Shown piece by piece: positions 1-64,000 of a DNA stretch of 64,000 nt. Within the stretch, counting starts at the first letter, position 1. The number at the start of each line of letters is the position of its first letter. The notes beneath the pieces are model-generated. The model saw only the letters and a program-made list of their open reading frames with translations. It did no database searches and was not told the DNA's origin. The DNA comes from Pseudomonas grandcourensis. Its GTDB lineage: Bacteria > Pseudomonadota > Gammaproteobacteria > Pseudomonadales > Pseudomonadaceae. The stretch covers positions 3,138,501 through 3,202,500 of the forward strand of contig NZ_CP150919.1 of assembly GCF_039909015.1 (NCBI RefSeq), in the 5' to 3' direction. The position numbers and the translations under genes were made by a program.

Positions 1-135
1 GGCGTGAAGGGAGGAAGAATGGCCGGTAAATTTGGGCAGCGGCTGATTTGTCGTCATGACTCGACCTTGGCGCCGGGGCGGCAGGTTAAAAAGTAATGGG
101 TAACTTGCTGGAGACAAAGTCGGAATGATATTGAA

Positions 136-166
136 CAGCGAGAAGTTGTTTTTATACTTCTCGCTG
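136..166. terminator. Hairpin downstream of the histidine phosphatase gene
   Basis: A perfect 10-bp inverted repeat (CAGCGAGAAG / CTTCTCGCTG) encloses an 11-base T-rich loop. It lies about 75 bases past the stop of the reverse-strand phosphatase gene. Neither side has a clear run of T after the stem, so it is only a possible terminator. The rest of 1-239 shows no gene. Confidence 0.35.
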
Positions 167-239
167 ATTGTTCAGGTGTCATTCAGTCAACTTTCAAATA
201 ACTTGTTTCAAAAGTTGTCGATCTGCAGTGGCCAACGTT

Positions 240-890
240 TCATTTTTGTAAAAGAGTGTTCCAGTCTTCGGCATTCACAATGCCAAGTACTTGCAGTTGA
301 CCATTGCCATCGATGTGGACAAACAACGCGCTGCCGTACTCGGCATCTTTCGCCGAATGCCTGAGGCCAGTCTGCTTTTCAAAGTCAGCGATGCAACCGC
401 TGTGGGTCACCAGCACCAGGTTGCGATGGGCCACCTTGTGTGCCACGACATCGTTACGCAGAGTCGTGCCGCAGGTCGCCAGCCATTCCTGGGTCCGCGG
501 GTCGCTGTTGAACATGTAATGCGCCGTCTGCACCGTGCGTGTAACGGGGCTGGTCAGGATATCGGTCTGCGCCAGCCCCAGGCGCGCCAGGCCCTGGCCA
601 ACACCGGCCGCCGCTTCACTGCCGACACGGGTAATGCCGTCAGCCGGGCCCAGGCATGGGTTGCTGGAACGGTCGCAGCGCTCGGTATGACGAACCAGTA
701 CCGCGATCTCGCCGGCGCTCCAGTGCTGGAGCAATCGGGCCCGGGCTTGCGCGTCCTCTTCGGCCAGGTTGGTCGGGGATTTGGGCCACAGGAAAAATCC
801 GGTGGCCAGCACGGCGACGGTCAGTGCACCAATGGCCACGACCGATCTGGACAAGCGCGAAGACGGTTTACGCGAGACAGAGTTGACCAA
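240..890 (-). CDS. Membrane-anchored histidine phosphatase family protein
   Basis: The protein has 216 residues. A hydrophobic segment at about 17-36 follows a basic N-terminus and probably anchors it in the inner membrane with the catalytic domain in the periplasm. The phosphoglycerate-mutase-like signature is visible: LVRHTER carries the phospho-accepting histidine, SPVTRTVQTA matches the conserved arginine region, and LVTHSG carries the second histidine. The family removes phosphate from small molecules or glycans; the substrate cannot be told here. The open frame begins with TTG and has no in-frame ATG near the N-terminus, so the exact start is uncertain. It stands alone, on the same strand as the pqi genes but separated from them by 284 bases (891-1174) in which I see only the hairpin at 1131-1161. 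Confidence 0.75.
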   Translation of the reverse strand: MVNSVSRKPSSRLSRSVVAIGALTVAVLATGFFLWPKSPTNLAEEDAQARARLLQHWSAGEIAVLVRHTERCDRSSNPCLGPADGITRVGSEAAAGVGQGLARLGLAQTDILTSPVTRTVQTAHYMFNSDPRTQEWLATCGTTLRNDVVAHKVAHRNLVLVTHSGCIADFEKQTGLRHSAKDAEYGSALFVHIDGNGQLQVLGIVNAEDWNTLLQK

Positions 891-1130
891 GTTTTTCCAC
901 CATTGGGGCGCCAGGGAAGTGCTGCTGGCAAAGCCTGAAACAGCACCAAAAGATCCACCGAGATTAAGTCCGGTGAATTAACTGCAGCGAAAGCTACCTC
1001 TCGGCAAGTGTCAGAGCAGTGAAAGGAATGTGAAAAAATTGCAGGGGAGGGTACCTCTAGTCATTAGTTGGTAACTGGGAATTGTTATCTTTTTCTGTTG
1101 CCGGGATTTACAGCGGAGCACAGAAGGGAT

Positions 1131-1161
1131 GGATCAACGGCGAACTTGTCGCCGTTGATCC
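1131..1161 (-). terminator. Strong hairpin after the pqi operon
   Basis: A perfect 13-bp inverted repeat (GGATCAACGGCGA / TCGCCGTTGATCC) with a 5-base loop sits 14 bases after the pqiC stop codon. It lacks a T tract on the reverse strand, so it may act as a weak intrinsic terminator or an mRNA 3' end stabiliser. Confidence 0.5.
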
Positions 1162-1174
1162 GGGGGCGACGGGT

Positions 1175-1732
1175 TCAAGGCGCAGGGCAGTTTGCCTGTG
1201 GTCTGACGGCCGCCTGGCTGATCAGCGCGGCCAGGCGCTTGACGTTGTTTTGCTGGGCAAGCACCAGGTCATCGATGGTCGCGCCCGAGGGCGTTTGCAA
1301 GGTGCTGCGGCAAATCATCCGGGGCGTGTCGCCGGTGCCGGCACTGCGCAGGCGCCATTCCACGTCCATCAAGGCGTACTGGCCGGGGACCGAGTCAAAA
1401 CGCTGCACATCGATCCGCACCGAATGGCGGCCTTGTACAGGGCTGTTGCTCAGTTGATCAACCAGAGCACTGCGCAATTCGTCCACGAGGGTGGCGCCCC
1501 ACCATTGGGTTTCCAGGATCGCCAGGCCACTGTTGCCCTGGCGAATGACGATCTGCGCACGATCGACCTGGGGCGGCACGCTGATCGTCTCGATCTGAAT
1601 CACCCCGACGGTGGTCCTTGAGTGATTGCCCTGCTGGGTCGGGGTCAGGGTATGGAATTGAATCGGGTCACTGCGGCAGGCGGCGAGCAGCAACATCGCG
1701 GTGACCAAGGTGAACTTCAGCGGTAAAGCCAT
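1175..1732 (-). CDS. pqiC: PqiC-family auxiliary lipoprotein of the Pqi lipid transport complex
   Basis: A 185-residue lipoprotein. The signal peptide ends in a lipobox (LLLAAC), placing a lipidated cysteine near residue 19. In the family, PqiC is an outer-membrane lipoprotein that docks the PqiB tunnel to the outer membrane. The ATG at 1732 is preceded by AGGAG at 8 bases; the longer reading starts with TTG and has no such site. It is the last gene of pqiA-pqiA-pqiB-pqiC, 17 bases after pqiB. The position directly after an MCE-domain gene is the strongest functional evidence, since the sequence is only moderately conserved in this family. Confidence 0.85.
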   Translation of the reverse strand: MALPLKFTLVTAMLLLAACRSDPIQFHTLTPTQQGNHSRTTVGVIQIETISVPPQVDRAQIVIRQGNSGLAILETQWWGATLVDELRSALVDQLSNSPVQGRHSVRIDVQRFDSVPGQYALMDVEWRLRSAGTGDTPRMICRSTLQTPSGATIDDLVLAQQNNVKRLAALISQAAVRPQANCPAP

Positions 1733-1749
1733 GGGTGTTGCTCCTGTGT

Positions 1750-3426
1750 TCAATTGCGCGGTGGCCCTTGCAGATCCACGGGGGCGGCATTGTTCGGACG
1801 GCCGCGAAGCAGCGATTCCGGATGCCGTCCCAGGTAATCCGAAAGATCACGCAAGGATCTCGACGTGCGTCCCAGTTCATCCAGGGTCTGCCCCAGTTTT
1901 TCCCGTTGCGGCGAATCGTCGGCCAAGGTCGAACTGGCCGACTGCAGGGTCGAATTGGCGGTTTCCAGGGTCTTGCTGACATCCGACAGGGTGGTTTGCA
2001 CGCCGGGCAGGATCTTGCCGTTGAATTGCATCATGCCTTTGCGCAGTTCGACGAGGTTGCCGTCGAGATTGCCGGCAATACGCTCGATCGGCAGCTTGTT
2101 GATCTTGTCGACCATGGATTCGAGTTTTTCCTGCAATTGCTCGAGGCTGCCGGGAATGGTCGGAATCACGACCGGGCGTGCGTTTGCATCGAAGGCGACT
2201 TTGTCGGCCTTGGGGTAGAAGTCCAGGGCAATGTACAGCTGGCCGGTCAGGAAGTTACCGGTGCGGGCCTGGGCACGCAGGCCGTTTTCGATGAAGCTGC
2301 CGATCAAGCGTACGCCGGCGGCTTCGTTATTAGGGTCATGATCGAGCGCCTTGAGCATTTTGATGTGGGCCTGGCCCAGGCGCTGCGGGTAGATCACGAT
2401 ACCGACGTTGATTGGAAAGGAACGTTTTTTCTCGTCGTAATCCAGATTGACTGCCACTACCTTGCCGATTTCCACACCGAGGAATTCCACCGGCGCGTCG
2501 ACCTTGAGCCCGCGCAGTGCCTGGTCGAAGCGCATGGCCAGGTACTGCGGCTTGCCGTTTGGCGGGGCGAGGGCGGTTTGCTGGTCTTCGAACAGTTCGT
2601 AGGCGTACTCCGCGGCAGCCGGCTTATCGTTGGGGCTGTAGTCTGGCGCGCGGAAGGCAATGCCGCCCACCAGCAAGGAAGACAAGGATTCGGTCTTGAC
2701 CGCAAAACCGTTGGCGCCAACGTTCACGTCAATGCCGCTGGCGTTCCAGAAACGGGTGTTTTCGGTGACGTATTTGTCATTGGGGGCATGGATGAACAGT
2801 TCTATGTTCACGCCCTTGCCATCCGGGTCCAGCGCGTAGGCCACCACCTGGCCCACGGGGATCTTGCGGTAGTAGACGGGAGAGCCGATGTCCAGCGACC
2901 CCAGGTCCTGGGTGAACAGGGTGAAACGCTTGCCCGGCTCGCCGTAGGTGATGGGCGGCGGGTTCTCCAGCCCTGTGAAGTGCTTTGCCCGGCCGTTGGC
3001 CTGGCCGATATCGGCACCGATGTAATCGCCCGACAGCAACGTATCGATACCGGACACGCCGCCCGCGCCTATGCGCGGCCGCACGACCCAGAACTGCGAG
3101 TCTTCGCGGGTAAAGCTTTCGGCCTGCTTTTCCAGCTTGATGGTGGCATTGACACTCTTCTGGTCATTGGCCAGCTCCACATCGGAGACATGACCAATCA
3201 CGACGTTGCGGTATTTGACCTCGGTCTTGTTCGCGGTCAGGCCGTCACCGGTCTTGAACGTGATAACGATGGTCGGGCCTTGCTGCAAAATGCTGTGAAC
3301 CACCAGCGAAATACCCACCAGCACCGCGACGATCGGGACGATCCAGACCAGCGAAACGCTGAAGCGGCGGGTCTTGATCGGCGCCGGCCCGGGGGCTTGC
3401 GGCCCGTCAGTGGCTTGTGACTTCAT
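1750..3426 (-). CDS. pqiB: Intermembrane transport protein PqiB (MCE domains)
   Basis: 558 residues. One N-terminal transmembrane helix (about 25-45, VSLVWIVPIVAVLVGISLVV) is followed by three MlaD/MCE domains, roughly 50-140, 165-225 and 285-390, and a helical C-terminal part rich in heptads (LEQLQEKLESMVDKINKL, then ETANSTLQSASSTL) that in PqiB forms a coiled-coil needle. PqiB hexamers form a periplasm-spanning tunnel thought to move phospholipids between the membranes. The start at 3426 has GGAGG five bases upstream; an upstream ATG at 3441 lacks one. The gene overlaps the end of the second pqiA gene by 20 bases, so the operon is tightly coupled. Confidence 0.93.
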   Translation of the reverse strand: MKSQATDGPQAPGPAPIKTRRFSVSLVWIVPIVAVLVGISLVVHSILQQGPTIVITFKTGDGLTANKTEVKYRNVVIGHVSDVELANDQKSVNATIKLEKQAESFTREDSQFWVVRPRIGAGGVSGIDTLLSGDYIGADIGQANGRAKHFTGLENPPPITYGEPGKRFTLFTQDLGSLDIGSPVYYRKIPVGQVVAYALDPDGKGVNIELFIHAPNDKYVTENTRFWNASGIDVNVGANGFAVKTESLSSLLVGGIAFRAPDYSPNDKPAAAEYAYELFEDQQTALAPPNGKPQYLAMRFDQALRGLKVDAPVEFLGVEIGKVVAVNLDYDEKKRSFPINVGIVIYPQRLGQAHIKMLKALDHDPNNEAAGVRLIGSFIENGLRAQARTGNFLTGQLYIALDFYPKADKVAFDANARPVVIPTIPGSLEQLQEKLESMVDKINKLPIERIAGNLDGNLVELRKGMMQFNGKILPGVQTTLSDVSKTLETANSTLQSASSTLADDSPQREKLGQTLDELGRTSRSLRDLSDYLGRHPESLLRGRPNNAAPVDLQGPPRN

Positions 3427-4063
3427 CCGTGACCTCCTCATTGTGTGGGTTTTCCCGTTCTTTATCCCAGATCATGCGTGGATCGAAACTCATTGCCGAC
3501 AGCATGGTGAACACCACCACCAATCCGAAAAACAGAATGCCCGGGCGCGGTTCGATATCGGCCAGGGCCTGGAATTTCACCAGCGAGGCCACCAGGGCGA
3601 CCACGATCACATCGAGCATCGACCAGTAACCGATGACCTCGACGAAGCGGTACAGCGTCGACCGTTCTTTTCGTGCCCACTCGCTGTCCCGTTGCACGGT
3701 GACCAGCAGCAGCGTGATGGCGACGAACTTGATGCCCGGCACCGCGATACTGGCAATGAAAATGATCAGGGCGATGTCCCAGGCTCCTGCCTCCCAGAAC
3801 TCCAGCACGCCGCTCATGATCGTGCTGTCGGCGCCGTTGCCGACCATTTCGGTGTTCATTACCGGCAACAGGTTGGCCGGGATATAGAACACCAGGGCCG
3901 CGATCATGAAGGCCCAGGTGCGTGCCAGCGAATTGGTTTTGCGCCGGTGCAGCGGCGCACCGCAACGCTCGCATTCGTGGGGCTCGAAGGTCATGTCGCA
4001 GGCCAGCCCGCAGGTGTGGCAAAGGCACAGGTTGAGCTCGTCGGCGTAAGGAGGCGTGCTCAT
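3407..4063 (-). CDS. pqiA: PqiA-like inner-membrane protein, second half
   Basis: 218 residues. It begins with two zinc-ribbon-like cysteine pairs (CLCHTCGLAC and CERCG), followed by four predicted transmembrane helices. The family is the integral-membrane partner of PqiB. In E. coli one PqiA protein contains two such halves; here each half is its own gene. The ATG at 4063 overlaps the stop of the preceding gene as ATGA, a sign of translational coupling and roughly equal synthesis of the two halves. An ATG at 4075 is also possible but has less support. Confidence 0.88.
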   Translation of the reverse strand: MSTPPYADELNLCLCHTCGLACDMTFEPHECERCGAPLHRRKTNSLARTWAFMIAALVFYIPANLLPVMNTEMVGNGADSTIMSGVLEFWEAGAWDIALIIFIASIAVPGIKFVAITLLLVTVQRDSEWARKERSTLYRFVEVIGYWSMLDVIVVALVASLVKFQALADIEPRPGILFFGLVVVFTMLSAMSFDPRMIWDKERENPHNEEVTDEVTSH

Positions 4064-4656
4064 ACAAGGTCCCATAGTTCGCGTATGTCGCGCCCGGCGA
4101 TGCGAATCATCATCAGGCTCAGGGCAGCGAGGGCAAACAACCCGATGCCGGGCAGCACATCGAGCAGTCCGGCGAGCTTGATCACCGCGACCATGGCGCC
4201 CAGCAGGCAGACTTCGAGCATGCTCCAGGGCCTGAGGGTTTCCAGCCAGCGCATGCAGAACTTGAATCCGGGCGAGCGTCGCCCACTGAGGGCGAAGCCC
4301 AGCACCCAGATCAGCAGCAGCAACTGGAAAATCGGCGCGATGATCATGGCGATTGCCGCCACCGTGGCGATGAAGGTGATTGGCCCCAGGCTCAGGGCCA
4401 GCACCGAGTCCCAGAGCGTTGCGCTGTTCTTCACGCCTTTGAGGTTGATGCTCATCACCGGATAGAAATTGGCGAATATCCAGAGCATCAACGCGGTGAA
4501 GGTCAACGCAAGACGCTGTTCCACCGTGAGGCCGTTATAGCGCTGAAGCACGCCGCCACAGCGCGTACACAGGGTCTTTTGATGTTTGGCGAGCGTTACT
4601 TTTTGGTACACGCTGTCGCAGTGCTCGCAGATGATCAGCTGATCAGTAGTTGCCAT
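4060..4656 (-). CDS. pqiA: PqiA-like inner-membrane protein, first half
   Basis: 198 residues. The N-terminus has CxxC pairs (IICEHCDSVYQ, CTRCGGVL) typical of PqiA zinc ribbons, then four hydrophobic helices. This is the first gene of the pqi operon. It probably forms a heterodimer-like unit with the next gene product, equivalent to one full-length PqiA. The family is linked to paraquat (SoxRS) induction in enterobacteria; whether that applies here cannot be read from the sequence. Confidence 0.88.
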   Translation of the reverse strand: MATTDQLIICEHCDSVYQKVTLAKHQKTLCTRCGGVLQRYNGLTVEQRLALTFTALMLWIFANFYPVMSINLKGVKNSATLWDSVLALSLGPITFIATVAAIAMIIAPIFQLLLLIWVLGFALSGRRSPGFKFCMRWLETLRPWSMLEVCLLGAMVAVIKLAGLLDVLPGIGLFALAALSLMMIRIAGRDIRELWDLV

Positions 4657-5027
4657 GGGTCAAGCTCAACAGAAGGCAGGAAGTTCAGAGCACCCCCTCA
4701 ATATAGAAGTGACTCGCAATTGAGCAAATCGAAAGTCGCAACCTGAACACTATCTGCCGCCGGTGATGACATGACCCAGGGTATTTCATGGAGAACAAGC
4801 GACGAACGACTTTGATTTCCTCTGCCTGAACTGCGCGTTTTAAAAATAACCGTACTAGGCTGACTCGGGTGCCTTGAGTAGCTACAGGTATTCAGATGCA
4901 TGGTCAGTTGAACGCCTGGAACTCACCAGAGGGCATGGTTTGGGGGTAACTCACCAGGGTCCGGTCACGGATTACTTGAAAACAGGTAACCGGCCACAAG
5001 GATCCGTCCCGATAAAGGAAGGTCGCC
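4657..5027. other. Intergenic region between divergent pqiA and sulfatase genes
   Basis: A 371-base region with divergent genes on each side, so it must hold both promoters. I see no open reading frame with a ribosome binding site, no strong hairpin and no clear sigma-70 boxes. The bases just before 5028 contain AAGGAAGG, the ribosome binding site of the sulfatase. Confidence 0.6.
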
Positions 5028-6680
5028 ATGAAAAGACTCTCGCATCGCTCAAGTTTCTACATAGCAGGTTCATTACTGATAGCGCTTAACGGTTTGGCCC
5101 AGGCTGCACAAACAGAAAAACCCAATATCCTGTTCATCGTGTCCGACGATACCGGCTACGGCGATCTGGGCCCCTATGGTGGCGGCGTTGGCCGCGGCAT
5201 GCCGACTCCCAGCATCGACGAACTGGCCGCTGAGGGCACAACCTTTTACTCGTTCTACGCGCAACCAAGCTGCACGCCCGGGCGAGCCGCCATGCAGACC
5301 GGGCGCATCCCCAATCGCAGCGGCATGACCACCGTGGCCTTCCAGGGCCAGGGCGGTGGTTTGCCTGCCGCCGAGTGGACGCTGGCCTCGGTGCTCAAGA
5401 CCGGCGGTTACGAGACCTACTTCACCGGCAAGTGGCACTTGGGTGAAGCCGACTATGCGTTGCCCAATGCCCAGGGGTATGACGTGATGAAGTACGTCGG
5501 CCTCTATCACCTCAATGCCTACACCTACGCCGACCCGACCTGGTTCCCCGACATGGACCCGGAAACCCGGGCGATGTTTACCCAGGTGACCAAGGGCGCA
5601 CTCTCGGGCAAGGCGGGAGAAAAGGCTGTCGAAGAATTCAAGATCAACGGCCAGTACGTCGATACGCCGGTCATCGATGGCAAGCCCGGTGTCGTCGGGA
5701 TTCCCTATTTTGACGGTTATGTCGAAAAAGCCGCGCTGGAATTCCTCGATACCGCCGCCAAGTCCGACAAGCCGTTCTTCATCAACGTCAACTTCATGAA
5801 AGTGCACCAGCCGAACCTGCCGGCACCGGAGTTCGTTCACAAGTCGATGTCCAAGTCCAAGTACGCCGACTCGGTGGTCGAACTGGATACGCGCATCGGC
5901 CGAATCATGGACAAGCTCAAGGCGCTGGGCCTGGATAAGAATACGCTGGTGGTCTACACCACCGACAACGGCGCCTGGCAGGACGTTTACCCGGATGCCG
6001 GCTACACGCCTTTCCGTGGTACCAAGGGCACCGTGCGCGAGGGCGGTAACCGGGTCCCGGCGATCATGGCCTGGCCCGGCAAAATCAAGCCCAATGCCAA
6101 GAACCACGACATTCTCGGCGGGCTCGATCTGATGGCGACCTTCGCCTCGGTGGCCGGTATCAAGTTGCCGGAGAAGGATCGCGAAGGTCAGCCGATCATG
6201 TTCGACAGCTACGACATGACCCCTGTAATCACCGGCACTGGCCCCGACCCGCGCAAGGAGTGGTTCTACTTCACCGAAAACGAGTTGTCGCCGGGGGCGG
6301 TCCGTGTGGGCAACTACAAAGCCGTGTTCAACCTGCGCGGCGACGATGGTGTGCCGACCGGTGGCCTGGCCGTGGACACCAACCTGGGCTGGAAAGGTGC
6401 CACCAAGTACGTGGCGACGGTGCCTCAGGTCTTCGATTTGTATCAAGACCCACAGGAGCGCTATGACATCTTCATGAGTAATGTCACCGAGCGTACCTGG
6501 ACCATGGTGCCGATCAGTCAGGCGATCAACAAACTGATGCAGACCTACATCAAATACCCGCCACGCAAGATGCAAAGCATGACCTATGACGGGCCGATCG
6601 AATTGTCCAAGTACCAGAAATTCCAGTCGGTACGGGAAGAAATGCAGAAGGAGGGCATCAACATTCAGATGCCTCAATAG
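5028..6680 (+). CDS. Secreted type I sulfatase (arylsulfatase-like)
   Basis: 550 residues with a Sec signal peptide (about 1-26, ending AQAAQ), so a periplasmic enzyme. The N-terminal metal site is visible (IVSDDTGYGD). The catalytic motif C82-T-P-G-R86 fits C-x-P-x-R, in which the cysteine is converted to formylglycine. The second sulfatase signature follows (FTGKWHLGE). The metal-site pair DN appears in YTTDNGAWQ and a conserved lysine in RGTKG. The family hydrolyses sulfate esters, usually for sulfur scavenging. No formylglycine-generating enzyme or sulfate-ester transporter lies in the window. AAGGAAGG precedes the ATG. The gene stands alone, convergent with the amine oxidase gene. Confidence 0.9.
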   Translation: MKRLSHRSSFYIAGSLLIALNGLAQAAQTEKPNILFIVSDDTGYGDLGPYGGGVGRGMPTPSIDELAAEGTTFYSFYAQPSCTPGRAAMQTGRIPNRSGMTTVAFQGQGGGLPAAEWTLASVLKTGGYETYFTGKWHLGEADYALPNAQGYDVMKYVGLYHLNAYTYADPTWFPDMDPETRAMFTQVTKGALSGKAGEKAVEEFKINGQYVDTPVIDGKPGVVGIPYFDGYVEKAALEFLDTAAKSDKPFFINVNFMKVHQPNLPAPEFVHKSMSKSKYADSVVELDTRIGRIMDKLKALGLDKNTLVVYTTDNGAWQDVYPDAGYTPFRGTKGTVREGGNRVPAIMAWPGKIKPNAKNHDILGGLDLMATFASVAGIKLPEKDREGQPIMFDSYDMTPVITGTGPDPRKEWFYFTENELSPGAVRVGNYKAVFNLRGDDGVPTGGLAVDTNLGWKGATKYVATVPQVFDLYQDPQERYDIFMSNVTERTWTMVPISQAINKLMQTYIKYPPRKMQSMTYDGPIELSKYQKFQSVREEMQKEGINIQMPQ

Positions 6681-6734
6681 ATGTGCCGCGGCGATCTCTT
6701 GAGGTCGCCGCCACCCCACCTGACCTGCCGGCAC

Positions 6735-6764
6735 GCCTGAAGCGAGAGACAACTCGTTTCAGGC
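6735..6764. terminator. Hairpin between convergent genes
   Basis: A 12-bp stem with one G-T wobble (GCCTGAAGCGAG / CTCGTTTCAGGC) and a 6-base loop lies between the convergent sulfatase and oxidoreductase genes. A second, shorter GC-rich hairpin is at 6688-6711. Neither has a T run, but the position suggests transcription end points for both genes. Confidence 0.45.
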
Positions 6765-6773
6765 ACCCGGTGG

Positions 6774-9178
<2,405 letters not shown>

Positions 9179-9206
9179 TTATTGGATTCTTCAGGTGTTC
9201 ACGCTA

Positions 9207-9302
9207 CCTGTGGGAGCGAGCTTGCTCGCGATGGCGGCCTGTCAGTCAACGGAGATGTTGAATGCGCTGGCCTCTTCGCGGGCAAGCCCGCTCCTACAGG
9301 GG
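9207..9302. repeat. REP doublet
   Basis: Two inverted copies of the Pseudomonas REP core: CCTGTGGGAGCGAGCTTGCT with its continuation CGCGATGGCGG, and the degenerate partner CGCGGGCAAGCCCGCTCCTA. They are separated by about 40 bases. The doublet sits between the glutamine-synthetase-like gene and the binding-protein gene and can fold into a cruciform. Confidence 0.9.
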
Positions 9303-9331
9303 ATGTGTGATCCCTTGGGGGAGCGAGGGCG

Positions 9332-10690
9332 TTAAACGCTGAGCATCAGGAACTCACGCTCCCACGAACTGATCACCCGCTTGAAGTTCTCGTGCTCGGC
9401 GCGTTTGACCGCGACGTAGCCGCGCACGAACTTGCTGCCCAGGTAACGGCCAATGGTGTCGCACTCTTCCATCTGGGTCAGGGCGTCTTCGATGGTGATC
9501 GGCAGGCGCAGGTTGCGACGCTCATAGGCGCGGCCCTGTACCGCAGCGCTCGGCTCGATGCGCTCGATCATGCCCAGGTAACCGCACAGCAGGCTGGCGG
9601 CGATGGCCAGGTACGGGTTGGCGTCGGCGCCCGGCAGACGGTTCTCGACCCGCATGGCGTCCGGGCTTGAAGTCGGCACGCGCAGGCCGACGGTGCGGTT
9701 CTCTTCGCCCCATTCGACGTTCACCGGTGCCGAGGTGTCCGGCAGGAAGCGGCGGAACGAGTTGACGTTCGGCGCGAACATCGGCAGCACTTTCGGGATG
9801 TACTTCTGCAGGCCGCCAATGTGATGCAGGAACAGCTCGCTCATGTTGCCATCGGCATCGGCGAAGATTGGTTGGCCGGTGGCGATGTCCACCACGCTCT
9901 GGTGAATGTGCATGGCGCTGCCAGGCTCGTCGCCGACCGGCTTGGCCATGAAGGTTGCCGCCACATTGTGCTTGAGCGCCGCTTCACGCATGGTGCGCTT
10001 GAACACGGTGATCTGGTCGGCCAGGTCCAGGGCGTTGCCGTGACGGAAGTTGATTTCCATCTGCGCCGGGCCGTCTTCGTGGATCAGCGTGTCGAGGTCC
10101 AGACCTTGCAGTTCGCACCAGTCATAGACGTCTTCGAACAGCGGGTCGAATTCGTTGGCCGCGTCAATGGAGAACGACTGACGACCGCTTTCGGCACGGC
10201 CCGAACGGCCCATTGGCGCCTTGAGCGGCAGGTCCGGGTCTTCGCAGCGCTGGGTCAGGTAGAACTCCATTTCCGGCGCGACGATCGGCCGCCAGCCTTT
10301 GTCGGTGTACAACTGCAGGACTTTCTTCAGCACGTTGCGTGGCGACAGTTCGATCGGGTTGCCGAACTTGTCGAAGGTGTCGTGGATCACGATGGCAGTC
10401 GGCTCGATGGCCCATGGCACCACGTAGACGGCGTCGGCGTCCGGCTTGCAGACCATGTCGATATCGGCCGGGTCGAGCAGGTCGTAGTAGATGTCGTCGT
10501 CGACAAAGTCCCCGGTTACCGTTTGCAGAAGGACACTTTCCGGCAGGCGCATGCCTCGCTCATGCAGGAACTTGTTGGTCGGTGCAATTTTGCCGCGTGC
10601 AATGCCGGTCAGGTCGCTGACGACGCACTCGACTTCGGTAATCTTGTGATCTTTCAGCCAAGTGAACAGCTGATCGAAAGGGACATTCAT
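9332..10690 (-). CDS. Glutamine synthetase family protein, gamma-glutamylpolyamine synthetase-like
   Basis: 452 residues, the length of the PuuA/PauA class rather than of ammonia-fixing GlnA. Metal and ATP-site segments are visible: EMEFYL, HEDGPAQMEINF, GSAMHIHQS, and ENRTVGLRVP. These enzymes join glutamate to putrescine or other amines using ATP, the first step of the gamma-glutamyl route; the oxidase encoded downstream would perform the next step. The ATG at 10690 follows GAGG at 5 bases; a longer reading from 10738 lacks a binding site. It is divergent from an AraC-type regulator gene across 162 bases. Pseudomonads carry several paralogues with different amine preferences, so the substrate is uncertain. 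Confidence 0.88.
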   Translation of the reverse strand: MNVPFDQLFTWLKDHKITEVECVVSDLTGIARGKIAPTNKFLHERGMRLPESVLLQTVTGDFVDDDIYYDLLDPADIDMVCKPDADAVYVVPWAIEPTAIVIHDTFDKFGNPIELSPRNVLKKVLQLYTDKGWRPIVAPEMEFYLTQRCEDPDLPLKAPMGRSGRAESGRQSFSIDAANEFDPLFEDVYDWCELQGLDLDTLIHEDGPAQMEINFRHGNALDLADQITVFKRTMREAALKHNVAATFMAKPVGDEPGSAMHIHQSVVDIATGQPIFADADGNMSELFLHHIGGLQKYIPKVLPMFAPNVNSFRRFLPDTSAPVNVEWGEENRTVGLRVPTSSPDAMRVENRLPGADANPYLAIAASLLCGYLGMIERIEPSAAVQGRAYERRNLRLPITIEDALTQMEECDTIGRYLGSKFVRGYVAVKRAEHENFKRVISSWEREFLMLSV

Positions 10691-10852
10691 AAAGACCTCG
10701 TTATTGGTTTTATTAACGCCAGGAGAGACCGGTTTCATCCGCCGGACACTTCCCCTGTAGCGCGTTGACGACTATCTTGTGCGAGCCTTGCAGTTCCATC
10801 TATCCACTTTAAGCAGCACAAAGCGCACCAAAAGAGTGCGTAAGGTCGCCCC

Positions 10853-11785
10853 ATGACAGGTTCCAATTCCCTCCAGGTCCAAGCGTTCAACACCGCCGAT
10901 GTCGCCGAGCAAATCCGCGCCACGCCGGGCTGGGTGCAGCAATACCAGCAGATGTCGCCGGGGCATTTCGCAGGCCTGGTGCGCTATCTGGATCTACAGG
11001 GCGTGGAGATTTACGAAGAGTCGATGAACACCCGGGTCGAGCAGAATTTCAGCGCGCCCCAGGGTTCGTTGTCGTTCTGTTTCGATCGCGGCGACAACGC
11101 GCTGTACGTGTTGAATGGCGAAAGCCGCAACATCTGGATCACCCCGGAGAACTACCAGGAAATCGCCGTGGTGTTCGGGCCGGAGTTTGTAAAGCGCCAC
11201 AGCCTGGACATCGCCAGGCTTGAAGGGCTGTTCATGGCACCGCTCAACTCCCAGCAGAACGCGCTGTTCTGCCGTTGGCTCAGCGGGACCCTGACGCGAC
11301 TGTCGCAGACCTTCGATCCACCGAGCCGCGAAGCGCTGACCCAGCAACTGCTGGAAGATTGCCTGTTCATCCTCGACAACGCCTGTGTCGGCCTCGATCA
11401 GGGGTCCTTGCAGCGTCGGGCCGGGGAGCGGTCGATCATGAAACGGGTAGGGGAATGGGCCGCGGACACCCCGGAAGAGCACCTCAACCTGCTGGAGTTG
11501 TCCCAGGTTGCCGGGGTTTCACTGCGCCAGTTGCAGCATGCGTTCAAGACCTACACCGGCATGTCGCCGACCCAGTGGCTGCGCCTGCGCCGACTCAACA
11601 GCGCGCGCCGCGAATTGCTCAGCCGCACGCCCACGCAAACCACTGTGGCTGAAGTCGCCATGCATTGGTCGTTCTGGCATCTGGGGCGGTTTTCCAGCAG
11701 CTACCGCGCGTTGTTCAACGAGCTACCGAGCGACACCCTCAAGCGTGCGAGTACCACTCAGTCAAACGGTCGCAGCCGACGTTAG
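10853..11785 (+). CDS. AraC-family transcriptional regulator
   Basis: 310 residues. The C-terminal third carries the two helix-turn-helix motifs of AraC proteins (NLLELSQVAGVSLRQLQHAF and the MSPTQWLRLRRLNSARREL segment, then VAEVAMHWSFWHLGRFSSSYR). The N-terminal ligand domain resembles EutR/FeaR-type regulators more than sugar-binding cupins, a weak impression. It is divergent from the glutamine-synthetase-like gene and may control it. Its stop codon overlaps the stop of the convergent XRE gene by four bases. Confidence 0.88.
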   Translation: MTGSNSLQVQAFNTADVAEQIRATPGWVQQYQQMSPGHFAGLVRYLDLQGVEIYEESMNTRVEQNFSAPQGSLSFCFDRGDNALYVLNGESRNIWITPENYQEIAVVFGPEFVKRHSLDIARLEGLFMAPLNSQQNALFCRWLSGTLTRLSQTFDPPSREALTQQLLEDCLFILDNACVGLDQGSLQRRAGERSIMKRVGEWAADTPEEHLNLLELSQVAGVSLRQLQHAFKTYTGMSPTQWLRLRRLNSARRELLSRTPTQTTVAEVAMHWSFWHLGRFSSSYRALFNELPSDTLKRASTTQSNGRSRR

Positions 11786-12378
11786 AACGTCGGCGGGGTA
11801 ATCACCCAGATCACCACCGCATCGACATCGCCGGGGTTGCCGTAGCGGTGCGGTTCCTGGCTGGAAAAGCTGAAGCTGTCGCCTTCATTGAGCTGGAAAT
11901 GGCGTTCGCCGACCCACAACTCGAAACTCCCCGAGAGCAAGTAGCCGGCTTCTTCACCGTCGTGGCTGTAGCTTTGCTGGCTGTAGGTGCCGGGCGGGAA
12001 ACGCGAGTGGAGCATTTCCAGTTGGCGGTTGGCTTGCGGCGTCAGCAACTGGTCGACGATGCCGTCTTCGTAATGCACGTTGAGGCGGCTGTTCTTGCGC
12101 ACCACAACGCCATCGTCTTCGGGCGCGGTGACCGCTTCACTGGCGAAGAACCACTGGATGGTGACGCCGAGGCTGCGGGCAATGTTGAACAGCGCCGGAA
12201 TCGACGGGTAGGCGAGGTTGCGCTCCAGCTGGCTGATGTAGCCGGCGGTGAGTTCGCTCTGTTGCGCCAGTTCCGCCAGGGTCATGCCCCGGCGCTTGCG
12301 CAGGCCGCGAATGCGCGTGCCGAGAAAATGCGGTTCGGCGCTGCCTGATGCGGGCGGGGTCTTGCTGTTGTTGCTCAT
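11782..12378 (-). CDS. XRE-type regulator with C-terminal cupin domain (PuuR-like)
   Basis: 198 residues. An N-terminal helix-turn-helix (IRGLRKRRGMTLAELAQQSE, then GYISQLERN) is joined to a cupin domain at about 120-190 (GEEAGYLLSGSFELWVGE, then FSSQEPHRYGN). Such proteins sense small metabolites and repress amine, polyamine or amino-acid catabolic genes; PuuR is the best-known example. The ATG at 12378 is chosen because the longer frame to 12495 runs through a REP doublet and encodes no plausible protein. It sits between two catabolic blocks and could regulate either. Confidence 0.87.
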   Translation of the reverse strand: MSNNSKTPPASGSAEPHFLGTRIRGLRKRRGMTLAELAQQSELTAGYISQLERNLAYPSIPALFNIARSLGVTIQWFFASEAVTAPEDDGVVVRKNSRLNVHYEDGIVDQLLTPQANRQLEMLHSRFPPGTYSQQSYSHDGEEAGYLLSGSFELWVGERHFQLNEGDSFSFSSQEPHRYGNPGDVDAVVIWVITPPTF

Positions 12379-12409
12379 GGAAAGTTCCGAACCGGGAGGA
12401 GGATCGCAT

Positions 12410-12507
12410 CCCCTGTAGGAGCGAGCCTGCTCGCGATGCGGTGGGTCAGCCAACATTGATGTTGAATGTACTGACGCTATCGCGAGCAGGCTCACTCCTA
12501 CTGGGGC
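12410..12507. repeat. REP doublet
   Basis: Inverted pair of REP cores (CCTGTAGGAGCGAGCCTGCT and TCGCGAGCAGGCTCACTCCT) about 45 bases apart, in the gap between the XRE gene and the flavin oxidoreductase gene. Confidence 0.88.
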
Positions 12508-12543
12508 GGTGTGAGCCGTAAAAGCCCCGGAGTATAAACAGCC

Positions 12544-14505
12544 TTAAAGCTCCCACGCGACTTTCAGTCCCTCATAAATCGCTTCTTCGACCGTACGCGG
12601 CGCCAGGCAGTCACCGATGCGGCGAAACTCCACCAGCCCTTGCAGTTCAGCGCCCAGGGTATCCACCGGTTGATGACCCTGGCACAGCACCAGCGTGTCG
12701 ATGTTCTCCATCAGCATCGGTTCGCCACTGGCGGTGTGTTGCAGGTACACCGTGTTGTCATCGCAGCCATACAACCGCGCATACGGCGTGATCGGCACAC
12801 CCAGCTTGTGCAGCTCGCCGGCCAGTTGATCGCGCACGTACAGCGGCAGGTTTTCTCCGCAATGGGTGCCGTTGACCGCCAGTTGCACCTGGTGCCCGGC
12901 GCGCACCAGGCGTTCGGCGATACCGGGGCCGATCCAGTCGCAGCGCCAGTCGACCACCACCACCGAACGGCCGATCCGTACTTCATCGCGCAGCACTTGC
13001 CAGGCGTCCACCACCTGCAACTCACCGCCACGCTCGAAGGGTGGCCAGTAGGGCTCGGCGCCGGTAGCGACGATCACCACGTCCGGTTTTTCCTGCTCCA
13101 CCAGTGTCCGGTCGACCCGGGCATTGCGCACCACGCGCACACCGGCCAGTTCCATTTCCCGCTGCAGGTTGGTGCTGGCGCCGCCGAACTCGGCGCGTCG
13201 TGGCAGCAATTGCGCGAGCAACACCTGACCGCCCAGTTGCGAACTGGCTTCGTACAGCGTCACTTCATGGCCACGCTGGGCCGCGACAGTAGCGGCTTTC
13301 ATCCCGGCCGGACCACCGCCGGCGATCATGATGCGTTTGCGCTGTGGCGCTTGTCGGCGTTCACCGAAGATCAGCTCGCGCCCGGTTTCCGGGTGCTGGA
13401 TACAGGAAATCGGCAAGCCCTTGTGGAAGTGGCCGATGCACGCCTGGTTGCAGGCGATGCACGCCCGCACATCTTCGACGCGGCCGGAGTCGGTCTTGTT
13501 GGGCATTTGCGGGTCACAGATCAGTGCCCGGGTCATGCCGCACACATCGGCCTGACCGCGAGCCAGAATCAGTTCGGCTTCCTGGGGCTGGTTGATGCGC
13601 CCGGTGACGAACAGCGGGATGTTCAAACCGGCCTTGAACGTTCCGGCTTCCTTGGCCAGGTACGCCGCTTCGATCGCCATCGGCGGCACGATATGCACCG
13701 CGCCACCAAGGGACGCCGAGGTGCCGGCGACGATGTGCACGTAGTCGAGCTGTGCTTGCAGTGACTGCACGGCGGCCAGGGATTCGTCCTCGGTCAGGCC
13801 TTCCGGGTCGCGCTCGTCGGCGGAGATGCGCAGGCCGATGATGAACTGCTCATCAGTCGCCGCGCGCACGGCTTCGATGACTTCGCGCAGAAAACGCAAA
13901 CGCTGCTCCAGCTCACCGTTGTAGCCGTCGGTACGTTGGTTGACCCGCGGATTGATGAATTGCGCTGGCAGGTAACCGTGGCTGGCCACGACCTCGACGC
14001 CATCGATGCCTGCCTGATGCAGGCGGCGGGCGGCAGCGGCATAACCGGCGACTATCTCATCGATCATCGCCTGATCGAGTGCGCGGGGCATCACCCGGAA
14101 GCGTTCGTTGGGCACCGACGATGCGGAGTAGGCCACCGCCAGCAGGCCATCGCTGGACTCCATGATCTCCCGCCCTGGATGGAACACCTGGGACAACACC
14201 ACGGTGCCGTGGGCATGGCAGGTTTGCGCCAGTTCGCGATAGCCCGCGATGCACGCATCGTCGGTGGCCATCAGCACATGGGAGGTGTAGCGCGCACTGT
14301 CATGCACGCCGGCCACTTGCAGCACGATCAGCCCGGCACCGCCTTCGGCACGCGCCCGGTGATAGGCGATCAATTGTTCATTGACCAGGTTGTCGGTGGG
14401 CATCGAGGTGTCGTGCCCGCTGGACATGATGCGGTTTTTCAGGCGCTTGCCACGGATCTCCAGGGGTTCGAACAGGTGCGCGAAGGCGGGTGTCGAGGTC
14501 GGCAT
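12544..14505 (-). CDS. Fe-S flavin oxidoreductase of the Old Yellow Enzyme / 2,4-dienoyl-CoA reductase family
   Basis: 653 residues in three parts: an N-terminal FMN-binding TIM barrel (about 1-340), a cluster site C-x2-C-x3-C-x11-C (CIACNQAC at about 347-354, last Cys in LPISC) for a 4Fe-4S centre, and a C-terminal FAD/NAD(P) half (MIAGGGPAGMKAA). This is the layout of 2,4-dienoyl-CoA reductase, trimethylamine dehydrogenase and the N-demethylases DgcA/StcD. The gene is divergent from an orphan binding protein of the polyamine/betaine class, so a methylated-amine substrate is more likely than a fatty acyl-CoA, but this is inference. No electron-transfer flavoprotein genes are adjacent. Confidence 0.87.
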   Translation of the reverse strand: MPTSTPAFAHLFEPLEIRGKRLKNRIMSSGHDTSMPTDNLVNEQLIAYHRARAEGGAGLIVLQVAGVHDSARYTSHVLMATDDACIAGYRELAQTCHAHGTVVLSQVFHPGREIMESSDGLLAVAYSASSVPNERFRVMPRALDQAMIDEIVAGYAAAARRLHQAGIDGVEVVASHGYLPAQFINPRVNQRTDGYNGELEQRLRFLREVIEAVRAATDEQFIIGLRISADERDPEGLTEDESLAAVQSLQAQLDYVHIVAGTSASLGGAVHIVPPMAIEAAYLAKEAGTFKAGLNIPLFVTGRINQPQEAELILARGQADVCGMTRALICDPQMPNKTDSGRVEDVRACIACNQACIGHFHKGLPISCIQHPETGRELIFGERRQAPQRKRIMIAGGGPAGMKAATVAAQRGHEVTLYEASSQLGGQVLLAQLLPRRAEFGGASTNLQREMELAGVRVVRNARVDRTLVEQEKPDVVIVATGAEPYWPPFERGGELQVVDAWQVLRDEVRIGRSVVVVDWRCDWIGPGIAERLVRAGHQVQLAVNGTHCGENLPLYVRDQLAGELHKLGVPITPYARLYGCDDNTVYLQHTASGEPMLMENIDTLVLCQGHQPVDTLGAELQGLVEFRRIGDCLAPRTVEEAIYEGLKVAWEL

Positions 14506-14721
14506 GGGGCGGGTACTCCTGGCAGGCTGAAGCCGAAAGGCCGAGTTTCGGCGTTGTTATTATTGATCTATAGAAATTTACCTTCAGTAAAAAATCAACT
14601 TGTTTTTTTACTGAACCTTGCAGTAGTTTCGTCTCGAGCCCGCTCCAGGGCCAAACCTCACAACAATAAAAAAGGGCTGCGCGGGCCTTGGGTCCCGTGG
14701 CACCTGCAAGAGGAACCACTG

Positions 14722-15771
14722 ATGAAATCGCACACGCTCAAGCACGGTTTTTATCCCTTGGTGTTGTCCGTGGCCATGGGCCTGGGCAGCGCTCAGGCAG
14801 CATCGGACATGGTGGTGGTCGGATACGGCGGAGCCGGACAAAAAGCCCAGGATGTGGCGTTCTTTCAACCCTTCGCCGCTGTGGATCAAAGCAAGGTGAT
14901 CCAGAGCGAATACAACGGCGAAATGGCGAAAATCAAAGTGATGGTCGACACCGGCAACGTCGACTGGGACGTGGTGCAGATCGAAGGCCCGGACCTGATG
15001 CGCGGCTGCGAGGAAGGCATGTACGAGCGCCTGGACTGGACCCGTCTGGGCCACGCCGACCAGTTGATCCCCGAAGCGGCGCAGGAATGCGGTTCCGCCG
15101 CGCTGGTGTGGAGCGTGGCGATTGCCTACGACACCGACAAACTGGCCCAGGCCCCGACCTCGTGGGCAGACTTTTGGGACGTGAAGAAAACCCCCGGCAA
15201 GCGCGGGCTGCGCAAACGCGCGGTGTACAACCTGGAGTTCGCCTTGCTGGCGGACGGGGTCAAGACCGAAGACGTCTACAAGGTGCTCGGCACCCCGCAG
15301 GGCGTGGACCGGGCATTCGCCAAACTCACTGAACTCAAGCCGTACATCCAGTGGTGGGAGGCGGGCGCGCAACCGCCGCAATGGTTGACCGCCGGTGATG
15401 TGGTGATGACCTCGACCTACAGCGGACGCATCGCCGACGCCGCGCAAAAAGGCAGCCACCTCGGCCTGGTCTGGCCCGGCAGCCTGTACGGCATGGATTA
15501 CTGGGCGATCATCAAAGGCTCCAGGCATGTGGATCAGGCCAAGCGCTTTATCGCCTTCGCCAACCAGCCGGACGCCCAGGTCAACTACGTGCAGCAGATT
15601 CCCTACGGCCCGACCAACACCCAGGCCGCTGCACGGTTGGACGACAAACTGGCGCAATGGGTGCCCACGGCGCCGCAGAACCTCAAGGGCGCACTGTCGA
15701 TGGACGTCGGTTTCTGGGTCGATCATGGCGAAGAGCTCGAAGAGCGCTTCAACGCCTGGGCCAGCAAATAA
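14722..15771 (+). CDS. Orphan periplasmic substrate-binding protein (PotD/spermidine-type fold)
   Basis: 349 residues with a signal peptide (about 1-26, ending SAQAA). The mature protein starts with a beta strand and the VGYGGAGQK segment, and later shows WDVVQIEGPDLMRGCEEG and VWSVAIAYDTDKL, patterns of COG0687-like binding proteins for polyamines or betaines. The ATG at 14722 has AGGA at 7 bases upstream and begins a proper signal peptide; the upstream open frame to 13936 is antisense to the neighbouring gene. No permease genes follow; the next gene is an aldolase. Confidence 0.85.
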   Translation: MKSHTLKHGFYPLVLSVAMGLGSAQAASDMVVVGYGGAGQKAQDVAFFQPFAAVDQSKVIQSEYNGEMAKIKVMVDTGNVDWDVVQIEGPDLMRGCEEGMYERLDWTRLGHADQLIPEAAQECGSAALVWSVAIAYDTDKLAQAPTSWADFWDVKKTPGKRGLRKRAVYNLEFALLADGVKTEDVYKVLGTPQGVDRAFAKLTELKPYIQWWEAGAQPPQWLTAGDVVMTSTYSGRIADAAQKGSHLGLVWPGSLYGMDYWAIIKGSRHVDQAKRFIAFANQPDAQVNYVQQIPYGPTNTQAAARLDDKLAQWVPTAPQNLKGALSMDVGFWVDHGEELEERFNAWASK

Positions 15772-15846
15772 GCATGGACGGCTGGACGTGTCCAAGCGTC
15801 CAGCCTTACTGTCTGCCCCAGCCGATCAGCCTGGAGAACCACGACA

Positions 15847-16635
15847 ATGAATAAAATCGCCACCCGCCTGGCCCCCGAGCGCAGCGCCACCGAACAGCGC
15901 CTGCGTGAGGAACTGGCGGCCTGTTACCGCTTGATTGCGCATTTTCGCATGACCGATCTGATCTTCACCCACATCTCGGTGCGCATTCCGGGGCCGGAAC
16001 ATCACTTTCTGATCAACCCTTACGGGCTGATGTTCGATGAGATCACCGCCTCCAATCTGGTCAAGATCGACCTTGATGGCCACGCCGTGGAGCCTTCACC
16101 GTATCCGGTCAACCCGGCCGGTTTCGTGATCCACAGCGCGATCCATGGCGCCCGTGAAGATGCGCAATGCGTGCTGCACACCCACACCAAATCCGGTTGC
16201 GCGGTGGCGGCGTTGAAGTGCGGGTTGTTGCCGGTGAACCAGATTTCCATGGAGTTCTATGGTCGGGTCGCTTACCACGACTACGAAGGCGTGGCGCTGG
16301 ACCTGAGCGAGCAACAACGCTTGGTGGCGGACCTGGGCGACAAATCGGTGCTGATGCTGCGTAACCATGGTTTGCTCACCGTCGGCGAGACCGTGAGCCA
16401 GGCGTTCCTGCGCATGTACTACCTGGAAAAAGCCTGTGAAATCCAGCTGGCCGCCCAGGCCGCCGGTGAAGTCGTTCTGCCGTCCCACGAGGTTTGCGCG
16501 CATACCGAACGGCAGTTCAATGATCCGGGGCGGCCGTTGGAGGAGGGGGAGCTGAGTGATCCGGATGCCATGCAACTGGCCTGGGCGGCGTTGTTGAGAA
16601 TGCTGGATCGGGTGGCGCCGGGGTATCTCGACTGA
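15847..16635 (+). CDS. Class II aldolase/adducin family protein
   Basis: 262 residues. Zinc-site histidines are visible in VLHTHTKSG (pair around residues 110-112) and in LRNHGLL (around 190). The family includes fuculose-phosphate and ribulose-phosphate aldolases/epimerases and many decarboxylase- or demethylase-like members of unknown substrate. GGAGA lies upstream of the ATG. It follows the orphan binding-protein gene by 75 bases on the same strand and may share its message. Its substrate cannot be named. Confidence 0.85.
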   Translation: MNKIATRLAPERSATEQRLREELAACYRLIAHFRMTDLIFTHISVRIPGPEHHFLINPYGLMFDEITASNLVKIDLDGHAVEPSPYPVNPAGFVIHSAIHGAREDAQCVLHTHTKSGCAVAALKCGLLPVNQISMEFYGRVAYHDYEGVALDLSEQQRLVADLGDKSVLMLRNHGLLTVGETVSQAFLRMYYLEKACEIQLAAQAAGEVVLPSHEVCAHTERQFNDPGRPLEEGELSDPDAMQLAWAALLRMLDRVAPGYLD

Positions 16636-16660
16636 TCCAGATCCTGTGTTGAATGGACTG

Positions 16661-16763
16661 ACGCCATCGCGAGCAAGCTCGCTCCCACAGTGGTTTGGGT
16701 TGTTCGCAGATCTTGCGTACACCCGTTAACCCTGTGGGAGCGAGCTTGCTCGCGATGGCGGAT
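16661..16763. repeat. REP doublet with perfect inverted arms
   Basis: The arms CCATCGCGAGCAAGCTCGCT and AGCGAGCTTGCTCGCGATGG (each continuing into CCCACAG/CTGTGGG) are perfect reverse complements over 27 bases, separated by about 50 bases. They fill most of the gap between the aldolase and the TetR-type regulator genes. Confidence 0.9.
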
Positions 16764-16889
16764 TATCAGGCGCCACAACCTCTCAGATATGCAACTGGCT
16801 AGAGACTTGGCCCGCTCTTGCTGTACAGTCGTTCAGCCCAACGCTTATCCGCGCGGGTCTGAACGATTGAACCAAGGAGCATGTCGCCC

Positions 16890-17537
16890 ATGAATCAGGA
16901 AGCCCGTTTTTCCCGCATGGAACCGGAGTTGCGCAAAGCCAACCTGATCGAGGCGACGCTGGTGTGCCTCAAGCGTCACGGCTTCCAGGGCGCGTCGATC
17001 CGCAAGATATCCGCCGAGGCCGGGGTCTCGGTGGGGCTGATCAGTCATCACTATTCCGGCAAGGACGAACTGGTGGCCGAGGCCTACATGGCGATTACCG
17101 GGCGGGTCATGACCTTGCTGCGCGACGCCATGGAGCAAGCCGCGCCGAATGCCCGGGAGCGCTTGTCGGCGTTTTTCCGCGGCTCGTTTTCCGCCGAGCT
17201 GCTCGATCCGCAACTGATCGATGCGTGGCTGGCGTTCTGGGGCGCGGTGAAAACCGCCGAGGCCATTAACCAGGCCCACGATCATTCCTATGGCGAGTAT
17301 CGCGGCATCCTGCGCAAGGTGCTGGCGGAACTGGCCCGGGAGGAGGGCTGGGAAAACTTCGACGCCGACCTCGCCGCCATCAGCCTCAGCGCCTTGCTCG
17401 ACGGCTTGTGGCTGGAGTCCGGGCTGAACCCCGGCACCTTCACCCCGGAGCAGGGCATCCAGATTTGCGAGGCCTGGGTCGATGGTTTGCAGGCCGGCGG
17501 ACGCCAGCGCTTCTGCGTGCAGACGAGCGACTGTTGA
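16890..17537 (+). CDS. TetR-family transcriptional regulator, BetI-like
   Basis: About 215 residues. The N-terminal helix-turn-helix is clear (IRKISAEAGVSVGLISHHY), and the C-terminal domain contains DAWLAFWGAV, a segment shared with BetI repressors of choline/betaine genes. AAGGAG lies 10 bases before the ATG at 16890; an ATG at 16881 is only one base from it and is less likely. Its target may be the adjacent binding-protein/aldolase/oxidoreductase group, which would fit a methylated-amine theme, but no operator could be identified. Confidence 0.87.
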   Translation: MNQEARFSRMEPELRKANLIEATLVCLKRHGFQGASIRKISAEAGVSVGLISHHYSGKDELVAEAYMAITGRVMTLLRDAMEQAAPNARERLSAFFRGSFSAELLDPQLIDAWLAFWGAVKTAEAINQAHDHSYGEYRGILRKVLAELAREEGWENFDADLAAISLSALLDGLWLESGLNPGTFTPEQGIQICEAWVDGLQAGGRQRFCVQTSDC

Positions 17538-17629
17538 TCAGTCGTTCAGCAGTCGATACTCTCTGGCGCCGATGCAGGAAAACACTCTAATAAGAAACTG
17601 GCCTTCGGGCCTATGCCGGACACCAAGCG

Positions 17630-18346
17630 ATGACTCCTCGGGTATTGATCGTCGATGACGATCCGCTGATTCGCGATCTGCTGCACGCCTACCTGTCACA
17701 GGAAGGCTACGACGTCCATTGCGCCGCCACGGCGGAACTGGCGGAAACCTTCCTCGCCAGCCAGAGCGTCGACCTGGTGATGCTCGACATCCGCCTGCCA
17801 GGCAAGGACGGCCTGACCCTGACCCGCGAGCTGCGGGTGCGGTCGGAGGTCGGGATCATCCTGATCACCGGGCGCAATGATGAAATCGACCGCATCGTCG
17901 GCCTCGAATGCGGCGCCGATGACTACGTGATCAAACCCCTCAATCCAAGGGAACTGGTGTCCCGGGCGAAAAACCTGATTCGCCGGGTGCGTCATGCGCA
18001 AACGCCACAGCCTGCCGTCGCGGTGGCCAAGCCAGTCAAGCAATTCGCCGACTGGTCGCTGGACACCGACCGCCGTCGCCTGATCGATCCGTCCGGCAGC
18101 GAAACCCTGCTGACCCACGGCGAATACCAGTTGCTCAGTGTGTTCCTGCGCAACAGCGGCCACACCCTCAGCCGCGACCAGTTGATGGACCAGATCCGCA
18201 ACCGCGAGTGGGTGCCCAACGACCGCTCCATCGACGTGCTGGTCGGGCGCCTGCGCCGCAAGTTGCACGACGATCCGGCCGAACCCCAGTTGATCATCAC
18301 CATTCACGGCGCCGGTTACCTGTTCACCGCCAGCGTGGCGGCCTGA
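17630..18346 (+). CDS. aruR: OmpR-family response regulator AruR
   Basis: 238 residues. The receiver domain shows the acidic pocket D9-D10-D11, phospho-acceptor D53 (VMLDIRLPGKDG) and conserved lysine (YVIKPLN). A winged-helix DNA-binding domain follows from about residue 135 (LLTHGEYQLLSVFLRN, then RSIDVLVGRLRRKL). It heads a three-gene operon with a periplasmic binding protein and a hybrid kinase. In P. aeruginosa the AruRS system, beside an equivalent locus, controls the arginine transaminase pathway; the name is given on that synteny. Candidate direct-repeat sites for it lie before the permease and the catabolic operon. Confidence 0.8.
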   Translation: MTPRVLIVDDDPLIRDLLHAYLSQEGYDVHCAATAELAETFLASQSVDLVMLDIRLPGKDGLTLTRELRVRSEVGIILITGRNDEIDRIVGLECGADDYVIKPLNPRELVSRAKNLIRRVRHAQTPQPAVAVAKPVKQFADWSLDTDRRRLIDPSGSETLLTHGEYQLLSVFLRNSGHTLSRDQLMDQIRNREWVPNDRSIDVLVGRLRRKLHDDPAEPQLIITIHGAGYLFTASVAA

Positions 18347-18351
18347 AGCTG

Positions 18352-19125
18352 ATGACGCGATGGTTTTGCCTGCTGGCGATGCTGGTGGCCGGCCATGCCG
18401 CCGCGGCGGACAAGGTTCGCTATTGCGATTACCCGGTGTACCCGCCGATCTCCTGGAGCGATGGCAAGCAGGTGCGTGGCCTGGCGCCGAACGTGGTGAA
18501 AAACCTGTTCGGCCAGTTGGGTTACGAGGTCGAAATGGTCGTGCTGGGCAACTGGAAGCGCTGCCTGCTGGACGCCGCCGAAGGCCGGGTCGATGTGGTG
18601 CTGGCCTACAGCACCGCGCAACGGGAGCAGAGCATGCTGTTCTCGACGGTGCCGGTCTTGCGTGAAGAAGTGGCGTTGTTCATCAACCGCCAGCACCCGG
18701 TGAAATTCGAACAACTGGACGACCTGGCCCGTTACCGCGGCGGCCTGTTGTTCGGTGAGAGCTACGGCGTGGAGTTCGATCGCATGGTCGCGCGCAACAA
18801 CAATATCGAATGGGTGTCCGACAGCCACCAGAACTTCGGCAAGCTGATTCGCGGGCGCATCGATTTCATCACCCAGGAGCGACGCACCGGCCAGCTGTAC
18901 GTGGAAAACCTGCCCGGCGGCCAGGACATCGTTGCCTTGCCCAAGGCATTGAGCGTGGACTATCTGCGGGTTGCCGTGTCGCGGCGCTCGCCCTTGGCCG
19001 CTCGCATGCCCGAGATCAATGCGCAGTTGCAGCGCATGGTCGATGCCGGTGACATCGAGCGCTGGCTCAACGAAAGCGAAGTGACCTACCGCGACATGAT
19101 CAACCTTCCGGCGGATGCGCAATGA
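18352..19125 (+). CDS. Periplasmic solute-binding sensor protein (SBP_bac_3 type)
   Basis: 257 residues with a signal peptide (about 1-20, ending AAAAD). The mature protein (VRYCDYPVYPPISW) and the rest fit the amino-acid-type family 3 binding-protein fold. It starts five bases after the response regulator stop, and its own stop overlaps the kinase start as ATGA. Being placed between regulator and kinase, with no transporter, it most likely binds the signal (arginine or a derivative) in the periplasm and presents it to the kinase, like TorT with TorS. That role is inferred. Confidence 0.85.
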   Translation: MTRWFCLLAMLVAGHAAAADKVRYCDYPVYPPISWSDGKQVRGLAPNVVKNLFGQLGYEVEMVVLGNWKRCLLDAAEGRVDVVLAYSTAQREQSMLFSTVPVLREEVALFINRQHPVKFEQLDDLARYRGGLLFGESYGVEFDRMVARNNNIEWVSDSHQNFGKLIRGRIDFITQERRTGQLYVENLPGGQDIVALPKALSVDYLRVAVSRRSPLAARMPEINAQLQRMVDAGDIERWLNESEVTYRDMINLPADAQ

Positions 19126-21377
19126 TTCGCGCCCGTCCCGGTGGACTGTTGCGGCGCCTGTTGCTGTTCATTCTGTTGTTCAGCCTGTGCTTCACCGTGC
19201 TGGCCAGCAGCGTGCAACTGTACATCGAGTATCGACGGGAAATGCGCGACATCGATTCGCGCATGGAACTGATCCGCGCCGGCTACCTGGCCAGCCTGGA
19301 GCGCAGCCTCTGGGACTTGAACCAGGAGCAGTTGAACGTGCAGTTGCGCGGGCTGGTGGACTTCTCCGACGTCGCGCGGGTGCACTTGACCAGCGCCGAT
19401 TTCGACCTGGTACAAGGCAATCCGGACCCTGCGGGACCGCTGCGCATCGAGCGCTTTGCCTTGGACTATCAACCGCCGTCCGGCCCGTTGCGCAACCTTG
19501 GCGAGCTGGAAGTGAGCACGGACCTGGGGGCGGTGTACCAGCGTCTGTACGCCACCGGTTTGACCAGCCTGTTGTGGATGGCGGTGTTCCTCTGCGGTCT
19601 GGCCGTTGCCTTGTCGGGCTTGTTTTATCGACTGGTGACCCGGCACCTGAAAGTCATGGCCGAGTTTGCCCGGCGCATCGCCGCTGGTGAATGGCACGAG
19701 CCCCTGCACCTGGACAAGCGTCGCGGCAGCGACGAAATCGACACCGTGGCCCATGCCCTGGACGATATGCGCCGGGCGATCCTGCGGGACATCGAGCGCC
19801 GGGAAACCGATCGCCTGGCCTTGCAGGACAACCGTGACGAGCTGCTGAAAATGGTCGAGCGCCGTACCGCCAGCCTGATGCGCGCCAAAGACGAGGCGGA
19901 GGCGGCCAACCTCGCCAAGTCGCGGTTCCTGGCGACCATGAGCCACGAACTGCGCACGCCCCTCAATGGCATTCTCGGCATGGCCGAATTGCTGCGCGGT
20001 GCGCGCCTGGATGCCCAGGACAGCAAACGCCTGGATGCCTTGCACAAGGCCGGCGAAGGCTTGCTGACGATCCTCAACGAAGTGCTGTATTTCGCCAAAC
20101 TGGAGGAGGGCGTCAGCCATCCCGAACCGGTGGATTTCTCGCTGCGCCAGTTGCTCGACGAGGTGCTGACACTTCTGGAACCACGAGCGCTGAACAACGA
20201 CACGATCCTCAGCTGTCGCATCGATCAGCGCATTGCCGAGCATCACCACGGCGCCAAGCAGTTTCTGCGTCAGGTGCTGAGCAACCTGCTGGCCAACGCG
20301 ATCAAGTTCACCGAAGGCGGCGAAGTCAGTGTCGAGGTGGCGCTGCTCAGCGAAACCGGCGAACAGACCGGGCAGCGGCTGCGGGTTAGTGTCACGGACG
20401 ACGGCATCGGCATTGCCCCTTTGATGCAGGCGAAGATTTTCGAGCGGTTCACCCAGGCCAGCGAAGAAGTCGCGCAGCGTTTTGGCGGTACGGGGTTGGG
20501 GTTGGCGATCTGCAAACATCTGGTGGCGCAGATGGGCGGCTGCATCGGCGTGGACAGTGAAGAGGGGCGCGGCAGTTGCTTCTGGTTCGAGCTGTCCTTG
20601 CAGCCGGCCAGCGGTGTGGCTGAGGCCCCGCCGGTGCGGGCGGCGGGGCCGGCACTGAACATCCTGGTGGTCGAAGACGTGGCGCTCAACCGCGAAGTGG
20701 TCAAGGGCTTGCTGCAACGGGACGGCCATCGGGTGTGGCTGGCCGAAGAAGCGGATCAGGCGCTGCAACACTGCGCGGCACAGGTGTTCGACCTGATGCT
20801 GTTGGACGTGCATTTGCCGGGAAAAAGCGGTGTCGAGTTATGCCGGCAGATCCGCCACAGCGACGGGCCGAACCGCCATACACGCATTTTCGCCCTGACC
20901 GCCAGCGTGCAACCGGCACTGGTGCGCGGTTATCTGGAGGCCGGGATGGACGGTGTCCTGGCCAAGCCCTTGAAGCTGGAGAACCTGCGCCAGGTGCTGG
21001 AAGGGCAGGCGCCGGTGGCCGAGTCGCTGCCGAGCGATGAGGCAATGGACTGGCCGCTGTTGCAGACCCATCGCAGCCTGCTCGGTGTGCAAAAAGTCCA
21101 GGGGCTGCTGGCGGTGCTGCGCGACTCGATCCTGCAGCACCGCGATGCGCTGCATGAAGCCATGGCCGCCGACGATTGCACAGAGGTCGCGCAATTGGCT
21201 CACCGCTTGGCCGGTAGCTGCGATTCCCTGGGTTTTCGAGCCTTGGCCAGCACTTTGAGGGCGCTGGAGACCCTGGCGCTGGCAAACGATGAATCGGCGA
21301 TCCGGCGCATGAGCCCGGTACTGGATGAGCAATTGCAGCACTCGCTCGATACCCTCGAAGGCCTGTTGCAGAGCTGA
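19122..21377 (+). CDS. aruS: Hybrid sensor histidine kinase AruS
   Basis: 751 residues. Order of parts: transmembrane helix (about 13-33), short periplasmic domain, second helix (about 145-170), HAMP, dimerisation domain with phospho-acceptor H275 (MSHELRTPLNG), ATPase domain (LLANAIKF, DDGIGI, FGGTGLGLAICK), receiver with D562 (LMLLDVHLPG) and HPt domain with H694 (AHRLAGSC). This allows a four-step phosphorelay to the partner regulator. The ATG overlaps the stop of the binding-protein gene. Named by synteny with the P. aeruginosa arginine locus. Confidence 0.82.
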   Translation: MIRARPGGLLRRLLLFILLFSLCFTVLASSVQLYIEYRREMRDIDSRMELIRAGYLASLERSLWDLNQEQLNVQLRGLVDFSDVARVHLTSADFDLVQGNPDPAGPLRIERFALDYQPPSGPLRNLGELEVSTDLGAVYQRLYATGLTSLLWMAVFLCGLAVALSGLFYRLVTRHLKVMAEFARRIAAGEWHEPLHLDKRRGSDEIDTVAHALDDMRRAILRDIERRETDRLALQDNRDELLKMVERRTASLMRAKDEAEAANLAKSRFLATMSHELRTPLNGILGMAELLRGARLDAQDSKRLDALHKAGEGLLTILNEVLYFAKLEEGVSHPEPVDFSLRQLLDEVLTLLEPRALNNDTILSCRIDQRIAEHHHGAKQFLRQVLSNLLANAIKFTEGGEVSVEVALLSETGEQTGQRLRVSVTDDGIGIAPLMQAKIFERFTQASEEVAQRFGGTGLGLAICKHLVAQMGGCIGVDSEEGRGSCFWFELSLQPASGVAEAPPVRAAGPALNILVVEDVALNREVVKGLLQRDGHRVWLAEEADQALQHCAAQVFDLMLLDVHLPGKSGVELCRQIRHSDGPNRHTRIFALTASVQPALVRGYLEAGMDGVLAKPLKLENLRQVLEGQAPVAESLPSDEAMDWPLLQTHRSLLGVQKVQGLLAVLRDSILQHRDALHEAMAADDCTEVAQLAHRLAGSCDSLGFRALASTLRALETLALANDESAIRRMSPVLDEQLQHSLDTLEGLLQS

Positions 21378-21386
21378 CGTACAAGT

Positions 21387-21410
21387 TTGTTACGACTTTG
21401 TACAACTTCG
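21387..21410 (+). promoter_or_regulatory. Candidate AruR direct-repeat site before the permease gene
   Basis: ACGACT-N4-ACAACT at 21392-21407, part of a longer tandem repeat TTGTTACGACTT / TTGTACAACTTCG with a 10-11 base period. The same arrangement occurs before the aru catabolic operon. Tandem direct repeats at one helical turn are usual for OmpR-family regulators. No binding evidence exists in the sequence itself. Confidence 0.5.
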
Positions 21411-21501
21411 ATCTTTACGGTCAACGCGAACTTACATGGCTTTCCAATAATCGACGCAACCGCCGCAGCGCGGTCTTCGAAGCTTATTGGAGATAATAAT
21501 A

Positions 21502-21576
21502 ATGAATTGCCGTAAAGCTGATCCCTCCCTGCGCCGTGACGTCCTGTCGCGCGCTGCGCACCTCACCGACTGCTGA
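21502..21576 (+). CDS. 24-residue leader peptide before the amino-acid permease
   Basis: ATG at 21502 is preceded by TTGGAGATAATAATA, a good ribosome binding site. The peptide is MNCRKADPSLRRDVLSRAAH followed by LTDC, with 4 arginines among 24 residues. Its stop codon (21574-21576) lies inside the GAGGTG ribosome binding site of the permease, 9 bases before the permease ATG. Ribosomes ending on the leader would therefore control access to the permease start. This is a coupling or arginine-responsive attenuation candidate; the peptide itself may have no other role. Confidence 0.6.
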   Translation: MNCRKADPSLRRDVLSRAAHLTDC

Positions 21577-21585
21577 GGTGCCGAC

Positions 21586-22998
21586 ATGAACGAAAACACT
21601 GATCGCAAAGGCATACAGCTGACCCGCGCCCTCAAGAGCCGGCACATCTTCATGCTGTCGTTGGGCGGCGTCATCGGCACCGGGTTGTTCATGGGTTCCG
21701 GCGTGACCATCAATCAGGGCGGCCCGGTGGGGGCGATCCTGGCTTACCTGGTCGCGGGCTTCCTGATGTACCTGGTGATGGTCTGCCTGGGTGAACTGTC
21801 GGTGCAGATGCCGGTGTCCGGTTCGTTCCAGACCCACGCCACCAAATTCATCGGCCCGGCCACCGGGTTCATGATCGGCTGGGTGTACTGGATGAGCTGG
21901 GCCACCACCGTGGGCCTGGAGTTCACCGCCGCCGGCATGCTGATGACCCGCTGGTTCCCGACGGTGCCGATCTGGTACTGGTCGGCGCTGTTCGTGGTGG
22001 TGCTGTTCGGTATCAATGCCATGGCGACCCGCGCCTTTGGTGAAGCTGAATACTGGTTCTCGGGGATCAAGGTCGCGGCGATTCTCGGTTTCATCGTGGT
22101 CGGCGTGCTGGTGATCTTCGGCGTGATGCCCCTGAGCAGCGGCGCACCGGCACCGATGGCGACCAACCTGATCGGCGATTCGTTGTTTCCCAACGGCCTG
22201 TCGGCGGTGTTCGCCGTGATGATGACCGTGGTCTACGCGTTCCAGGGTTGCGAGATCATGGGCGTGGCCGCCGGTGAAACCGATCAGCCGGAAAAAAGCA
22301 TTCCCCGGGCCGTGCGCAACGTGGTGTTCCGCGTGCTGATCTTCTACGTGCTGGCGATCATCGTGCTGTCGGCCATCGTGCCGTGGCAGCAGGCCGGTCT
22401 GATGGAAAGTCCGTTCGTGCAGGTGTTCGACATGGTCGGAATTCCCTACGCCGCTGACCTTATGAACTTCGTGATCCTCACCGCGATCCTCTCGGTGGGC
22501 AACTCCGGCCTGTATGCCTCGACGCGCATCCTGTGGGCGATGTCGAAAACCGGCATGGCACCGAAAAGCCTGTCGCCACTGAGCAAGCGTGGCGTGCCGT
22601 TGCGCGCCTTGAGCATCACCCTGTGCTTCGCGCTGGTGTCGTTGATGACCAGCTTCGTCGCCGCCGACACCTTGTTCATGGTGCTGATGGCGGTGAGCGG
22701 CATGTCCGGCACCGTGACCTGGATTGTCATCGCGCTGGCGCAGTACAAGTTCCGCAAGGCCTGGCTGCGTGACGGCAACAAACTCAGCGACCTGAAATAC
22801 CGCGCACCGTGGTTCCCGGTGTTGCCGCTGATGTGCATCACGCTGTGCTGCTCGCTGTTCGTGTTCCTGGCCCTGGATGAAACCCAGCGTCCGTCGCTGT
22901 ATTGGGGCTTTGGATTCATTGCGCTGTGCTATGGCGCGTACTTCCTGATCCATCGCAAGCGCCAGGGCGTGTTGGCGCCGAGCTTGCCGACTGCATAA
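21586..22998 (+). CDS. Amino-acid permease, APC superfamily (AAT type)
   Basis: 470 residues with about 12 transmembrane helices. The family signature in helix 1 is clear (MLSLGGVIGTGLFMGSG), with the helix 6 segment YAFQGCEIMGVAAGE and the loop ETDQPEKSIPRAV typical of the AAT family (LysP, GabP, AroP, RocE). It imports an amino acid by proton symport. The neighbours suggest arginine or a related basic amino acid. The start has GAGG overlapping the leader-peptide stop. A REP doublet follows. Confidence 0.9.
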   Translation: MNENTDRKGIQLTRALKSRHIFMLSLGGVIGTGLFMGSGVTINQGGPVGAILAYLVAGFLMYLVMVCLGELSVQMPVSGSFQTHATKFIGPATGFMIGWVYWMSWATTVGLEFTAAGMLMTRWFPTVPIWYWSALFVVVLFGINAMATRAFGEAEYWFSGIKVAAILGFIVVGVLVIFGVMPLSSGAPAPMATNLIGDSLFPNGLSAVFAVMMTVVYAFQGCEIMGVAAGETDQPEKSIPRAVRNVVFRVLIFYVLAIIVLSAIVPWQQAGLMESPFVQVFDMVGIPYAADLMNFVILTAILSVGNSGLYASTRILWAMSKTGMAPKSLSPLSKRGVPLRALSITLCFALVSLMTSFVAADTLFMVLMAVSGMSGTVTWIVIALAQYKFRKAWLRDGNKLSDLKYRAPWFPVLPLMCITLCCSLFVFLALDETQRPSLYWGFGFIALCYGAYFLIHRKRQGVLAPSLPTA

Positions 22999-23018
22999 CA
23001 CCTCCAGATAACCACTTC

Positions 23019-23116
23019 CCCCTGTGGGAGCGAGCTTGCTCGCGATGGCGTCATCAGGTTCAACATCTCTGTTGACTGATTCACCGCTATCGCGAGCAAG
23101 CTCGCTCCCACAGGGG
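23019..23116. repeat. REP doublet with perfect inverted arms
   Basis: CCCCTGTGGGAGCGAGCTTG and its reverse complement CAAGCTCGCTCCCACAGGGG frame 98 bases between the permease stop and the promoter region of the aru catabolic operon. It may separate the two transcripts. Confidence 0.9.
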
Positions 23117-23157
23117 TTTGCGGCGTTCGGTAGATTTGCGACCGACCTCCTGTCACC

Positions 23158-23173
23158 AGTTGTTCGAAGTTGT
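23158..23173 (-). promoter_or_regulatory. Candidate AruR direct-repeat site before the aru catabolic operon
   Basis: AGTTGT-TCGA-AGTTGT on the forward strand, that is ACAACT-N4-ACAACT on the reverse strand, about 180 bases before the first gene. The reverse-strand 10-mer ACAACTTCGA also occurs at 21402-21411 before the permease. A further CTTGTTACAG at 23247-23256 resembles the TTGTTAC half seen there. Confidence 0.5.
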
Positions 23174-23352
23174 AACAGCGCCAACGGTCTACGCTCGCAC
23201 TTCTAGAAATAATCCAATAAAACCAATGCCTTATCGAATTATTGAGCTTGTTACAGCCCATTTCCCCGCCGATTGCCGCCTTACTGAACACTCGTTTAGT
23301 ATGACCTCAAGTCGCATCACCTCAGACCCATCACAATAATTCGAGGATTCCC

Positions 23353-24144
23353 ATGACCACTCAATCGTCGCTGCTCAGCCAGGTCGAAGCAGGCGTTGCC
23401 TGGATCACCCTCAATCGCACTGCCCAACGCAATGCGCTGGACATTCCGACGCTGAGAAACCTGCACGGCCTGCTCGACGCTTACAACGCCGATCCGGCGG
23501 TGCGCGTGGTGGTGCTCACCGGCAGCGGACGCAGCTTCTGCGCTGGCGCCGACCTCGATGAATGGGCCGATGCCGAAGCCCGGGGAGCCCTGGAAACCTA
23601 CGGCTGGACCGAAACCGCCCACGCCCTGATGACCCGCCTGCACAGCCTGGAAAAACCCACCATCGCCGCCATCAACGGCACAGCGGTCGGCGCCGGGATG
23701 GACCTGACCTTGTGCTGCGACCTGCGCATCGCCGGGCAATCGGCACGCTTCAAGGCCGGCTACACCAGCATGGCGTACTCGCCGGACGCCGGCGCCAGTT
23801 GGCACCTGCCACGCCTGATCGGCAGCGAACAGGCCAAGCGCTTGCTGTTCCTCGATGAATTGTGGGGCGCTGACCGTGCCCTCGACGCCGGTCTGGTCGG
23901 CGATGTCTGTGCCGACGATCAACTGCTGACGGTCACCAGCGAACTGGCCGCACGCCTGGCCGTCGGCCCGACCTTTGCCTTCGCCCAGACCAAAAAACTC
24001 ATGCGTGAAGGCGCCGAACGCAGCCTTGCCGAACAACTGCAAGCCGAACTCGCCGCCGGTTTGCTTTGCGGTCGCAGCGAAGACGGCAACGAAGCCCTGC
24101 GCGCCGCCATGGAAAAACGCCCGGCACGCTTCATCGGTCGTTGA
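23353..24144 (+). CDS. Enoyl-CoA hydratase/isomerase family protein
   Basis: 263 residues of the crotonase fold. The oxyanion-hole segments are visible (SFCAGADLDEW near 57-67 and NGTAVGAGMDLTL near 109-121). Crotonases hydrate or isomerise acyl-CoA thioesters. It is the first gene of a same-strand run that continues with acyl-CoA dehydrogenase, acyl-CoA synthetase, aruI and aruH, with 40 bases to the next gene. In this setting it probably acts on an unsaturated CoA ester derived from the arginine route. Confidence 0.88.
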   Translation: MTTQSSLLSQVEAGVAWITLNRTAQRNALDIPTLRNLHGLLDAYNADPAVRVVVLTGSGRSFCAGADLDEWADAEARGALETYGWTETAHALMTRLHSLEKPTIAAINGTAVGAGMDLTLCCDLRIAGQSARFKAGYTSMAYSPDAGASWHLPRLIGSEQAKRLLFLDELWGADRALDAGLVGDVCADDQLLTVTSELAARLAVGPTFAFAQTKKLMREGAERSLAEQLQAELAAGLLCGRSEDGNEALRAAMEKRPARFIGR

Positions 24145-24184
24145 TTCCTCTCCATCTCCCAGAACATGAACAACAGGTAGCCGC

Positions 24185-25345
24185 ATGAATTTCCAACTGA
24201 CCCAAGAACAAGAAATGTTGGTGGACTCGGTACGCAGCTTCGTCGTGAAGGAACTGCTGCCCTATGAAGAGCAAGTCGATCGCGCCGACGAGGTCTCCCC
24301 GGAACTGGCGGCGCAGATTCGCGGCAAGGCGATCGCCGCCGGTTTCTACGCCTTCAACATGCCCGAAGAAGTGGGCGGTGGCGGTCTGGACTATCTGTCC
24401 CAGGCGCTGATCGAACGTGAGTTGTCCAAGGTGTCCTGGGCGCTGCACGTGTTCGTCGCGCGGCCGTCGAAAATCCTCATGGCCTGCACCGGCGACCAGA
24501 TCAACGACTACCTGTTGCCGTGCATCCAGGGTGAAAAGATCGATTGCTTTGCCCTGACCGAACCGGGTGCCGGTTCCGACGCCAACGCAATCAAGACCCG
24601 CGCCGTACGTGAAGGCGACGATTTCATCCTCAACGGCAGCAAGCATTTCATCAGCCACGCCGGCCATGCCGATTTCGCCATCGTCTTCGCCGTGACCGAC
24701 ACCTACGAACACAACGGCAAAAAGCGTAACGCCGTGACCTCGTTCCTGGTCGACCGCAACACCCCGGGCATGACCATCCGCCGTGGGCCCAAGTGCGTGA
24801 GCAACCGTGGTTATCACACCTTCGAAATGTTCTTCGACGACTGCCGCGTGCCGGCCAGCAAAGTGTTGGGCGAAGTCGGCAAGGGTTGGGACGTGGCCAA
24901 CGCCTGGCTGACCGCCGGGCGCGTGATGGTCGCGGCCAACTGCGTCGGTCAGGCCCAGCGCGCACTGGATGTGTCCTTGCAATGGGCGGCGGACCGCAAG
25001 CAATTCGGCCAGCCCATCGGCACTTACCAGGGCGTGTCGTTCAAACTGGCCGACATGGCCACGCAAATCCGCGCCGCCGAACTGCTGACCCTGCACACCG
25101 CGTGGAAAATGGACCAGGGCACCATGACCGATGGCGAGGCCGGCATGGCCAAGCTGTTCGCCAGTGAAGTGCTCGGCCGTACCGCCGATGAAGCGGTGCA
25201 GATCTTCGGCGGCATGGGCCTGATGGACGAAGGTCCGGTGGAGCGCATCTGGCGCAACGCGCGGATCGAGCGGATCTGGGAAGGCACCTCGGAAATCCAG
25301 CGCCACATCATTTCCCGCGAGCTGCTGCGGCCGCTGCTGCGCTGA
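24185..25345 (+). CDS. Acyl-CoA dehydrogenase
   Basis: 386 residues, the normal family length. FAD and substrate motifs are visible: FALTEPGAGSDAN, and the C-terminal RIERIWEGTSEIQRHII region, whose WEGTSEIQ includes the position of the catalytic glutamate in many members. The enzyme introduces a double bond between C2 and C3 of an acyl-CoA and passes electrons to electron-transfer flavoprotein. It sits between the hydratase and the acyl-CoA synthetase genes, so together they give activation, oxidation and hydration of a carboxylic acid. The likely substrate is discussed with the synthetase. Confidence 0.9.
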   Translation: MNFQLTQEQEMLVDSVRSFVVKELLPYEEQVDRADEVSPELAAQIRGKAIAAGFYAFNMPEEVGGGGLDYLSQALIERELSKVSWALHVFVARPSKILMACTGDQINDYLLPCIQGEKIDCFALTEPGAGSDANAIKTRAVREGDDFILNGSKHFISHAGHADFAIVFAVTDTYEHNGKKRNAVTSFLVDRNTPGMTIRRGPKCVSNRGYHTFEMFFDDCRVPASKVLGEVGKGWDVANAWLTAGRVMVAANCVGQAQRALDVSLQWAADRKQFGQPIGTYQGVSFKLADMATQIRAAELLTLHTAWKMDQGTMTDGEAGMAKLFASEVLGRTADEAVQIFGGMGLMDEGPVERIWRNARIERIWEGTSEIQRHIISRELLRPLLR

Positions 25346-25363
25346 TCGGCCCGGAGAATCCCC

Positions 25364-27463
25364 ATGTCCCAAACCATTCGTGACAACCTCAAACGCATGC
25401 TCGCGCCGCAACACGTGGCGTTTGTCGGCGGCCGCAGCATGGCGCGCGCCCTCAAGCGCTGTGCCGAGGGCGGCTACCAAGGGCAAATGTGGCTAGTCAA
25501 TCCGCAACACGACAGCCTTGAAGGTGTGCCGTGCGTGCGCAGCGTTGCCGAGCTGCCTTGCGGCCCGGACGCGGTATTCATCGCCACCAACCGCGAGCTG
25601 ACCCTGACCTGCGTCGCCGAACTGGCCGCCATCGACGCCGGCGGCGCGATCTGCTACGCCTCGGGTTTCGCCGAGACCGGTGCCGAAGGCCAGGCCCTGC
25701 AACAGCAACTGCTCAAGGCCGCTGGCGACATGGCCTTGCTCGGCCCCAACTGCTACGGCCTGCTCGACTACCTGCACAGTTCCGCGCTATGGCCGGTGGC
25801 CCATGGCGGCAAGGCGGTGGAGAAGGGCGTTGCGGTGCTGACCCAGAGCGGCAACTTTGCCTACAACCTGTCCATGAGCGACCGCTCGCTGCCGGTGGCC
25901 TACATGGCTTCGGTGGGCAATCAGGCGCAACTGGGCGTGGCTGAACTGATGGACGTGTTGCTCGACGAACCTCGGGTCACCGCCATTGGCCTGCATCTGG
26001 AAGGCCTGAAGAATGTGCCGGGTTTTGCCCGCGCCGCGCACAAGGCGCTGGAAAAGGGCATTCCGATCATCGCCTTGAAAACCGGCGTGTCGCAGATCGG
26101 CGCCGAACTGGCCTTGAGTCACACCAGTTCGCTTTCCGGCTCCGATGCACTGTACGACGCGCTGTTCGACCGTCTCGGCGTGATCCGCGTCAGCGGCCCG
26201 GTGAGTTTTGTCGAAACCCTCAAGGCCGCCGCCTGTGGCAACCTGCCGGCGGGCAACAGCCTGATCGCGCTGGCCTGTTCCGGTGGCGACGCCGGGCTGA
26301 TTGCCGACTACGCCGAACGCAACGACCTGGGCCTGCCGAAACTCGATCAAGGGCAGGTCGGCGAACTCGCGCAAGTGCTGCCGACCTACGCCAATCTGGT
26401 CAACCCGCTGGACTTCACCACGGCGATCTGGGGCGACGGCGAAGCCTTGAATCGCATGCTCGACAGCGCGCTGCGCACCGAAGCCGATGCGGCCATGCTG
26501 GTGCTCGACTACCCGTCGGAGTTCACCGGCGAGCGCAAGGAATGCGACCTGCTGATGGAGTTGTACTGCGCGGCACTGCAACGTCACGGCAAGACCGGTT
26601 TTGTCACCTCGGCTTTCCCCGAATTGCTGCCGGCCCATGCCCGTGAACGTCTGCACGCCCAAGGTGTCGCGGCGTTGCAGGGCGTTGAGGACGGGTTGGC
26701 CGCATGGGGCCGCATCGCCGGTTATCAGCGCAATCGCCAGGCCTTGCTGGCGCTGGGCGAATCGGCGCTGGTGCCGTTGTGCCCGCACGCGCTCGAAGGT
26801 GAGGGGCGTTTGCTCAATGAATGGGATTCCAAACAGGCGTTAAAAGCCTTTGGCTTGCCGACGCCCAACGGCGCATTGAGCACCCCGGACAAGGCCCTGA
26901 AGGACGCCGAAGCATTGGGCTATCCGCTGGTACTCAAAGCGGTCAGCGCTCAACTGCCACATAAGACCGAGGCCGGCGCCGTGGCGCTGAACCTCAAGGA
27001 TGGCGCGGCATTGAGCGCTGCGCTGGAAAAGATGCGCGTCAGCATTGCCGCTTACGCCCCGGGCGTAGCGTTCGATCAACTGTTGCTCGAACCCATGGCC
27101 AAACCGCCACTGGCTGAGCTGATTGTCGGCATCAAGCGCGAAAACGATTTCGGCCTCGCCCTGGTGATCGGTGCTGGCGGCATTCTGGTGGAGTTGCTCA
27201 AGGACAGTCGCAGCCTGTTGCTGCCGACCACCGACGGCGCGATCCGCAACGCCTTGCTCAGCCTGCGCAGCGCACCGTTGCTGCAAGGTTTCCGTGGTCG
27301 CGAGCCTGCGGACCAGGACGCCTTGGTCACCGCCATCCGCGCCGTGGCCGACTACGCCTGCGAGAACGCCGGACACCTGCTGGAACTCGATGTGAACCCA
27401 TTGTTGGTCGGTGCCCAAGGCACGACTGCGGTCGATGCGTTGATTCGCCTCGGCCAGGAGTGA
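25364..27463 (+). CDS. ADP-forming acyl-CoA synthetase (acetate-CoA ligase family)
   Basis: 699 residues as a single chain. The N-terminal part is a CoA-binding Rossmann domain followed by succinyl-CoA-ligase-like domains (GNFAYNLSMSDRS, SVGNQAQLG), with a probable phospho-histidine in LSHTSSLSG. The C-terminal part is an ATP-grasp domain (YPLVLKAVSAQLPHKTEAGAV, then IGAGGILVELLKD). Such enzymes join an acid to CoA with ATP giving ADP and phosphate. The next gene, aruI, begins four bases after its stop, so the acid is probably made by this operon, with 4-guanidinobutyrate the obvious candidate. That substrate is inferred, not shown. Confidence 0.88.
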   Translation: MSQTIRDNLKRMLAPQHVAFVGGRSMARALKRCAEGGYQGQMWLVNPQHDSLEGVPCVRSVAELPCGPDAVFIATNRELTLTCVAELAAIDAGGAICYASGFAETGAEGQALQQQLLKAAGDMALLGPNCYGLLDYLHSSALWPVAHGGKAVEKGVAVLTQSGNFAYNLSMSDRSLPVAYMASVGNQAQLGVAELMDVLLDEPRVTAIGLHLEGLKNVPGFARAAHKALEKGIPIIALKTGVSQIGAELALSHTSSLSGSDALYDALFDRLGVIRVSGPVSFVETLKAAACGNLPAGNSLIALACSGGDAGLIADYAERNDLGLPKLDQGQVGELAQVLPTYANLVNPLDFTTAIWGDGEALNRMLDSALRTEADAAMLVLDYPSEFTGERKECDLLMELYCAALQRHGKTGFVTSAFPELLPAHARERLHAQGVAALQGVEDGLAAWGRIAGYQRNRQALLALGESALVPLCPHALEGEGRLLNEWDSKQALKAFGLPTPNGALSTPDKALKDAEALGYPLVLKAVSAQLPHKTEAGAVALNLKDGAALSAALEKMRVSIAAYAPGVAFDQLLLEPMAKPPLAELIVGIKRENDFGLALVIGAGGILVELLKDSRSLLLPTTDGAIRNALLSLRSAPLLQGFRGREPADQDALVTAIRAVADYACENAGHLLELDVNPLLVGAQGTTAVDALIRLGQE

Positions 27464-27467
27464 GGAC

Positions 27468-29081
27468 ATGAACATGCAAAGCAAAACATTGACCGGTGGT
27501 CAGGCCCTGGTACGTCTGTTGGCCAACTACGGCGTCGATACCGTGTTCGGCATCCCCGGCGTGCACACTCTTGAGCTGTATCGCGGTTTGCCCGGCAGTG
27601 GCATTCGCCACGTGCTGACCCGCCATGAGCAGGGCGCCAGTTTCATGGCCGACGGTTATGCCCGGGTCAGCGGCAAACCTGGTGTGTGCTTCGTCATCAC
27701 CGGCCCCGGCGTGACCAACGCCGCCACCGGCATTGGCCAGGCCTACGCCGACTCGATTCCGATGCTGGTGATTTCCAGCGTCAACCACAGCGCCAGCCTG
27801 GGCAAGGGCTGGGGTAGCCTGCACGAGTGTCAGGATCAACGGGCAATGACCGCACCGATCACTGCGTTCTCCGCAGTGGCGCTGACCGCCGAAGACCTGC
27901 CGGAACTGATCGCCCGTGCTTATGCGGTGTTCGACAGCGAGCGGCCGCGCCCGGTGCACATCTCGGTGCCGCTGGACGTGCTGTCGGCGCCGATTGCCCG
28001 TGACTGGAGCAATGAGGTGGTGCGTCGCCCGGGTCGTGGTCCAGCATCCGCCACTGCGCTGGACCAGGCCGTGGCCAGACTCAATGCTGCCAAGCGTCCG
28101 ATGATCATTGCCGGTGGCGGTGCGCTGAATGCTGCTTCGCAGCTGCAAGCCATCAGTACCCAGCTCGCAGCGCCGCTGTTCACCAGTGTTGCCGGCAAGG
28201 GCCTGTTGGCACCGAATGCACCGTTGAGCGCCGGTTCATCCCTGTGCGTAGAACCGGGCTGGAACCTGATCGCCGAGGCCGACGTGGTGCTCGCGGTCGG
28301 CACTGAAATGGCCGACACCGACTTCTGGCGTGAACGCTTGCCACTCAACGCCGAGCTGCTGCGAGTGGACATCGACCCGCGCAAGTTCAACGACTTCTAC
28401 CCATGCGCCGTGGCTTTGCATGGCGACGCCCAACAAACCCTCAGTGGTTTGCTTGAGCGTTTGCCGTCCGACGTGCGCGATGCCAGTGCTGCGATTGCCT
28501 CGGTCGCCACCCTGCGCAAAGCGGTCAAGGCCAGCCATGGCCCGTTGCAGTCGATCCATCAATCGATTCTCGACCGTATCGCCGCAGAGCTGCCGGACAA
28601 CGCCTTCATCAGCACCGACATGACCCAGCTTGCGTATACGGGTAACTACGCCTTCGACAGCCTGGCGATTCGCAGCTGGCTGCACCCGACTGGCTACGGC
28701 ACCTTGGGATACGGCCTGCCGGCCGGGATCGGCGCCAAGTTCGGCGCACCGCAACGGCCGGGCCTGGTGCTGGTGGGCGACGGTGGTTTCCTCTACACCG
28801 CCCAGGAACTGGCAACGGCTGTCGAGGAACTGGATAGCCCGCTGGTGGTGCTGCTGTGGAACAACGACGCCCTGGGGCAGATTCGCGACGACATGCTCGG
28901 CCTCGACATCGAGCCCATCGGCGTGCTGCCGCGCAACCCGGATTTCGCCGCCCTCGCTCGTGCCTTCGGCTGCACCGTGACCCAGCCGCAAAGCCTGGCC
29001 GAGTTGCAGACCGACCTGCGCCACGGCTTCAAGCGTAACGGCGTGACTCTGATTGAACTCAAGCATGCCTGTGCGCACTGA
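27468..29081 (+). CDS. aruI: 5-guanidino-2-oxopentanoate (2-ketoarginine) decarboxylase AruI
   Basis: 537 residues of the thiamine-diphosphate enzyme family. The catalytic glutamate region is LTRHEQGASFMADGYAR. The ThDP-metal motif spans GDGGFLYTAQELATAVEEL to LLWNND. AruI removes CO2 from 2-ketoarginine to give 4-guanidinobutyraldehyde. It is annotated in many genomes as an acetolactate synthase, but the pairing with aruH decides the assignment. It lies four bases after the synthetase gene and 24 bases before aruH. Confidence 0.88.
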   Translation: MNMQSKTLTGGQALVRLLANYGVDTVFGIPGVHTLELYRGLPGSGIRHVLTRHEQGASFMADGYARVSGKPGVCFVITGPGVTNAATGIGQAYADSIPMLVISSVNHSASLGKGWGSLHECQDQRAMTAPITAFSAVALTAEDLPELIARAYAVFDSERPRPVHISVPLDVLSAPIARDWSNEVVRRPGRGPASATALDQAVARLNAAKRPMIIAGGGALNAASQLQAISTQLAAPLFTSVAGKGLLAPNAPLSAGSSLCVEPGWNLIAEADVVLAVGTEMADTDFWRERLPLNAELLRVDIDPRKFNDFYPCAVALHGDAQQTLSGLLERLPSDVRDASAAIASVATLRKAVKASHGPLQSIHQSILDRIAAELPDNAFISTDMTQLAYTGNYAFDSLAIRSWLHPTGYGTLGYGLPAGIGAKFGAPQRPGLVLVGDGGFLYTAQELATAVEELDSPLVVLLWNNDALGQIRDDMLGLDIEPIGVLPRNPDFAALARAFGCTVTQPQSLAELQTDLRHGFKRNGVTLIELKHACAH

Positions 29082-29105
29082 TCAGCATTTCAAGGGGATG
29101 AAGCC

Positions 29106-30296
29106 ATGCGCTTTTCCGATCTGACTCAACGTATCGCCGGTGACGGCGCCGCCGCGTGGGACATTCACTACCGCGCCCTGGCACTGCGCGAGCAAGGCGA
29201 AGACATTCTGCTGTTGTCCGTGGGCGACCCGGATTTCGACACGCCACAGCCCATCGTGCAGGGCGCCATCGACAGCCTGCTGAGCGGCAACACTCACTAT
29301 GCCGAGGTGCGCGGCAAGCGTGCCCTGCGTGAAGCCATTGCCAAGCGTCATCAGAAGCGCAGCGGCCAAACCGTCTTGGCGGATCAGGTCACCGTGCTGG
29401 CCGGGGCGCAATGTGCGCTGTTCAGCGTGGCCCAATGCGTGCTCAATCCGGGTGACGAAGTGATCGTTGCCGAACCGATGTACGTCACCTACGAAGCGGT
29501 GTTCGGTGCTTGCGGCGCCGTGGTGGTGCCGGTGCCGGTGCGCTCGGAAAACGGCTTCCGCGTGCTGCCCGAAGACGTCGCCGCTCGCATCACCCCACGT
29601 ACCCGTGCCATGGCACTGAACAGCCCGCATAACCCGTCCGGCGCCAGTCTGCCGCGCAGCACCTGGGCCGCGTTGGCCGAGTTGTGCATCGTCCACGACC
29701 TGTGGCTGATTTCCGATGAGGTCTACAGCGAACTGCTGTTCGAAGGCGAGCACGTCAGCCCGGCGAGCCTGCCGGGCATGGCCGAGCGCACCGCGACCCT
29801 CAACAGCCTGTCGAAATCCCACGCCATGACCGGTTGGCGCGTCGGCTGGGTGGTGGCGCCGCCATCCCTGGCCGCGCACCTGGAAAACCTTGCGTTGTGC
29901 ATGCTCTACGGCTCGCCGGATTTCATTCAGGACGCCGCGGTGGTGGCCCTGGAAAGCAACCTGCCAGAACTCGAAGCCATGCGCGAAGCCTATCGCCAGC
30001 GTCGCGACCTGGTGTGCGACAGCCTGGCCGATTGCCCCGGCGTGCGGGCGTTGAAACCCGATGGCGGCATGTTCGTGATGCTCGATATCCGCCAGACCGG
30101 GCTCAGCGCCCAGGCGTTTGCCGACCGCTTGCTGGATCGCCACGGCGTGTCGGTACTGGCGGGCGAGGCCTTTGGTCCGAGCGCGGCGGGGCATATTCGC
30201 CTCGGACTGGTGGTCGGCGCCGAACCCCTGCGCGATGCCTGCCAGCGCATTGCCCGTTGTGCTCAAGAATTGATGGAGGCCAAGCTTCATGCTTAA
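29106..30296 (+). CDS. aruH: Arginine:pyruvate transaminase AruH
   Basis: 396 residues of the class I/II aminotransferase fold. The PLP lysine is in NSLSKSHAMTGWRVGW, with the usual NSPHNPSGAS and SDEVYSEL segments. The sequence, from the start (FSDLTQRIAGDGAAAWDIHY) to the end, agrees closely with P. aeruginosa AruH as I remember it. The enzyme transfers the amino group of L-arginine to pyruvate, giving 2-ketoarginine and alanine, the first step of the arginine transaminase pathway. Its last codons overlap the start of the aldehyde dehydrogenase gene by eight bases. Confidence 0.92.
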   Translation: MRFSDLTQRIAGDGAAAWDIHYRALALREQGEDILLLSVGDPDFDTPQPIVQGAIDSLLSGNTHYAEVRGKRALREAIAKRHQKRSGQTVLADQVTVLAGAQCALFSVAQCVLNPGDEVIVAEPMYVTYEAVFGACGAVVVPVPVRSENGFRVLPEDVAARITPRTRAMALNSPHNPSGASLPRSTWAALAELCIVHDLWLISDEVYSELLFEGEHVSPASLPGMAERTATLNSLSKSHAMTGWRVGWVVAPPSLAAHLENLALCMLYGSPDFIQDAAVVALESNLPELEAMREAYRQRRDLVCDSLADCPGVRALKPDGGMFVMLDIRQTGLSAQAFADRLLDRHGVSVLAGEAFGPSAAGHIRLGLVVGAEPLRDACQRIARCAQELMEAKLHA

Positions 30297-31704
30297 TCAC
30301 AAGACACTGTTTATTGACGGTCGCTGGCAAACCCCGTCGGGGCAGGGCATCGCCGAGGTGATCAATCCGGCCACGGAAGAAGTGGCTGGCAGCGTTCCGC
30401 TGGGTGATGAGCGCGATGTCGAAAACGCCGTGGCGGCTGCACGCCACGCCTTCGCTTCATGGTCGCGCACGCCGTCCAGCGTGCGTGCCGGTTACATCCG
30501 CGCACTGGCCGACCAACTGCGCAATCGTGCCGATGAAATGGCCGCGGTCATCACCACTGAACTGGGCATGCCGGTGCAATGGTGCCGCTCGGTGCAGGTC
30601 GACGGGCCGATCACTGGCCTTGAGCAGTACGTCGAACTGGCTCATCTCATGGACGAAGTGCGCGAAGTCGGCAACTCGCTGGTGATCCGCGAGGCGGTGG
30701 GTGTCTGTGCGTTCATCAACCCGTGGAATTACCCGCTGCACCAGTTGATCGGCAAACTCGCCCCGGCACTGGCCGCCGGTTGCACCGTGGTGGTCAAGCC
30801 GAGCCAGGAAACCCCGCTGCATGCATTCCTGCTGGCGCAAATGATCGAAGACATCGGCCTGCCGGCCGGTGTGTTCAACCTGGTCAGCGGCCCGGGTTCG
30901 AAAGTCGGTGAAGCGCTGGCCAAACACCCGGACGTGGACATGGTGTCGTTCACCGGTTCCACCGGCGCCGGCGTTCGCGTCGCGCAGGCGGCGGCGCCAT
31001 CGGTCAAGCGCGTGTGCCTGGAACTGGGCGGCAAGTCGCCGTTGCTGATCGCCGAGGATGCCGATCTGGCAGCGGCGGTGCGCTACGGCGTGCAGGACGT
31101 GATGATCAACTCCGGCCAGACCTGCACCGCGTTGACCCGCATGCTGCTGCCGGCCAGTCGCTACGCCGAGGCCGTGGAACTGGCGCTGGCGGAAACCCTG
31201 AGCCTGCGCATGGGCAATCCCCTCGACCCGCAAAGCTTCCTTGGCCCGATGTGTTCGGCCGGGCAAAAACGTACCGTGCTCGACTACATCAAGGTCGGCC
31301 AACAGGAAGGCGCACGACTGCTGTGCGGCGGTGATACGCCGTCGACTTTCGAGCGTGGCTTCTATGTCAGCCCGACACTGTTCGCCGATGTCGACAACCG
31401 CATGCGCATTGCCCAGGAAGAGATCTTCGGCCCGGTGCTGTGCCTGATTCCCTACACCGATGAAGCACAGGCGATCCAGATCGCCAACGACTCGCCGTTC
31501 GGCCTGTCCAGCGGCGTCTGGGCCGGCAGTGCCGAGCGCGCCTTGCACCTGGGACGGCAGATGCGCGCCGGTCAGTGCTTTCTCAATGGCGCGGCGTTCA
31601 ATTATCAGGCGCCGTTCGGTGGCTACAAACAGTCGGGTAACGGTCGGGAATGGGGTGAGGAGGGGTTGAACGAGTTTGTCGAAGTGAAGGCGATCCAGGT
31701 GTGA
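30289..31704 (+). CDS. NAD(P)-dependent aldehyde dehydrogenase, probably 4-guanidinobutyraldehyde
   Basis: 471 residues. The catalytic pair is visible: glutamate in [10 protein letters not shown] and cysteine in [11 protein letters not shown]. Cofactor and core motifs [10 protein letters not shown] and FTGSTGAG are present. The gene starts within the last codons of aruH, so it is translated together with it, and the product of AruI is an aldehyde. Oxidation of 4-guanidinobutyraldehyde to 4-guanidinobutyrate is therefore the best assignment. From memory the P. aeruginosa locus has no such gene at this place and relies on KauB encoded elsewhere. Confidence 0.88.
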
Positions 31705-31791
31705 CGGTTGGCGATTCAAACTGTTCATCAGCCATGATGTTGCTACTCCATACCTTCAACCGATTCGCTGGAACAAGTCTAAGGAACCACC

Positions 31792-32502
31792 ATGAAAGTA
31801 CTGATCGTCCACGCTCACCCGGAGCCGCAATCCTTCACCGCCGCCCTGCGGGACCAGGCTGTTGCCACCCTCGAAGCCCAGGGCCATGAAGTGCAGGTCA
31901 GCGACCTGTACAAAATGAACTGGAATCCGGTGGCCAGCGACGCGGATTTCTCGAATCGGGAAAACCCCGAGTACCTGGTCTATGCCCTGGAGCAACGCCT
32001 GGGCGTGAAGAGCCAGTCACTGGCGCCGGACATCCAGGCGGAATTGGACAAACTGTTGTGGGCCGACCTGCTGATCCTCAACTTCCCGATCTTCTGGTTC
32101 TCCACCCCGGCCATGCTCAAGGGCTGGATCGACCGGGTGCTGGTGTCCGGCATCTGCTACGGCGGCAAGCGCTTCTACGATCAGGGTGGGTTGGCCGGCA
32201 AGAAAGCGTTGGTGACCGTGACCCTGGGCGGGCGTGAACACATGTTTGGCGAAGGCGCGATTCATGGCCCGTTGGAAGACATGCTGCGGCCGATCTTGCG
32301 TGGCACGTTGGCGTATGTCGGTTTCGACGTGCTGGAACCCTTCGTGGCCTGGCATGTGCCGTACATCAGTGAAGAAGCGCGCCAGCAATTTCTGGTTGAT
32401 TACAGCCAGCGTTTGCAGCACTTGAGCGACGACCAGCCTCTGGTGTTTCCGAAGTTGGCGCAGTTTGATGACAAGCTCTATCCGCTGACCACCAATGCCT
32501 GA
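31792..32502 (+). CDS. NAD(P)H-dependent flavin quinone reductase (flavodoxin-like fold)
   Basis: 236 residues. The N-terminal phosphate-binding loop (VHAHPEPQSFTAAL) and LNFPIFWFSTPAMLKGWIDRVL are typical of the NQO1/MdaB/KefF group, which reduces quinones with two electrons. It follows the aru operon by 87 bases on the same strand; a similar reductase gene stands next to aruH in P. aeruginosa (PA4975, from memory). A role in arginine breakdown is not obvious, and it may be an accompanying detoxification gene. Confidence 0.88.
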   Translation: MKVLIVHAHPEPQSFTAALRDQAVATLEAQGHEVQVSDLYKMNWNPVASDADFSNRENPEYLVYALEQRLGVKSQSLAPDIQAELDKLLWADLLILNFPIFWFSTPAMLKGWIDRVLVSGICYGGKRFYDQGGLAGKKALVTVTLGGREHMFGEGAIHGPLEDMLRPILRGTLAYVGFDVLEPFVAWHVPYISEEARQQFLVDYSQRLQHLSDDQPLVFPKLAQFDDKLYPLTTNA

Positions 32503-32888
32503 TTAACACCCCACAGTTTTTTGTATTTTCAGCTTACGACTGAGGCGTGTTTAACGGCTGTCAGCGTTACTTCTCGCAAGCTACAACGGCTTGCGTCATT
32601 GCCTACAGCTACGCCAGAATCCGCCGGCTTGTGCGTCTTGGTGCCGGGTTTTATCGTTGGCCGGTCGCTGGAAAACAACAGCGATCGGGTTTGGTAGCCC
32701 GGAGTCTGGCGCGTAACGACACATCAAGCAGATGCTCATTTTGGTCTCTGTTTTTATGGTGGTCATGCGCAGGGCCTCTTCGGAGGCGCCGGCTCCAGTA
32801 CTCCGGTCTACCAACCTGCGTATGGCCACCACCCTTCGTTTGGTAGCGAAAGTGATGGCTCCAACGTAATAAGTACTGGAGTTTCACT
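32503..32888 (+). promoter_or_regulatory. Long structured leader with alternative pairings before a DUF6124-type gene
   Basis: This 386-base gap holds many complementary arms. There are hairpins at 32575-32581/32589-32595, 32661-32670/32679-32688 (10 bp) and a UUCG-capped hairpin at 32774-32787. Arm A 32691-32705 pairs with A' 32800-32814 (14 of 15). Arm B 32757-32773 pairs with B' 32815-32831 (17 bp with two G-U). A and B are interleaved, so they form a pseudoknot or exclude each other. CTCCAGTACT at 32793-32802 is fully complementary to AGTACTGGAG at 32872-32881, which contains the ribosome binding site of the next gene. The adjacent A'B' order recalls C4-type antisense RNA of phages P1/P7. 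A 37-codon frame at 32756-32869 has no ribosome binding site. Confidence 0.6.
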
Positions 32889-33251
32889 ATGTTCAAAGTC
32901 ACACCCAACCCGCCGGACACCGATCCGACATCCCCGTACGAAAGCCTCGACTCCCAAAAACTTCACGAAGCCGCCGAGCGCGCCCTCGATCATTACCTCA
33001 ATCCCGGCCCCGGCATCATGGCCACGCCGCGTAAACCCAGCAGCATGTTCATCGTCAATCCCGAACTCAATGTCGAGACCTTGCTGGTGCATGCCTGTGA
33101 ATCGCTGGCGTCGGCCAATGTCATGGCCACCGATCTGGTGGATCATCTGGAAGGAACCAGCCGCAATGCGCTGCTGGGCATTGCGCAAGTGATCATGCTC
33201 GGAGAGCTGGCGGTGAACCGGGCGCTGGATCAGCTCGATCCGCCTGAGTAA
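32889..33251 (+). CDS. Small DUF6124/DUF3077-type protein of unknown function
   Basis: 120 residues, no signal peptide or membrane segment. It has a polar N-terminus, a KLHEAAERALDHYL helix, and a C-terminal helical part (VETLLVHACESLASANVMAT to LLGIAQVIMLGELAVNRALDQL). This resembles small proteins found in many copies in fluorescent pseudomonads, for which no function is established. The ATG has TGGAG at 7 bases, and that site is complementary to an element in the long structured leader. That arrangement implies translational control and is the most interesting thing about this gene. Confidence 0.7.
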   Translation: MFKVTPNPPDTDPTSPYESLDSQKLHEAAERALDHYLNPGPGIMATPRKPSSMFIVNPELNVETLLVHACESLASANVMATDLVDHLEGTSRNALLGIAQVIMLGELAVNRALDQLDPPE

Positions 33252-33420
33252 CCACACATCCGCAGATCACCACCGCTTGTTCGGAAGTCCGTCTCTGCGA
33301 GGCCGTTGAACTACACTTTTCAGTTGCTCCATCCGATCGGCAGGGCGACGCATGACGTCGCTTGCCATCCGCCAGTCGCCCCAAGGCTTGCCCGTTGTGG
33401 CATGCCTGTCGGAGGTCATC

Positions 33421-33876
33421 ATGAAAAGGTTTTCACCGGTCAGCCTGTGCATCGCATTGTCGGTTTTGAGTAGCCCGCTTTGGGCACAATCGGTGGTGCC
33501 GATGAAAGGGCAAAGTTCGCAACAGACCCAGGCCGACATCAACGAATGCAACAGCATCGCCGCCAGCCAGAGCACCTCGACGTCTTCCACGCCTTCCGGC
33601 GGGAGGGTCAAGGGTGCCGCTGTGGGGGCTGCCGCTGGCGCGACGGCGGCCCAGGTGCGCGGCAATCAGCACGACGAAGCTTATGATCGTGTCGACGATG
33701 ACAGGAAGCAGGACTATCGCCAGGACCGGGCCAAATCGACGGCAGCGGCCGGGATGGTGGTCGGTGGTTCACGTCAGCGTCAGGAACGTCGGGCGGACGA
33801 AAAAACCACCCAGACGAATACCGCATCGGCCTACAGCAGTTGTCTGCAGGGCAAGGGGTATCAGGTCAATCCTTGA
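33421..33876 (+). CDS. Exported glycine-zipper family protein
   Basis: 151 residues with a signal peptide ending LWAQS near 22. A glycine/alanine-rich segment (GGRVKGAAVGAAAGATAAQVRG) forms a glycine-zipper-like stretch, then a charged part with RQRQERRADE, and a C-terminal cysteine (YSSCLQGKGYQV) that may pair with the N-terminal cysteine in INECNSIA. GGAGG sits before the ATG at 33421. A paralogue with the same order of parts is encoded at 61959-62423 on the other strand. The cellular role is unknown; such proteins are usually periplasmic or outer-membrane associated. Confidence 0.8.
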   Translation: MKRFSPVSLCIALSVLSSPLWAQSVVPMKGQSSQQTQADINECNSIAASQSTSTSSTPSGGRVKGAAVGAAAGATAAQVRGNQHDEAYDRVDDDRKQDYRQDRAKSTAAAGMVVGGSRQRQERRADEKTTQTNTASAYSSCLQGKGYQVNP

Positions 33877-33893
33877 GTCCGGTACCCAACACA

Positions 33894-33919
33894 CTGTGGG
33901 AGCAAGCTCGCTCCCACAG
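33894..33919. repeat. Single REP-like palindrome
   Basis: CTGTGGGAGCAAGCTCGCTC followed by CCACAG forms a near-perfect hairpin directly after the glycine-zipper gene. It could act as a 3' end structure. The rest of the 223-base gap to the channel gene shows nothing definite. Confidence 0.7.
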
Positions 33920-34099
33920 GGATCTTCAATGTTTCGAAAATCCGGTCAAGAGCACAACTTCCGGGGCTTGAGCTCGCTGTTTCAAGGAAACAGACGGATA
34001 AGAAAACTGCCTGTAGCTCAAATCTGACAACCGTTCATCGGTGAACTACGCTGCGGTACGTACCCTCGATTTGAATTTTGCGAAGTAAGGATCCGACAC

Positions 34100-35710
34100 A
34101 TGCGGAGCAGGCTGCTCGCTGTAATGTTTACTGTTTTCGGGATGTTTTGGTCGGTGCAACTGTGGGCCGAGGACGCGCCGAAAGTGGTTGATGCTCCCGT
34201 TGAATTGAAAGTGGCCAACCGCAGCATCATGGTGTTTCGCGCGACCATCCTCGGAGAAGCCCCGGCCTCGCGGGTCAAGCGGGCAAAAACGGTGATCGGT
34301 GAGGAACTGGATGACGCCGATGACCTCAATGTCACCATCGATCCGATCATGAAAAGCTACATGGTGCTGCTGGGTAGCCGGCGTGCCTTTATCGTTTCGC
34401 CCAAGGATTTCGACGAGACCGAATACGACTCGGTACAGCAGGCCGCCGAAGCCGCGGCCGACAGGCTGCGCCAGGTCGTGGCCGAAACCCGGGAGGCCCG
34501 TAGCCTGCAGTTGATCCTGCGCTCCGTGGTCGCCGCGTTGATCGCCACCGGCATTTACATCGCGCTGCTGTTCGGCATGTCGTACCTTCGGCGCAGGGTG
34601 CTGAAGAAACTGCCCGAGCTGATGCATCGGCACACCCAGGCCCTGAAAGTCGGACGGGTGCCGCTGGTCGACGCCAATTACCTGTATCCGTTGGCCAGCC
34701 GCCTGCTGGAGCTGGTGCGCTGGATCGTCGTGTTGCTGCTGACGTACGAATGGCTGGGCTTCGTCCTGTCGCGCTTTCCCTATACCCGTCCCTGGGGCGA
34801 GAGCCTCAACAACTATCTGCTGGAGCTCGGCGACTATCTGCTGCAAGGCATCGTCGGTGCCATACCCGGGCTGGGCGTGGCGCTGGCGATCTTCTTCATC
34901 GCCCGCGGCGCAACCGCGTTCATGCGGCGGATACTGCGGCGGATGGCGGCACCGGGAACCCTCAGCTGGCTCAACCATGAAACTCTGCAACCGACCCAGC
35001 GCCTGACGTCCCTGGCGATCTGGCTGTTTGCCCTGGCCATGGCCTATCCGTACCTGCCGGGCGCCGGCACCGATGCCTTCAAAGGCTTGTCGGTGTTGAT
35101 CGGCCTGATGATTTCCCTGGGCGCCACCAGCGTGGTGGGCCAGGCGGCGGCGGGGTTGATCCTGACCTACACCCGAACCCTGCGCCCCGGCGAATTTGTG
35201 CGCATCGGCGACTACGAAGGCACGGTGACCGAACTGGGCATGTTCACCACCAGCATTCGCACCGGCCTGGGCGAGGTGCTGACCCTGCCCAACTCGATGA
35301 TCACCGGCACCGTCACCAAGAACTACTCGCGGGTGGTACAAGGCCCCGGCTACGTGGTCGACACCATCGTGACCATCGGCTACGACACGCCGTGGCGGCA
35401 GGAGGAGGCGATGTTGCTGGAGGCCGCGAAACGTACGCCGGGGATTCTCGAAGTACCGCCGGCCCAGGTGTTCCAGACGGCATTGTCGGACTTCTACCCG
35501 GAGTACCGGCTGGTGGCCCAGGCCATTCCCAGTCAGCCTCGGCCGCGCGCCGTGCTGCTGAGCATGCTGCACGCTAACATCCAGGATGTGTTCAACGAGT
35601 ACGGCGTGCAGATCATGTCGCCGCACTACCTGGGCGATCCGCAACAAGAGAAATGGGTGCCCAGGGACAAGTGGTACCCGGCCCCGGCACAAGAACCGAA
35701 GGAATCCTGA
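34100..35710 (+). CDS. Mechanosensitive ion channel family protein (MscS type)
   Basis: 536 residues. A signal peptide (ending LWAED) leads into a periplasmic region of about 110 residues, then about five transmembrane helices. The pore helix (LIGLMISLGATSVVGQAAAG) and the following beta-rich MscS domain (LRPGEFVRIGDYEGTVTELGMF, LTLPNSMITGTVTKN) are characteristic. The extra N-terminal domain makes it longer than E. coli MscS. It protects against hypo-osmotic shock or adjusts ion flow. It is followed after 25 bases by an exchanger gene, probably in one operon. Confidence 0.9.
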   Translation: MRSRLLAVMFTVFGMFWSVQLWAEDAPKVVDAPVELKVANRSIMVFRATILGEAPASRVKRAKTVIGEELDDADDLNVTIDPIMKSYMVLLGSRRAFIVSPKDFDETEYDSVQQAAEAAADRLRQVVAETREARSLQLILRSVVAALIATGIYIALLFGMSYLRRRVLKKLPELMHRHTQALKVGRVPLVDANYLYPLASRLLELVRWIVVLLLTYEWLGFVLSRFPYTRPWGESLNNYLLELGDYLLQGIVGAIPGLGVALAIFFIARGATAFMRRILRRMAAPGTLSWLNHETLQPTQRLTSLAIWLFALAMAYPYLPGAGTDAFKGLSVLIGLMISLGATSVVGQAAAGLILTYTRTLRPGEFVRIGDYEGTVTELGMFTTSIRTGLGEVLTLPNSMITGTVTKNYSRVVQGPGYVVDTIVTIGYDTPWRQEEAMLLEAAKRTPGILEVPPAQVFQTALSDFYPEYRLVAQAIPSQPRPRAVLLSMLHANIQDVFNEYGVQIMSPHYLGDPQQEKWVPRDKWYPAPAQEPKES

Positions 35711-35735
35711 TTTCGCCTGAAAGGGAGTTCGCACC

Positions 35736-37427
35736 ATGCTTGAGTTCATTCTCCACGCCCTGCGCACTGACCCGGAAATCGCGGTGTTCCTGGCCATCGC
35801 CCTGGGCGTCTTCGTCGGCCGCATCCACATCGGCAGTTTCCACCTCGGTTCCGTGGCCGGTGCGCTGTTGATGGGGCTGCTGATCGGCCAGATCGGGCTG
35901 GAAGTGCCGACCGGATTGAAGACGGTGTTTTTCGTGATGTTCATCTACGCGGTCGGCTTCAAGAGCGGGCCTGAGTTTTTCGGCAGCCTCAATCGCGGCA
36001 CGCTGAAACTGGTGGTGTTGAGCGTGGTGCTGTGCGGGACCGCGCTGGCGGCGATCCTGCTGATGAATGCGGTGTTAGATTTCGACGCCGGTTTCACCGC
36101 CGGGCTCGGGGCCGGCGCACTGACCGATACGGCGATCATGGGCACCGCCACCAGCGCCATCAATCAACTGTCGATCGACACCGCGGCCAGGGCCCAACTC
36201 AACAGCCACATGGCGATTGCCTACGCGATCACGTACCTGTTCGGCACCATCGGCCTGATCGTCTTCGTCGGCAGCATTGCCCCGAAGCTGCTGGGCGTGG
36301 ACCTCAAGGCATCGGCACGGGAGCTGGAACTGGAGCTGGGCATCGCCAAGGAAGAAGACGCGATCACCGTGCCGTACACCCGCATCGTCGTGCGCGCCCA
36401 TCAGGTGGCTGACAACGGTTCGGCGAATGGGCAGCGTATTGCCGATGTGGAGAAACAGCACGAGTCGCTGACCGTCGAGCGCGTGGTGCGTGCCGGAAAA
36501 GTCTTCGAGCGAGACGAAGCTTTCACGCTGATGGCTGGGGATATCGTCGGGGTCTACGCCTTGCGCGAAGCCGTGGGCACGCTCACCCAGTGGATCGGGC
36601 CGGAAATCGATCATGCCGAATCCCTGTCTTTCCCCACCCGCGAAGTGGACATCGTCGTGACCTCGCCTGAGTTCGCAGGCAAGACGATCCATCAGGCGAA
36701 AAGCCGGCTGGAAAGCGCCAGGCGCCAGGGCTGCTTCATCAATACCATCACCCGCCAGGGCTACGAGTTACCCTTGCTGCCCAACACCGTGCTGCGTCGA
36801 GGCGACGTGATCACCCTGACCGGCCGTACCGCCAGTGTCGAAGCGGTGGCCAAGCGGCTAGGGCGGATTCGCGAGAACAACTACAAGAGCGACATCGCCA
36901 TGCACACCCTTGGCATGGTGCTGGGCTCGTTGCTGGGGCTGTTGTCGACCCATATCGGGATGATCCCCGTGGAGCTGGGCATCGGTGGCGGGGTGTTGGT
37001 CGCCGCGCTGGTGATTGGCTGGTACAACTCGCGCCACCCGGAAATCGGCGCATTGCCACCGGCTGCGCAATGGGCGTTTTCCGAGTTCGGCCTGACCGCG
37101 TTCGGTGCGGTGGTCGGCCTGCTGGCCGGCCCCGCGGCTTTTGCCGCGATGAAGGAACAAGGCCTGGCGTTGCTGCTGTCCGGCGCCGTGGTCACTATCG
37201 TGCCACCGCTGGTGGCGCTGTACTTCGGCCGCTATGTGCTGCGCCTGCACCCGATGATCCTGTTCGGCGCCCTGGCCGGTGCGCAGACCGAAGCGGCGTC
37301 GATGAACAAGATCATCGAGCAGTCTGGCAGCAATACCCCGGTGATTGGTTTTACCGTGTGTTATGCGATTTCCAATGTGTTGCTGGCGGTGTGTGGGCCG
37401 ATCATTGTGTTTGTGGTGGCGGGGTAG
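35736..37427 (+). CDS. Aspartate-alanine exchanger family transporter (AspT/YidE type)
   Basis: 563 residues. Two membrane halves of about five helices each flank a soluble middle with two TrkA-C-like (RCK_C) domains (roughly 205-290 and 295-375). The conserved GAGALTDTAIMGTATSAINQL and FGALAGAQTEAASMNKI segments are the two matching re-entrant motifs of the family. The family includes the Asp:Ala antiporter of Tetragenococcus, but the substrate is unknown for most members. AAGGGAG precedes the ATG. Confidence 0.88.
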   Translation: MLEFILHALRTDPEIAVFLAIALGVFVGRIHIGSFHLGSVAGALLMGLLIGQIGLEVPTGLKTVFFVMFIYAVGFKSGPEFFGSLNRGTLKLVVLSVVLCGTALAAILLMNAVLDFDAGFTAGLGAGALTDTAIMGTATSAINQLSIDTAARAQLNSHMAIAYAITYLFGTIGLIVFVGSIAPKLLGVDLKASARELELELGIAKEEDAITVPYTRIVVRAHQVADNGSANGQRIADVEKQHESLTVERVVRAGKVFERDEAFTLMAGDIVGVYALREAVGTLTQWIGPEIDHAESLSFPTREVDIVVTSPEFAGKTIHQAKSRLESARRQGCFINTITRQGYELPLLPNTVLRRGDVITLTGRTASVEAVAKRLGRIRENNYKSDIAMHTLGMVLGSLLGLLSTHIGMIPVELGIGGGVLVAALVIGWYNSRHPEIGALPPAAQWAFSEFGLTAFGAVVGLLAGPAAFAAMKEQGLALLLSGAVVTIVPPLVALYFGRYVLRLHPMILFGALAGAQTEAASMNKIIEQSGSNTPVIGFTVCYAISNVLLAVCGPIIVFVVAG

Positions 37428-37496
37428 CTGAGCTCATGCAATGCCTGATGACCATTTATCGCGATTGACCATCCTGGGTTATTGGATGTGATTTAA

Positions 37497-37526
37497 TTCG
37501 ATTCACATTGAAGCAATCCGAATCAC
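37497..37526 (+). promoter_or_regulatory. Possible operator of the toxin-antitoxin pair
   Basis: Two direct repeats, TTCGATTCAC (37497-37506) and TCCGAATCAC (37517-37526), 8 of 10 identical and 20 bases apart, lie 45-75 bases before the antitoxin start in an AT-rich patch. Ribbon-helix-helix antitoxins commonly bind tandem repeats at such a position. Evidence is positional only. Confidence 0.35.
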
Positions 37527-37570
37527 GTTAACAGGTGTCTGCTGCATTTTGCGGCGCTGGAGCAAAATTC

Positions 37571-37843
37571 ATGGCTACTACTGTCAAAACCCGATCAGTG
37601 ACGGCGCACGTCCCAGTAGACCTGGCCGAGCGGGTTGATGAACTGGCTGATCGACTGGATCGATCTCGAAACTGGATCGTCAAGCAGGCACTGTCAGCGT
37701 GGCTGGATCAAGAGGAGGAGCGCAGTCGCCTGACCCGTGAGGCCTTGGCGGATGTGGATGCCGGCCGCGTTATCGATCATCAGGCTGTCCAGGCATGGGC
37801 CGAAAGCCTCAGCACGGAATCCCCATTACCGGTGCCGCGCTGA
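37571..37843 (+). CDS. Ribbon-helix-helix (CopG/ParD-like) antitoxin
   Basis: 90 residues. The N-terminal strand VKTRSVTAHVPVDLAERVDELADRL and the following helix (SRNWIVKQAL) are the ribbon-helix-helix DNA-binding fold. The acidic C-terminal tail would wrap the toxin. GGAG precedes the ATG at 37571 by eight bases; an earlier frame start at 37535 has none. The stop overlaps the toxin start by one base (TGATG). It probably represses its own operon. Confidence 0.9.
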   Translation: MATTVKTRSVTAHVPVDLAERVDELADRLDRSRNWIVKQALSAWLDQEEERSRLTREALADVDAGRVIDHQAVQAWAESLSTESPLPVPR

Positions 37844-38118
37844 TGGAGTTGAAGTGGACCAGCAAGGCGCTTTCTGATGTAGCTCGCTTGTACGAATTTC
37901 TAGCCACCGTCAATCATTCCGCCGCTGTCCACACGGTTCAACAGCTTACGGCTGCTCCCGGCACCTTGCTGACCAACCCGCGCATTGGCGAGCGACTGGA
38001 GGAATTCGACCCACGGGATGTGCGTCGAATTTTGATCGGCCACTACGAACTCCGATATGAAATTCAACATTCAACCCTCTATCTGCTGCGCCTGTGGCAC
38101 ACACGCGAACATCGATAG
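37843..38118 (+). CDS. RelE/ParE-family toxin
   Basis: 91 residues. The sequence shows the ParE/RelE pattern: KWTSKALSDVARLYEFL helix, then GERLEEFDPRDVRRILIGHYELRYEI and YLLRLWHTREHR. Family members either poison DNA gyrase (ParE) or cleave mRNA on the ribosome (RelE); the C-terminal HTREHR fits the ParE-like branch. It is translationally coupled to the antitoxin. A stability module of this kind on a chromosome often marks an accessory junction; the large export cluster begins just after it. Confidence 0.9.
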   Translation: MELKWTSKALSDVARLYEFLATVNHSAAVHTVQQLTAAPGTLLTNPRIGERLEEFDPRDVRRILIGHYELRYEIQHSTLYLLRLWHTREHR

Positions 38119-38150
38119 CGCCTGCCGGTAAGGGCACTTGGATCCTGCCT

Positions 38151-40247
38151 TCAGAAACCACTTTCCCTCATCAACACCGCCATCAAATGCGTAGCACCAT
38201 CAGCCAGCAAGCTGCGCCGTTCCCCTTCGATCTTCAGATGCCCCCGGGTTTCCCGCAGGCTCGGCAAGGGTTCGTCGAGTTGAATCAGCACCTGGAACAA
38301 CGCCGCGCTGGGGATCAGCGCGTGTTCCGCCGAGGTGGTCGGCACCGGGCCGCCGAAGCGTGAGGACAGCATGCGGTGCGACAGTTGGCTGGCGCGGGTG
38401 CTGCCGATCACCAGGACGCGGCCGGTGAGCGGGGTGGTCTGGCCGTCCGGGTAAAAGCGCACGCGGTCGCCGGTGACCATGCGATGCACCTGGTCCTGTG
38501 CGACATAGGCGTCCACCTGCCAGCTGCGCGGGTCGATCAACATGCCCAGGGATTCCTGGCGACCTACCCACTGGCCGGCTTTCCAGTCCGGATTGACGTC
38601 CAGCCAGAGCCCGGCGAAGGGTGTTTGCAGGTTGAGCCGGGCGATCTCCGAGCGTGCGGCCCGTGCCTCTTCGAATTGTACGTTCAGGCGTTGCCGGGTG
38701 ACGGCGTCTTCCTGCAGTCCGCCGGGGTCGGCCAACAAGCCTGACAGGCGCGCTTCATAACTGCGGGCATTGGCTTCGCTGCTTTGCAGGCGCGAGGCAA
38801 TGTCCGGCTCGTCGAGCACGATCAGGGTTGCGCCGGCATTGACGGGGCCTTCGGCATGAATCGATTGCAGGCGCGCCGGGTAGGGCGCATAGACGCGCAA
38901 CTGGTGTTCGGCACGGGCCACGCCAACCGCGTCGATCTGGCTATGCCAGGGGATCGCCAGCCCGGCGACAATCAGCGCCAGCACGCCGTAGAACGCAAGC
39001 TTGCGCCGGCTTGGGATGCCGGCGCGGTGTTGCCACCAATGATTCAATTCGCGCACCACCGGCATGGCGATGAACCAGGACAATTCGACCATGAACAGGA
39101 TGATCCCCAGCAGTTTGAAGAAGAACAGGTAGACCGCTAGGGCAATCCCCAGGAACAGCACCAGCCGGTACAGCCAGGTGATGATCGCGAACGTCACCAG
39201 CAGCCGGCGTTGCCCGGTCGGGAACGCTTCCGGCCAGTCTTCCTGCAAGCCCAGTAGATTACGGCGCAGGGTGACCCGCGCCAGGGCTGAGGCGCGTTCG
39301 TGCAGGTTGGGAAAGTCCAGCAGGTCGGAGAGGATGAAGTAGCCGTCGAAACGCATGAACGGGCTGGCGTTGAGCGCCAGTGACAGCAGCCAGCTGGTGG
39401 TCGCCAGGTACAGCAGTGCATTGCGCAGCGGGCCCGGATCACACAGGGCCCAGCCCAGGGTCGACAATCCGGCCAGGGACAACTCGGTGACGATACCGGC
39501 CGAGGCGATCGCCAGGCGCTGGCGCGAGCGACTGAGTTTCCAGCTCTCGCCCGTATCGGTGTAGAGCATCGGCCACAACACCACGAAGGCGATGCCCATG
39601 TGCCCGACCCGCAAGCCCAGGCGCGTCGCCACCAGTGCGTGCCCCAGTTCATGCAGGGTCTTGGCGACGATCAACGCCAGGGCGAAGCTGAACAGGCCTT
39701 CGGTGGAAAACGACTCGACCACAGCGTGGGTAAAGACATCCCATTGCTGCAGGACCAGAATCACCCCCCACAGGCTCAGGGTAAACACCAGCAGGCCCGT
39801 GAGCGGGTGAAACAGCCAGCCCAGCGCACGAGCCAGGTGCTGCAACGGTTGTTGCGGACGCAGCAACGGTATGCGGAAGAACAGGTAATGGTGCAACCAC
39901 CAGCGCCAGCTCAGCCAACTGCCTGCCTCGTCCTTTTCCTTTAGCCGTTCGAGGGCTGCGGGGCCTGCACGCAGCAGTTGGTGCTGTTCGAGGAACTGGC
40001 GGAAGTCGAGGATCTGTTCGACATCCGGTTTGAGCGCGGTGCCTTCGCAGATCTGTTCGCTGATCTGCCGGGGCGACTGCCCCCAGCGCAGCAGGCATTC
40101 GAATTCCAGCCAGCCGATGCGGTAAAAACGGTTGATCACCGTGTCCTGGATCACCCAGGCCGGTTCGCCGTTGCTGCCGTTGGCGGCTTCGCTCAGGCGC
40201 AGGTCTTCGCGCAAGGGCGGCAGGGGCAAGTCAGCGGGATCGAGCAT
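38151..40247 (-). CDS. PqqD-like / M50 zinc protease / HlyD fusion protein
   Basis: 698 residues in three parts. Residues about 20-95 look like a PqqD-type winged helix (VINRFYRIGWLEFECLLRWG). About 130-430 is a multi-helix M50 (site-2-protease-like) membrane domain with H199-E-L-G-H203 and a later NASPFMRFDGYF segment that supplies the usual third zinc ligand aspartate. About 440-690 is a periplasmic HlyD-like adaptor domain (LRVYAPYPARLQSIHAEGPV). Its start overlaps the stop of the GAF-HlyD gene by one base. Such 'peptide zinc metalloprotease' proteins are poorly understood. The cluster suggests a role in processing or export of the giant protein. Confidence 0.85.
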   Translation of the reverse strand: MLDPADLPLPPLREDLRLSEAANGSNGEPAWVIQDTVINRFYRIGWLEFECLLRWGQSPRQISEQICEGTALKPDVEQILDFRQFLEQHQLLRAGPAALERLKEKDEAGSWLSWRWWLHHYLFFRIPLLRPQQPLQHLARALGWLFHPLTGLLVFTLSLWGVILVLQQWDVFTHAVVESFSTEGLFSFALALIVAKTLHELGHALVATRLGLRVGHMGIAFVVLWPMLYTDTGESWKLSRSRQRLAIASAGIVTELSLAGLSTLGWALCDPGPLRNALLYLATTSWLLSLALNASPFMRFDGYFILSDLLDFPNLHERASALARVTLRRNLLGLQEDWPEAFPTGQRRLLVTFAIITWLYRLVLFLGIALAVYLFFFKLLGIILFMVELSWFIAMPVVRELNHWWQHRAGIPSRRKLAFYGVLALIVAGLAIPWHSQIDAVGVARAEHQLRVYAPYPARLQSIHAEGPVNAGATLIVLDEPDIASRLQSSEANARSYEARLSGLLADPGGLQEDAVTRQRLNVQFEEARAARSEIARLNLQTPFAGLWLDVNPDWKAGQWVGRQESLGMLIDPRSWQVDAYVAQDQVHRMVTGDRVRFYPDGQTTPLTGRVLVIGSTRASQLSHRMLSSRFGGPVPTTSAEHALIPSAALFQVLIQLDEPLPSLRETRGHLKIEGERRSLLADGATHLMAVLMRESGF

Positions 40248-41593
40248 TACCAGCCACTCCACGCCCGCAGCGTCGCCAGCGGCCGGCGCAGCAAGTAGTA
40301 ACCGAGCATCACCCGGCCGCCATAGAGTTTGGCGGTGCCGTGCAGACCCAGGCGCGCATGCTCCGGCGCGCCTTCGATGCTTGCCAGCAGACGATAGGCG
40401 ACCACGCCTTCATCGCTGGGGCGGGCCTGGTAACTGGTTTCGAGGATCTGGCCCTTGAGCGGGGTCAACGGGTACGCCGTGAGAAACAGCGTGACTTGCG
40501 CCCCGGGCTCCAGGGCGATGGCATCGGCCACCGCCAGCTGGATCAGCATGGCCGGTTGGCTCGGGTCGGCCACTTGCATGATCCGTTCGCCGGTGACCAC
40601 CGGTTTGCCCAGCCAGTCGTTGGGGTCACTGAACACCGCCACGCCGCCGCGGGGTGAAAGGACCTTGGTGCGCTTGAGTTGGGCTTGCACCGCCGCCAGT
40701 TCGGCCCGGCGTTGCTGGGCTCGGCCCTGAAGCAGGGTCAGCTCGCTTTTGCTTTGCGGGTTATCGAACGCCCGCTGGCTGGCCGCCTGCAACTCGGCAT
40801 CGGCCACCGCGACTTCCTTGCCCAACACCTCGGCGCGGCTGCGCAAGGTGGTTTCGTCCAGGGAGAACAATGGTGTTCCGGTTTCCACCGGTTGGTTGGG
40901 GCGCACCTGGATCTGCTCGATCACGCCGTCGATGGGTGAACTGATGATTTGCGCCTGGCGCGACACGATCTCCGTCGGGGCCAGTGCGGTTTGCCTTACC
41001 GGCAGCAACAACAAGGCGCCGAGCACGATCAGGCCCAACAGCAGTTGTTTGCGGTTGGGGCGCCAGCGGCCGAGGCGCCGATGCCGGGTCAGCGCGGCCC
41101 AGCAGTAGCCCCAGGTATTGACCAGGCCTTTGAGGTGTTGCCACAACACGGTCGGCGGCTCCTGCTCCAGCAGCAACATCAACAGACCCAGGCGTTGCCC
41201 TTCACGGTCTTGGAGCGGAATGCACCAGAGGCCCGACGGCCACCATTCGCTCCAGCCTTCGACGACGTCCGGCGGCGGGGTGGTGGTGTCCGGTGTCAGC
41301 CACACAGGTTCGCCATCGGCAACCTGAGTGGCGATCCAGCGACTGGCCCGGCGCAACCAGACCAGGTACGGCGAATCTTCGCTGGGGCGTGACAGTCCGG
41401 AAACGTTCAGCAGTTCCAGCGACGATTCCCGTTGGGCAAAGACCAGGGCCTGATGAAACGGCAGCAGCGGGTACAGATCGTTGGCCATGCTGAACGCCAG
41501 GGCGTTCAGCGAGTCGGCGGCGATTGCCTTGTCCCGCAGGGCATCGAGTTCCAGCAGCAGATGAGGGTGGGGCAGCGGCTCGTTCATTGTCAT
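40247..41593 (-). CDS. GAF domain - transmembrane - HlyD adaptor protein
   Basis: 448 residues. The N-terminal 165 residues resemble a cytoplasmic GAF domain (LALAFSMANDLYPLLP-type start and LWCIPLQDREGQRLGLLMLL). One transmembrane helix follows (LLLGLIVLGALLLLPV, about 190-207), then a periplasmic biotinyl-lipoyl/HlyD part (ISSPIDGVIEQIQVRPNQPV, coiled-coil hairpin, then VLSPRGGVAVF). The ATG at 41593 overlaps the stop of the upstream gene as ATGA. A sensor-like GAF domain on a membrane fusion protein is unusual and hints at regulated export. The longer frame to 41968 is antisense-like shadow of the neighbour. Confidence 0.83.
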   Translation of the reverse strand: MTMNEPLPHPHLLLELDALRDKAIAADSLNALAFSMANDLYPLLPFHQALVFAQRESSLELLNVSGLSRPSEDSPYLVWLRRASRWIATQVADGEPVWLTPDTTTPPPDVVEGWSEWWPSGLWCIPLQDREGQRLGLLMLLLEQEPPTVLWQHLKGLVNTWGYCWAALTRHRRLGRWRPNRKQLLLGLIVLGALLLLPVRQTALAPTEIVSRQAQIISSPIDGVIEQIQVRPNQPVETGTPLFSLDETTLRSRAEVLGKEVAVADAELQAASQRAFDNPQSKSELTLLQGRAQQRRAELAAVQAQLKRTKVLSPRGGVAVFSDPNDWLGKPVVTGERIMQVADPSQPAMLIQLAVADAIALEPGAQVTLFLTAYPLTPLKGQILETSYQARPSDEGVVAYRLLASIEGAPEHARLGLHGTAKLYGGRVMLGYYLLRRPLATLRAWSGW

Positions 41594-42393
41594 GGTTGGG
41601 CACTGTTTTGTGCATCGTTTTGCAGCGCAGTGTCCTGATTGAAATGCGCCGTGCCGCTCATGCCCGCCATCAGGTCGGGGTATTTCTGGTCGAGCCGGGC
41701 TTCGAGCTCGACGGTCTGGGCCACTGCATCGACCCGCGAGTTGATGGCGCTGACGTGGGCTGGGTAAGTCTTGCCGGTTTCGTGAATGCTCACCTGCAGC
41801 GCCAGGCCGGGCTTGAGGGTCTTGAGCAGCTTGGAAGGTACGTTGAGCCGGACTTTCAAGGCGCCGTCGCTGACCAGGTCGAACAGCGGTGTACCGGCCG
41901 TGACGGTCTGGAACGGCTTGACGTAGACCTTGGCGATACGCCCGGAAAACGGCGCCAGCACCTGGCAATAGCCGCTCTGGGCCACGCCCATGGCCCGCGC
42001 GCCGTCGGCTTTCTGCACTTCGGTGTTGGCCATGGAGACTTCGATGTCGCCCACGGCGTTGAGTTGGCGCAGCTGTTTTTTCGCCTCCAGGTTCTGCTTG
42101 GCCATGGCCAGTTCGGCGGCCGCCACTTTACTGCGGGCCTCGGCTTCGTTGCAGTTGAAACGGGCGAGCACTTCGGCTTTGGCGACATGCTCGCCGAAAC
42201 CGGTTTTCATCTCGCCCAGGGTGCCGCTCATCTGGCTCGACAGGGTGGTTTCCAGTTCAGCAGCCAGCAACACGCGAATGGCGCTGGCGCTATCGAGGGT
42301 GGGCGCCAACGGTGTGTCATCGGCGTTGACGGGCAGGATCAGGCAGGCCAACAGCAGGGCCCCTATGCGGGACTCAAGGGCGGGTTTGTACAT
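41590..42393 (-). CDS. HlyD/RND-type periplasmic adaptor protein
   Basis: 267 residues with a signal peptide (about 1-24, ending VNADD). The lipoyl-domain half motifs (MSGTLGEMKTGFGEHV and VLAPFSGRIAKVYVKPFQTV) flank a short helical hairpin, and a beta-barrel part follows. It is short for the family. It overlaps the end of the TolC-like gene by 20 bases. It should bridge an inner-membrane component to the TolC-like channel. Three adaptor-type proteins in one cluster with no ABC or RND pump is odd. Confidence 0.82.
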   Translation of the reverse strand: MYKPALESRIGALLLACLILPVNADDTPLAPTLDSASAIRVLLAAELETTLSSQMSGTLGEMKTGFGEHVAKAEVLARFNCNEAEARSKVAAAELAMAKQNLEAKKQLRQLNAVGDIEVSMANTEVQKADGARAMGVAQSGYCQVLAPFSGRIAKVYVKPFQTVTAGTPLFDLVSDGALKVRLNVPSKLLKTLKPGLALQVSIHETGKTYPAHVSAINSRVDAVAQTVELEARLDQKYPDLMAGMSGTAHFNQDTALQNDAQNSAQP

Positions 42394-43909
42394 TCGGCGT
42401 TCCTTGCTGGGTGATGAGCAGACGTTGCTGTTCCTGTTCGTTCAAGGTGCGCTGGATTTCCCGGGCCAGAGTCTTGACGTCGTGTTTGGAGATTTCCTCC
42501 GGCAGGACGTCCAGCCCCACGGAGTTGTACAAGCGACCCCACGCCGCTTGGGCACTGGAGAACGCCGCTTCACGCTGGTAGCGCGACAGCAGGTAGCGAC
42601 CTTCGGAGCGGATCACCTCAAGCTCGGAACCCAGGGCGCCGGTTTTCGCCGCCTGGGCGTAGTCGAGCAGGCTGCGGTCGACCCGCAGGCTGTCTTCGGT
42701 GAACTCCACTTCCTGGCGCGCCAGTTGATAGCGCAGGGTGCCGACCCGTACCTGAGTCAGGATCGCCATGGACAGCGCCACCCGGCGCGTGTCGTCGGTT
42801 TCGCTCTGGGATTTTTGCGCGGCATTGAGCGACGGCAATTGCAGCAGGCGCAGCAGGTTCATCGAGACTTGCAACCCGGTGGCGTTCCAGTCGCTGTTGT
42901 AGAGGTACTTGTTGGTATCGTACCGGTAGCCGAAATCCGCGGTGACGTTAGGCCACAACTGCGCTTTGGCAATGTCCAGGTCTTTCTGGTTGACCCGCTT
43001 GCGATACCACTCTTCCATGATTTCCGGGCGGTGTTCCAGCGACAGTTGCTCCAGCTGCGCCATGCTCTGACGCACTTCCGGCAACGGCGGATCGGGCATG
43101 TCGGCCAGAATCATTTTCGAGCCCGGCGGCAATGACATCAGCGCGGCGAGTTCGGCCTGGGCGAACTCCAGATCCTGGCGGCGCACGGTCAGCAGGTAGA
43201 TGGAGTCGAGCAGGGCGCGTTGGTAGGCGAGGATTTCCTGGCGCGGCAACAGGCCACGTGTTTCGGCTTCCCGCGCGGAGGTCAGCGCGGTGTGGGTGCG
43301 CATCAGCAGCTTGTCCACTTCGGGCATCAACCGTTGCGCGCCAAGGGCGCGCCAGTAGGCGTTGCGCACATCCTGCAAGACGTTCTGCGCGACTTTGCGC
43401 CGACGCTCCTCGGCCATTAGGATCTGATCGGACTTTTGCTGGGTGCGGTAATAGGCCACGCCGAAATCCAGCAGGCTCCAGCTCAGGCCCAGGCCATAGA
43501 GTTCGCGATAGCGCTCTTCGGAGGTCGACGGACGCAAGCTGACCTGGCGGTCTTCAATACCGATTGAGGTACCGCCGGAATCGTTGTTTCGCCCGGCATA
43601 ACCGGCCGAGGCCACCAGCTTCGGCAACATCTCATGGCTGGATACATCGCGCAGGTCCGACGCCAGGGCGCTTTCCATGAGTTTGAGGCGGTAGTCGAGG
43701 TTGTATTTCAACGCCCGGGCGGCCGCGTCATAAAAGGTGATGGGCGCGCTGACCGGTTCCTGGCCGGAATACATGCGCGCCTGATCGGCGAGGATGCGTT
43801 GACGGTTCTCTTCGTCGGTGGAGGGCTTGGGCTCCAGTGACGAACAGGCACTGAGCAGCAGTGCAGAAGCGAGGGCGGAACTGATGAACCTCGTCGCATG
43901 TTTCGGCAT
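42374..43909 (-). CDS. TolC-family outer-membrane channel lipoprotein
   Basis: 511 residues. The signal peptide ends in a lipobox (LLLSAC), and the body consists of long helices repeated twice with the TolC/OEP pattern (YNLDYRLKLMESALASDLRD ... DVRNAYWRALGAQRL). It forms the outer-membrane exit duct of export systems. AAGGA lies six bases before the ATG at 43909. It is the first accessory gene after the giant protein gene, 42 bases downstream of it. Confidence 0.88.
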   Translation of the reverse strand: MPKHATRFISSALASALLLSACSSLEPKPSTDEENRQRILADQARMYSGQEPVSAPITFYDAAARALKYNLDYRLKLMESALASDLRDVSSHEMLPKLVASAGYAGRNNDSGGTSIGIEDRQVSLRPSTSEERYRELYGLGLSWSLLDFGVAYYRTQQKSDQILMAEERRRKVAQNVLQDVRNAYWRALGAQRLMPEVDKLLMRTHTALTSAREAETRGLLPRQEILAYQRALLDSIYLLTVRRQDLEFAQAELAALMSLPPGSKMILADMPDPPLPEVRQSMAQLEQLSLEHRPEIMEEWYRKRVNQKDLDIAKAQLWPNVTADFGYRYDTNKYLYNSDWNATGLQVSMNLLRLLQLPSLNAAQKSQSETDDTRRVALSMAILTQVRVGTLRYQLARQEVEFTEDSLRVDRSLLDYAQAAKTGALGSELEVIRSEGRYLLSRYQREAAFSSAQAAWGRLYNSVGLDVLPEEISKHDVKTLAREIQRTLNEQEQQRLLITQQGTPNVQTRP

Positions 43910-43951
43910 GTTCAATCCTTTATGCTCTTTGAATTATTCCGTTCGGTCACT

Positions 43952-46900
43952 TCAACTGCCCCGATTGGTCGGGTGCAGACGCTGGGCGGCATTGCGTACC
44001 TGCGCGCTGAACCCCCGGGCCGGGCGTGGCTCCTGGGCTTTTTCGCCCTGGGCCGGCCCGTGGGTCATGCCCGCGGGATCGACGACAAACAACGATGGAT
44101 CCGGCAGCAGGCCATCGGCACTCAGGCCGACGCGGCCATGTCGTCCGAGAATCCAGGCCATTTCCAGTTCACTGTCGAGCCGGCTGTCGCGCACGGCTTC
44201 GGCGACGAACTGGCCGGGTACCAACCCCAGTCCATTGCCCAGCGAATCGCTGGCGAACTCGCCACTGGAGCTGATGCGCAAGTTGCTGCCATCGGCGTTC
44301 CAGCTGGAGAGTTCATTCAATCGGGCGTTACGTTCGACCACGGGTGTCACGAAGATCGCCGGCACCGGATCGGGGATAAGCAGGCTGCTGCTCTGGCGGT
44401 CGAGGTCACGATCGAAGTGATTGCCTTCCGGTGCAGGGATGAAGGGCGTGGCAATGTTCAGAATGATCGCCAGTTCCGCCTGATCGCTGGCTCCGCTCAG
44501 ATCATTGATGGTGTAGGTAAAGACATCACGAAGCACCTGCCCAAGGCCGGCGGCGGCCAAGACTTGGGGATTGCTCTGGTCGATGGTGTAGGTGTAGGTG
44601 CCATCGGCGTTGAGTACCAGGGTGCCGTACAGACCGAGGATCGGCTGGCCGATCACGCCCGCCGTGCCTGTGCCGTTCTCGGCACCGGTGCGTATCGCCA
44701 CCACTTGCTGGTGATCGTTGCCATCGACGTCGCTGTCGTTGGGCAATACATTGCCCGTCGCTTGCGGTGCCGGGGTTTCGTCGCTGGCAACCGCGCTGTC
44801 GTTTTGCGCCACCGGGTTGTCGTCGGCCCCCTGGATGACCACGGTCAGGCGTGCATCCGAAGTGACCCCGGCGGTGTCGGTCATGCGGTAGGTGAAGGTC
44901 TCGCTGAGGGTTTCGCCCGCAGTGCGTAGCGCTTGCACCACCGGGTTGCTGTTGTCGATCAGGTAGGTGTAGCTGCCGTCGGCGTTGATGATCATTTGCC
45001 CGTAGCGCCCGGTCAGCACTTGCCCTGCGCCGGCGGACTGGCCGTTTTCGCCGGTGACGCTCAGCACCTGTTTGCTTTCGCCGTTGGCCACGCCATCGAC
45101 ATCGCGGTCGTTGGCCAGCACGTTGCCCGTGGCGTTGCTGCCCGGCGTGCCATTGGCCACGCCGCCCGCTTCGACGGCGACAGAGCCGTCGTCCCGGGCA
45201 ATGGGGGTGTCATTGCGACCATCGACGGTGATGCGCAATTCCGCCTGGCTGCTGGCACCGAAGACGTCGGACAGGGTGTAGCTGAAGACGTCCGTCAGGG
45301 TCTGGCCGCTTTGACGCAGGGCCTGGACCACCGCGAGGCTGTTGTCGACGGTGTAGGTGTAGCTGCCGTCGGCATTGATCACCAGGTCACCATACAGCCC
45401 GCGCAGCACAGTGCCCACGGTGCCGCCGGTGCCAGTGTCGGCAAGCCCGCCGGTGCGGATCGCCGACACGTTGAGGACGTCGCCTTCGACGTCGGTGTCA
45501 TTGCCCAACACATTGCCCGTCGGGTCGATGCCGCTCTGGCTGTTGTTGAGGCCACCGGCTTCGACAGCCGTCGACGCATCGTCGCCGGCTACCGGTGCCG
45601 AGTTGCGCCCGCGGATGATGATGTGAATTTCCGCCAGATCGCTTTGCCCGCCAAGGTCGGTGACCTGATAGGTGAAGCGCTCATTGAGAAATTGCAGCGG
45701 TCCCAGCGCCAGTACCGTGGGGTTGCTGGAGTCGACGACGTAAGTGTAATTGCCGTCGGCACCGATGATCAGTTGCCCGTAGAGACCGTTGATCAAGGTG
45801 CCGTTGGTGTTGTCGGTGCCTGGGTCGACCGCATCCAGAGTGCCGCCCGCCGCTTCAGTGCCGAAGCGGATACCGGTGATTTGCAGGCTGTCGCCCTGAT
45901 CGACATCGGTGTCGTTGGGCAACACGTTATGGGTCGGGTTGACGCTGTTTCCATTGCCGTCACCGGCGACGGCGAGTGCCACATCGTTGGTCGCCACGGG
46001 GGCATCCCAGGCGCCGTCGATGCGGATGTTCAGTTGGGCGACATCGGTGGCGCCGGCAGTGTCGCGCATCCGGTAGGTGAAGGTTTCCACCAGCGAATCA
46101 CCTGCCTTCAGCGCCTGGACAGCGGCCAGGTTGTTGTTGATCACATAGCTGTAGGTGCCATCGGCGTTGATGGTCAGGGTGCCGTACAGACCATCGAGGG
46201 TTTGTGTGGTGCCGACCGTGGTGAAGGTGCCCGCGGCGGTTTTGTCGCCACCCCGGACGTCGGTGACGGTCTTGCTGTCGTTGGCGTCGACGTCGCGGTC
46301 GTTGGTCAACACATTGCCGGTAGGGTTCAGCCCCGGAGTGGCATTGGCGGTGCCGCCAGCCTCGACGGCCACCGTGCTGTCGTCCGCCGCCAGCGGGTTG
46401 TCGTTGGCGCCGCGGATGATGATGGTCAGCGTGGAGGTGTTGCTGGCACCGAAGAGATCGCGCACCTGATAGGTGAAGGTTTCTGTCAGCACGTCAAGAG
46501 GCGTGCGCAGGGCCTGGACCCGCAGGTTGTTGTTGTCCACCAGATAACTGAAGGTCCCGTCGCTATTCAACGTCAGGGTGCCGAACTTGCCGACCAGCCC
46601 GCTGCCGAGCACGCCGACGGAAGTCCCCTCGTTGAATCCGGTCACGCTGAGCCTTTCGGTACTGCCGTCGACGTCGGTGTCATTGAGCAGCACGTTACCG
46701 GAAGGGTTGGTTCCCTGGGTGCCGTTGTTCAGCCCGCCGGCTTCGAAGGCGATGCTGATGTCATTGCTTGGAAGCGGCGTGTCGTCGCGGCCGTGAATGT
46801 CGATGTTCAAGGTCGCGCGATCTTCGGCGCCGCTGGCATCGATCACGGTGTAGCTGAAGGCATCCTCCAGCCTTTCGCCGAACCGCAACGCCTGAACCTG

Positions 46901-49900
46901 CGCCATGTTGTTGTCGAGCCGGTAGCTGTAGCTGCCGTCGGCATTGAGGGTCAGCCAGCCATAGGTGCCGCGCAGTTCGCTGCCCAGGGCGCCGGCTGTG
47001 CCGGTTGCGGCTTCGTTGCCGGTACGCACCGAGGACACGGCGCGGGTCTCGCCATAGTCGTGGGCGGGCAGGTCGGCGGGCACCTCGCCACCGTCGACGT
47101 CGGTGTCGTTGTCCAGCACGTTGCCGATCGGGTCCAGGCCGGGCTGATTGTTATTGGTGCCACCGGATTCAATGGCGATGGAGGTGTCATCGGTGGCGAC
47201 GGGGTTGTCGTTCTGGCCACGGATCAGCACGATGATTTCCGCCGAGTCGGTTTCCGGCGTGGGGCTGACGTTGTCGCTGACGGTGTAGGTGAAGCGCTCC
47301 AGCAGCAGGTCGCTGCCACGGCGCAACGCCTGGACATCCGCATTGTCATTGTCGAGCGCGTAGCTGTAGCTGCCGTTTGGAAAAATCGTCAGCGTTCCGT
47401 ACTGGCCAACAATCACCGTGCCGCCCGCATTGACGGCGATTGGCGTGCCTGTACCACCCTCGGCACCGGGCTTGATCAAGATCACTGTCAACGGGTCGCC
47501 ATCGGGGTCGAAGTCATTGGCCGTGGCGTCGCCGGACGGATCGCGGCCGGCGGTGCCGTTGGCAATGCCGCCTTTTTCAGTGGCAATGGCAATCACGTTT
47601 TGCGACACGGGTGGGTCGTTGACACCGTGCACGGTGATGACCAGTTGTGCAGTGTCGGTCAGCCCATTGGTATCGGTGATCCGGTAGGTGAAGAACTCGG
47701 TCAGGGTCTGTCCTGCGGCGAGCGCCTGCACAGCGGCATTGGTACTGTCGACATCGTAGAAGTACGAGCCATCGGCGCCGATGCGCAAGGTGCCGAACAG
47801 GCCGGTCACCACCGTGCCGTCAGCTGAGGTAGTGCCCGTGGCGACGCCACTCAGGACATCGACGGCCGGGTTGTAAGTCGCTTCGCTTTTATTGATCACC
47901 CCGTTGACCAGCAACTGGCTGCTGGGTTGGTCCGCCGCGTCGACGTCATGATCGATACCGTTATCGACAAGTCCGGGGCGGCTCGGGAACTGGACGACGT
48001 TGCCGCTCGGGTTGCTTTCGCTGGCATTGTTGTTGCTGGAAGCCGCCTGGGCTTCTGCCTGGTCATCACTGGCCACCGGGTTGTCATTGGCCCCTTGCAC
48101 GACGATGCGCAATTGCGCCACGTCGTCGAGCCCGCCGGTATCGGTGACCCGGTAGCTGAAGAAATCAACCAGTTGCTCACCGGCGCTCAGGCGCTGAACC
48201 CTGGTGTTGTTGTTATCGACCACGTAGCGATAAGTGCCATTGGGGTTGATGGTCAGGGTCCCGTAGAGGCCGACGACGCTGGTGGCAGCGGTAACAGGCG
48301 TGAAAGCAGCTGCAATCACCTCCGGGACCGGACGGATGCCGGTCACGGTCCTGGTTTCGCCATTGACGGTGCTGTCCACATCGGTGTCATTGGTCAACAC
48401 GTTGCCGACCGCGTCGCTGCCCGGGGTGGTGTCGAACACGCCTCCGGCTTCGGCGGCACCGCCATTGTCATTCACGCCCACTGGCGTGTCGTTGGCCCCC
48501 TCGATGGTCACGGTCAGGGTGGCTGTGGCGGTGGCACCGGCCAGGTCACTGACAACGTAATCGAAACGATCGGTCAGGGTCTGGCCCGACAGGCGCAGGG
48601 CCTGTACGGCGGCATTGTTGTTATCGACAATGTATTCGTAGGAGCCATTGCTGCCGACCAGCAACTGCCCGAACTGGCCGTTGATCACCACCACACCGAC
48701 GACCGGCGTCTGAATGCCGGCGCCCGGGCCGACTGACAGAACGTGCAACCGGTCGGCATTGGTGGCGATATCGAGATCGGTATCGTTGACCAGCAGATTG
48801 CCCCGCGGGTCGACCCCGATAGCCGTGTTGTTGGTACCGCCCGCTTCAACGGCAGTAGCACTGTCATCGACCGCAATCGGTGGGTCGTTGACCGGGGCGA
48901 GGATGATTTGCAGGGTGTCGGTGTCGCTCAGGGCATCGGCAGTAGTGCCGGGCAGGCCAGAGCCATTGGCATCGCCATAGTTGCCCTGGTCGTTAGTGAC
49001 CACGGTCAGGGTGTCGGTGCCGTTGAAGTTCAGGTTACCCAGATAGCGCAGGCTGGCCAGCGCCGTGTTGAGGTTGGCGAGGGTGCCGGTCAGGGACAGG
49101 GTGGTCGTATTGGCACCGGTGACCGTCACGCCGGGAACGGTTGCACCGAGGAACAGGGTGCCGTTGAGCACACTCAAGGTTACGCTCAGGTTGCGGCCGG
49201 CGACATTCGGGTCGCGGTTGGCGTCGAAGTCGGCGACGCTGATGCCGCCGATGCTCAGAGGCACATCCTCCTGGCCGTTCTGAGTGCCGGGCAGGGTGTT
49301 GACCGGTGCGTCGTTCTGTTCGACGTAACCGGCGTTGGCCGCCTGTGTCGCGGCATCGCCCAGGGTGATGGTGATCTGCCCGAGCGTGCCGGCATCGGTG
49401 TCGACCCGCACGCGCAAATCCCCCAGCGGCTGCGGGTAGCTCACCAGCCCGGCCGGAACATCAATGCGGAACACGCCCAGGGGCAGCACGCCAAAGTGGT
49501 ACTGGCCGTTGGCGTCGGTGACGGTGGTGAATGTCAGGTTGTCGGCGGTAGTACCGAGCTGACCGTCGGCGCCGGCCCAGGTCAGGGTGACGGTCTGCCC
49601 GGCCAGGCCGGCGCCGTCGGGCGTGGCGCTGGCGGTCGGCGACGCGGTGTCGTTCCACAGGGTGCCGGTTATGACGCCGAGCCCGGCGTTGTCGCGCAGG
49701 ATGTACTGGTTCGGGCCGACGGTGCTGCCGGTGCGTTCACCGTTCGCCGTGCCGTCGATGCCGACAAAGTTGCCACCCCAACTGGAGAAATCTTCCGGCA
49801 GGCTGCTCCAGGTCAGGGTAGCGTTGCTGCTGGCGACTATCGAGGCATTGGGCAGGGTGACCTGATAGCGCACCTGAATCTGTGCGCCCACGTCCAGTTG

Positions 49901-52129
49901 ATCGAAGTTGACACTCAATCCGCCGGAGGTACTGAAGCTCACGCCGGCAGGCAGGTTGCCGGGGCCGAAGCTGGTGCCGTTGAGGGTGACGCTGAGCAAG
50001 GTGTAGTTGCTGCCACCGGCAAAGCTGTCGCTGACGCGCGTATCGAACGCCGGCAGGCCGCCGTTCTGGGTGAAACTCAGCTGCACCGTAGCGCTGCCGG
50101 TGGTGCCGCTGGGGTTGGGGTCGAACGCGACGATCTGTTTGTCCAGGCCACTGAAGCTCGGTTCGACGATGCGTTCGAAAACGGTGTCGCTGTTGGCCCG
50201 GCCCGCGCCGTTGACGATTTCATGGGCCGAGACCGCCAGTTGAGCGCCGCTGATGTTACTGGCGGTGTTGCTGACCCGCACGTTGAACTCGATGGCGATG
50301 CCTTCAAGATCGTCATCGTCGGCGCTGTTGACCACGTTGCCGAGGTTGAAAGTCACGACCTGACTGCCGTCGGGATTGGTCACGACGGTCAGGCGGTTCG
50401 GGTCGAAGACGCCGTTGGGCGCCAGCCCTGACAGGTCGGGAGTGATCGGCAAGGCTTCGGGACTGTTCTCGTTGCCGTTGACATTGAGCGTGCCACCGAC
50501 GATCAGGTTGGCGTCGCTGGTCAGCGAGCCGTTGGAAATGAAGGCAATGCGCAACGCATTCACCAGGGCGTCCGGGGAAATGAACTGCAGGCCGTTGGCG
50601 AGGGTGATCTGGATCTGATAATTGGGGTTGTTGCCCTCGGGTACCAGCACCACCACCCGGTAGCGAATCACTTCGCCGATGGTCACCTGTTCCACTGCGG
50701 TCGTGGTCGGGGCCGGTGCCGCCGTGTCGGGCAAACCGCCGACCCGGGAGATTTCAATGGACTGCGCCACGGGCACCAGCAAGGTCGAAGCATTGCGGTA
50801 GTCGTTGAGTGTGCCGCCGTTGATCAGGCCATTGACTCCTGTGCGCTCGCCGCCCTGGGTGCCATCCAGACTGGTCCATTGCACCGTTGCCACGTTGGCG
50901 AAGTTGGACGTGGCCGCTGCCGTGGCATTGACCACGCCGGTCACCTGCAAGACGATGCTGCCACCCTTGGCAATGTCGATGTTGGCACCGTTGGCGGTAC
51001 GCAACTGGCCGCCAACGATCTCGAAACCCACGCCGCCGTTGTTGGTGGCGCCGTTCTGGTACAGCACGCCCACCAACGTGATGTTGCTGAACTGGGTCGG
51101 CAGGTTATCGAGAAAACTGATGTCGAATGCCGTGAAGTCGCTGGCAGCGTTACCGTTGCTGATGGTGATCGTGAAGCTGACGGTGTCGCCCTGGTCATAG
51201 CCGCCATTACCGGTGGTTGTCGTCAGTGCCTGGCTGATCTGCAGGGTGGGTTCACGCACGATCACCGTAGGTCGGCCGCCGGTGAGTGCCACTGTGCGAT
51301 CCACCGCGACGTTGCCGTTGGCGGTGTTGGTGTCGGGGTCGCTGTAGATCAATTGCGCGTTGTTTTGCCGGGACACGTTGGCCTGGTTGCCGATGACGTT
51401 GTTGGCCACCAGTTGCAGGCGTATCACGAAGGTGTTGTTGCCGGTCTGGTTGTCGGCCGACGCACTGGACACGCTGAAGGTCCAGCGTGCATCCACGCCA
51501 TCGTTACCCAATGTGCCGCCCTGTCCGCCGAAGCCACTGACCAGCACGCTGCCGGCGAAGTCTGCACCCAGGGCGCCACTGCCGGTGCGGGTGGTGATGA
51601 TCTGGTAACCCAGGCCGCCGTTGAACGAGGTATCCAGGCGCATGCCCGGTGGGATCAGGTCGTCGATGCGCAGGTTTTGCGTGCTGCCTTCGGGCAGGGT
51701 GATGACGATGTCGTAGCGCATGCTTTCGCCGATCACCAGGTCGCTGCCGGTGGTGTGGCCGGCACTGGAGTCGCCATTGTCCAGTGTGCCATCGGCGAAC
51801 ACTTTGCGAATGACCGGCGCGGCGACTTGCTGGTTGGCAAGGTCGGTCAGGTCGGCCGGCGTGAAGTCCGTACCGCCGTTGACGCTGGCATAGTTGCTCA
51901 GGGTCGCGGTGGATTGCAGGGTGCGGCTGGCCTCAATGGTATTGCTGACCGCCACGTCGTAGCTGATCACCACCAGATTGGCGCCGCTGGTGTCGGCGGC
52001 GGTGCCGCTGCGTCCGGCGAGGAGTGTGGCCTGGCCACCCGCGTCAAGGAAGGTGATCTGGTTGCCGCTCACGCTGTAGTCGGTGCCCAGCACCAGCAGC
52101 GTGCCGTCACCCCGGTAGATCTGCAGGTT
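43952..52129 (-). CDS. Giant repeat protein, C-terminal part (VCBS/cadherin-like repeats)
   Basis: About 2,726 codons downstream of the frameshift, with no start of its own that has a ribosome binding site. It first shows DUF11-like beta domains, then a prealbumin-like SdrD-B segment (DANGQYHFGVLPLG), a cadherin-like domain (DAPVNTLPGTQNGQEDVPLS), and an array of about 11 VCBS repeats. The C-terminal 150 residues are non-repetitive and polar, without RTX nonapeptides or a type I secretion tail that I can recognise. These features suit a very long surface or released adhesin. Confidence 0.85.
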   Translation of the reverse strand, partial: NLQIYRGDGTLLVLGTDYSVSGNQITFLDAGGQATLLAGRSGTAADTSGANLVVISYDVAVSNTIEASRTLQSTATLSNYASVNGGTDFTPADLTDLANQQVAAPVIRKVFADGTLDNGDSSAGHTTGSDLVIGESMRYDIVITLPEGSTQNLRIDDLIPPGMRLDTSFNGGLGYQIITTRTGSGALGADFAGSVLVSGFGGQGGTLGNDGVDARWTFSVSSASADNQTGNNTFVIRLQLVANNVIGNQANVSRQNNAQLIYSDPDTNTANGNVAVDRTVALTGGRPTVIVREPTLQISQALTTTTGNGGYDQGDTVSFTITISNGNAASDFTAFDISFLDNLPTQFSNITLVGVLYQNGATNNGGVGFEIVGGQLRTANGANIDIAKGGSIVLQVTGVVNATAAATSNFANVATVQWTSLDGTQGGERTGVNGLINGGTLNDYRNASTLLVPVAQSIEISRVGGLPDTAAPAPTTTAVEQVTIGEVIRYRVVVLVPEGNNPNYQIQITLANGLQFISPDALVNALRIAFISNGSLTSDANLIVGGTLNVNGNENSPEALPITPDLSGLAPNGVFDPNRLTVVTNPDGSQVVTFNLGNVVNSADDDDLEGIAIEFNVRVSNTASNISGAQLAVSAHEIVNGAGRANSDTVFERIVEPSFSGLDKQIVAFDPNPSGTTGSATVQLSFTQNGGLPAFDTRVSDSFAGGSNYTLLSVTLNGTSFGPGNLPAGVSFSTSGGLSVNFDQLDVGAQIQVRYQVTLPNASIVASSNATLTWSSLPEDFSSWGGNFVGIDGTANGERTGSTVGPNQYILRDNAGLGVITGTLWNDTASPTASATPDGAGLAGQTVTLTWAGADGQLGTTADNLTFTTVTDANGQYHFGVLPLGVFRIDVPAGLVSYPQPLGDLRVRVDTDAGTLGQITITLGDAATQAANAGYVEQNDAPVNTLPGTQNGQEDVPLSIGGISVADFDANRDPNVAGRNLSVTLSVLNGTLFLGATVPGVTVTGANTTTLSLTGTLANLNTALASLRYLGNLNFNGTDTLTVVTNDQGNYGDANGSGLPGTTADALSDTDTLQIILAPVNDPPIAVDDSATAVEAGGTNNTAIGVDPRGNLLVNDTDLDIATNADRLHVLSVGPGAGIQTPVVGVVVINGQFGQLLVGSNGSYEYIVDNNNAAVQALRLSGQTLTDRFDYVVSDLAGATATATLTVTIEGANDTPVGVNDNGGAAEAGGVFDTTPGSDAVGNVLTNDTDVDSTVNGETRTVTGIRPVPEVIAAAFTPVTAATSVVGLYGTLTINPNGTYRYVVDNNNTRVQRLSAGEQLVDFFSYRVTDTGGLDDVAQLRIVVQGANDNPVASDDQAEAQAASSNNNASESNPSGNVVQFPSRPGLVDNGIDHDVDAADQPSSQLLVNGVINKSEATYNPAVDVLSGVATGTTSADGTVVTGLFGTLRIGADGSYFYDVDSTNAAVQALAAGQTLTEFFTYRITDTNGLTDTAQLVITVHGVNDPPVSQNVIAIATEKGGIANGTAGRDPSGDATANDFDPDGDPLTVILIKPGAEGGTGTPIAVNAGGTVIVGQYGTLTIFPNGSYSYALDNDNADVQALRRGSDLLLERFTYTVSDNVSPTPETDSAEIIVLIRGQNDNPVATDDTSIAIESGGTNNNQPGLDPIGNVLDNDTDVDGGEVPADLPAHDYGETRAVSSVRTGNEAATGTAGALGSELRGTYGWLTLNADGSYSYRLDNNMAQVQALRFGERLEDAFSYTVIDASGAEDRATLNIDIHGRDDTPLPSNDISIAFEAGGLNNGTQGTNPSGNVLLNDTDVDGSTERLSVTGFNEGTSVGVLGSGLVGKFGTLTLNSDGTFSYLVDNNNLRVQALRTPLDVLTETFTYQVRDLFGASNTSTLTIIIRGANDNPLAADDSTVAVEAGGTANATPGLNPTGNVLTNDRDVDANDSKTVTDVRGGDKTAAGTFTTVGTTQTLDGLYGTLTINADGTYSYVINNNLAAVQALKAGDSLVETFTYRMRDTAGATDVAQLNIRIDGAWDAPVATNDVALAVAGDGNGNSVNPTHNVLPNDTDVDQGDSLQITGIRFGTEAAGGTLDAVDPGTDNTNGTLINGLYGQLIIGADGNYTYVVDSSNPTVLALGPLQFLNERFTYQVTDLGGQSDLAEIHIIIRGRNSAPVAGDDASTAVEAGGLNNSQSGIDPTGNVLGNDTDVEGDVLNVSAIRTGGLADTGTGGTVGTVLRGLYGDLVINADGSYTYTVDNSLAVVQALRQSGQTLTDVFSYTLSDVFGASSQAELRITVDGRNDTPIARDDGSVAVEAGGVANGTPGSNATGNVLANDRDVDGVANGESKQVLSVTGENGQSAGAGQVLTGRYGQMIINADGSYTYLIDNSNPVVQALRTAGETLSETFTYRMTDTAGVTSDARLTVVIQGADDNPVAQNDSAVASDETPAPQATGNVLPNDSDVDGNDHQQVVAIRTGAENGTGTAGVIGQPILGLYGTLVLNADGTYTYTIDQSNPQVLAAAGLGQVLRDVFTYTINDLSGASDQAELAIILNIATPFIPAPEGNHFDRDLDRQSSSLLIPDPVPAIFVTPVVERNARLNELSSWNADGSNLRISSSGEFASDSLGNGLGLVPGQFVAEAVRDSRLDSELEMAWILGRHGRVGLSADGLLPDPSLFVVDPAGMTHGPAQGEKAQEPRPARGFSAQVRNAAQRLHPTNRGS
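44450..48897 (-). repeat. Array of about 11 VCBS-type repeats
   Basis: Each unit of about 110-150 codons starts near NPVA.DD..A.E.GG, then GN-L-NDTDVD, a glycine-rich turn, LTINADGTYSYVVDNNNAAV-type strand and ETFTYRMTDTAGATD-type strand. I counted 11 by the YSYVVDN element. The copies differ at many positions, so this is an old array rather than a recent expansion. Confidence 0.85.
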
Positions 52130-55100
52130 CGCTGCCGCCGACGAAGCTCAGGCCAGTCGGCAGGGTGATGCTGGTGCTGACATCGAAGGCGCCGCCACCC
52201 CCGCTGTTTTCAATGGCGGTGACCAGGCGCAGGCGGTCGCCGCCGTCGATATTGATGATGTTGCCGTCTACGGCCGCCAGGCTGGTGACGCTGCCATTGA
52301 AGGGCACGCCAGTGCTGCCCGGAGGGTTCCAGCTGCCGGTGGTGTTGCTGACGGTGCCGTTGGTGCCGGAAACCACACCGTGTTTGATATTCAGCACTGG
52401 CTCGGCCACGGACACGATCACCGCGACGTCGGAGGAAATCAGGGTACGGTCGGTGAGGGTGGTTTGCTGGCTCGATTGCGCCAGTACGTCCAGCGAGCGC
52501 TGGTCGGCAAAGGGCTGGTCGCCCACGCGCACGCTAAAGCGGATGACGATGCGGCTGCCAGTGGTGTCGGGCGTGGTGAAGCTGCCGAAGTCGAAGACCA
52601 CCGAGTTGCCGTTGGCACTGGTGACGCTGACCACGCCGCCGGCATTGGTGTTGCCGGGACCGATTTGCCATTGGCCGACATCGCTGCCCGTGGCCCAGGT
52701 CACGCCGGTCACGTTGAACAGTGGCAATGGCAGATAGGCCGTGAGCTTGAACTGTTCGTAGTCACCGGTGACCAGGTCGTAGCTGAGCTGGAACGTCACT
52801 TCATCGCCAGGGCGCAGTTCACCGCTGGCCGGCGGGGTGCCGTTATTGACCTCGACCAGGCTGATATCGACGACGCTGGTCGGGATCACGCTGGTGGTCG
52901 CCGAACCATCGGTTTCGCTCTGGCCGGTGAGGTTGAGGGGGTCTTGCAACAGGGTGCCATCGACCACCGCACTGTTCCCCAGTTCGTCGCCCTCGTTGAT
53001 TTCCGGCTGCGGGTTGCCTGAAGGTGGTTTGTAGGTCTGGCCGACGATGGCCGAATAGCTGAGCACCGCCAGCATCGCGCCTTGAAGTTGCTGGTCAAAC
53101 GCCAGGTCGCCATTGAGCCAGCCACGCAGGGCAAACGAATTACGCAACGACTGGGCAATGTCGAACGCCATCGATGTGCTGCCGTCGGCGTTGTTGACGA
53201 CGGTGGTGACCAGGGTAATGGTCTGCGTGACGCCGTTGATGGTAACGGTCAGGGTCGGGGTGCCGGTCAGCGTCTGGCCGTCACTGAGTTGGTCGCGAAT
53301 GATCAGTTGCCCTGCGTTGAAGGCGTCCTTGCCGAAGGCGAAGTAGTCGGAAATGGCCAGGTTCAGGTTGTACTGCAAGGTGTCGCCGGGGGTGATGCCG
53401 GTGTGGCCGATATCGTTCTGCACGGTGACGGTCTTGAGCAGCGTGATCGATTTGGCGATGAACTGCGTGGTGACGCCGGAGCCGCTGAAATCGATGGTGG
53501 TGTTCGGCGCGGTGACGTCCCGTGGGTCAAGCGGTACCCATTGACCGGACGCACTGGGGGCGTCGAGGGTGATGGCCACATCGTCGCCGGTGACCGGGTT
53601 GATGACCGGCAGGCCGTTGGCGTCGACTTCCGGTACATAGAACGCGACCACGGTATCGGTCTTGCCCGCAAGGCTGGCATAGGTCACGGAAAACGAGCTG
53701 AGATACACGTTGTCGGCGGCGATCAGCACGGCGATTTGGGCCGGGTTGGTGACCACCGTGCCATCGTGCAGGGTAATGGAGGTCAGGCGGCCACCGGCCC
53801 CGGGGGTAATGGCGGTGACTTGAACATTGTCCGGCAACGGCTGGGTCACCACGACATTGGACAACGTCTGGCCCGGGGCGGGGGTTACTGAGAGGGTCAA
53901 GGTACGGCCATAGTTCGGGCCGGTCGCGGTTTCACCCTCCGGGGTGCTCAGGGTTTCATCGAAGGTGATGACCGTCGGATGCACCACAAACGCGGCGGTA
54001 CCGGCCTGAATCAGGCTGGGATCGTTGGTCGGGTTGTCCAGGGCGTCGTTACCGAACTCAAAGCCGCCGCTGGTGCGGATGGTCAGGTCCGGGGTGCCAT
54101 TGGAAAAACTGGTGTCGGCCAGGTTGCTGAGACTGGCGTTGATCTGTACCGGGATGACGGGTTGTGCGTTGGTGACGCTGGCAAAGGGCAGTTCGATGAC
54201 CACCAGTGTGTCGCCGGCGCGCATGCCGTAGGTCGACGCGTTGATGACCAGGAAGTTGCCGTTGGCGTCTTTCGCCAACGGGTGAGTGGCGTTGCCCGAC
54301 GCGTCGAACGTTACCAGGTGGCTGACCAGGTTTTGGCCAAGGTAACTGGCGGAGATGAAGTTAACGCCGTCATTACCGTCCCGGCCGGTGGTCGGTAGCG
54401 CCAGGTTGATGAAGGGGGCAAAACCGGTCTGGGTGGAGGTGTTGCTGAAGTTCACGGTAAACGAGAAGTTGTCACCCAACAATACATTGCTGCCGGCGAC
54501 GGGCAGGCTCGCGGTGGGTGCGGCATCGGCCAACAAGCCGTCGAAACTGGCCATGGCGGCGCTGCTGATCGCAATGCTCTTGTCGATATCGCCGACTCTG
54601 GTTTCCAGTGTCCAGTCACCGCCGGCCCGGGTGCTGCCAGTGTCATTGCTGGAGGCGGCCACATCGGCGCCGGTCCAGCGGGCCAGTTCGGTGACCAGGG
54701 TTTTGCCGGCCATGCCCGCGCCGATGTCGCAACCATAGAGCTGGATATCCGCGCCCTGGGTCAGGTTGTTGCGCCATTGTCCGAGGGTCTGGCCGAGTTG
54801 GTCGACGTTATCCGAGGTGATGGTGCGATTGCCCAGGGTGAATTGCCCGGCGGCGCCGTGGGACATGACCTGGATCGAATCGACTTTACCCAGTTGCGCC
54901 AGCGCCGCGGAAATCGCCGCCAGGCCATCCTCACCGACGTTGACCACTATGGCGGTGACATTGCCCGGCAATTGGGCCAGCAGTTGATCGCGGTTTTCGA
55001 TACGGCTGTCGAGCACCAGCAGGCTGCGTGCAGCCGATGGTGCCTGCTCGGTGGCGGCACGGCCTTCGGTCGGGGTCGCATGAGGAACGGGGGCGTCAAC

Positions 55101-55250
55101 CGCTGCAGGCGAGGCAGTCGGGTCAGAATGCTGCTGATCGGCCGTCGCGGAAGCGGCCGCACCGTCGAAAAGAATCCTTGGTTCCAGCGCAAGCGCCTGG
55201 CGTTGCGGACGAAGATGAACGCCTGAAAATGAACGTCCTGACCCTTGCAT
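52107..55250 (-). CDS. Giant repeat protein, N-terminal part (LEPR motif, DUF4347, DUF11-like domains)
   Basis: 1,047 codons to the frameshift stop. Near the N-terminus, RQALALEPRILFDGAA matches the LEPR-type motif common at the start of giant secreted proteins; there is no Sec signal peptide. Residues about 70-235 form a DUF4347 domain (LLVLDSRIENRDQLLAQL ... IQVMSHGAAGQFTLG ... IQLYGCDIGAGMAG). Its SHG and YGC pairs recall the His-Cys dyad of clan CD (caspase-like) proteases. Several DUF11-like Ig-type domains follow. The gene begins the export cluster. Confidence 0.85.
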   Translation of the reverse strand: MQGSGRSFSGVHLRPQRQALALEPRILFDGAAASATADQQHSDPTASPAAVDAPVPHATPTEGRAATEQAPSAARSLLVLDSRIENRDQLLAQLPGNVTAIVVNVGEDGLAAISAALAQLGKVDSIQVMSHGAAGQFTLGNRTITSDNVDQLGQTLGQWRNNLTQGADIQLYGCDIGAGMAGKTLVTELARWTGADVAASSNDTGSTRAGGDWTLETRVGDIDKSIAISSAAMASFDGLLADAAPTASLPVAGSNVLLGDNFSFTVNFSNTSTQTGFAPFINLALPTTGRDGNDGVNFISASYLGQNLVSHLVTFDASGNATHPLAKDANGNFLVINASTYGMRAGDTLVVIELPFASVTNAQPVIPVQINASLSNLADTSFSNGTPDLTIRTSGGFEFGNDALDNPTNDPSLIQAGTAAFVVHPTVITFDETLSTPEGETATGPNYGRTLTLSVTPAPGQTLSNVVVTQPLPDNVQVTAITPGAGGRLTSITLHDGTVVTNPAQIAVLIAADNVYLSSFSVTYASLAGKTDTVVAFYVPEVDANGLPVINPVTGDDVAITLDAPSASGQWVPLDPRDVTAPNTTIDFSGSGVTTQFIAKSITLLKTVTVQNDIGHTGITPGDTLQYNLNLAISDYFAFGKDAFNAGQLIIRDQLSDGQTLTGTPTLTVTINGVTQTITLVTTVVNNADGSTSMAFDIAQSLRNSFALRGWLNGDLAFDQQLQGAMLAVLSYSAIVGQTYKPPSGNPQPEINEGDELGNSAVVDGTLLQDPLNLTGQSETDGSATTSVIPTSVVDISLVEVNNGTPPASGELRPGDEVTFQLSYDLVTGDYEQFKLTAYLPLPLFNVTGVTWATGSDVGQWQIGPGNTNAGGVVSVTSANGNSVVFDFGSFTTPDTTGSRIVIRFSVRVGDQPFADQRSLDVLAQSSQQTTLTDRTLISSDVAVIVSVAEPVLNIKHGVVSGTNGTVSNTTGSWNPPGSTGVPFNGSVTSLAAVDGNIINIDGGDRLRLVTAIENSGGGGAFDVSTSITLPTGLSFVGGSEPADLPG

Positions 55251-55467
55251 AGTGAGGCCCTCTGCCTACGCGGTTAACAATCCATTGATACCAAGCCCAC
55301 TACTGGACTCGTTGAGCGTAGGACGTTTCTGTAGCTTTTCCAGTGTGTTAGCGAACTTTGCAAAAGTCCCGGGAAGGACTCCGGGAATTTGGCGTAAGTG
55401 GCTTTTTGGCACTATGCGGGGAGGGAGGACGTTGAGCGACCGGCAAGGCCGCTCGGTTGCAGCGGTG

Positions 55468-55968
55468 TCAGAAAAGCATGTAGGCGGATGCGGTCGTCTG
55501 ATTCAGGTCGATCTCTCCGACCTCCAGGACTTCGTATTCAGCGCGCAGGCCGATGTTGCGAAAGACATCGACCTCCAGGCCGACACCGTAGGTCAGGTCA
55601 ACCCCGGTATCGTCGTCGGTGGCATTGCCGTCGGCGTCCCAGGCGTGAGCGCCGACACTGCCGAACACCCGCATCCGATCACCCAACGGAAAGCCGAGAT
55701 GGGCGGCAGCCTGGGCCGACTTGCCTTCGAAATCGACATTCTTGTCCTTGAATTGACCCAGGTCGACGTAGGCACCCTCGAAGGCCAGGTAGTTGTTGAC
55801 GCGATACCCGGCATAAACCTTGTAGCTGGTGTCGTCGTCGTCCAGTCTGGATTCGTCGGTCTGTATGCTGCTTACGCCAGCTCCAAGATATAAACCTTTG
55901 TCATCAGCGAGCGCCTGAAAAGACAGCAGCGATAGCAATGAAGCGAAGCCAAGGTTTCGAAGTAGCAT
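55468..55968 (-). CDS. Small outer-membrane beta-barrel protein (OmpA/OprF-like porin fold)
   Basis: 166 residues with a signal peptide (about 1-21, ending ALADD). The mature part alternates hydrophobic and polar residues in eight strand-like blocks (GLYLGAGVSS, YKVYAGYRVNNYLAFEGAYVDLG, LTYGVGLEVDVFRNIGLRAEYEVLEV) and ends in an aromatic residue (AYMLF), the usual signal for barrel insertion. It is a typical 8-stranded barrel of unknown role. The ATG at 55968 starts the signal peptide. A truncated-looking relative is encoded at 59039-59371. Confidence 0.85.
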   Translation of the reverse strand: MLLRNLGFASLLSLLSFQALADDKGLYLGAGVSSIQTDESRLDDDDTSYKVYAGYRVNNYLAFEGAYVDLGQFKDKNVDFEGKSAQAAAHLGFPLGDRMRVFGSVGAHAWDADGNATDDDTGVDLTYGVGLEVDVFRNIGLRAEYEVLEVGEIDLNQTTASAYMLF

Positions 55969-56038
55969 GTGTGGTGGAGTCCTTGTACAGGGTTGTCTGG
56001 TGTTAGGGTTCGGCGAGCATTTGAGGGACCATGCGGGG

Positions 56039-57634
56039 TTAATAGAAGTCATTGATTGATATTTTTGGGTCGTAGGGCGGGATGTTTGCCGGGCATTGAA
56101 AGTAGCGTCTTGCCAACGCCTGGATTGGCAGCGCTTTGCAGAACAACCAGCCTTGCGCCAGTAGAACCCCTTCCGAAACCAGATGCGGCAGTTGCTCCTG
56201 AGTCTCGACACCTTCGGCTACGACCTTGAGCCTTAGCGACTTGGCCAACCGGGCAATGTGGCGCCACAAGGCGTCCTTGGCCGCGATCCTGTCGTCTGCG
56301 ATGAATGAGCGATCTATTTTCAGAATGTCGAAAGGCACTGAATCGAGGAGCGAAAGGTTGGAATAGCCGGTGCCGAAGTCGTCCACGGCAATGCGGTGTC
56401 CGCACGCACGAAGCCGTCGCAATTGCATGGCGGCAGGCTTCTGGTCGAGCAGGGTCCTTTCGGTGATTTCAAAGGTCATGGCGGACGCAGGCATGTTGTA
56501 GGTTGCGAGAACGCTGGCCACATAGTCCGGGAAGTTCGGGTCCTGAATATCCTGGGCGCAAAGATTGACCGTAATGTAGAAGTCCTTGCAGGCCCAAAGG
56601 TAGGTGCTGTAATCCTCCGCCACTTGTCGAATCACCGAACGTGTAAGTTTGCGGATCAAGTCGGACTTTTCCGCCACCGGGATGAAAACATCCGCAGGCA
56701 CTTGGGTGCCGTTGTCGTTCCAGTGGGAAAGTGATTCGGCGCCCACCAGATAGCCCGTCGTCAAATTGACGATAGGCTGGTAGTGAACGCCCAGGGTGTT
56801 GGCTTTAAGGGCATTGCGCAGCCGTACGGCGGTAGAGGTGTAATGTCGTTGAATACACCTTGCGAGCAAGAGCAGAGCTGTGAACACGCACGCAAGGCCA
56901 ATGAATAATTTGAATTTGAGACTTGTCAGGTAGCTCAACGGAAGAGAAATGACGGAGATCAGTTCATTTCGGTTGCCTGCAAAGGCGATCAGGACCTTGT
57001 CTGCCGAGGTGACCAGTTCTTCCAGGTGGAACGGCTTGCGCATCGTCAGCGGATTGTGGCCCGTAGAGGCAATGGGCACTGCGCCGCCGGGGCCGATGAG
57101 GTCCAGTTGCAGGTCCTCGGGAAACTTCAGATTGTCGAGCAGGATCTTCTTGTTTGCCCAGACGTAGGTTGACTGTTCCGACACAATGATAAAGTCGGTG
57201 TCCGCAGAAACCCTGTTCCCGGCATCCACCCAATAGGTTCGCTTTCCAACGGAGAACTTGCGTTTCTCGCTACCGGCCAGTATCGACGGGAGTTCTTGTC
57301 CGTAGGAGGAACAGACTTTGCCGTTGGGCAACTGGATTGCCGCTTGATCAACGAATCGCAGGTTCTTGACCAGGTCAGCCAGTTGCGAGTATTGCTCGAC
57401 GGAGCATTCCTGACCCGAACGATCAAGATCGCCGAGGGTTTCCAGTACTTTGTCGATCTGCGCATTGGGCTCCACTTGAGCAGCACGCAGATCGGCATAA
57501 ACGTTATTCAACTTCCGTGCAATGAATGGCTCCGCGAGTCCTCCGGCGCAGAGCCATGCGGCCCAACCCGCTGCAGCAATCAGACAGACAGTGATTGCGT
57601 GCCTTCCAAGTAACGCTTTATATGTGGCAACCAT
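56039..57634 (-). CDS. CSS-motif EAL-domain cyclic-di-GMP phosphodiesterase
   Basis: 531 residues. Two transmembrane helices (about 10-30 and 235-257) enclose a periplasmic CSS domain with V-C-S-S-Y. The cytoplasmic EAL domain follows, with HYQPIVNL, E-S-L in place of E-A-L, VNLCAQD, FEITERTL, VDDFGTGYSNLSLL, LKIDRSFI, and VAEGVETQEQ. Metal and catalytic residues are kept despite ESL, so activity is likely. The family is inhibited or activated through disulfide state of the CSS domain. The start at 57634 has GGGG at 7 bases; 57655 and 57670 are alternatives. Its nearness to the giant adhesin gene suggests biofilm control. Confidence 0.88.
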   Translation of the reverse strand: MVATYKALLGRHAITVCLIAAAGWAAWLCAGGLAEPFIARKLNNVYADLRAAQVEPNAQIDKVLETLGDLDRSGQECSVEQYSQLADLVKNLRFVDQAAIQLPNGKVCSSYGQELPSILAGSEKRKFSVGKRTYWVDAGNRVSADTDFIIVSEQSTYVWANKKILLDNLKFPEDLQLDLIGPGGAVPIASTGHNPLTMRKPFHLEELVTSADKVLIAFAGNRNELISVISLPLSYLTSLKFKLFIGLACVFTALLLLARCIQRHYTSTAVRLRNALKANTLGVHYQPIVNLTTGYLVGAESLSHWNDNGTQVPADVFIPVAEKSDLIRKLTRSVIRQVAEDYSTYLWACKDFYITVNLCAQDIQDPNFPDYVASVLATYNMPASAMTFEITERTLLDQKPAAMQLRRLRACGHRIAVDDFGTGYSNLSLLDSVPFDILKIDRSFIADDRIAAKDALWRHIARLAKSLRLKVVAEGVETQEQLPHLVSEGVLLAQGWLFCKALPIQALARRYFQCPANIPPYDPKISINDFY

Positions 57635-57694
57635 CGACAAACCCCGAGGTATCATTATTTCACTGTGCATCCTGTGGTCGCGGATTAAACGACT

Positions 57695-57799
57695 TCAGTA
57701 CCAGTCAATTACCCAGGCCAATAAGATGCCGCTTGCATAGACGGCAATGCACAGTGCGATTTTCTGCTTGAGTGGCAGCGTGTTTATTCGATGTTGCAT
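57695..57799 (-). CDS. 34-residue single-helix membrane peptide
   Basis: A strong ribosome binding site (AAGGAGATAAGC) precedes ATG at 57799. The peptide has a basic start (MQHRINTLPLKQK) and a hydrophobic helix (IALCIAVYASGILLAWVI) ending DWY. The stop is at 57695, about 60 bases before the EAL start at 57634, on the same strand, so the two may be co-transcribed. It could modulate the phosphodiesterase or another membrane protein. No homologue is known to me. Confidence 0.6.
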   Translation of the reverse strand: MQHRINTLPLKQKIALCIAVYASGILLAWVIDWY

Positions 57800-57897
57800 G
57801 CTTATCTCCTTAAGTAGGCAAATAAGCAATTTTGGATACCTGTGGTTAATCAAGAAAAATCATTAATCATCATTTACGGGGCTTTGATAAATGCCTG

Positions 57898-58911
57898 TTA
57901 ACGATAATTTCTAGCGCCAGCGACCTTGTTGTAAGCGGGCGAGGTCGTGTTCCTGGGCCTGTCTGAGTTGCGCCGGGCCGTTTCCGACGGTGTCTCTCCG
58001 TAAGCCATCTGATACGCCTTGGAAAACCGGCCCAGATGGTGAAAGTTCCAGAACATCGCGGTTTCTGTGACGGTGGGCCAGGTTTTATTGATCAGGTCGC
58101 GACGGGCGCTCGCGAGTCTCAAGTTTCTGATATAGGCGATTGGCGACATCCCGAACGTTTCAATAAAGCCAAAGTGCAGGGTGCGAGTCGTGGTTTCCAG
58201 TTGCCTCACGAGCGATTTTATAGTGAGCGTTTTTTTTGTATTTTCATGGATGTACTGTATGGCTTGTATCGCCACCTTTCTTCTTGTCGGGACTTTGCGA
58301 CTGACACCGCCTGCGGGTGTCAATGACCGCAACAGAGAAGCGAGTACCACACTTTCAATTGCCGAACCCTCTGCTTCGCTGCGTTGTGCTGAAGCAGCGT
58401 CATTGATGTCGACACAGCAAGCGCTGATGGCTTGAATGGCCGATTGTATGAATTGAAAGTTTTCAGCCTGGAAGCTGTGTTGTGTCCTGTTTGCAAGGAT
58501 ATCCATGACAGGGTGATGTTGGCGGCACCGGTCATAGTTTTCCAGTGTCGTGGTGATGGTGAACAGTGTTTCATTCGGTTCGCAGGTGTAATGCACCGAT
58601 TCATCGCTGTGCAATACGATGACTTCGTCAGGTCGTAGTTTGTGATCGTTTACGACGGGGCGGCCAATCGGGGCCTGGGAGATGGCGAATGTCACACATC
58701 CGGCAGGGACAGAACTGACCAGGGTCACGGATGAGTCGAACTCAAGGCGACTGCACTGCAGTTGCGGACTGTGAAACAGTTTGTGTTGCCGAATGCGCGC
58801 CTCATGTTCAATCGGGATAAGGCTCATTTCCCATTTGCCTATTGTTCTATTCAGTTGGCTCGGCAATGCGGCAGACAAATGAAAGATCTCGTCGGGCGGT
58901 GCGATACTCAT
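57898..58911 (-). CDS. AraC-family transcriptional regulator
   Basis: 337 residues. The N-terminal part has no clear cupin motif. The C-terminal helix-turn-helix domain is clear (KTLTIKSLVRQLETTTRTLH, then GMSPIAYIRNLRLASARRDL and MFWNFHHLGRFSKAYQMAYG). It lies in an AT-richer stretch than the core genes. It is upstream of the small peptide and EAL gene, on the same strand with 98 bases between, and may regulate them. Its ligand is unknown. Confidence 0.87.
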   Translation of the reverse strand: MSIAPPDEIFHLSAALPSQLNRTIGKWEMSLIPIEHEARIRQHKLFHSPQLQCSRLEFDSSVTLVSSVPAGCVTFAISQAPIGRPVVNDHKLRPDEVIVLHSDESVHYTCEPNETLFTITTTLENYDRCRQHHPVMDILANRTQHSFQAENFQFIQSAIQAISACCVDINDAASAQRSEAEGSAIESVVLASLLRSLTPAGGVSRKVPTRRKVAIQAIQYIHENTKKTLTIKSLVRQLETTTRTLHFGFIETFGMSPIAYIRNLRLASARRDLINKTWPTVTETAMFWNFHHLGRFSKAYQMAYGETPSETARRNSDRPRNTTSPAYNKVAGARNYR

Positions 58912-59038
58912 GAAGTTGAAGGCTCATCTGTTAAATGATTAGGGTCAAGCCTGACGGGCAGTCAGGGAGAAGATACGCGATCGGGCGTTCTTTCTGACGG
59001 TGAGTTCGACCCCGTTTCCATTGGCTTTGAACGGGTTG

Positions 59039-59371
59039 TCAGAGTCCCCGGATCAGTTCCAGTTCTGCCGAAAATACGTACTTGCTGTCCAACGGTGAGT
59101 CGTCCATGTGTTGAACGTTGCGCGGATCGATTTTTGAACTGAAGATCTGCGATTGGGGTTTCATCGGGTCAATGGCGGCTGCTGTAAAGGCGTGAAAGTC
59201 GTCAATACGATAACCGGTTTTTACCTGATAGCCATTTTTCACGGTACTTGGGGCCTTCTTGTTGGTTTCGACACTCGTCAATTTGGCACTGTAGACGCCC
59301 TTGTCGTCGGCCATGGCCTTGAGAGAAAGCAATAAACCAAACGACACGGTGACGAAGTTTTTCAGTAGCAT
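59039..59371 (-). CDS. Small exported protein related to the 55.5-kb beta-barrel protein
   Basis: 110 residues with a signal peptide (about 1-21, ending AMADD). Its start (DDKGVYSAKL), a middle segment (GYQVKTGYRIDDFHAFTAA) and the overall order match the barrel protein at 55468-55968 (DDKGLYLGAG, SYKVYAGYRVNNYLAFEGA). The rest is shorter and more polar, and cannot make a full eight-stranded barrel. It may be a degenerate paralogue or a small secreted protein derived from it. The start has a weak GGAAT-type site. Confidence 0.6.
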   Translation of the reverse strand: MLLKNFVTVSFGLLLSLKAMADDKGVYSAKLTSVETNKKAPSTVKNGYQVKTGYRIDDFHAFTAAAIDPMKPQSQIFSSKIDPRNVQHMDDSPLDSKYVFSAELELIRGL

Positions 59372-59548
59372 CGAGGCGATTCCTTATTAACAGTTAATTC
59401 AGGCAGAGCAGAATGTCAGCTGCATCTCTGCCACGACTTGGGCTGCAAATAATCTCACTGTGATGGTGCCTGCCAAAGTCAATAACTCATATTTGCCAGG
59501 TCGCCGGAAGAGGCCGGTCACTGCTTGCCCCTGCGAATACAACGCTCC

Positions 59549-59848
59549 TTAAAGCAGAATGAGCGAGTTGGCGTAGCTCATGCCGGTATCACTTTGTGGT
59601 GGGGCAGGGAGAGTGGAATCACTGTTCTGCTCGTCCGTTTGATACTCATTCTCGCTGTGAATTTTCAGATGCGACAGTTTCTGGCTGTCATCCGGGCTTG
59701 TTTCAATTTCATAATATTCAATGGTCGTGCTTTCGACGGAGCGCTCGTCGTGCGCCAAGGAATAAAGTGGCATGGCAGACAGAAAAAAGGCCGCCAGGAA
59801 TCCAAAAGTCGTCGATGTATGGGTTCGCAGGAAATGCATGGTTTTCAC
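59549..59848 (-). CDS. Small exported protein of unknown function
   Basis: 99 residues, starting with GTG at 59848, which has AGGAG six bases upstream; an ATG three codons later would be 15 bases from it. A signal peptide follows (FGFLAAFFLSAMPLYSLAHD). The mature part is acidic and polar (ESTTIEYYEIETSPDD, ENEYQTDEQNSDST) with no cysteine. It stands alone between two other small genes on the same strand. I do not recognise a family. Confidence 0.55.
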   Translation of the reverse strand: MKTMHFLRTHTSTTFGFLAAFFLSAMPLYSLAHDERSVESTTIEYYEIETSPDDSQKLSHLKIHSENEYQTDEQNSDSTLPAPPQSDTGMSYANSLILL

Positions 59849-60032
59849 TTGACTCTCCTGTATAGGGCATTGTCCCGGGCGAGAATCAAGCAGGCTCGAT
59901 TCCAAGGATTATCGGCGAGGGATTTTTGGCAGGAGAGGCGTTTGATTCAAATCAATAAGCGTTATTTTTGTTTGAGCAGTTCTTTGATGTGAACCTGTGC
60001 CACGCGGGTGTCAAGTCGTTGCGGGAGGCCGA

Positions 60033-60515
60033 TTAATGGTTCATGCAGCGCAAGCGACCAAGTTCATGTATGTAAAAACACACGGCGTTTTTATCCTGGG
60101 TCGGGATCAACTCGTAGTTTAGAATGGCGCCTTCTTGCAAGACATATTGACGCCTGAAGAACAGGTCAGGGGTCTTTTCAATGGCAAAAAGTTCATTGTC
60201 CTGGCTGAGTTTGATATTGCTGACTTTGATCTCGACGTGTTTATTGCTTTCTCCGATTATATTCGCCGAGATGGTCGCATTGCGGATTTTTCCATTCAGG
60301 CTTTCCAGCGTGGTCCCGGTGAGTCGACCATGCCCGATAGTGAGGTACTCTTCGGTGTTGAGTTGGTTGAGATCCTCCAGCCATTGTCGGGATTTTGTCT
60401 GGTAGCTGATATTTTCCATGTAGTGCGAAGGAGAGTAAAAAAGTGAGAAAATGCACAGTGCATTGATCAAGCCTATAAGAGGCCAGTGAACGGCTTGCGG
60501 AATTTCAAACTTCAT
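60033..60515 (-). CDS. ToxS/PsaF-like periplasmic partner protein (inner-membrane anchored)
   Basis: 160 residues. One transmembrane helix near the N-terminus (WPLIGLINALCIFSLFY) is followed by a periplasmic domain with two cysteines close to the end (VCFYIHELGRLRC). The ATG overlaps the stop of the winged-helix regulator as ATGA. ToxS and PsaF/MyfF are small membrane proteins encoded right after ToxR-type regulators that protect or activate them. The sequence itself is not clearly similar to ToxS; the role is inferred from the gene arrangement. Confidence 0.65.
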   Translation of the reverse strand: MKFEIPQAVHWPLIGLINALCIFSLFYSPSHYMENISYQTKSRQWLEDLNQLNTEEYLTIGHGRLTGTTLESLNGKIRNATISANIIGESNKHVEIKVSNIKLSQDNELFAIEKTPDLFFRRQYVLQEGAILNYELIPTQDKNAVCFYIHELGRLRCMNH

Positions 60516-61333
60516 AAGGTGATTTCCAAACATTGGCGAATCATCAAGGCGAGGTCTCTTTCACTGCTGTTCAATTGCAGATTGGCAGTGCTTTGATCCT
60601 GGCGAATGCACGAAACGGAATAATTGGCTTTATACAGGTTGATCCAGACCTGGCCCTTCAGGTTTGGCAGTAGCTGTTCAGTTTGTTTGACCGACAGATC
60701 CATCAGCGTTTGAGCCTCGGCAAGATCGCTGCCCACGGCGTGTATGACCAGTCCATTCTTGTCGATACTGGAAATTTCAATTTTTGGCGCGTCGAAGTCG
60801 AATTGAAAAACAGTAAAGGCAACGACTGCCAGCGTAACGACATAAGCGATCAGATGGGCCTTTGTAAGGCGGGTGGATTGACTGGTTTTACCTGAAGATG
60901 CCAATGGTTCATCACCACCCGGTGGCGGTAGTTGCTCAGTGGCGGGCGCGGGTGGCGGCGCTGTTTCCTCTCGGGGTGCCGGTACGTCTGCCTCTGCATC
61001 GACTACGCATTGCCGGTTGAAGCAATATCCTCGTCGAGGAACAGTCATCAAGATCTCGTGATCTCGACTGTCATTGAGAATATTGCGCAGTGAGAAAACC
61101 GTTTGATTCAAACTGCCGGAGGCAACCACGCGGTCATTCCAGGTGTAGTCGATGATTTCATCGCGGCTTTTAGTGACACCCGGCTCCATGAGCAGCAGGT
61201 CCAACAGGCGCGACTCAGCTCTACCTAGCGTGGAATTCTGTACATCTCCATGGGGTGTTGTAATGGAAAGCATGGCGTTGTCGGGGTCGAATACCGCCAT
61301 GGCGCCATTTTTCAACTTGAAGGTGTAGCTCAT
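60512..61333 (-). CDS. ToxR/CadC-like membrane-bound winged-helix regulator
   Basis: 273 residues. The N-terminal domain (about 15-110) is an OmpR-type winged helix without receiver (LGRAESRLLDLLLMEPG, NQTVFSLRNILND, TVPRRGYCFN). A proline-rich linker follows (APREETAPPPAPATEQLPPP), then one transmembrane helix (LIAYVVTLAVVAFTVFQF, about 160-180) and a periplasmic domain with cysteines in SVSCIRQ and IRQCLEI. GGAAG lies six bases before the ATG at 61333. The protein would bind DNA from the membrane in response to a periplasmic signal. The small exported protein genes nearby are candidate targets. Confidence 0.85.
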   Translation of the reverse strand: MSYTFKLKNGAMAVFDPDNAMLSITTPHGDVQNSTLGRAESRLLDLLLMEPGVTKSRDEIIDYTWNDRVVASGSLNQTVFSLRNILNDSRDHEILMTVPRRGYCFNRQCVVDAEADVPAPREETAPPPAPATEQLPPPGGDEPLASSGKTSQSTRLTKAHLIAYVVTLAVVAFTVFQFDFDAPKIEISSIDKNGLVIHAVGSDLAEAQTLMDLSVKQTEQLLPNLKGQVWINLYKANYSVSCIRQDQSTANLQLNSSERDLALMIRQCLEITL

Positions 61334-61789
61334 AGAAATCTTCCGTTCAGGCGGTGCTGGCCTGAGTATAGGGGCCGGATTTGGCTCGGTACATTCTGGT
61401 CCGGGAAGTGAACGAAGATGAGGGCCAGGCGGAAGGTGCACTGTGCGTTGCATTTACAATGCCGGACTGGCTCGTTTCAGAGGCGCGCGTTTCGGCAAAC
61501 AGCCCGGCCTGTCAGAGGTATCAGTTCAATCAAACAAAGAAAAAGCATTGCTGGATGATCCATGGTTTTCGATTTGGACACCATGAATAATGCTTGGAAT
61601 GGATTAACTGTGCTATCCGAAAACTGCAAGCTCGAGCAGGTGGGTTTGCGCGCGGCCAGGCCTGAATGAACTAACCTCGTTGTTCCGACTGGCCTCAATT
61701 GCAGTTTGAATTATTGGGATACAAATTAATTATTGTATTTTTGCGCACCAGGCTTGCTAAAGATTATTTTTGATTCTTATTAACTTTGA

Positions 61790-61936
61790 ACCAGAGACGT
61801 TAACGATTTAAATGGATCTCGAGGAGCGTTGACGCACAACGCGGTCATCGTTTGTTTGTCGCGGCGTAAACGATCCTCACCTCTCGTTCTACGACTTTGC
61901 CCCGGGTCCTTTCATGAAGGCCCCGGGGCTTTTTTT
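61790..61936 (+). ncRNA. Candidate small RNA in the gap 61334-61958
   Basis: The 625-base gap between the divergent regulator and the glycine-zipper gene has no convincing protein gene. It carries a strong forward-strand terminator at 61899-61936, though no forward gene precedes it. An AT-rich stretch at 61690-61810 could hold a promoter (TTGCTA at about 61762, then 18 bases, then TATTAA). The stretch before the terminator has C/U-rich segments (TCCTCACCTCTCG) of a kind seen in regulatory RNAs. The 5' end is a guess. Confidence 0.45.
61899..61936 (+). terminator. Strong rho-independent terminator, forward strand
   Basis: GCCCCGGG pairs with CCCGGGGC (8 bp), then after one mismatch CCTT pairs with AAGG around a TCATG loop, followed by seven T (61930-61936). 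It has the right form only on the forward strand. Confidence 0.8.
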
Positions 61937-61958
61937 GAGCGGGTGCAAGTGGCCAGGA

Positions 61959-62423
61959 TCAAGGCAAGACATCGTAGCCACGTTGTTGCAGGCAACTGCT
62001 GTAGACGGAGTTGTTGGCGGTGATGCTTTGTTCGCTCTCATTCATATCCTGCCGGCGCTCCTGACGTTGTCTGGAGCCTCCCACGACGGCGCCGGCAACT
62101 GCGGCACTGTGTGCGCGGTTCTGGCGATAGTCTTGCTTGGTATCGTCGTCGATCTGGTCATAGAGGTTTTCATGCTGGCGGCCGCGAACTTCTGCCGCCG
62201 CTGCACCTGCGACCGCGGCGGTTGCGGCGCCCTTGACCCGGCCACCGGAAGGCACGGTGCCTTGCACCGGATGCTGCGCGTTGGCCTGGGATTGGCAGGC
62301 ACTGGTGTCCTGCGCGATGGTCTGGGAGGTCTGACCTTTGAGGGGAATCACTGTTGCAGCCAGGGCGCTGGTGCTCAGGAACAGCATCAGGATCGCCAGG
62401 GTATGGGCCGGAATTTTCATCAT
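61959..62423 (-). CDS. Exported glycine-zipper family protein, paralogue of 33421-33876
   Basis: 154 residues with a signal peptide (ending ALAAT near 23). The order is the same as in the forward-strand paralogue: VIPLKGQTSQ after the signal, a cysteine, SGGRVKGAATAAVAGAAAAEVRG, YDQIDDDTKQDYRQNRA, GGSRQRQERR, and a final YSSCLQQRGYDV. Two copies 28 kb apart on opposite strands with the same plan indicate duplication or a multi-copy family. Function unknown; likely periplasmic or envelope associated. Confidence 0.8.
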   Translation of the reverse strand: MMKIPAHTLAILMLFLSTSALAATVIPLKGQTSQTIAQDTSACQSQANAQHPVQGTVPSGGRVKGAATAAVAGAAAAEVRGRQHENLYDQIDDDTKQDYRQNRAHSAAVAGAVVGGSRQRQERRQDMNESEQSITANNSVYSSCLQQRGYDVLP

Positions 62424-62535
62424 TGAGTCTCGCGTCAGGCGTTGGCACGGCTAACGGTTTGTCAGAGGGAAAACGCGGCGGGGTATCACATTGAAACCCC
62501 ATGCCGGTCTGCTTGCGATGGGGTCTGCCTGCGGG

Positions 62536-63216
62536 TCAACGCTTGAGGAGGAGGGCCTGCATATCGTCTGTCATGCCTTTGAGTGCAACCTTGAAGTCAT
62601 TGGCAACAATCGGCTGCTCGGCATTCTTGACGGTCTCGCCGAATACCTTGCGCACGATTTTCGCGACCGGCATCCCGGTTTTGGCGTCGATCAGGTTGGC
62701 TTCGATGTACATCTCGGCGGTCTGATCCCGATGCCCGGTGGCTGCTTGTGTCGCCCCGACAATGGCGCCGATTGGAACAGCCTCATACCAGTGCATGCCT
62801 TCATTGTTGGCGCTGACGTGAGTGATCGCGGCCTGCAGAATCAGCGACCGTGAATCGCTCGGCGCAAGCTGCGGATAAGGGACGATCGCATAGCGACGGG
62901 CAAAGGCGGTCTTGACGCTGTTGCTGGTCATCAATTGCAGGTCTTGCAGGGTCTTCAGGCTGACGCGCGCGGTCGGCTGCAGCGATGGATACAGTTCCAT
63001 CTGCCGGAACACCACAGTGGAGTACGCGCGAGGATCGAACCCTGGCGAGACCCAGCGCAATACTTTCTGCTCACTCGGCGTAGTTTGCTCCTCCAGGCCC
63101 TGGTAGTTGCCCAGGAAGCCCGAGTATTGCTCTTGCTGCGCGACTTTCGAGACACAGCCGACCTGAAATACACAGCTCAAAGCAATTCCCGCAATCCATT
63201 TGTTCGACATGCCCAT
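62536..63216 (-). CDS. DUF3313-like lipoprotein
   Basis: 226 residues. The signal peptide ends with a lipobox-like VFQVGC, giving a lipidated cysteine. The body (SGFLGNYQGLEE, then a segment with YIEANLIDAKTGMPVAKIVRKVFG) fits the DUF3313 family of outer-membrane or periplasmic lipoproteins of unknown function. ATG at 63216 has GAGAA about 8 bases before it; ATG at 63210 is the alternative. It is on the same strand as the glycine-zipper gene, 112 bases before it. Confidence 0.78.
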   Translation of the reverse strand: MGMSNKWIAGIALSCVFQVGCVSKVAQQEQYSGFLGNYQGLEEQTTPSEQKVLRWVSPGFDPRAYSTVVFRQMELYPSLQPTARVSLKTLQDLQLMTSNSVKTAFARRYAIVPYPQLAPSDSRSLILQAAITHVSANNEGMHWYEAVPIGAIVGATQAATGHRDQTAEMYIEANLIDAKTGMPVAKIVRKVFGETVKNAEQPIVANDFKVALKGMTDDMQALLLKR

Positions 63217-63490
63217 GTGTTTGGTTCTCAAGTGATGAAAGTTGTCATTCGGGTTCCGACCTGGCCCCGGGCGCCTTGTATTCAGGCACTGGTACTCGCC
63301 GGTCGGTTTCGCAAGGCAGGTGCTTGCACGCCGGTCAATGCGGGCCGAATGCTGCCCGTAGCGGCGGGATAATCCGAATCAATAACTCTCATAAACTGTT
63401 AAACACACGGCCGGGAAAAATTGCACTTCGATCACAGTTGCCTACGCTAATCCTTTGCAACGCCGGTTTTGGCCTCTACAGGTGAGTGAG

Positions 63491-64000
63491 ATGGATTTGA
63501 AAGAAGGATGGACGGGTACCGTGTCGACACTCGTCGTTGCGTTGGGCCTCATCCCGATGGCTCAGGCCGACGATTCGGCAGAGTTGGCGAAGAAAGCCCT
63601 CAACCCGGTCGCGGCGATGTACAGCCTGCCCGTGCAGTACAACTGGGACCAGAAGATGGGGCCGACCGGGGAGGGCATGCACAGCGTCACCAATATCCAG
63701 CCTGTACTGCCGTTTGCCTTGAACGAAGACTGGAACCTCATTTCCCGGACCATTCTGCCGATCATCGACCAGCACGGCCTTGCCCCCAATGGCGCAGCGG
63801 ACAAATCCGGCAGCGGCGACATCACCCAGAGTTTTTTCTTTTCACCGACCAAGCCCACGGAAAGTGGCTGGATACTCGGCGGCGGTCCGGCGTTGTTGAT
63901 ACCGACCGGCAGTGACGAGTTACTCGGCAGCGAGCAATGGGGCCTCGGCCCGACGGCCGTGGCGTTGAAACAGTCCAATGGCTGGACCCGAGGCATTCTG
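63491..64000 (+). CDS. Outer-membrane transporter-family protein (phenol MetA-pathway type), 3' end beyond window
   Basis: 170 codons are visible and the frame is open at the window end, so the gene is partial. A signal peptide is present (about 1-26, ending AQADD), then LPVQYNWDQKMGP, TNIQPVLPFALNEDWNLISRTI, GDITQSFFFSP, and GWILGGGPALLIPT, which fit the outer-membrane beta-barrel 'MetA-pathway of phenol degradation' transporter family. GGTGAG lies just before the ATG. It is divergent from the DUF3313 gene across 274 bases in which nothing else is visible. Confidence 0.75.
   Translation, partial: MDLKEGWTGTVSTLVVALGLIPMAQADDSAELAKKALNPVAAMYSLPVQYNWDQKMGPTGEGMHSVTNIQPVLPFALNEDWNLISRTILPIIDQHGLAPNGAADKSGSGDITQSFFFSPTKPTESGWILGGGPALLIPTGSDELLGSEQWGLGPTAVALKQSNGWTRGIL

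Follow-up and report, generated by a model that had tools for sequence, protein, structure and literature searches.

The gene cluster described here, on the reverse strand of the Pseudomonas grandcourensis genome, may encode a dedicated export machine that resembles type I secretion, has no ABC ATPase, and exports one giant repeat protein with a push from a SecA-type ATPase and trimming by an M50 protease. The chance that this reading is correct is put at slightly less than even. The exported giant is probably a surface adhesin.

Gene layout, the second copy and co-occurrence

The window (the whole stretch analyzed, 64,000 nucleotides, positions 3138501–3202500 of a single 6.76-Mb contig) has a GC content of 61%. 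Transcription proceeds from the giant protein gene to the TolC lipoprotein, the small HlyD, the GAF-TM-HlyD protein and the M50-HlyD fusion (Table 1). The five reverse-strand units with tight junctions described in the sequence-only reading are present, with the correction that the giant is split over two frames. The giant stop codon and the TolC start are 42 nt apart. The TolC and HlyD frames overlap by 20 nt and the HlyD and GAF-HlyD frames by 4 nt; the overlap between GAF-HlyD and M50 is 1 nt (M50 from the ATG at 40247) or 16 nt (from the GTG at 40262). An EAL protein is encoded upstream.

Table 1. Features of the cluster in window coordinates
Feature	Position	Strand	Remarks
N-terminal part of giant	52107..55250	(-)	LEPRILFDGAA at residues 22–32; DUF4347 at 77–240; frameshift at end
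Frameshift overlap within giant	52107..52147	(-)	Reading frame changes here
C-terminal part of giant	43952..52093	(-)	Cadherin_4/VCBS repeats; terminal tail GFSAQVRNAAQRLHPTNRGS
TolC-family outer-membrane lipoprotein (OEP)	42374..43909	(-)	Pfam; lipobox judged by eye
Small HlyD/RND-type periplasmic adaptor	41590..42393	(-)	Hydrophobic signal at N-terminus; Pfam
GAF-like N-terminus, one TM segment, HlyD domain	40247..41593	(-)	Start picked by eye
PqqD-like N-terminus, multi-pass M50 (HELGHA), HlyD, C-terminal RESGF	38151..40262	(-)	Likely start 40247

Pfam searches show DUF4347 in the giant (E-value = 6.4e-50), OEP in the TolC protein (9.2e-36), HlyD_3 in the two adaptor proteins (8.8e-19 and 3.7e-14), and both Peptidase_M50 (2.3e-8) and HlyD_3 (1.6e-8) in the M50 fusion. 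The HlyD adaptor and the TolC channel are over the Pfam cut-off, which bears out their earlier assignment, the lipobox being a judgement by eye; the type I models of NCBIfam score under their cut-offs. In the protein previously read as GAF-TM-HlyD, the HlyD part is confirmed by Pfam. The window protein itself (P0002) has no Pfam GAF match, and GAF is recognized only through its relatives (L039, L048, L028 and L020). The M50 fusion is the only cluster protein with several hydrophobic segments in a Kyte-Doolittle scan, in agreement with its description as the sole multi-pass protein. Its closest named match, at 98%, is from Pseudomonas sp. ACN8, and 4884 of 8000 candidates scored were found to resemble it.

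A diverged second set is present in the same genome (208–227 kb). It consists of HlyD, GAF-HlyD, an M50 fusion with 36% identity to that of the window, a PMT_2-type glycosyltransferase gene, a DUF4347 giant with the motif LEPRMLFDGA, and TolC. No ABC domain was found among the second-set genes. In a tree of M50 fusions the second copy is placed beside a locus from another genus of the family (G162) and far from the window copy. The region immediately upstream of the second copy holds a separate set of MFS, HlyD and OEP genes.

The association was also scanned in 369 genomes sampled evenly from the class, as the sequence-only reading had proposed; up to three candidates per genome were scored for the M50 model and about nine for DUF4347. 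Initial counts were 48 genomes with DUF4347 and 66 with the M50 model. Seven of the 66 were excluded, six with a match to the HlyD part only and one that was weak (G025, 45.5 bits); the 59 kept still hold partial matches in G123 (N-terminus only), G185, G216 and G233. Both proteins are found in 37 genomes, DUF4347 only in 11, neither in 299, and the M50 fusion with no DUF4347 detected in 22 of the 59. Thus M50 fusions and LEPR/DUF4347 giants are associated, with an odds ratio of 46 and p = 9e-26, values that are not corrected for relatedness. A wider M50 model, with all candidates scored, gave matches to the HlyD part only in the 11 genomes with DUF4347 alone. The presence of a second full set elsewhere in the genome, and the recurrence of the association in many genomes, show that this gene set is not a product of chance.

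ABC ATPases, SecA and the M50 fusion

No ABC domain was found over the window open reading frames with an ABC model made from 27 of 30 ABC domains of the same genome; as a control, the model recovered three of the genome's own type I ATPases at 80–104 bits. A Pfam ABC search of the genome, which scored 150 of 220 candidates, yielded 139 matches, and none of these lies in the window. Two groups of related loci were also searched: 60 M50-bearing loci (the window, L006 and L012–L069) and 80 named loci, the latter being the best of 591 by similarity to the window protein and hence biased to its subtype, with close relatives included. An exporter-type ABC gene contiguous with the core genes was found in none of the 60 and none of the 80, many of these loci being ended by contig ends. 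The ABC model has matches in 8 loci of the first group and 7 of the second. Only those in L030 and L036 directly neighbor a core gene and share its strand; they were rejected, both being ABC-F by Pfam. The match in L012 is 147 bp from the core on the opposite strand, and the others are at least 3.3 kb away; in L066 the match is an exporter gene located 3.3 kb upstream. The proposed dedicated cluster for export, in which no type I ABC ATPase is encoded, is supported, and the clusters of relatives do not consistently carry such an ATPase.

An ATPase encoded elsewhere could act in trans, with the C-terminal tail of the giant as a type I signal and its N-terminal LExR motif as a retention tag. Two LssB-type and two PrtD-type ATPases of the window genome exceed their cut-offs, and like type I substrates the cargo often has a conserved tail at its C-terminus, which would be just as compatible with a type-I-like signal there. 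This explanation is nevertheless considered unlikely. LssB- and PrtD-type ATPases over cut-off are absent from all 15 LExR/M50 genomes scored, including the same-family G162; these genomes were picked for low LssB scores (10 of the 59 M50 genomes are over the LssB cut-off), 15 and up to 48 candidates were scored in each, and the HlyB type was judged from partial LssB coverage only. Thus these ATPases seem dispensable in the 15 selected genomes. That no contiguous exporter-type ABC gene was found in the 140 loci also argues against action in trans, as does the sister branch described next, where a SecA-like ATPase occupies that place.

A SecA-like gene (over 100 bits with the SecA model) accompanies the M50 gene in 22 first-set loci, and directly adjoins it wherever positions were listed. 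Two of the encoded proteins were tested by domain and show SecA_DEAD, P-loop_SecA and SecA_PP_bind. In a tree of 94 M50 fusions, all 22 SecA loci and all 34 TolC loci fall on opposite sides; SecA and TolC each change once, and no locus carries both. The tree was made by a quick method with a midpoint root, and 38 of its 94 rows have neither gene in the fetched stretch. A second SecA_DEAD match above 90 bits is present in 24 of the 59 M50 genomes (the two fragments of G100 excluded). The only TolC-side genome among these is G303, which holds loci of both branches; the second SecA of G081 and of G310 is encoded outside the fetched cluster. Only one true SecA is encoded in the window genome, where a second match, of 20 bits, is under cut-off, and SecA is found in none of the 80 window-like named loci. 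In the TolC-side loci of the first set no ATPase family was recognized as recurrent, if the ABC-F gene of two loci is set aside.

The earlier term “ATPase-free” goes too far, as 22 of the 94 tree rows belong to a sister branch with a SecA-like ATPase beside the M50 gene. The cluster without an ABC ATPase and its co-occurrence with giants stand; the wording does not. Because of this neighboring ATPase, the export machine is probably SecA-driven. Since a homologous M50 platform sits beside SecA elsewhere, the housekeeping SecA is the simplest motor candidate; it is a best guess for the motor of the window's branch and forms the weakest step of the proposed mechanism. Against a SecA-driven machine, the window cluster has no SecA gene and its genome has a single true SecA.

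According to the sequence-only reading, the M50 fusion may itself be the inner-membrane platform of a system with no ATPase; the giant would then be moved by the proton-motive force or a folding pull outside. M50 proteases are not known to act as protein channels, and the SecA-like gene that adjoins the M50 homologue of the sister branch also speaks against this improbable route. In its favor, the fusion is the sole cluster protein with several hydrophobic segments, and no recurrent ATPase was recognized in first-set TolC-side loci save the ABC-F gene in two. The idea of M50 as the platform is not new: in Kamneva, Poudel and Ward (2015; PMC4452313), a conserved locus of a secondary SecA_DEAD, Peptidase_M50, GAF-HlyD and HlyD is described, with M50 suggested as the pore and SecA as the motor. 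The same paper has OEP genes in some of the loci, and no ABC gene was found there.

The M50 fusion is likely to be an active protease, as predicted from its catalytic residues: H204, E205, H208 and D306 (HExxH and the Asp of the second motif) do not vary in any of the 57 aligned window-type proteins. HExxH is found in 57 of 60 loci, the exceptions being a split frame (L052) and partial genes (L053 and L069). With the NCBIfam daptide M50 model (NF041824) the protein scores 155.5 bits, the cut-off being 300.

The N-terminus of the fusion was previously read as PqqD-like. Direct comparison of the window type fails to show this: Pfam gives no PqqD match in the window protein (P0001) and none at E ≤ 1 in 57 window-type N-termini, no PqqD is among the PDB matches of the window-type N-terminus, and its probability against PqqD directly is 2.4%. 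The sister branch does display the similarity by profile. There, 27 of 31 N-termini match PF05402 at E ≤ 1 (best 4.5e-8), the best solved match is PqqD 3g2b (E-value = 1.2e-4), and hhalign against a Pseudomonas PqqD gives 64.5% (E-value = 6e-5). The N-termini of the two types are homologous (hhalign 96.8%, E-value = 2.9e-10). A PqqD-like N-terminus in the M50 protein, recognized through the sister branch, is thus supported indirectly.

Tags at the two ends of the giant

The giant (55250–43952) is split into frames of 1047 and 2713 codons, with the shift inside the overlap of Table 1. Among 40 genomes of the genus, three (G370, G395 and G383) hold close full-length relatives, with single-frame giants of 3776, 3905 and 3873 aa. 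As three relatives carry an unbroken frame, the window copy is either disrupted or an assembly error. There is no hydrophobic segment within the first 300 residues by Kyte-Doolittle analysis, in accordance with the earlier observation that the giant has no Sec signal. Weak matches under cut-off in the N-terminal part are to isopeptide-type and DUF11 repeats. The solved chain nearest to DUF4347 by sequence is 9qpe, itself named DUF4347 (E-value = 3.8e-5).

NCBIfam LEPR-XLL (NF012209) gives 15.9 bits on the window giant, under the cut-off of 17; among five cargo sequences, L048 (25.9) and L063 (21.9) are over the cut-off and L145, L025 and L182 have no match. A strict LEPR pattern was searched in the open reading frames of the 60 M50-bearing loci, and all 13 matches are DUF4347 giants adjacent to the M50 gene on the same strand. 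A looser LExR pattern, fixed after sequence variants had been seen, is found in 21 of 401 non-core open reading frames of at least 300 aa, all 21 on the M50 strand; four of these (L025, L030, L036 and L066) are cargo genes with no DUF4347 match. In the 80 named loci the pattern occurs in 18 of 910 open reading frames, 17 on the M50 strand. L208 is on the opposite strand and L167 is probably a chance match. LExR giants adjoin the M50 fusion in, among others, Variovorax, Chromobacteriaceae, Zoogloea and Nitrospira.

The N-terminus is readable in 44 of the 48 DUF4347 genomes (left out are G123 and G193, which are truncated, G068 and G090). It is of the LExR type in 33 genomes with M50 and two without (G286 and G245), and lacks LExR in one with M50 (G077) and eight without (p = 2e-6); one N-terminus counted as LExR reads QExR, and G071 and G245 were reassigned by hand from their reading frames. 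Some non-LExR DUF4347 proteins have a Sec-like start as judged by eye (L116, L122, L125, L127, L129 and L134), and five have a short untagged N-terminus (L105, L114, L115, L120 and L131).

DUF4347 itself was rejected as the tag, as it is also present behind N-termini of these two kinds in genomes without a detected M50 fusion, and as LExR giants lacking DUF4347 occur in G112 and G229 (both M50 genomes without DUF4347), G306 and G295. The tag is instead LExR.

At the other end, a [F/L]xxQ[L/V/I] tail is present in the last 100 residues of 47 of 71 complete giant-like open reading frames from window-type loci; the internal control windows of these proteins show it in 8 of 1420 cases. The pattern was chosen after the sequences were inspected, and the 71 were filtered by composition and include a few non-giants and the frameshifted first half of the window giant. 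The typical form is (G/P/A)-(F/L)-S-E-Q-L-R-x-A. In the window giant the tail is GFSAQVRNAAQRL, 19 residues before the end, and in the paralogue giant it is TLGQQLQQL. Several of the 24 without the tail as scored have near variants; it is clearly absent in L017, L025, L030, L036 and L052. The giants of L063, L066, L182, L223 (G190) and L225 (G323, TolC side) end in a hydrophobic hairpin followed by DPL(P/S), and Pfam names neither of two such C-termini tested. Five C-termini from SecA loci are complete, and the tail pattern matches one of them. Against the proposed export machine stand LExR without M50 in G245 and G286, the absence of the tail as scored in 24 of 71, the 22 M50 genomes with no DUF4347 detected and the failure of the direct PqqD comparison.

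Proposed export route and relation to known systems

The analysis establishes the gene set and its recurrence, the LExR tag linked to the M50 gene, the C-terminal tail, the catalytic residues and the division into SecA and TolC branches; the export route is inferred from these. In the proposed mechanism, a PqqD-like domain on the cytosolic side of the M50 protein would capture the LExR leader. The unfolded giant would then enter SecYEG, or a channel of which the M50 protein is part, and pass the inner membrane with its N-terminus leading, driven by a SecA-type ATPase that is cluster-encoded in the sister subtype and most likely the single housekeeping SecA in the window subtype. The M50 site may trim the leader, and the three HlyD-type proteins with TolC would form the conduit. 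The (F/L)SxQL C-terminal tail would stay bound in the envelope, so that the giant is held on the surface.

The giant might also be exported by ordinary Sec, with the M50, HlyD and TolC proteins serving only in its processing and retention, as in a Lap-type arrangement. The invariant protease site, the Sec-like start of some DUF4347 proteins elsewhere (by eye) and the upstream EAL protein would fit this. It has a low probability, in that the window giant shows no Sec-like segment, none was seen by eye ahead of the LExR tags examined, and three adaptors with TolC resemble a conduit and not a retention device.

Returning to the SecA-driven machine, a more general proposal is of a Gram-negative pathway that is neither type I nor plain Sec, in which the cargo would be tagged at both ends: by an LExR leader that is read by a PqqD-like domain fused to a membrane protease, and by an (F/L)SxQL tail that serves in retention. 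One branch would have a dedicated SecA, and that of the window its own TolC with a motor that is borrowed or absent. This proposal is offered tentatively and with appreciable doubt.

Type I secretion, e.g. HlyB/HlyD/TolC or the LapBCE system that exports LapA, uses an ABC ATPase, an adaptor and TolC. The window cluster is similar in having HlyD adaptors, TolC and one giant repeat substrate, but differs in the absence of an ABC ATPase and in having an N-terminal LExR tag and an M50 fusion. In the accessory Sec system of Gram-positives, large repeat adhesins have a second SecA (SecA2) of their own. The second SecA of the sister subtype is comparable; however, the present system is based on M50 and HlyD, and the window genome has no second SecA. 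The PqqD-like profile of the sister branch recalls the leader readers (PqqD/RRE) of RiPP systems, and the M50 part the daptide/epipeptide M50 proteases, but here the cargo is a giant protein, and no RiPP enzymes were recognized among the recurrent neighbor families tested.

As compared with the SecA/M50 locus of the 2015 paper, M50-HlyD, GAF-HlyD and HlyD are together in the window too (GAF via relatives), whereas the window subtype has TolC and no second SecA_DEAD; the tags and the PqqD-like domain are added by the present analysis. A term search of PMC4452313 gives no match for LEPR, DUF4347 or Pseudomonas. The branch with TolC and without SecA, the LExR linkage and the tail were not found in the open-access literature searched, and prior work elsewhere is possible. 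As far as these searches show, a TolC subtype without a dedicated motor, a two-ended tag and a PqqD-like M50 N-terminus are new.

No assigned export route was found for LExR giants beside an M50 fusion. If the proposed route is correct, substrates would be predictable from two short tags, and a purpose is suggested for LEPR-type motifs. The SecA/M50 hypothesis of PMC4452313 would then be testable in a Pseudomonas-like genome that has two copies of the gene set and no second SecA.

Reading frame and DUF4347 residues of the giant gene

The giant gene, encoding the DUF4347 repeat protein that is the proposed cargo, is broken by a frameshift at 52107–52147 in the window's assembly. It is intact in three congeners of the window's genome. 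In alignment A4, the Cys of a GC motif in DUF4347 is kept in 11 of 11 rows and a His, usually within HG, in 9 of 11. This His and Cys form a putative dyad resembling that of clan-CD cysteine proteases.

Features of the window and of the giant protein
Feature	Position	Remarks
RESGF	38154–38168	C-terminal end of M50 fusion
OmpA-like small barrel, EAL protein (c-di-GMP phosphodiesterase-like), AraC-type regulator	55468–58911	cluster's strand, upstream of cluster
DUF4347	giant residues 77–240	compared in alignment A4

C-terminal ends of the giants and M50 fusions

A hydrophobic hairpin with a DPL(P/S) motif replaces the FSxQL tail in the giants of five loci (L063, L066, L182, L223, L225); the two of these tested (L066, L182) gave no Pfam match.

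The R and E of the RESGF end are at least 90% conserved among 57 M50 proteins of the window's branch, and the sister-branch proteins are without this end. At two loci of one genus (L030, L036), the M50 gene is directly followed by an ABC-F protein gene.

Neighbouring genes and a second copy

Besides the EAL protein encoded upstream of the cluster, EAL/GGDEF genes are present at L029 and L046. SapC-like genes are found near the cluster at four loci, assigned by Pfam at L017 and by similarity to the L017 gene at L035, L041 and L061.

The window's own genome has a diverged second copy of the system (L006:8465 to L007:7000). Here a PMT_2 glycosyltransferase-like gene is located between the M50 and giant genes, and its product may possibly glycosylate the cargo.
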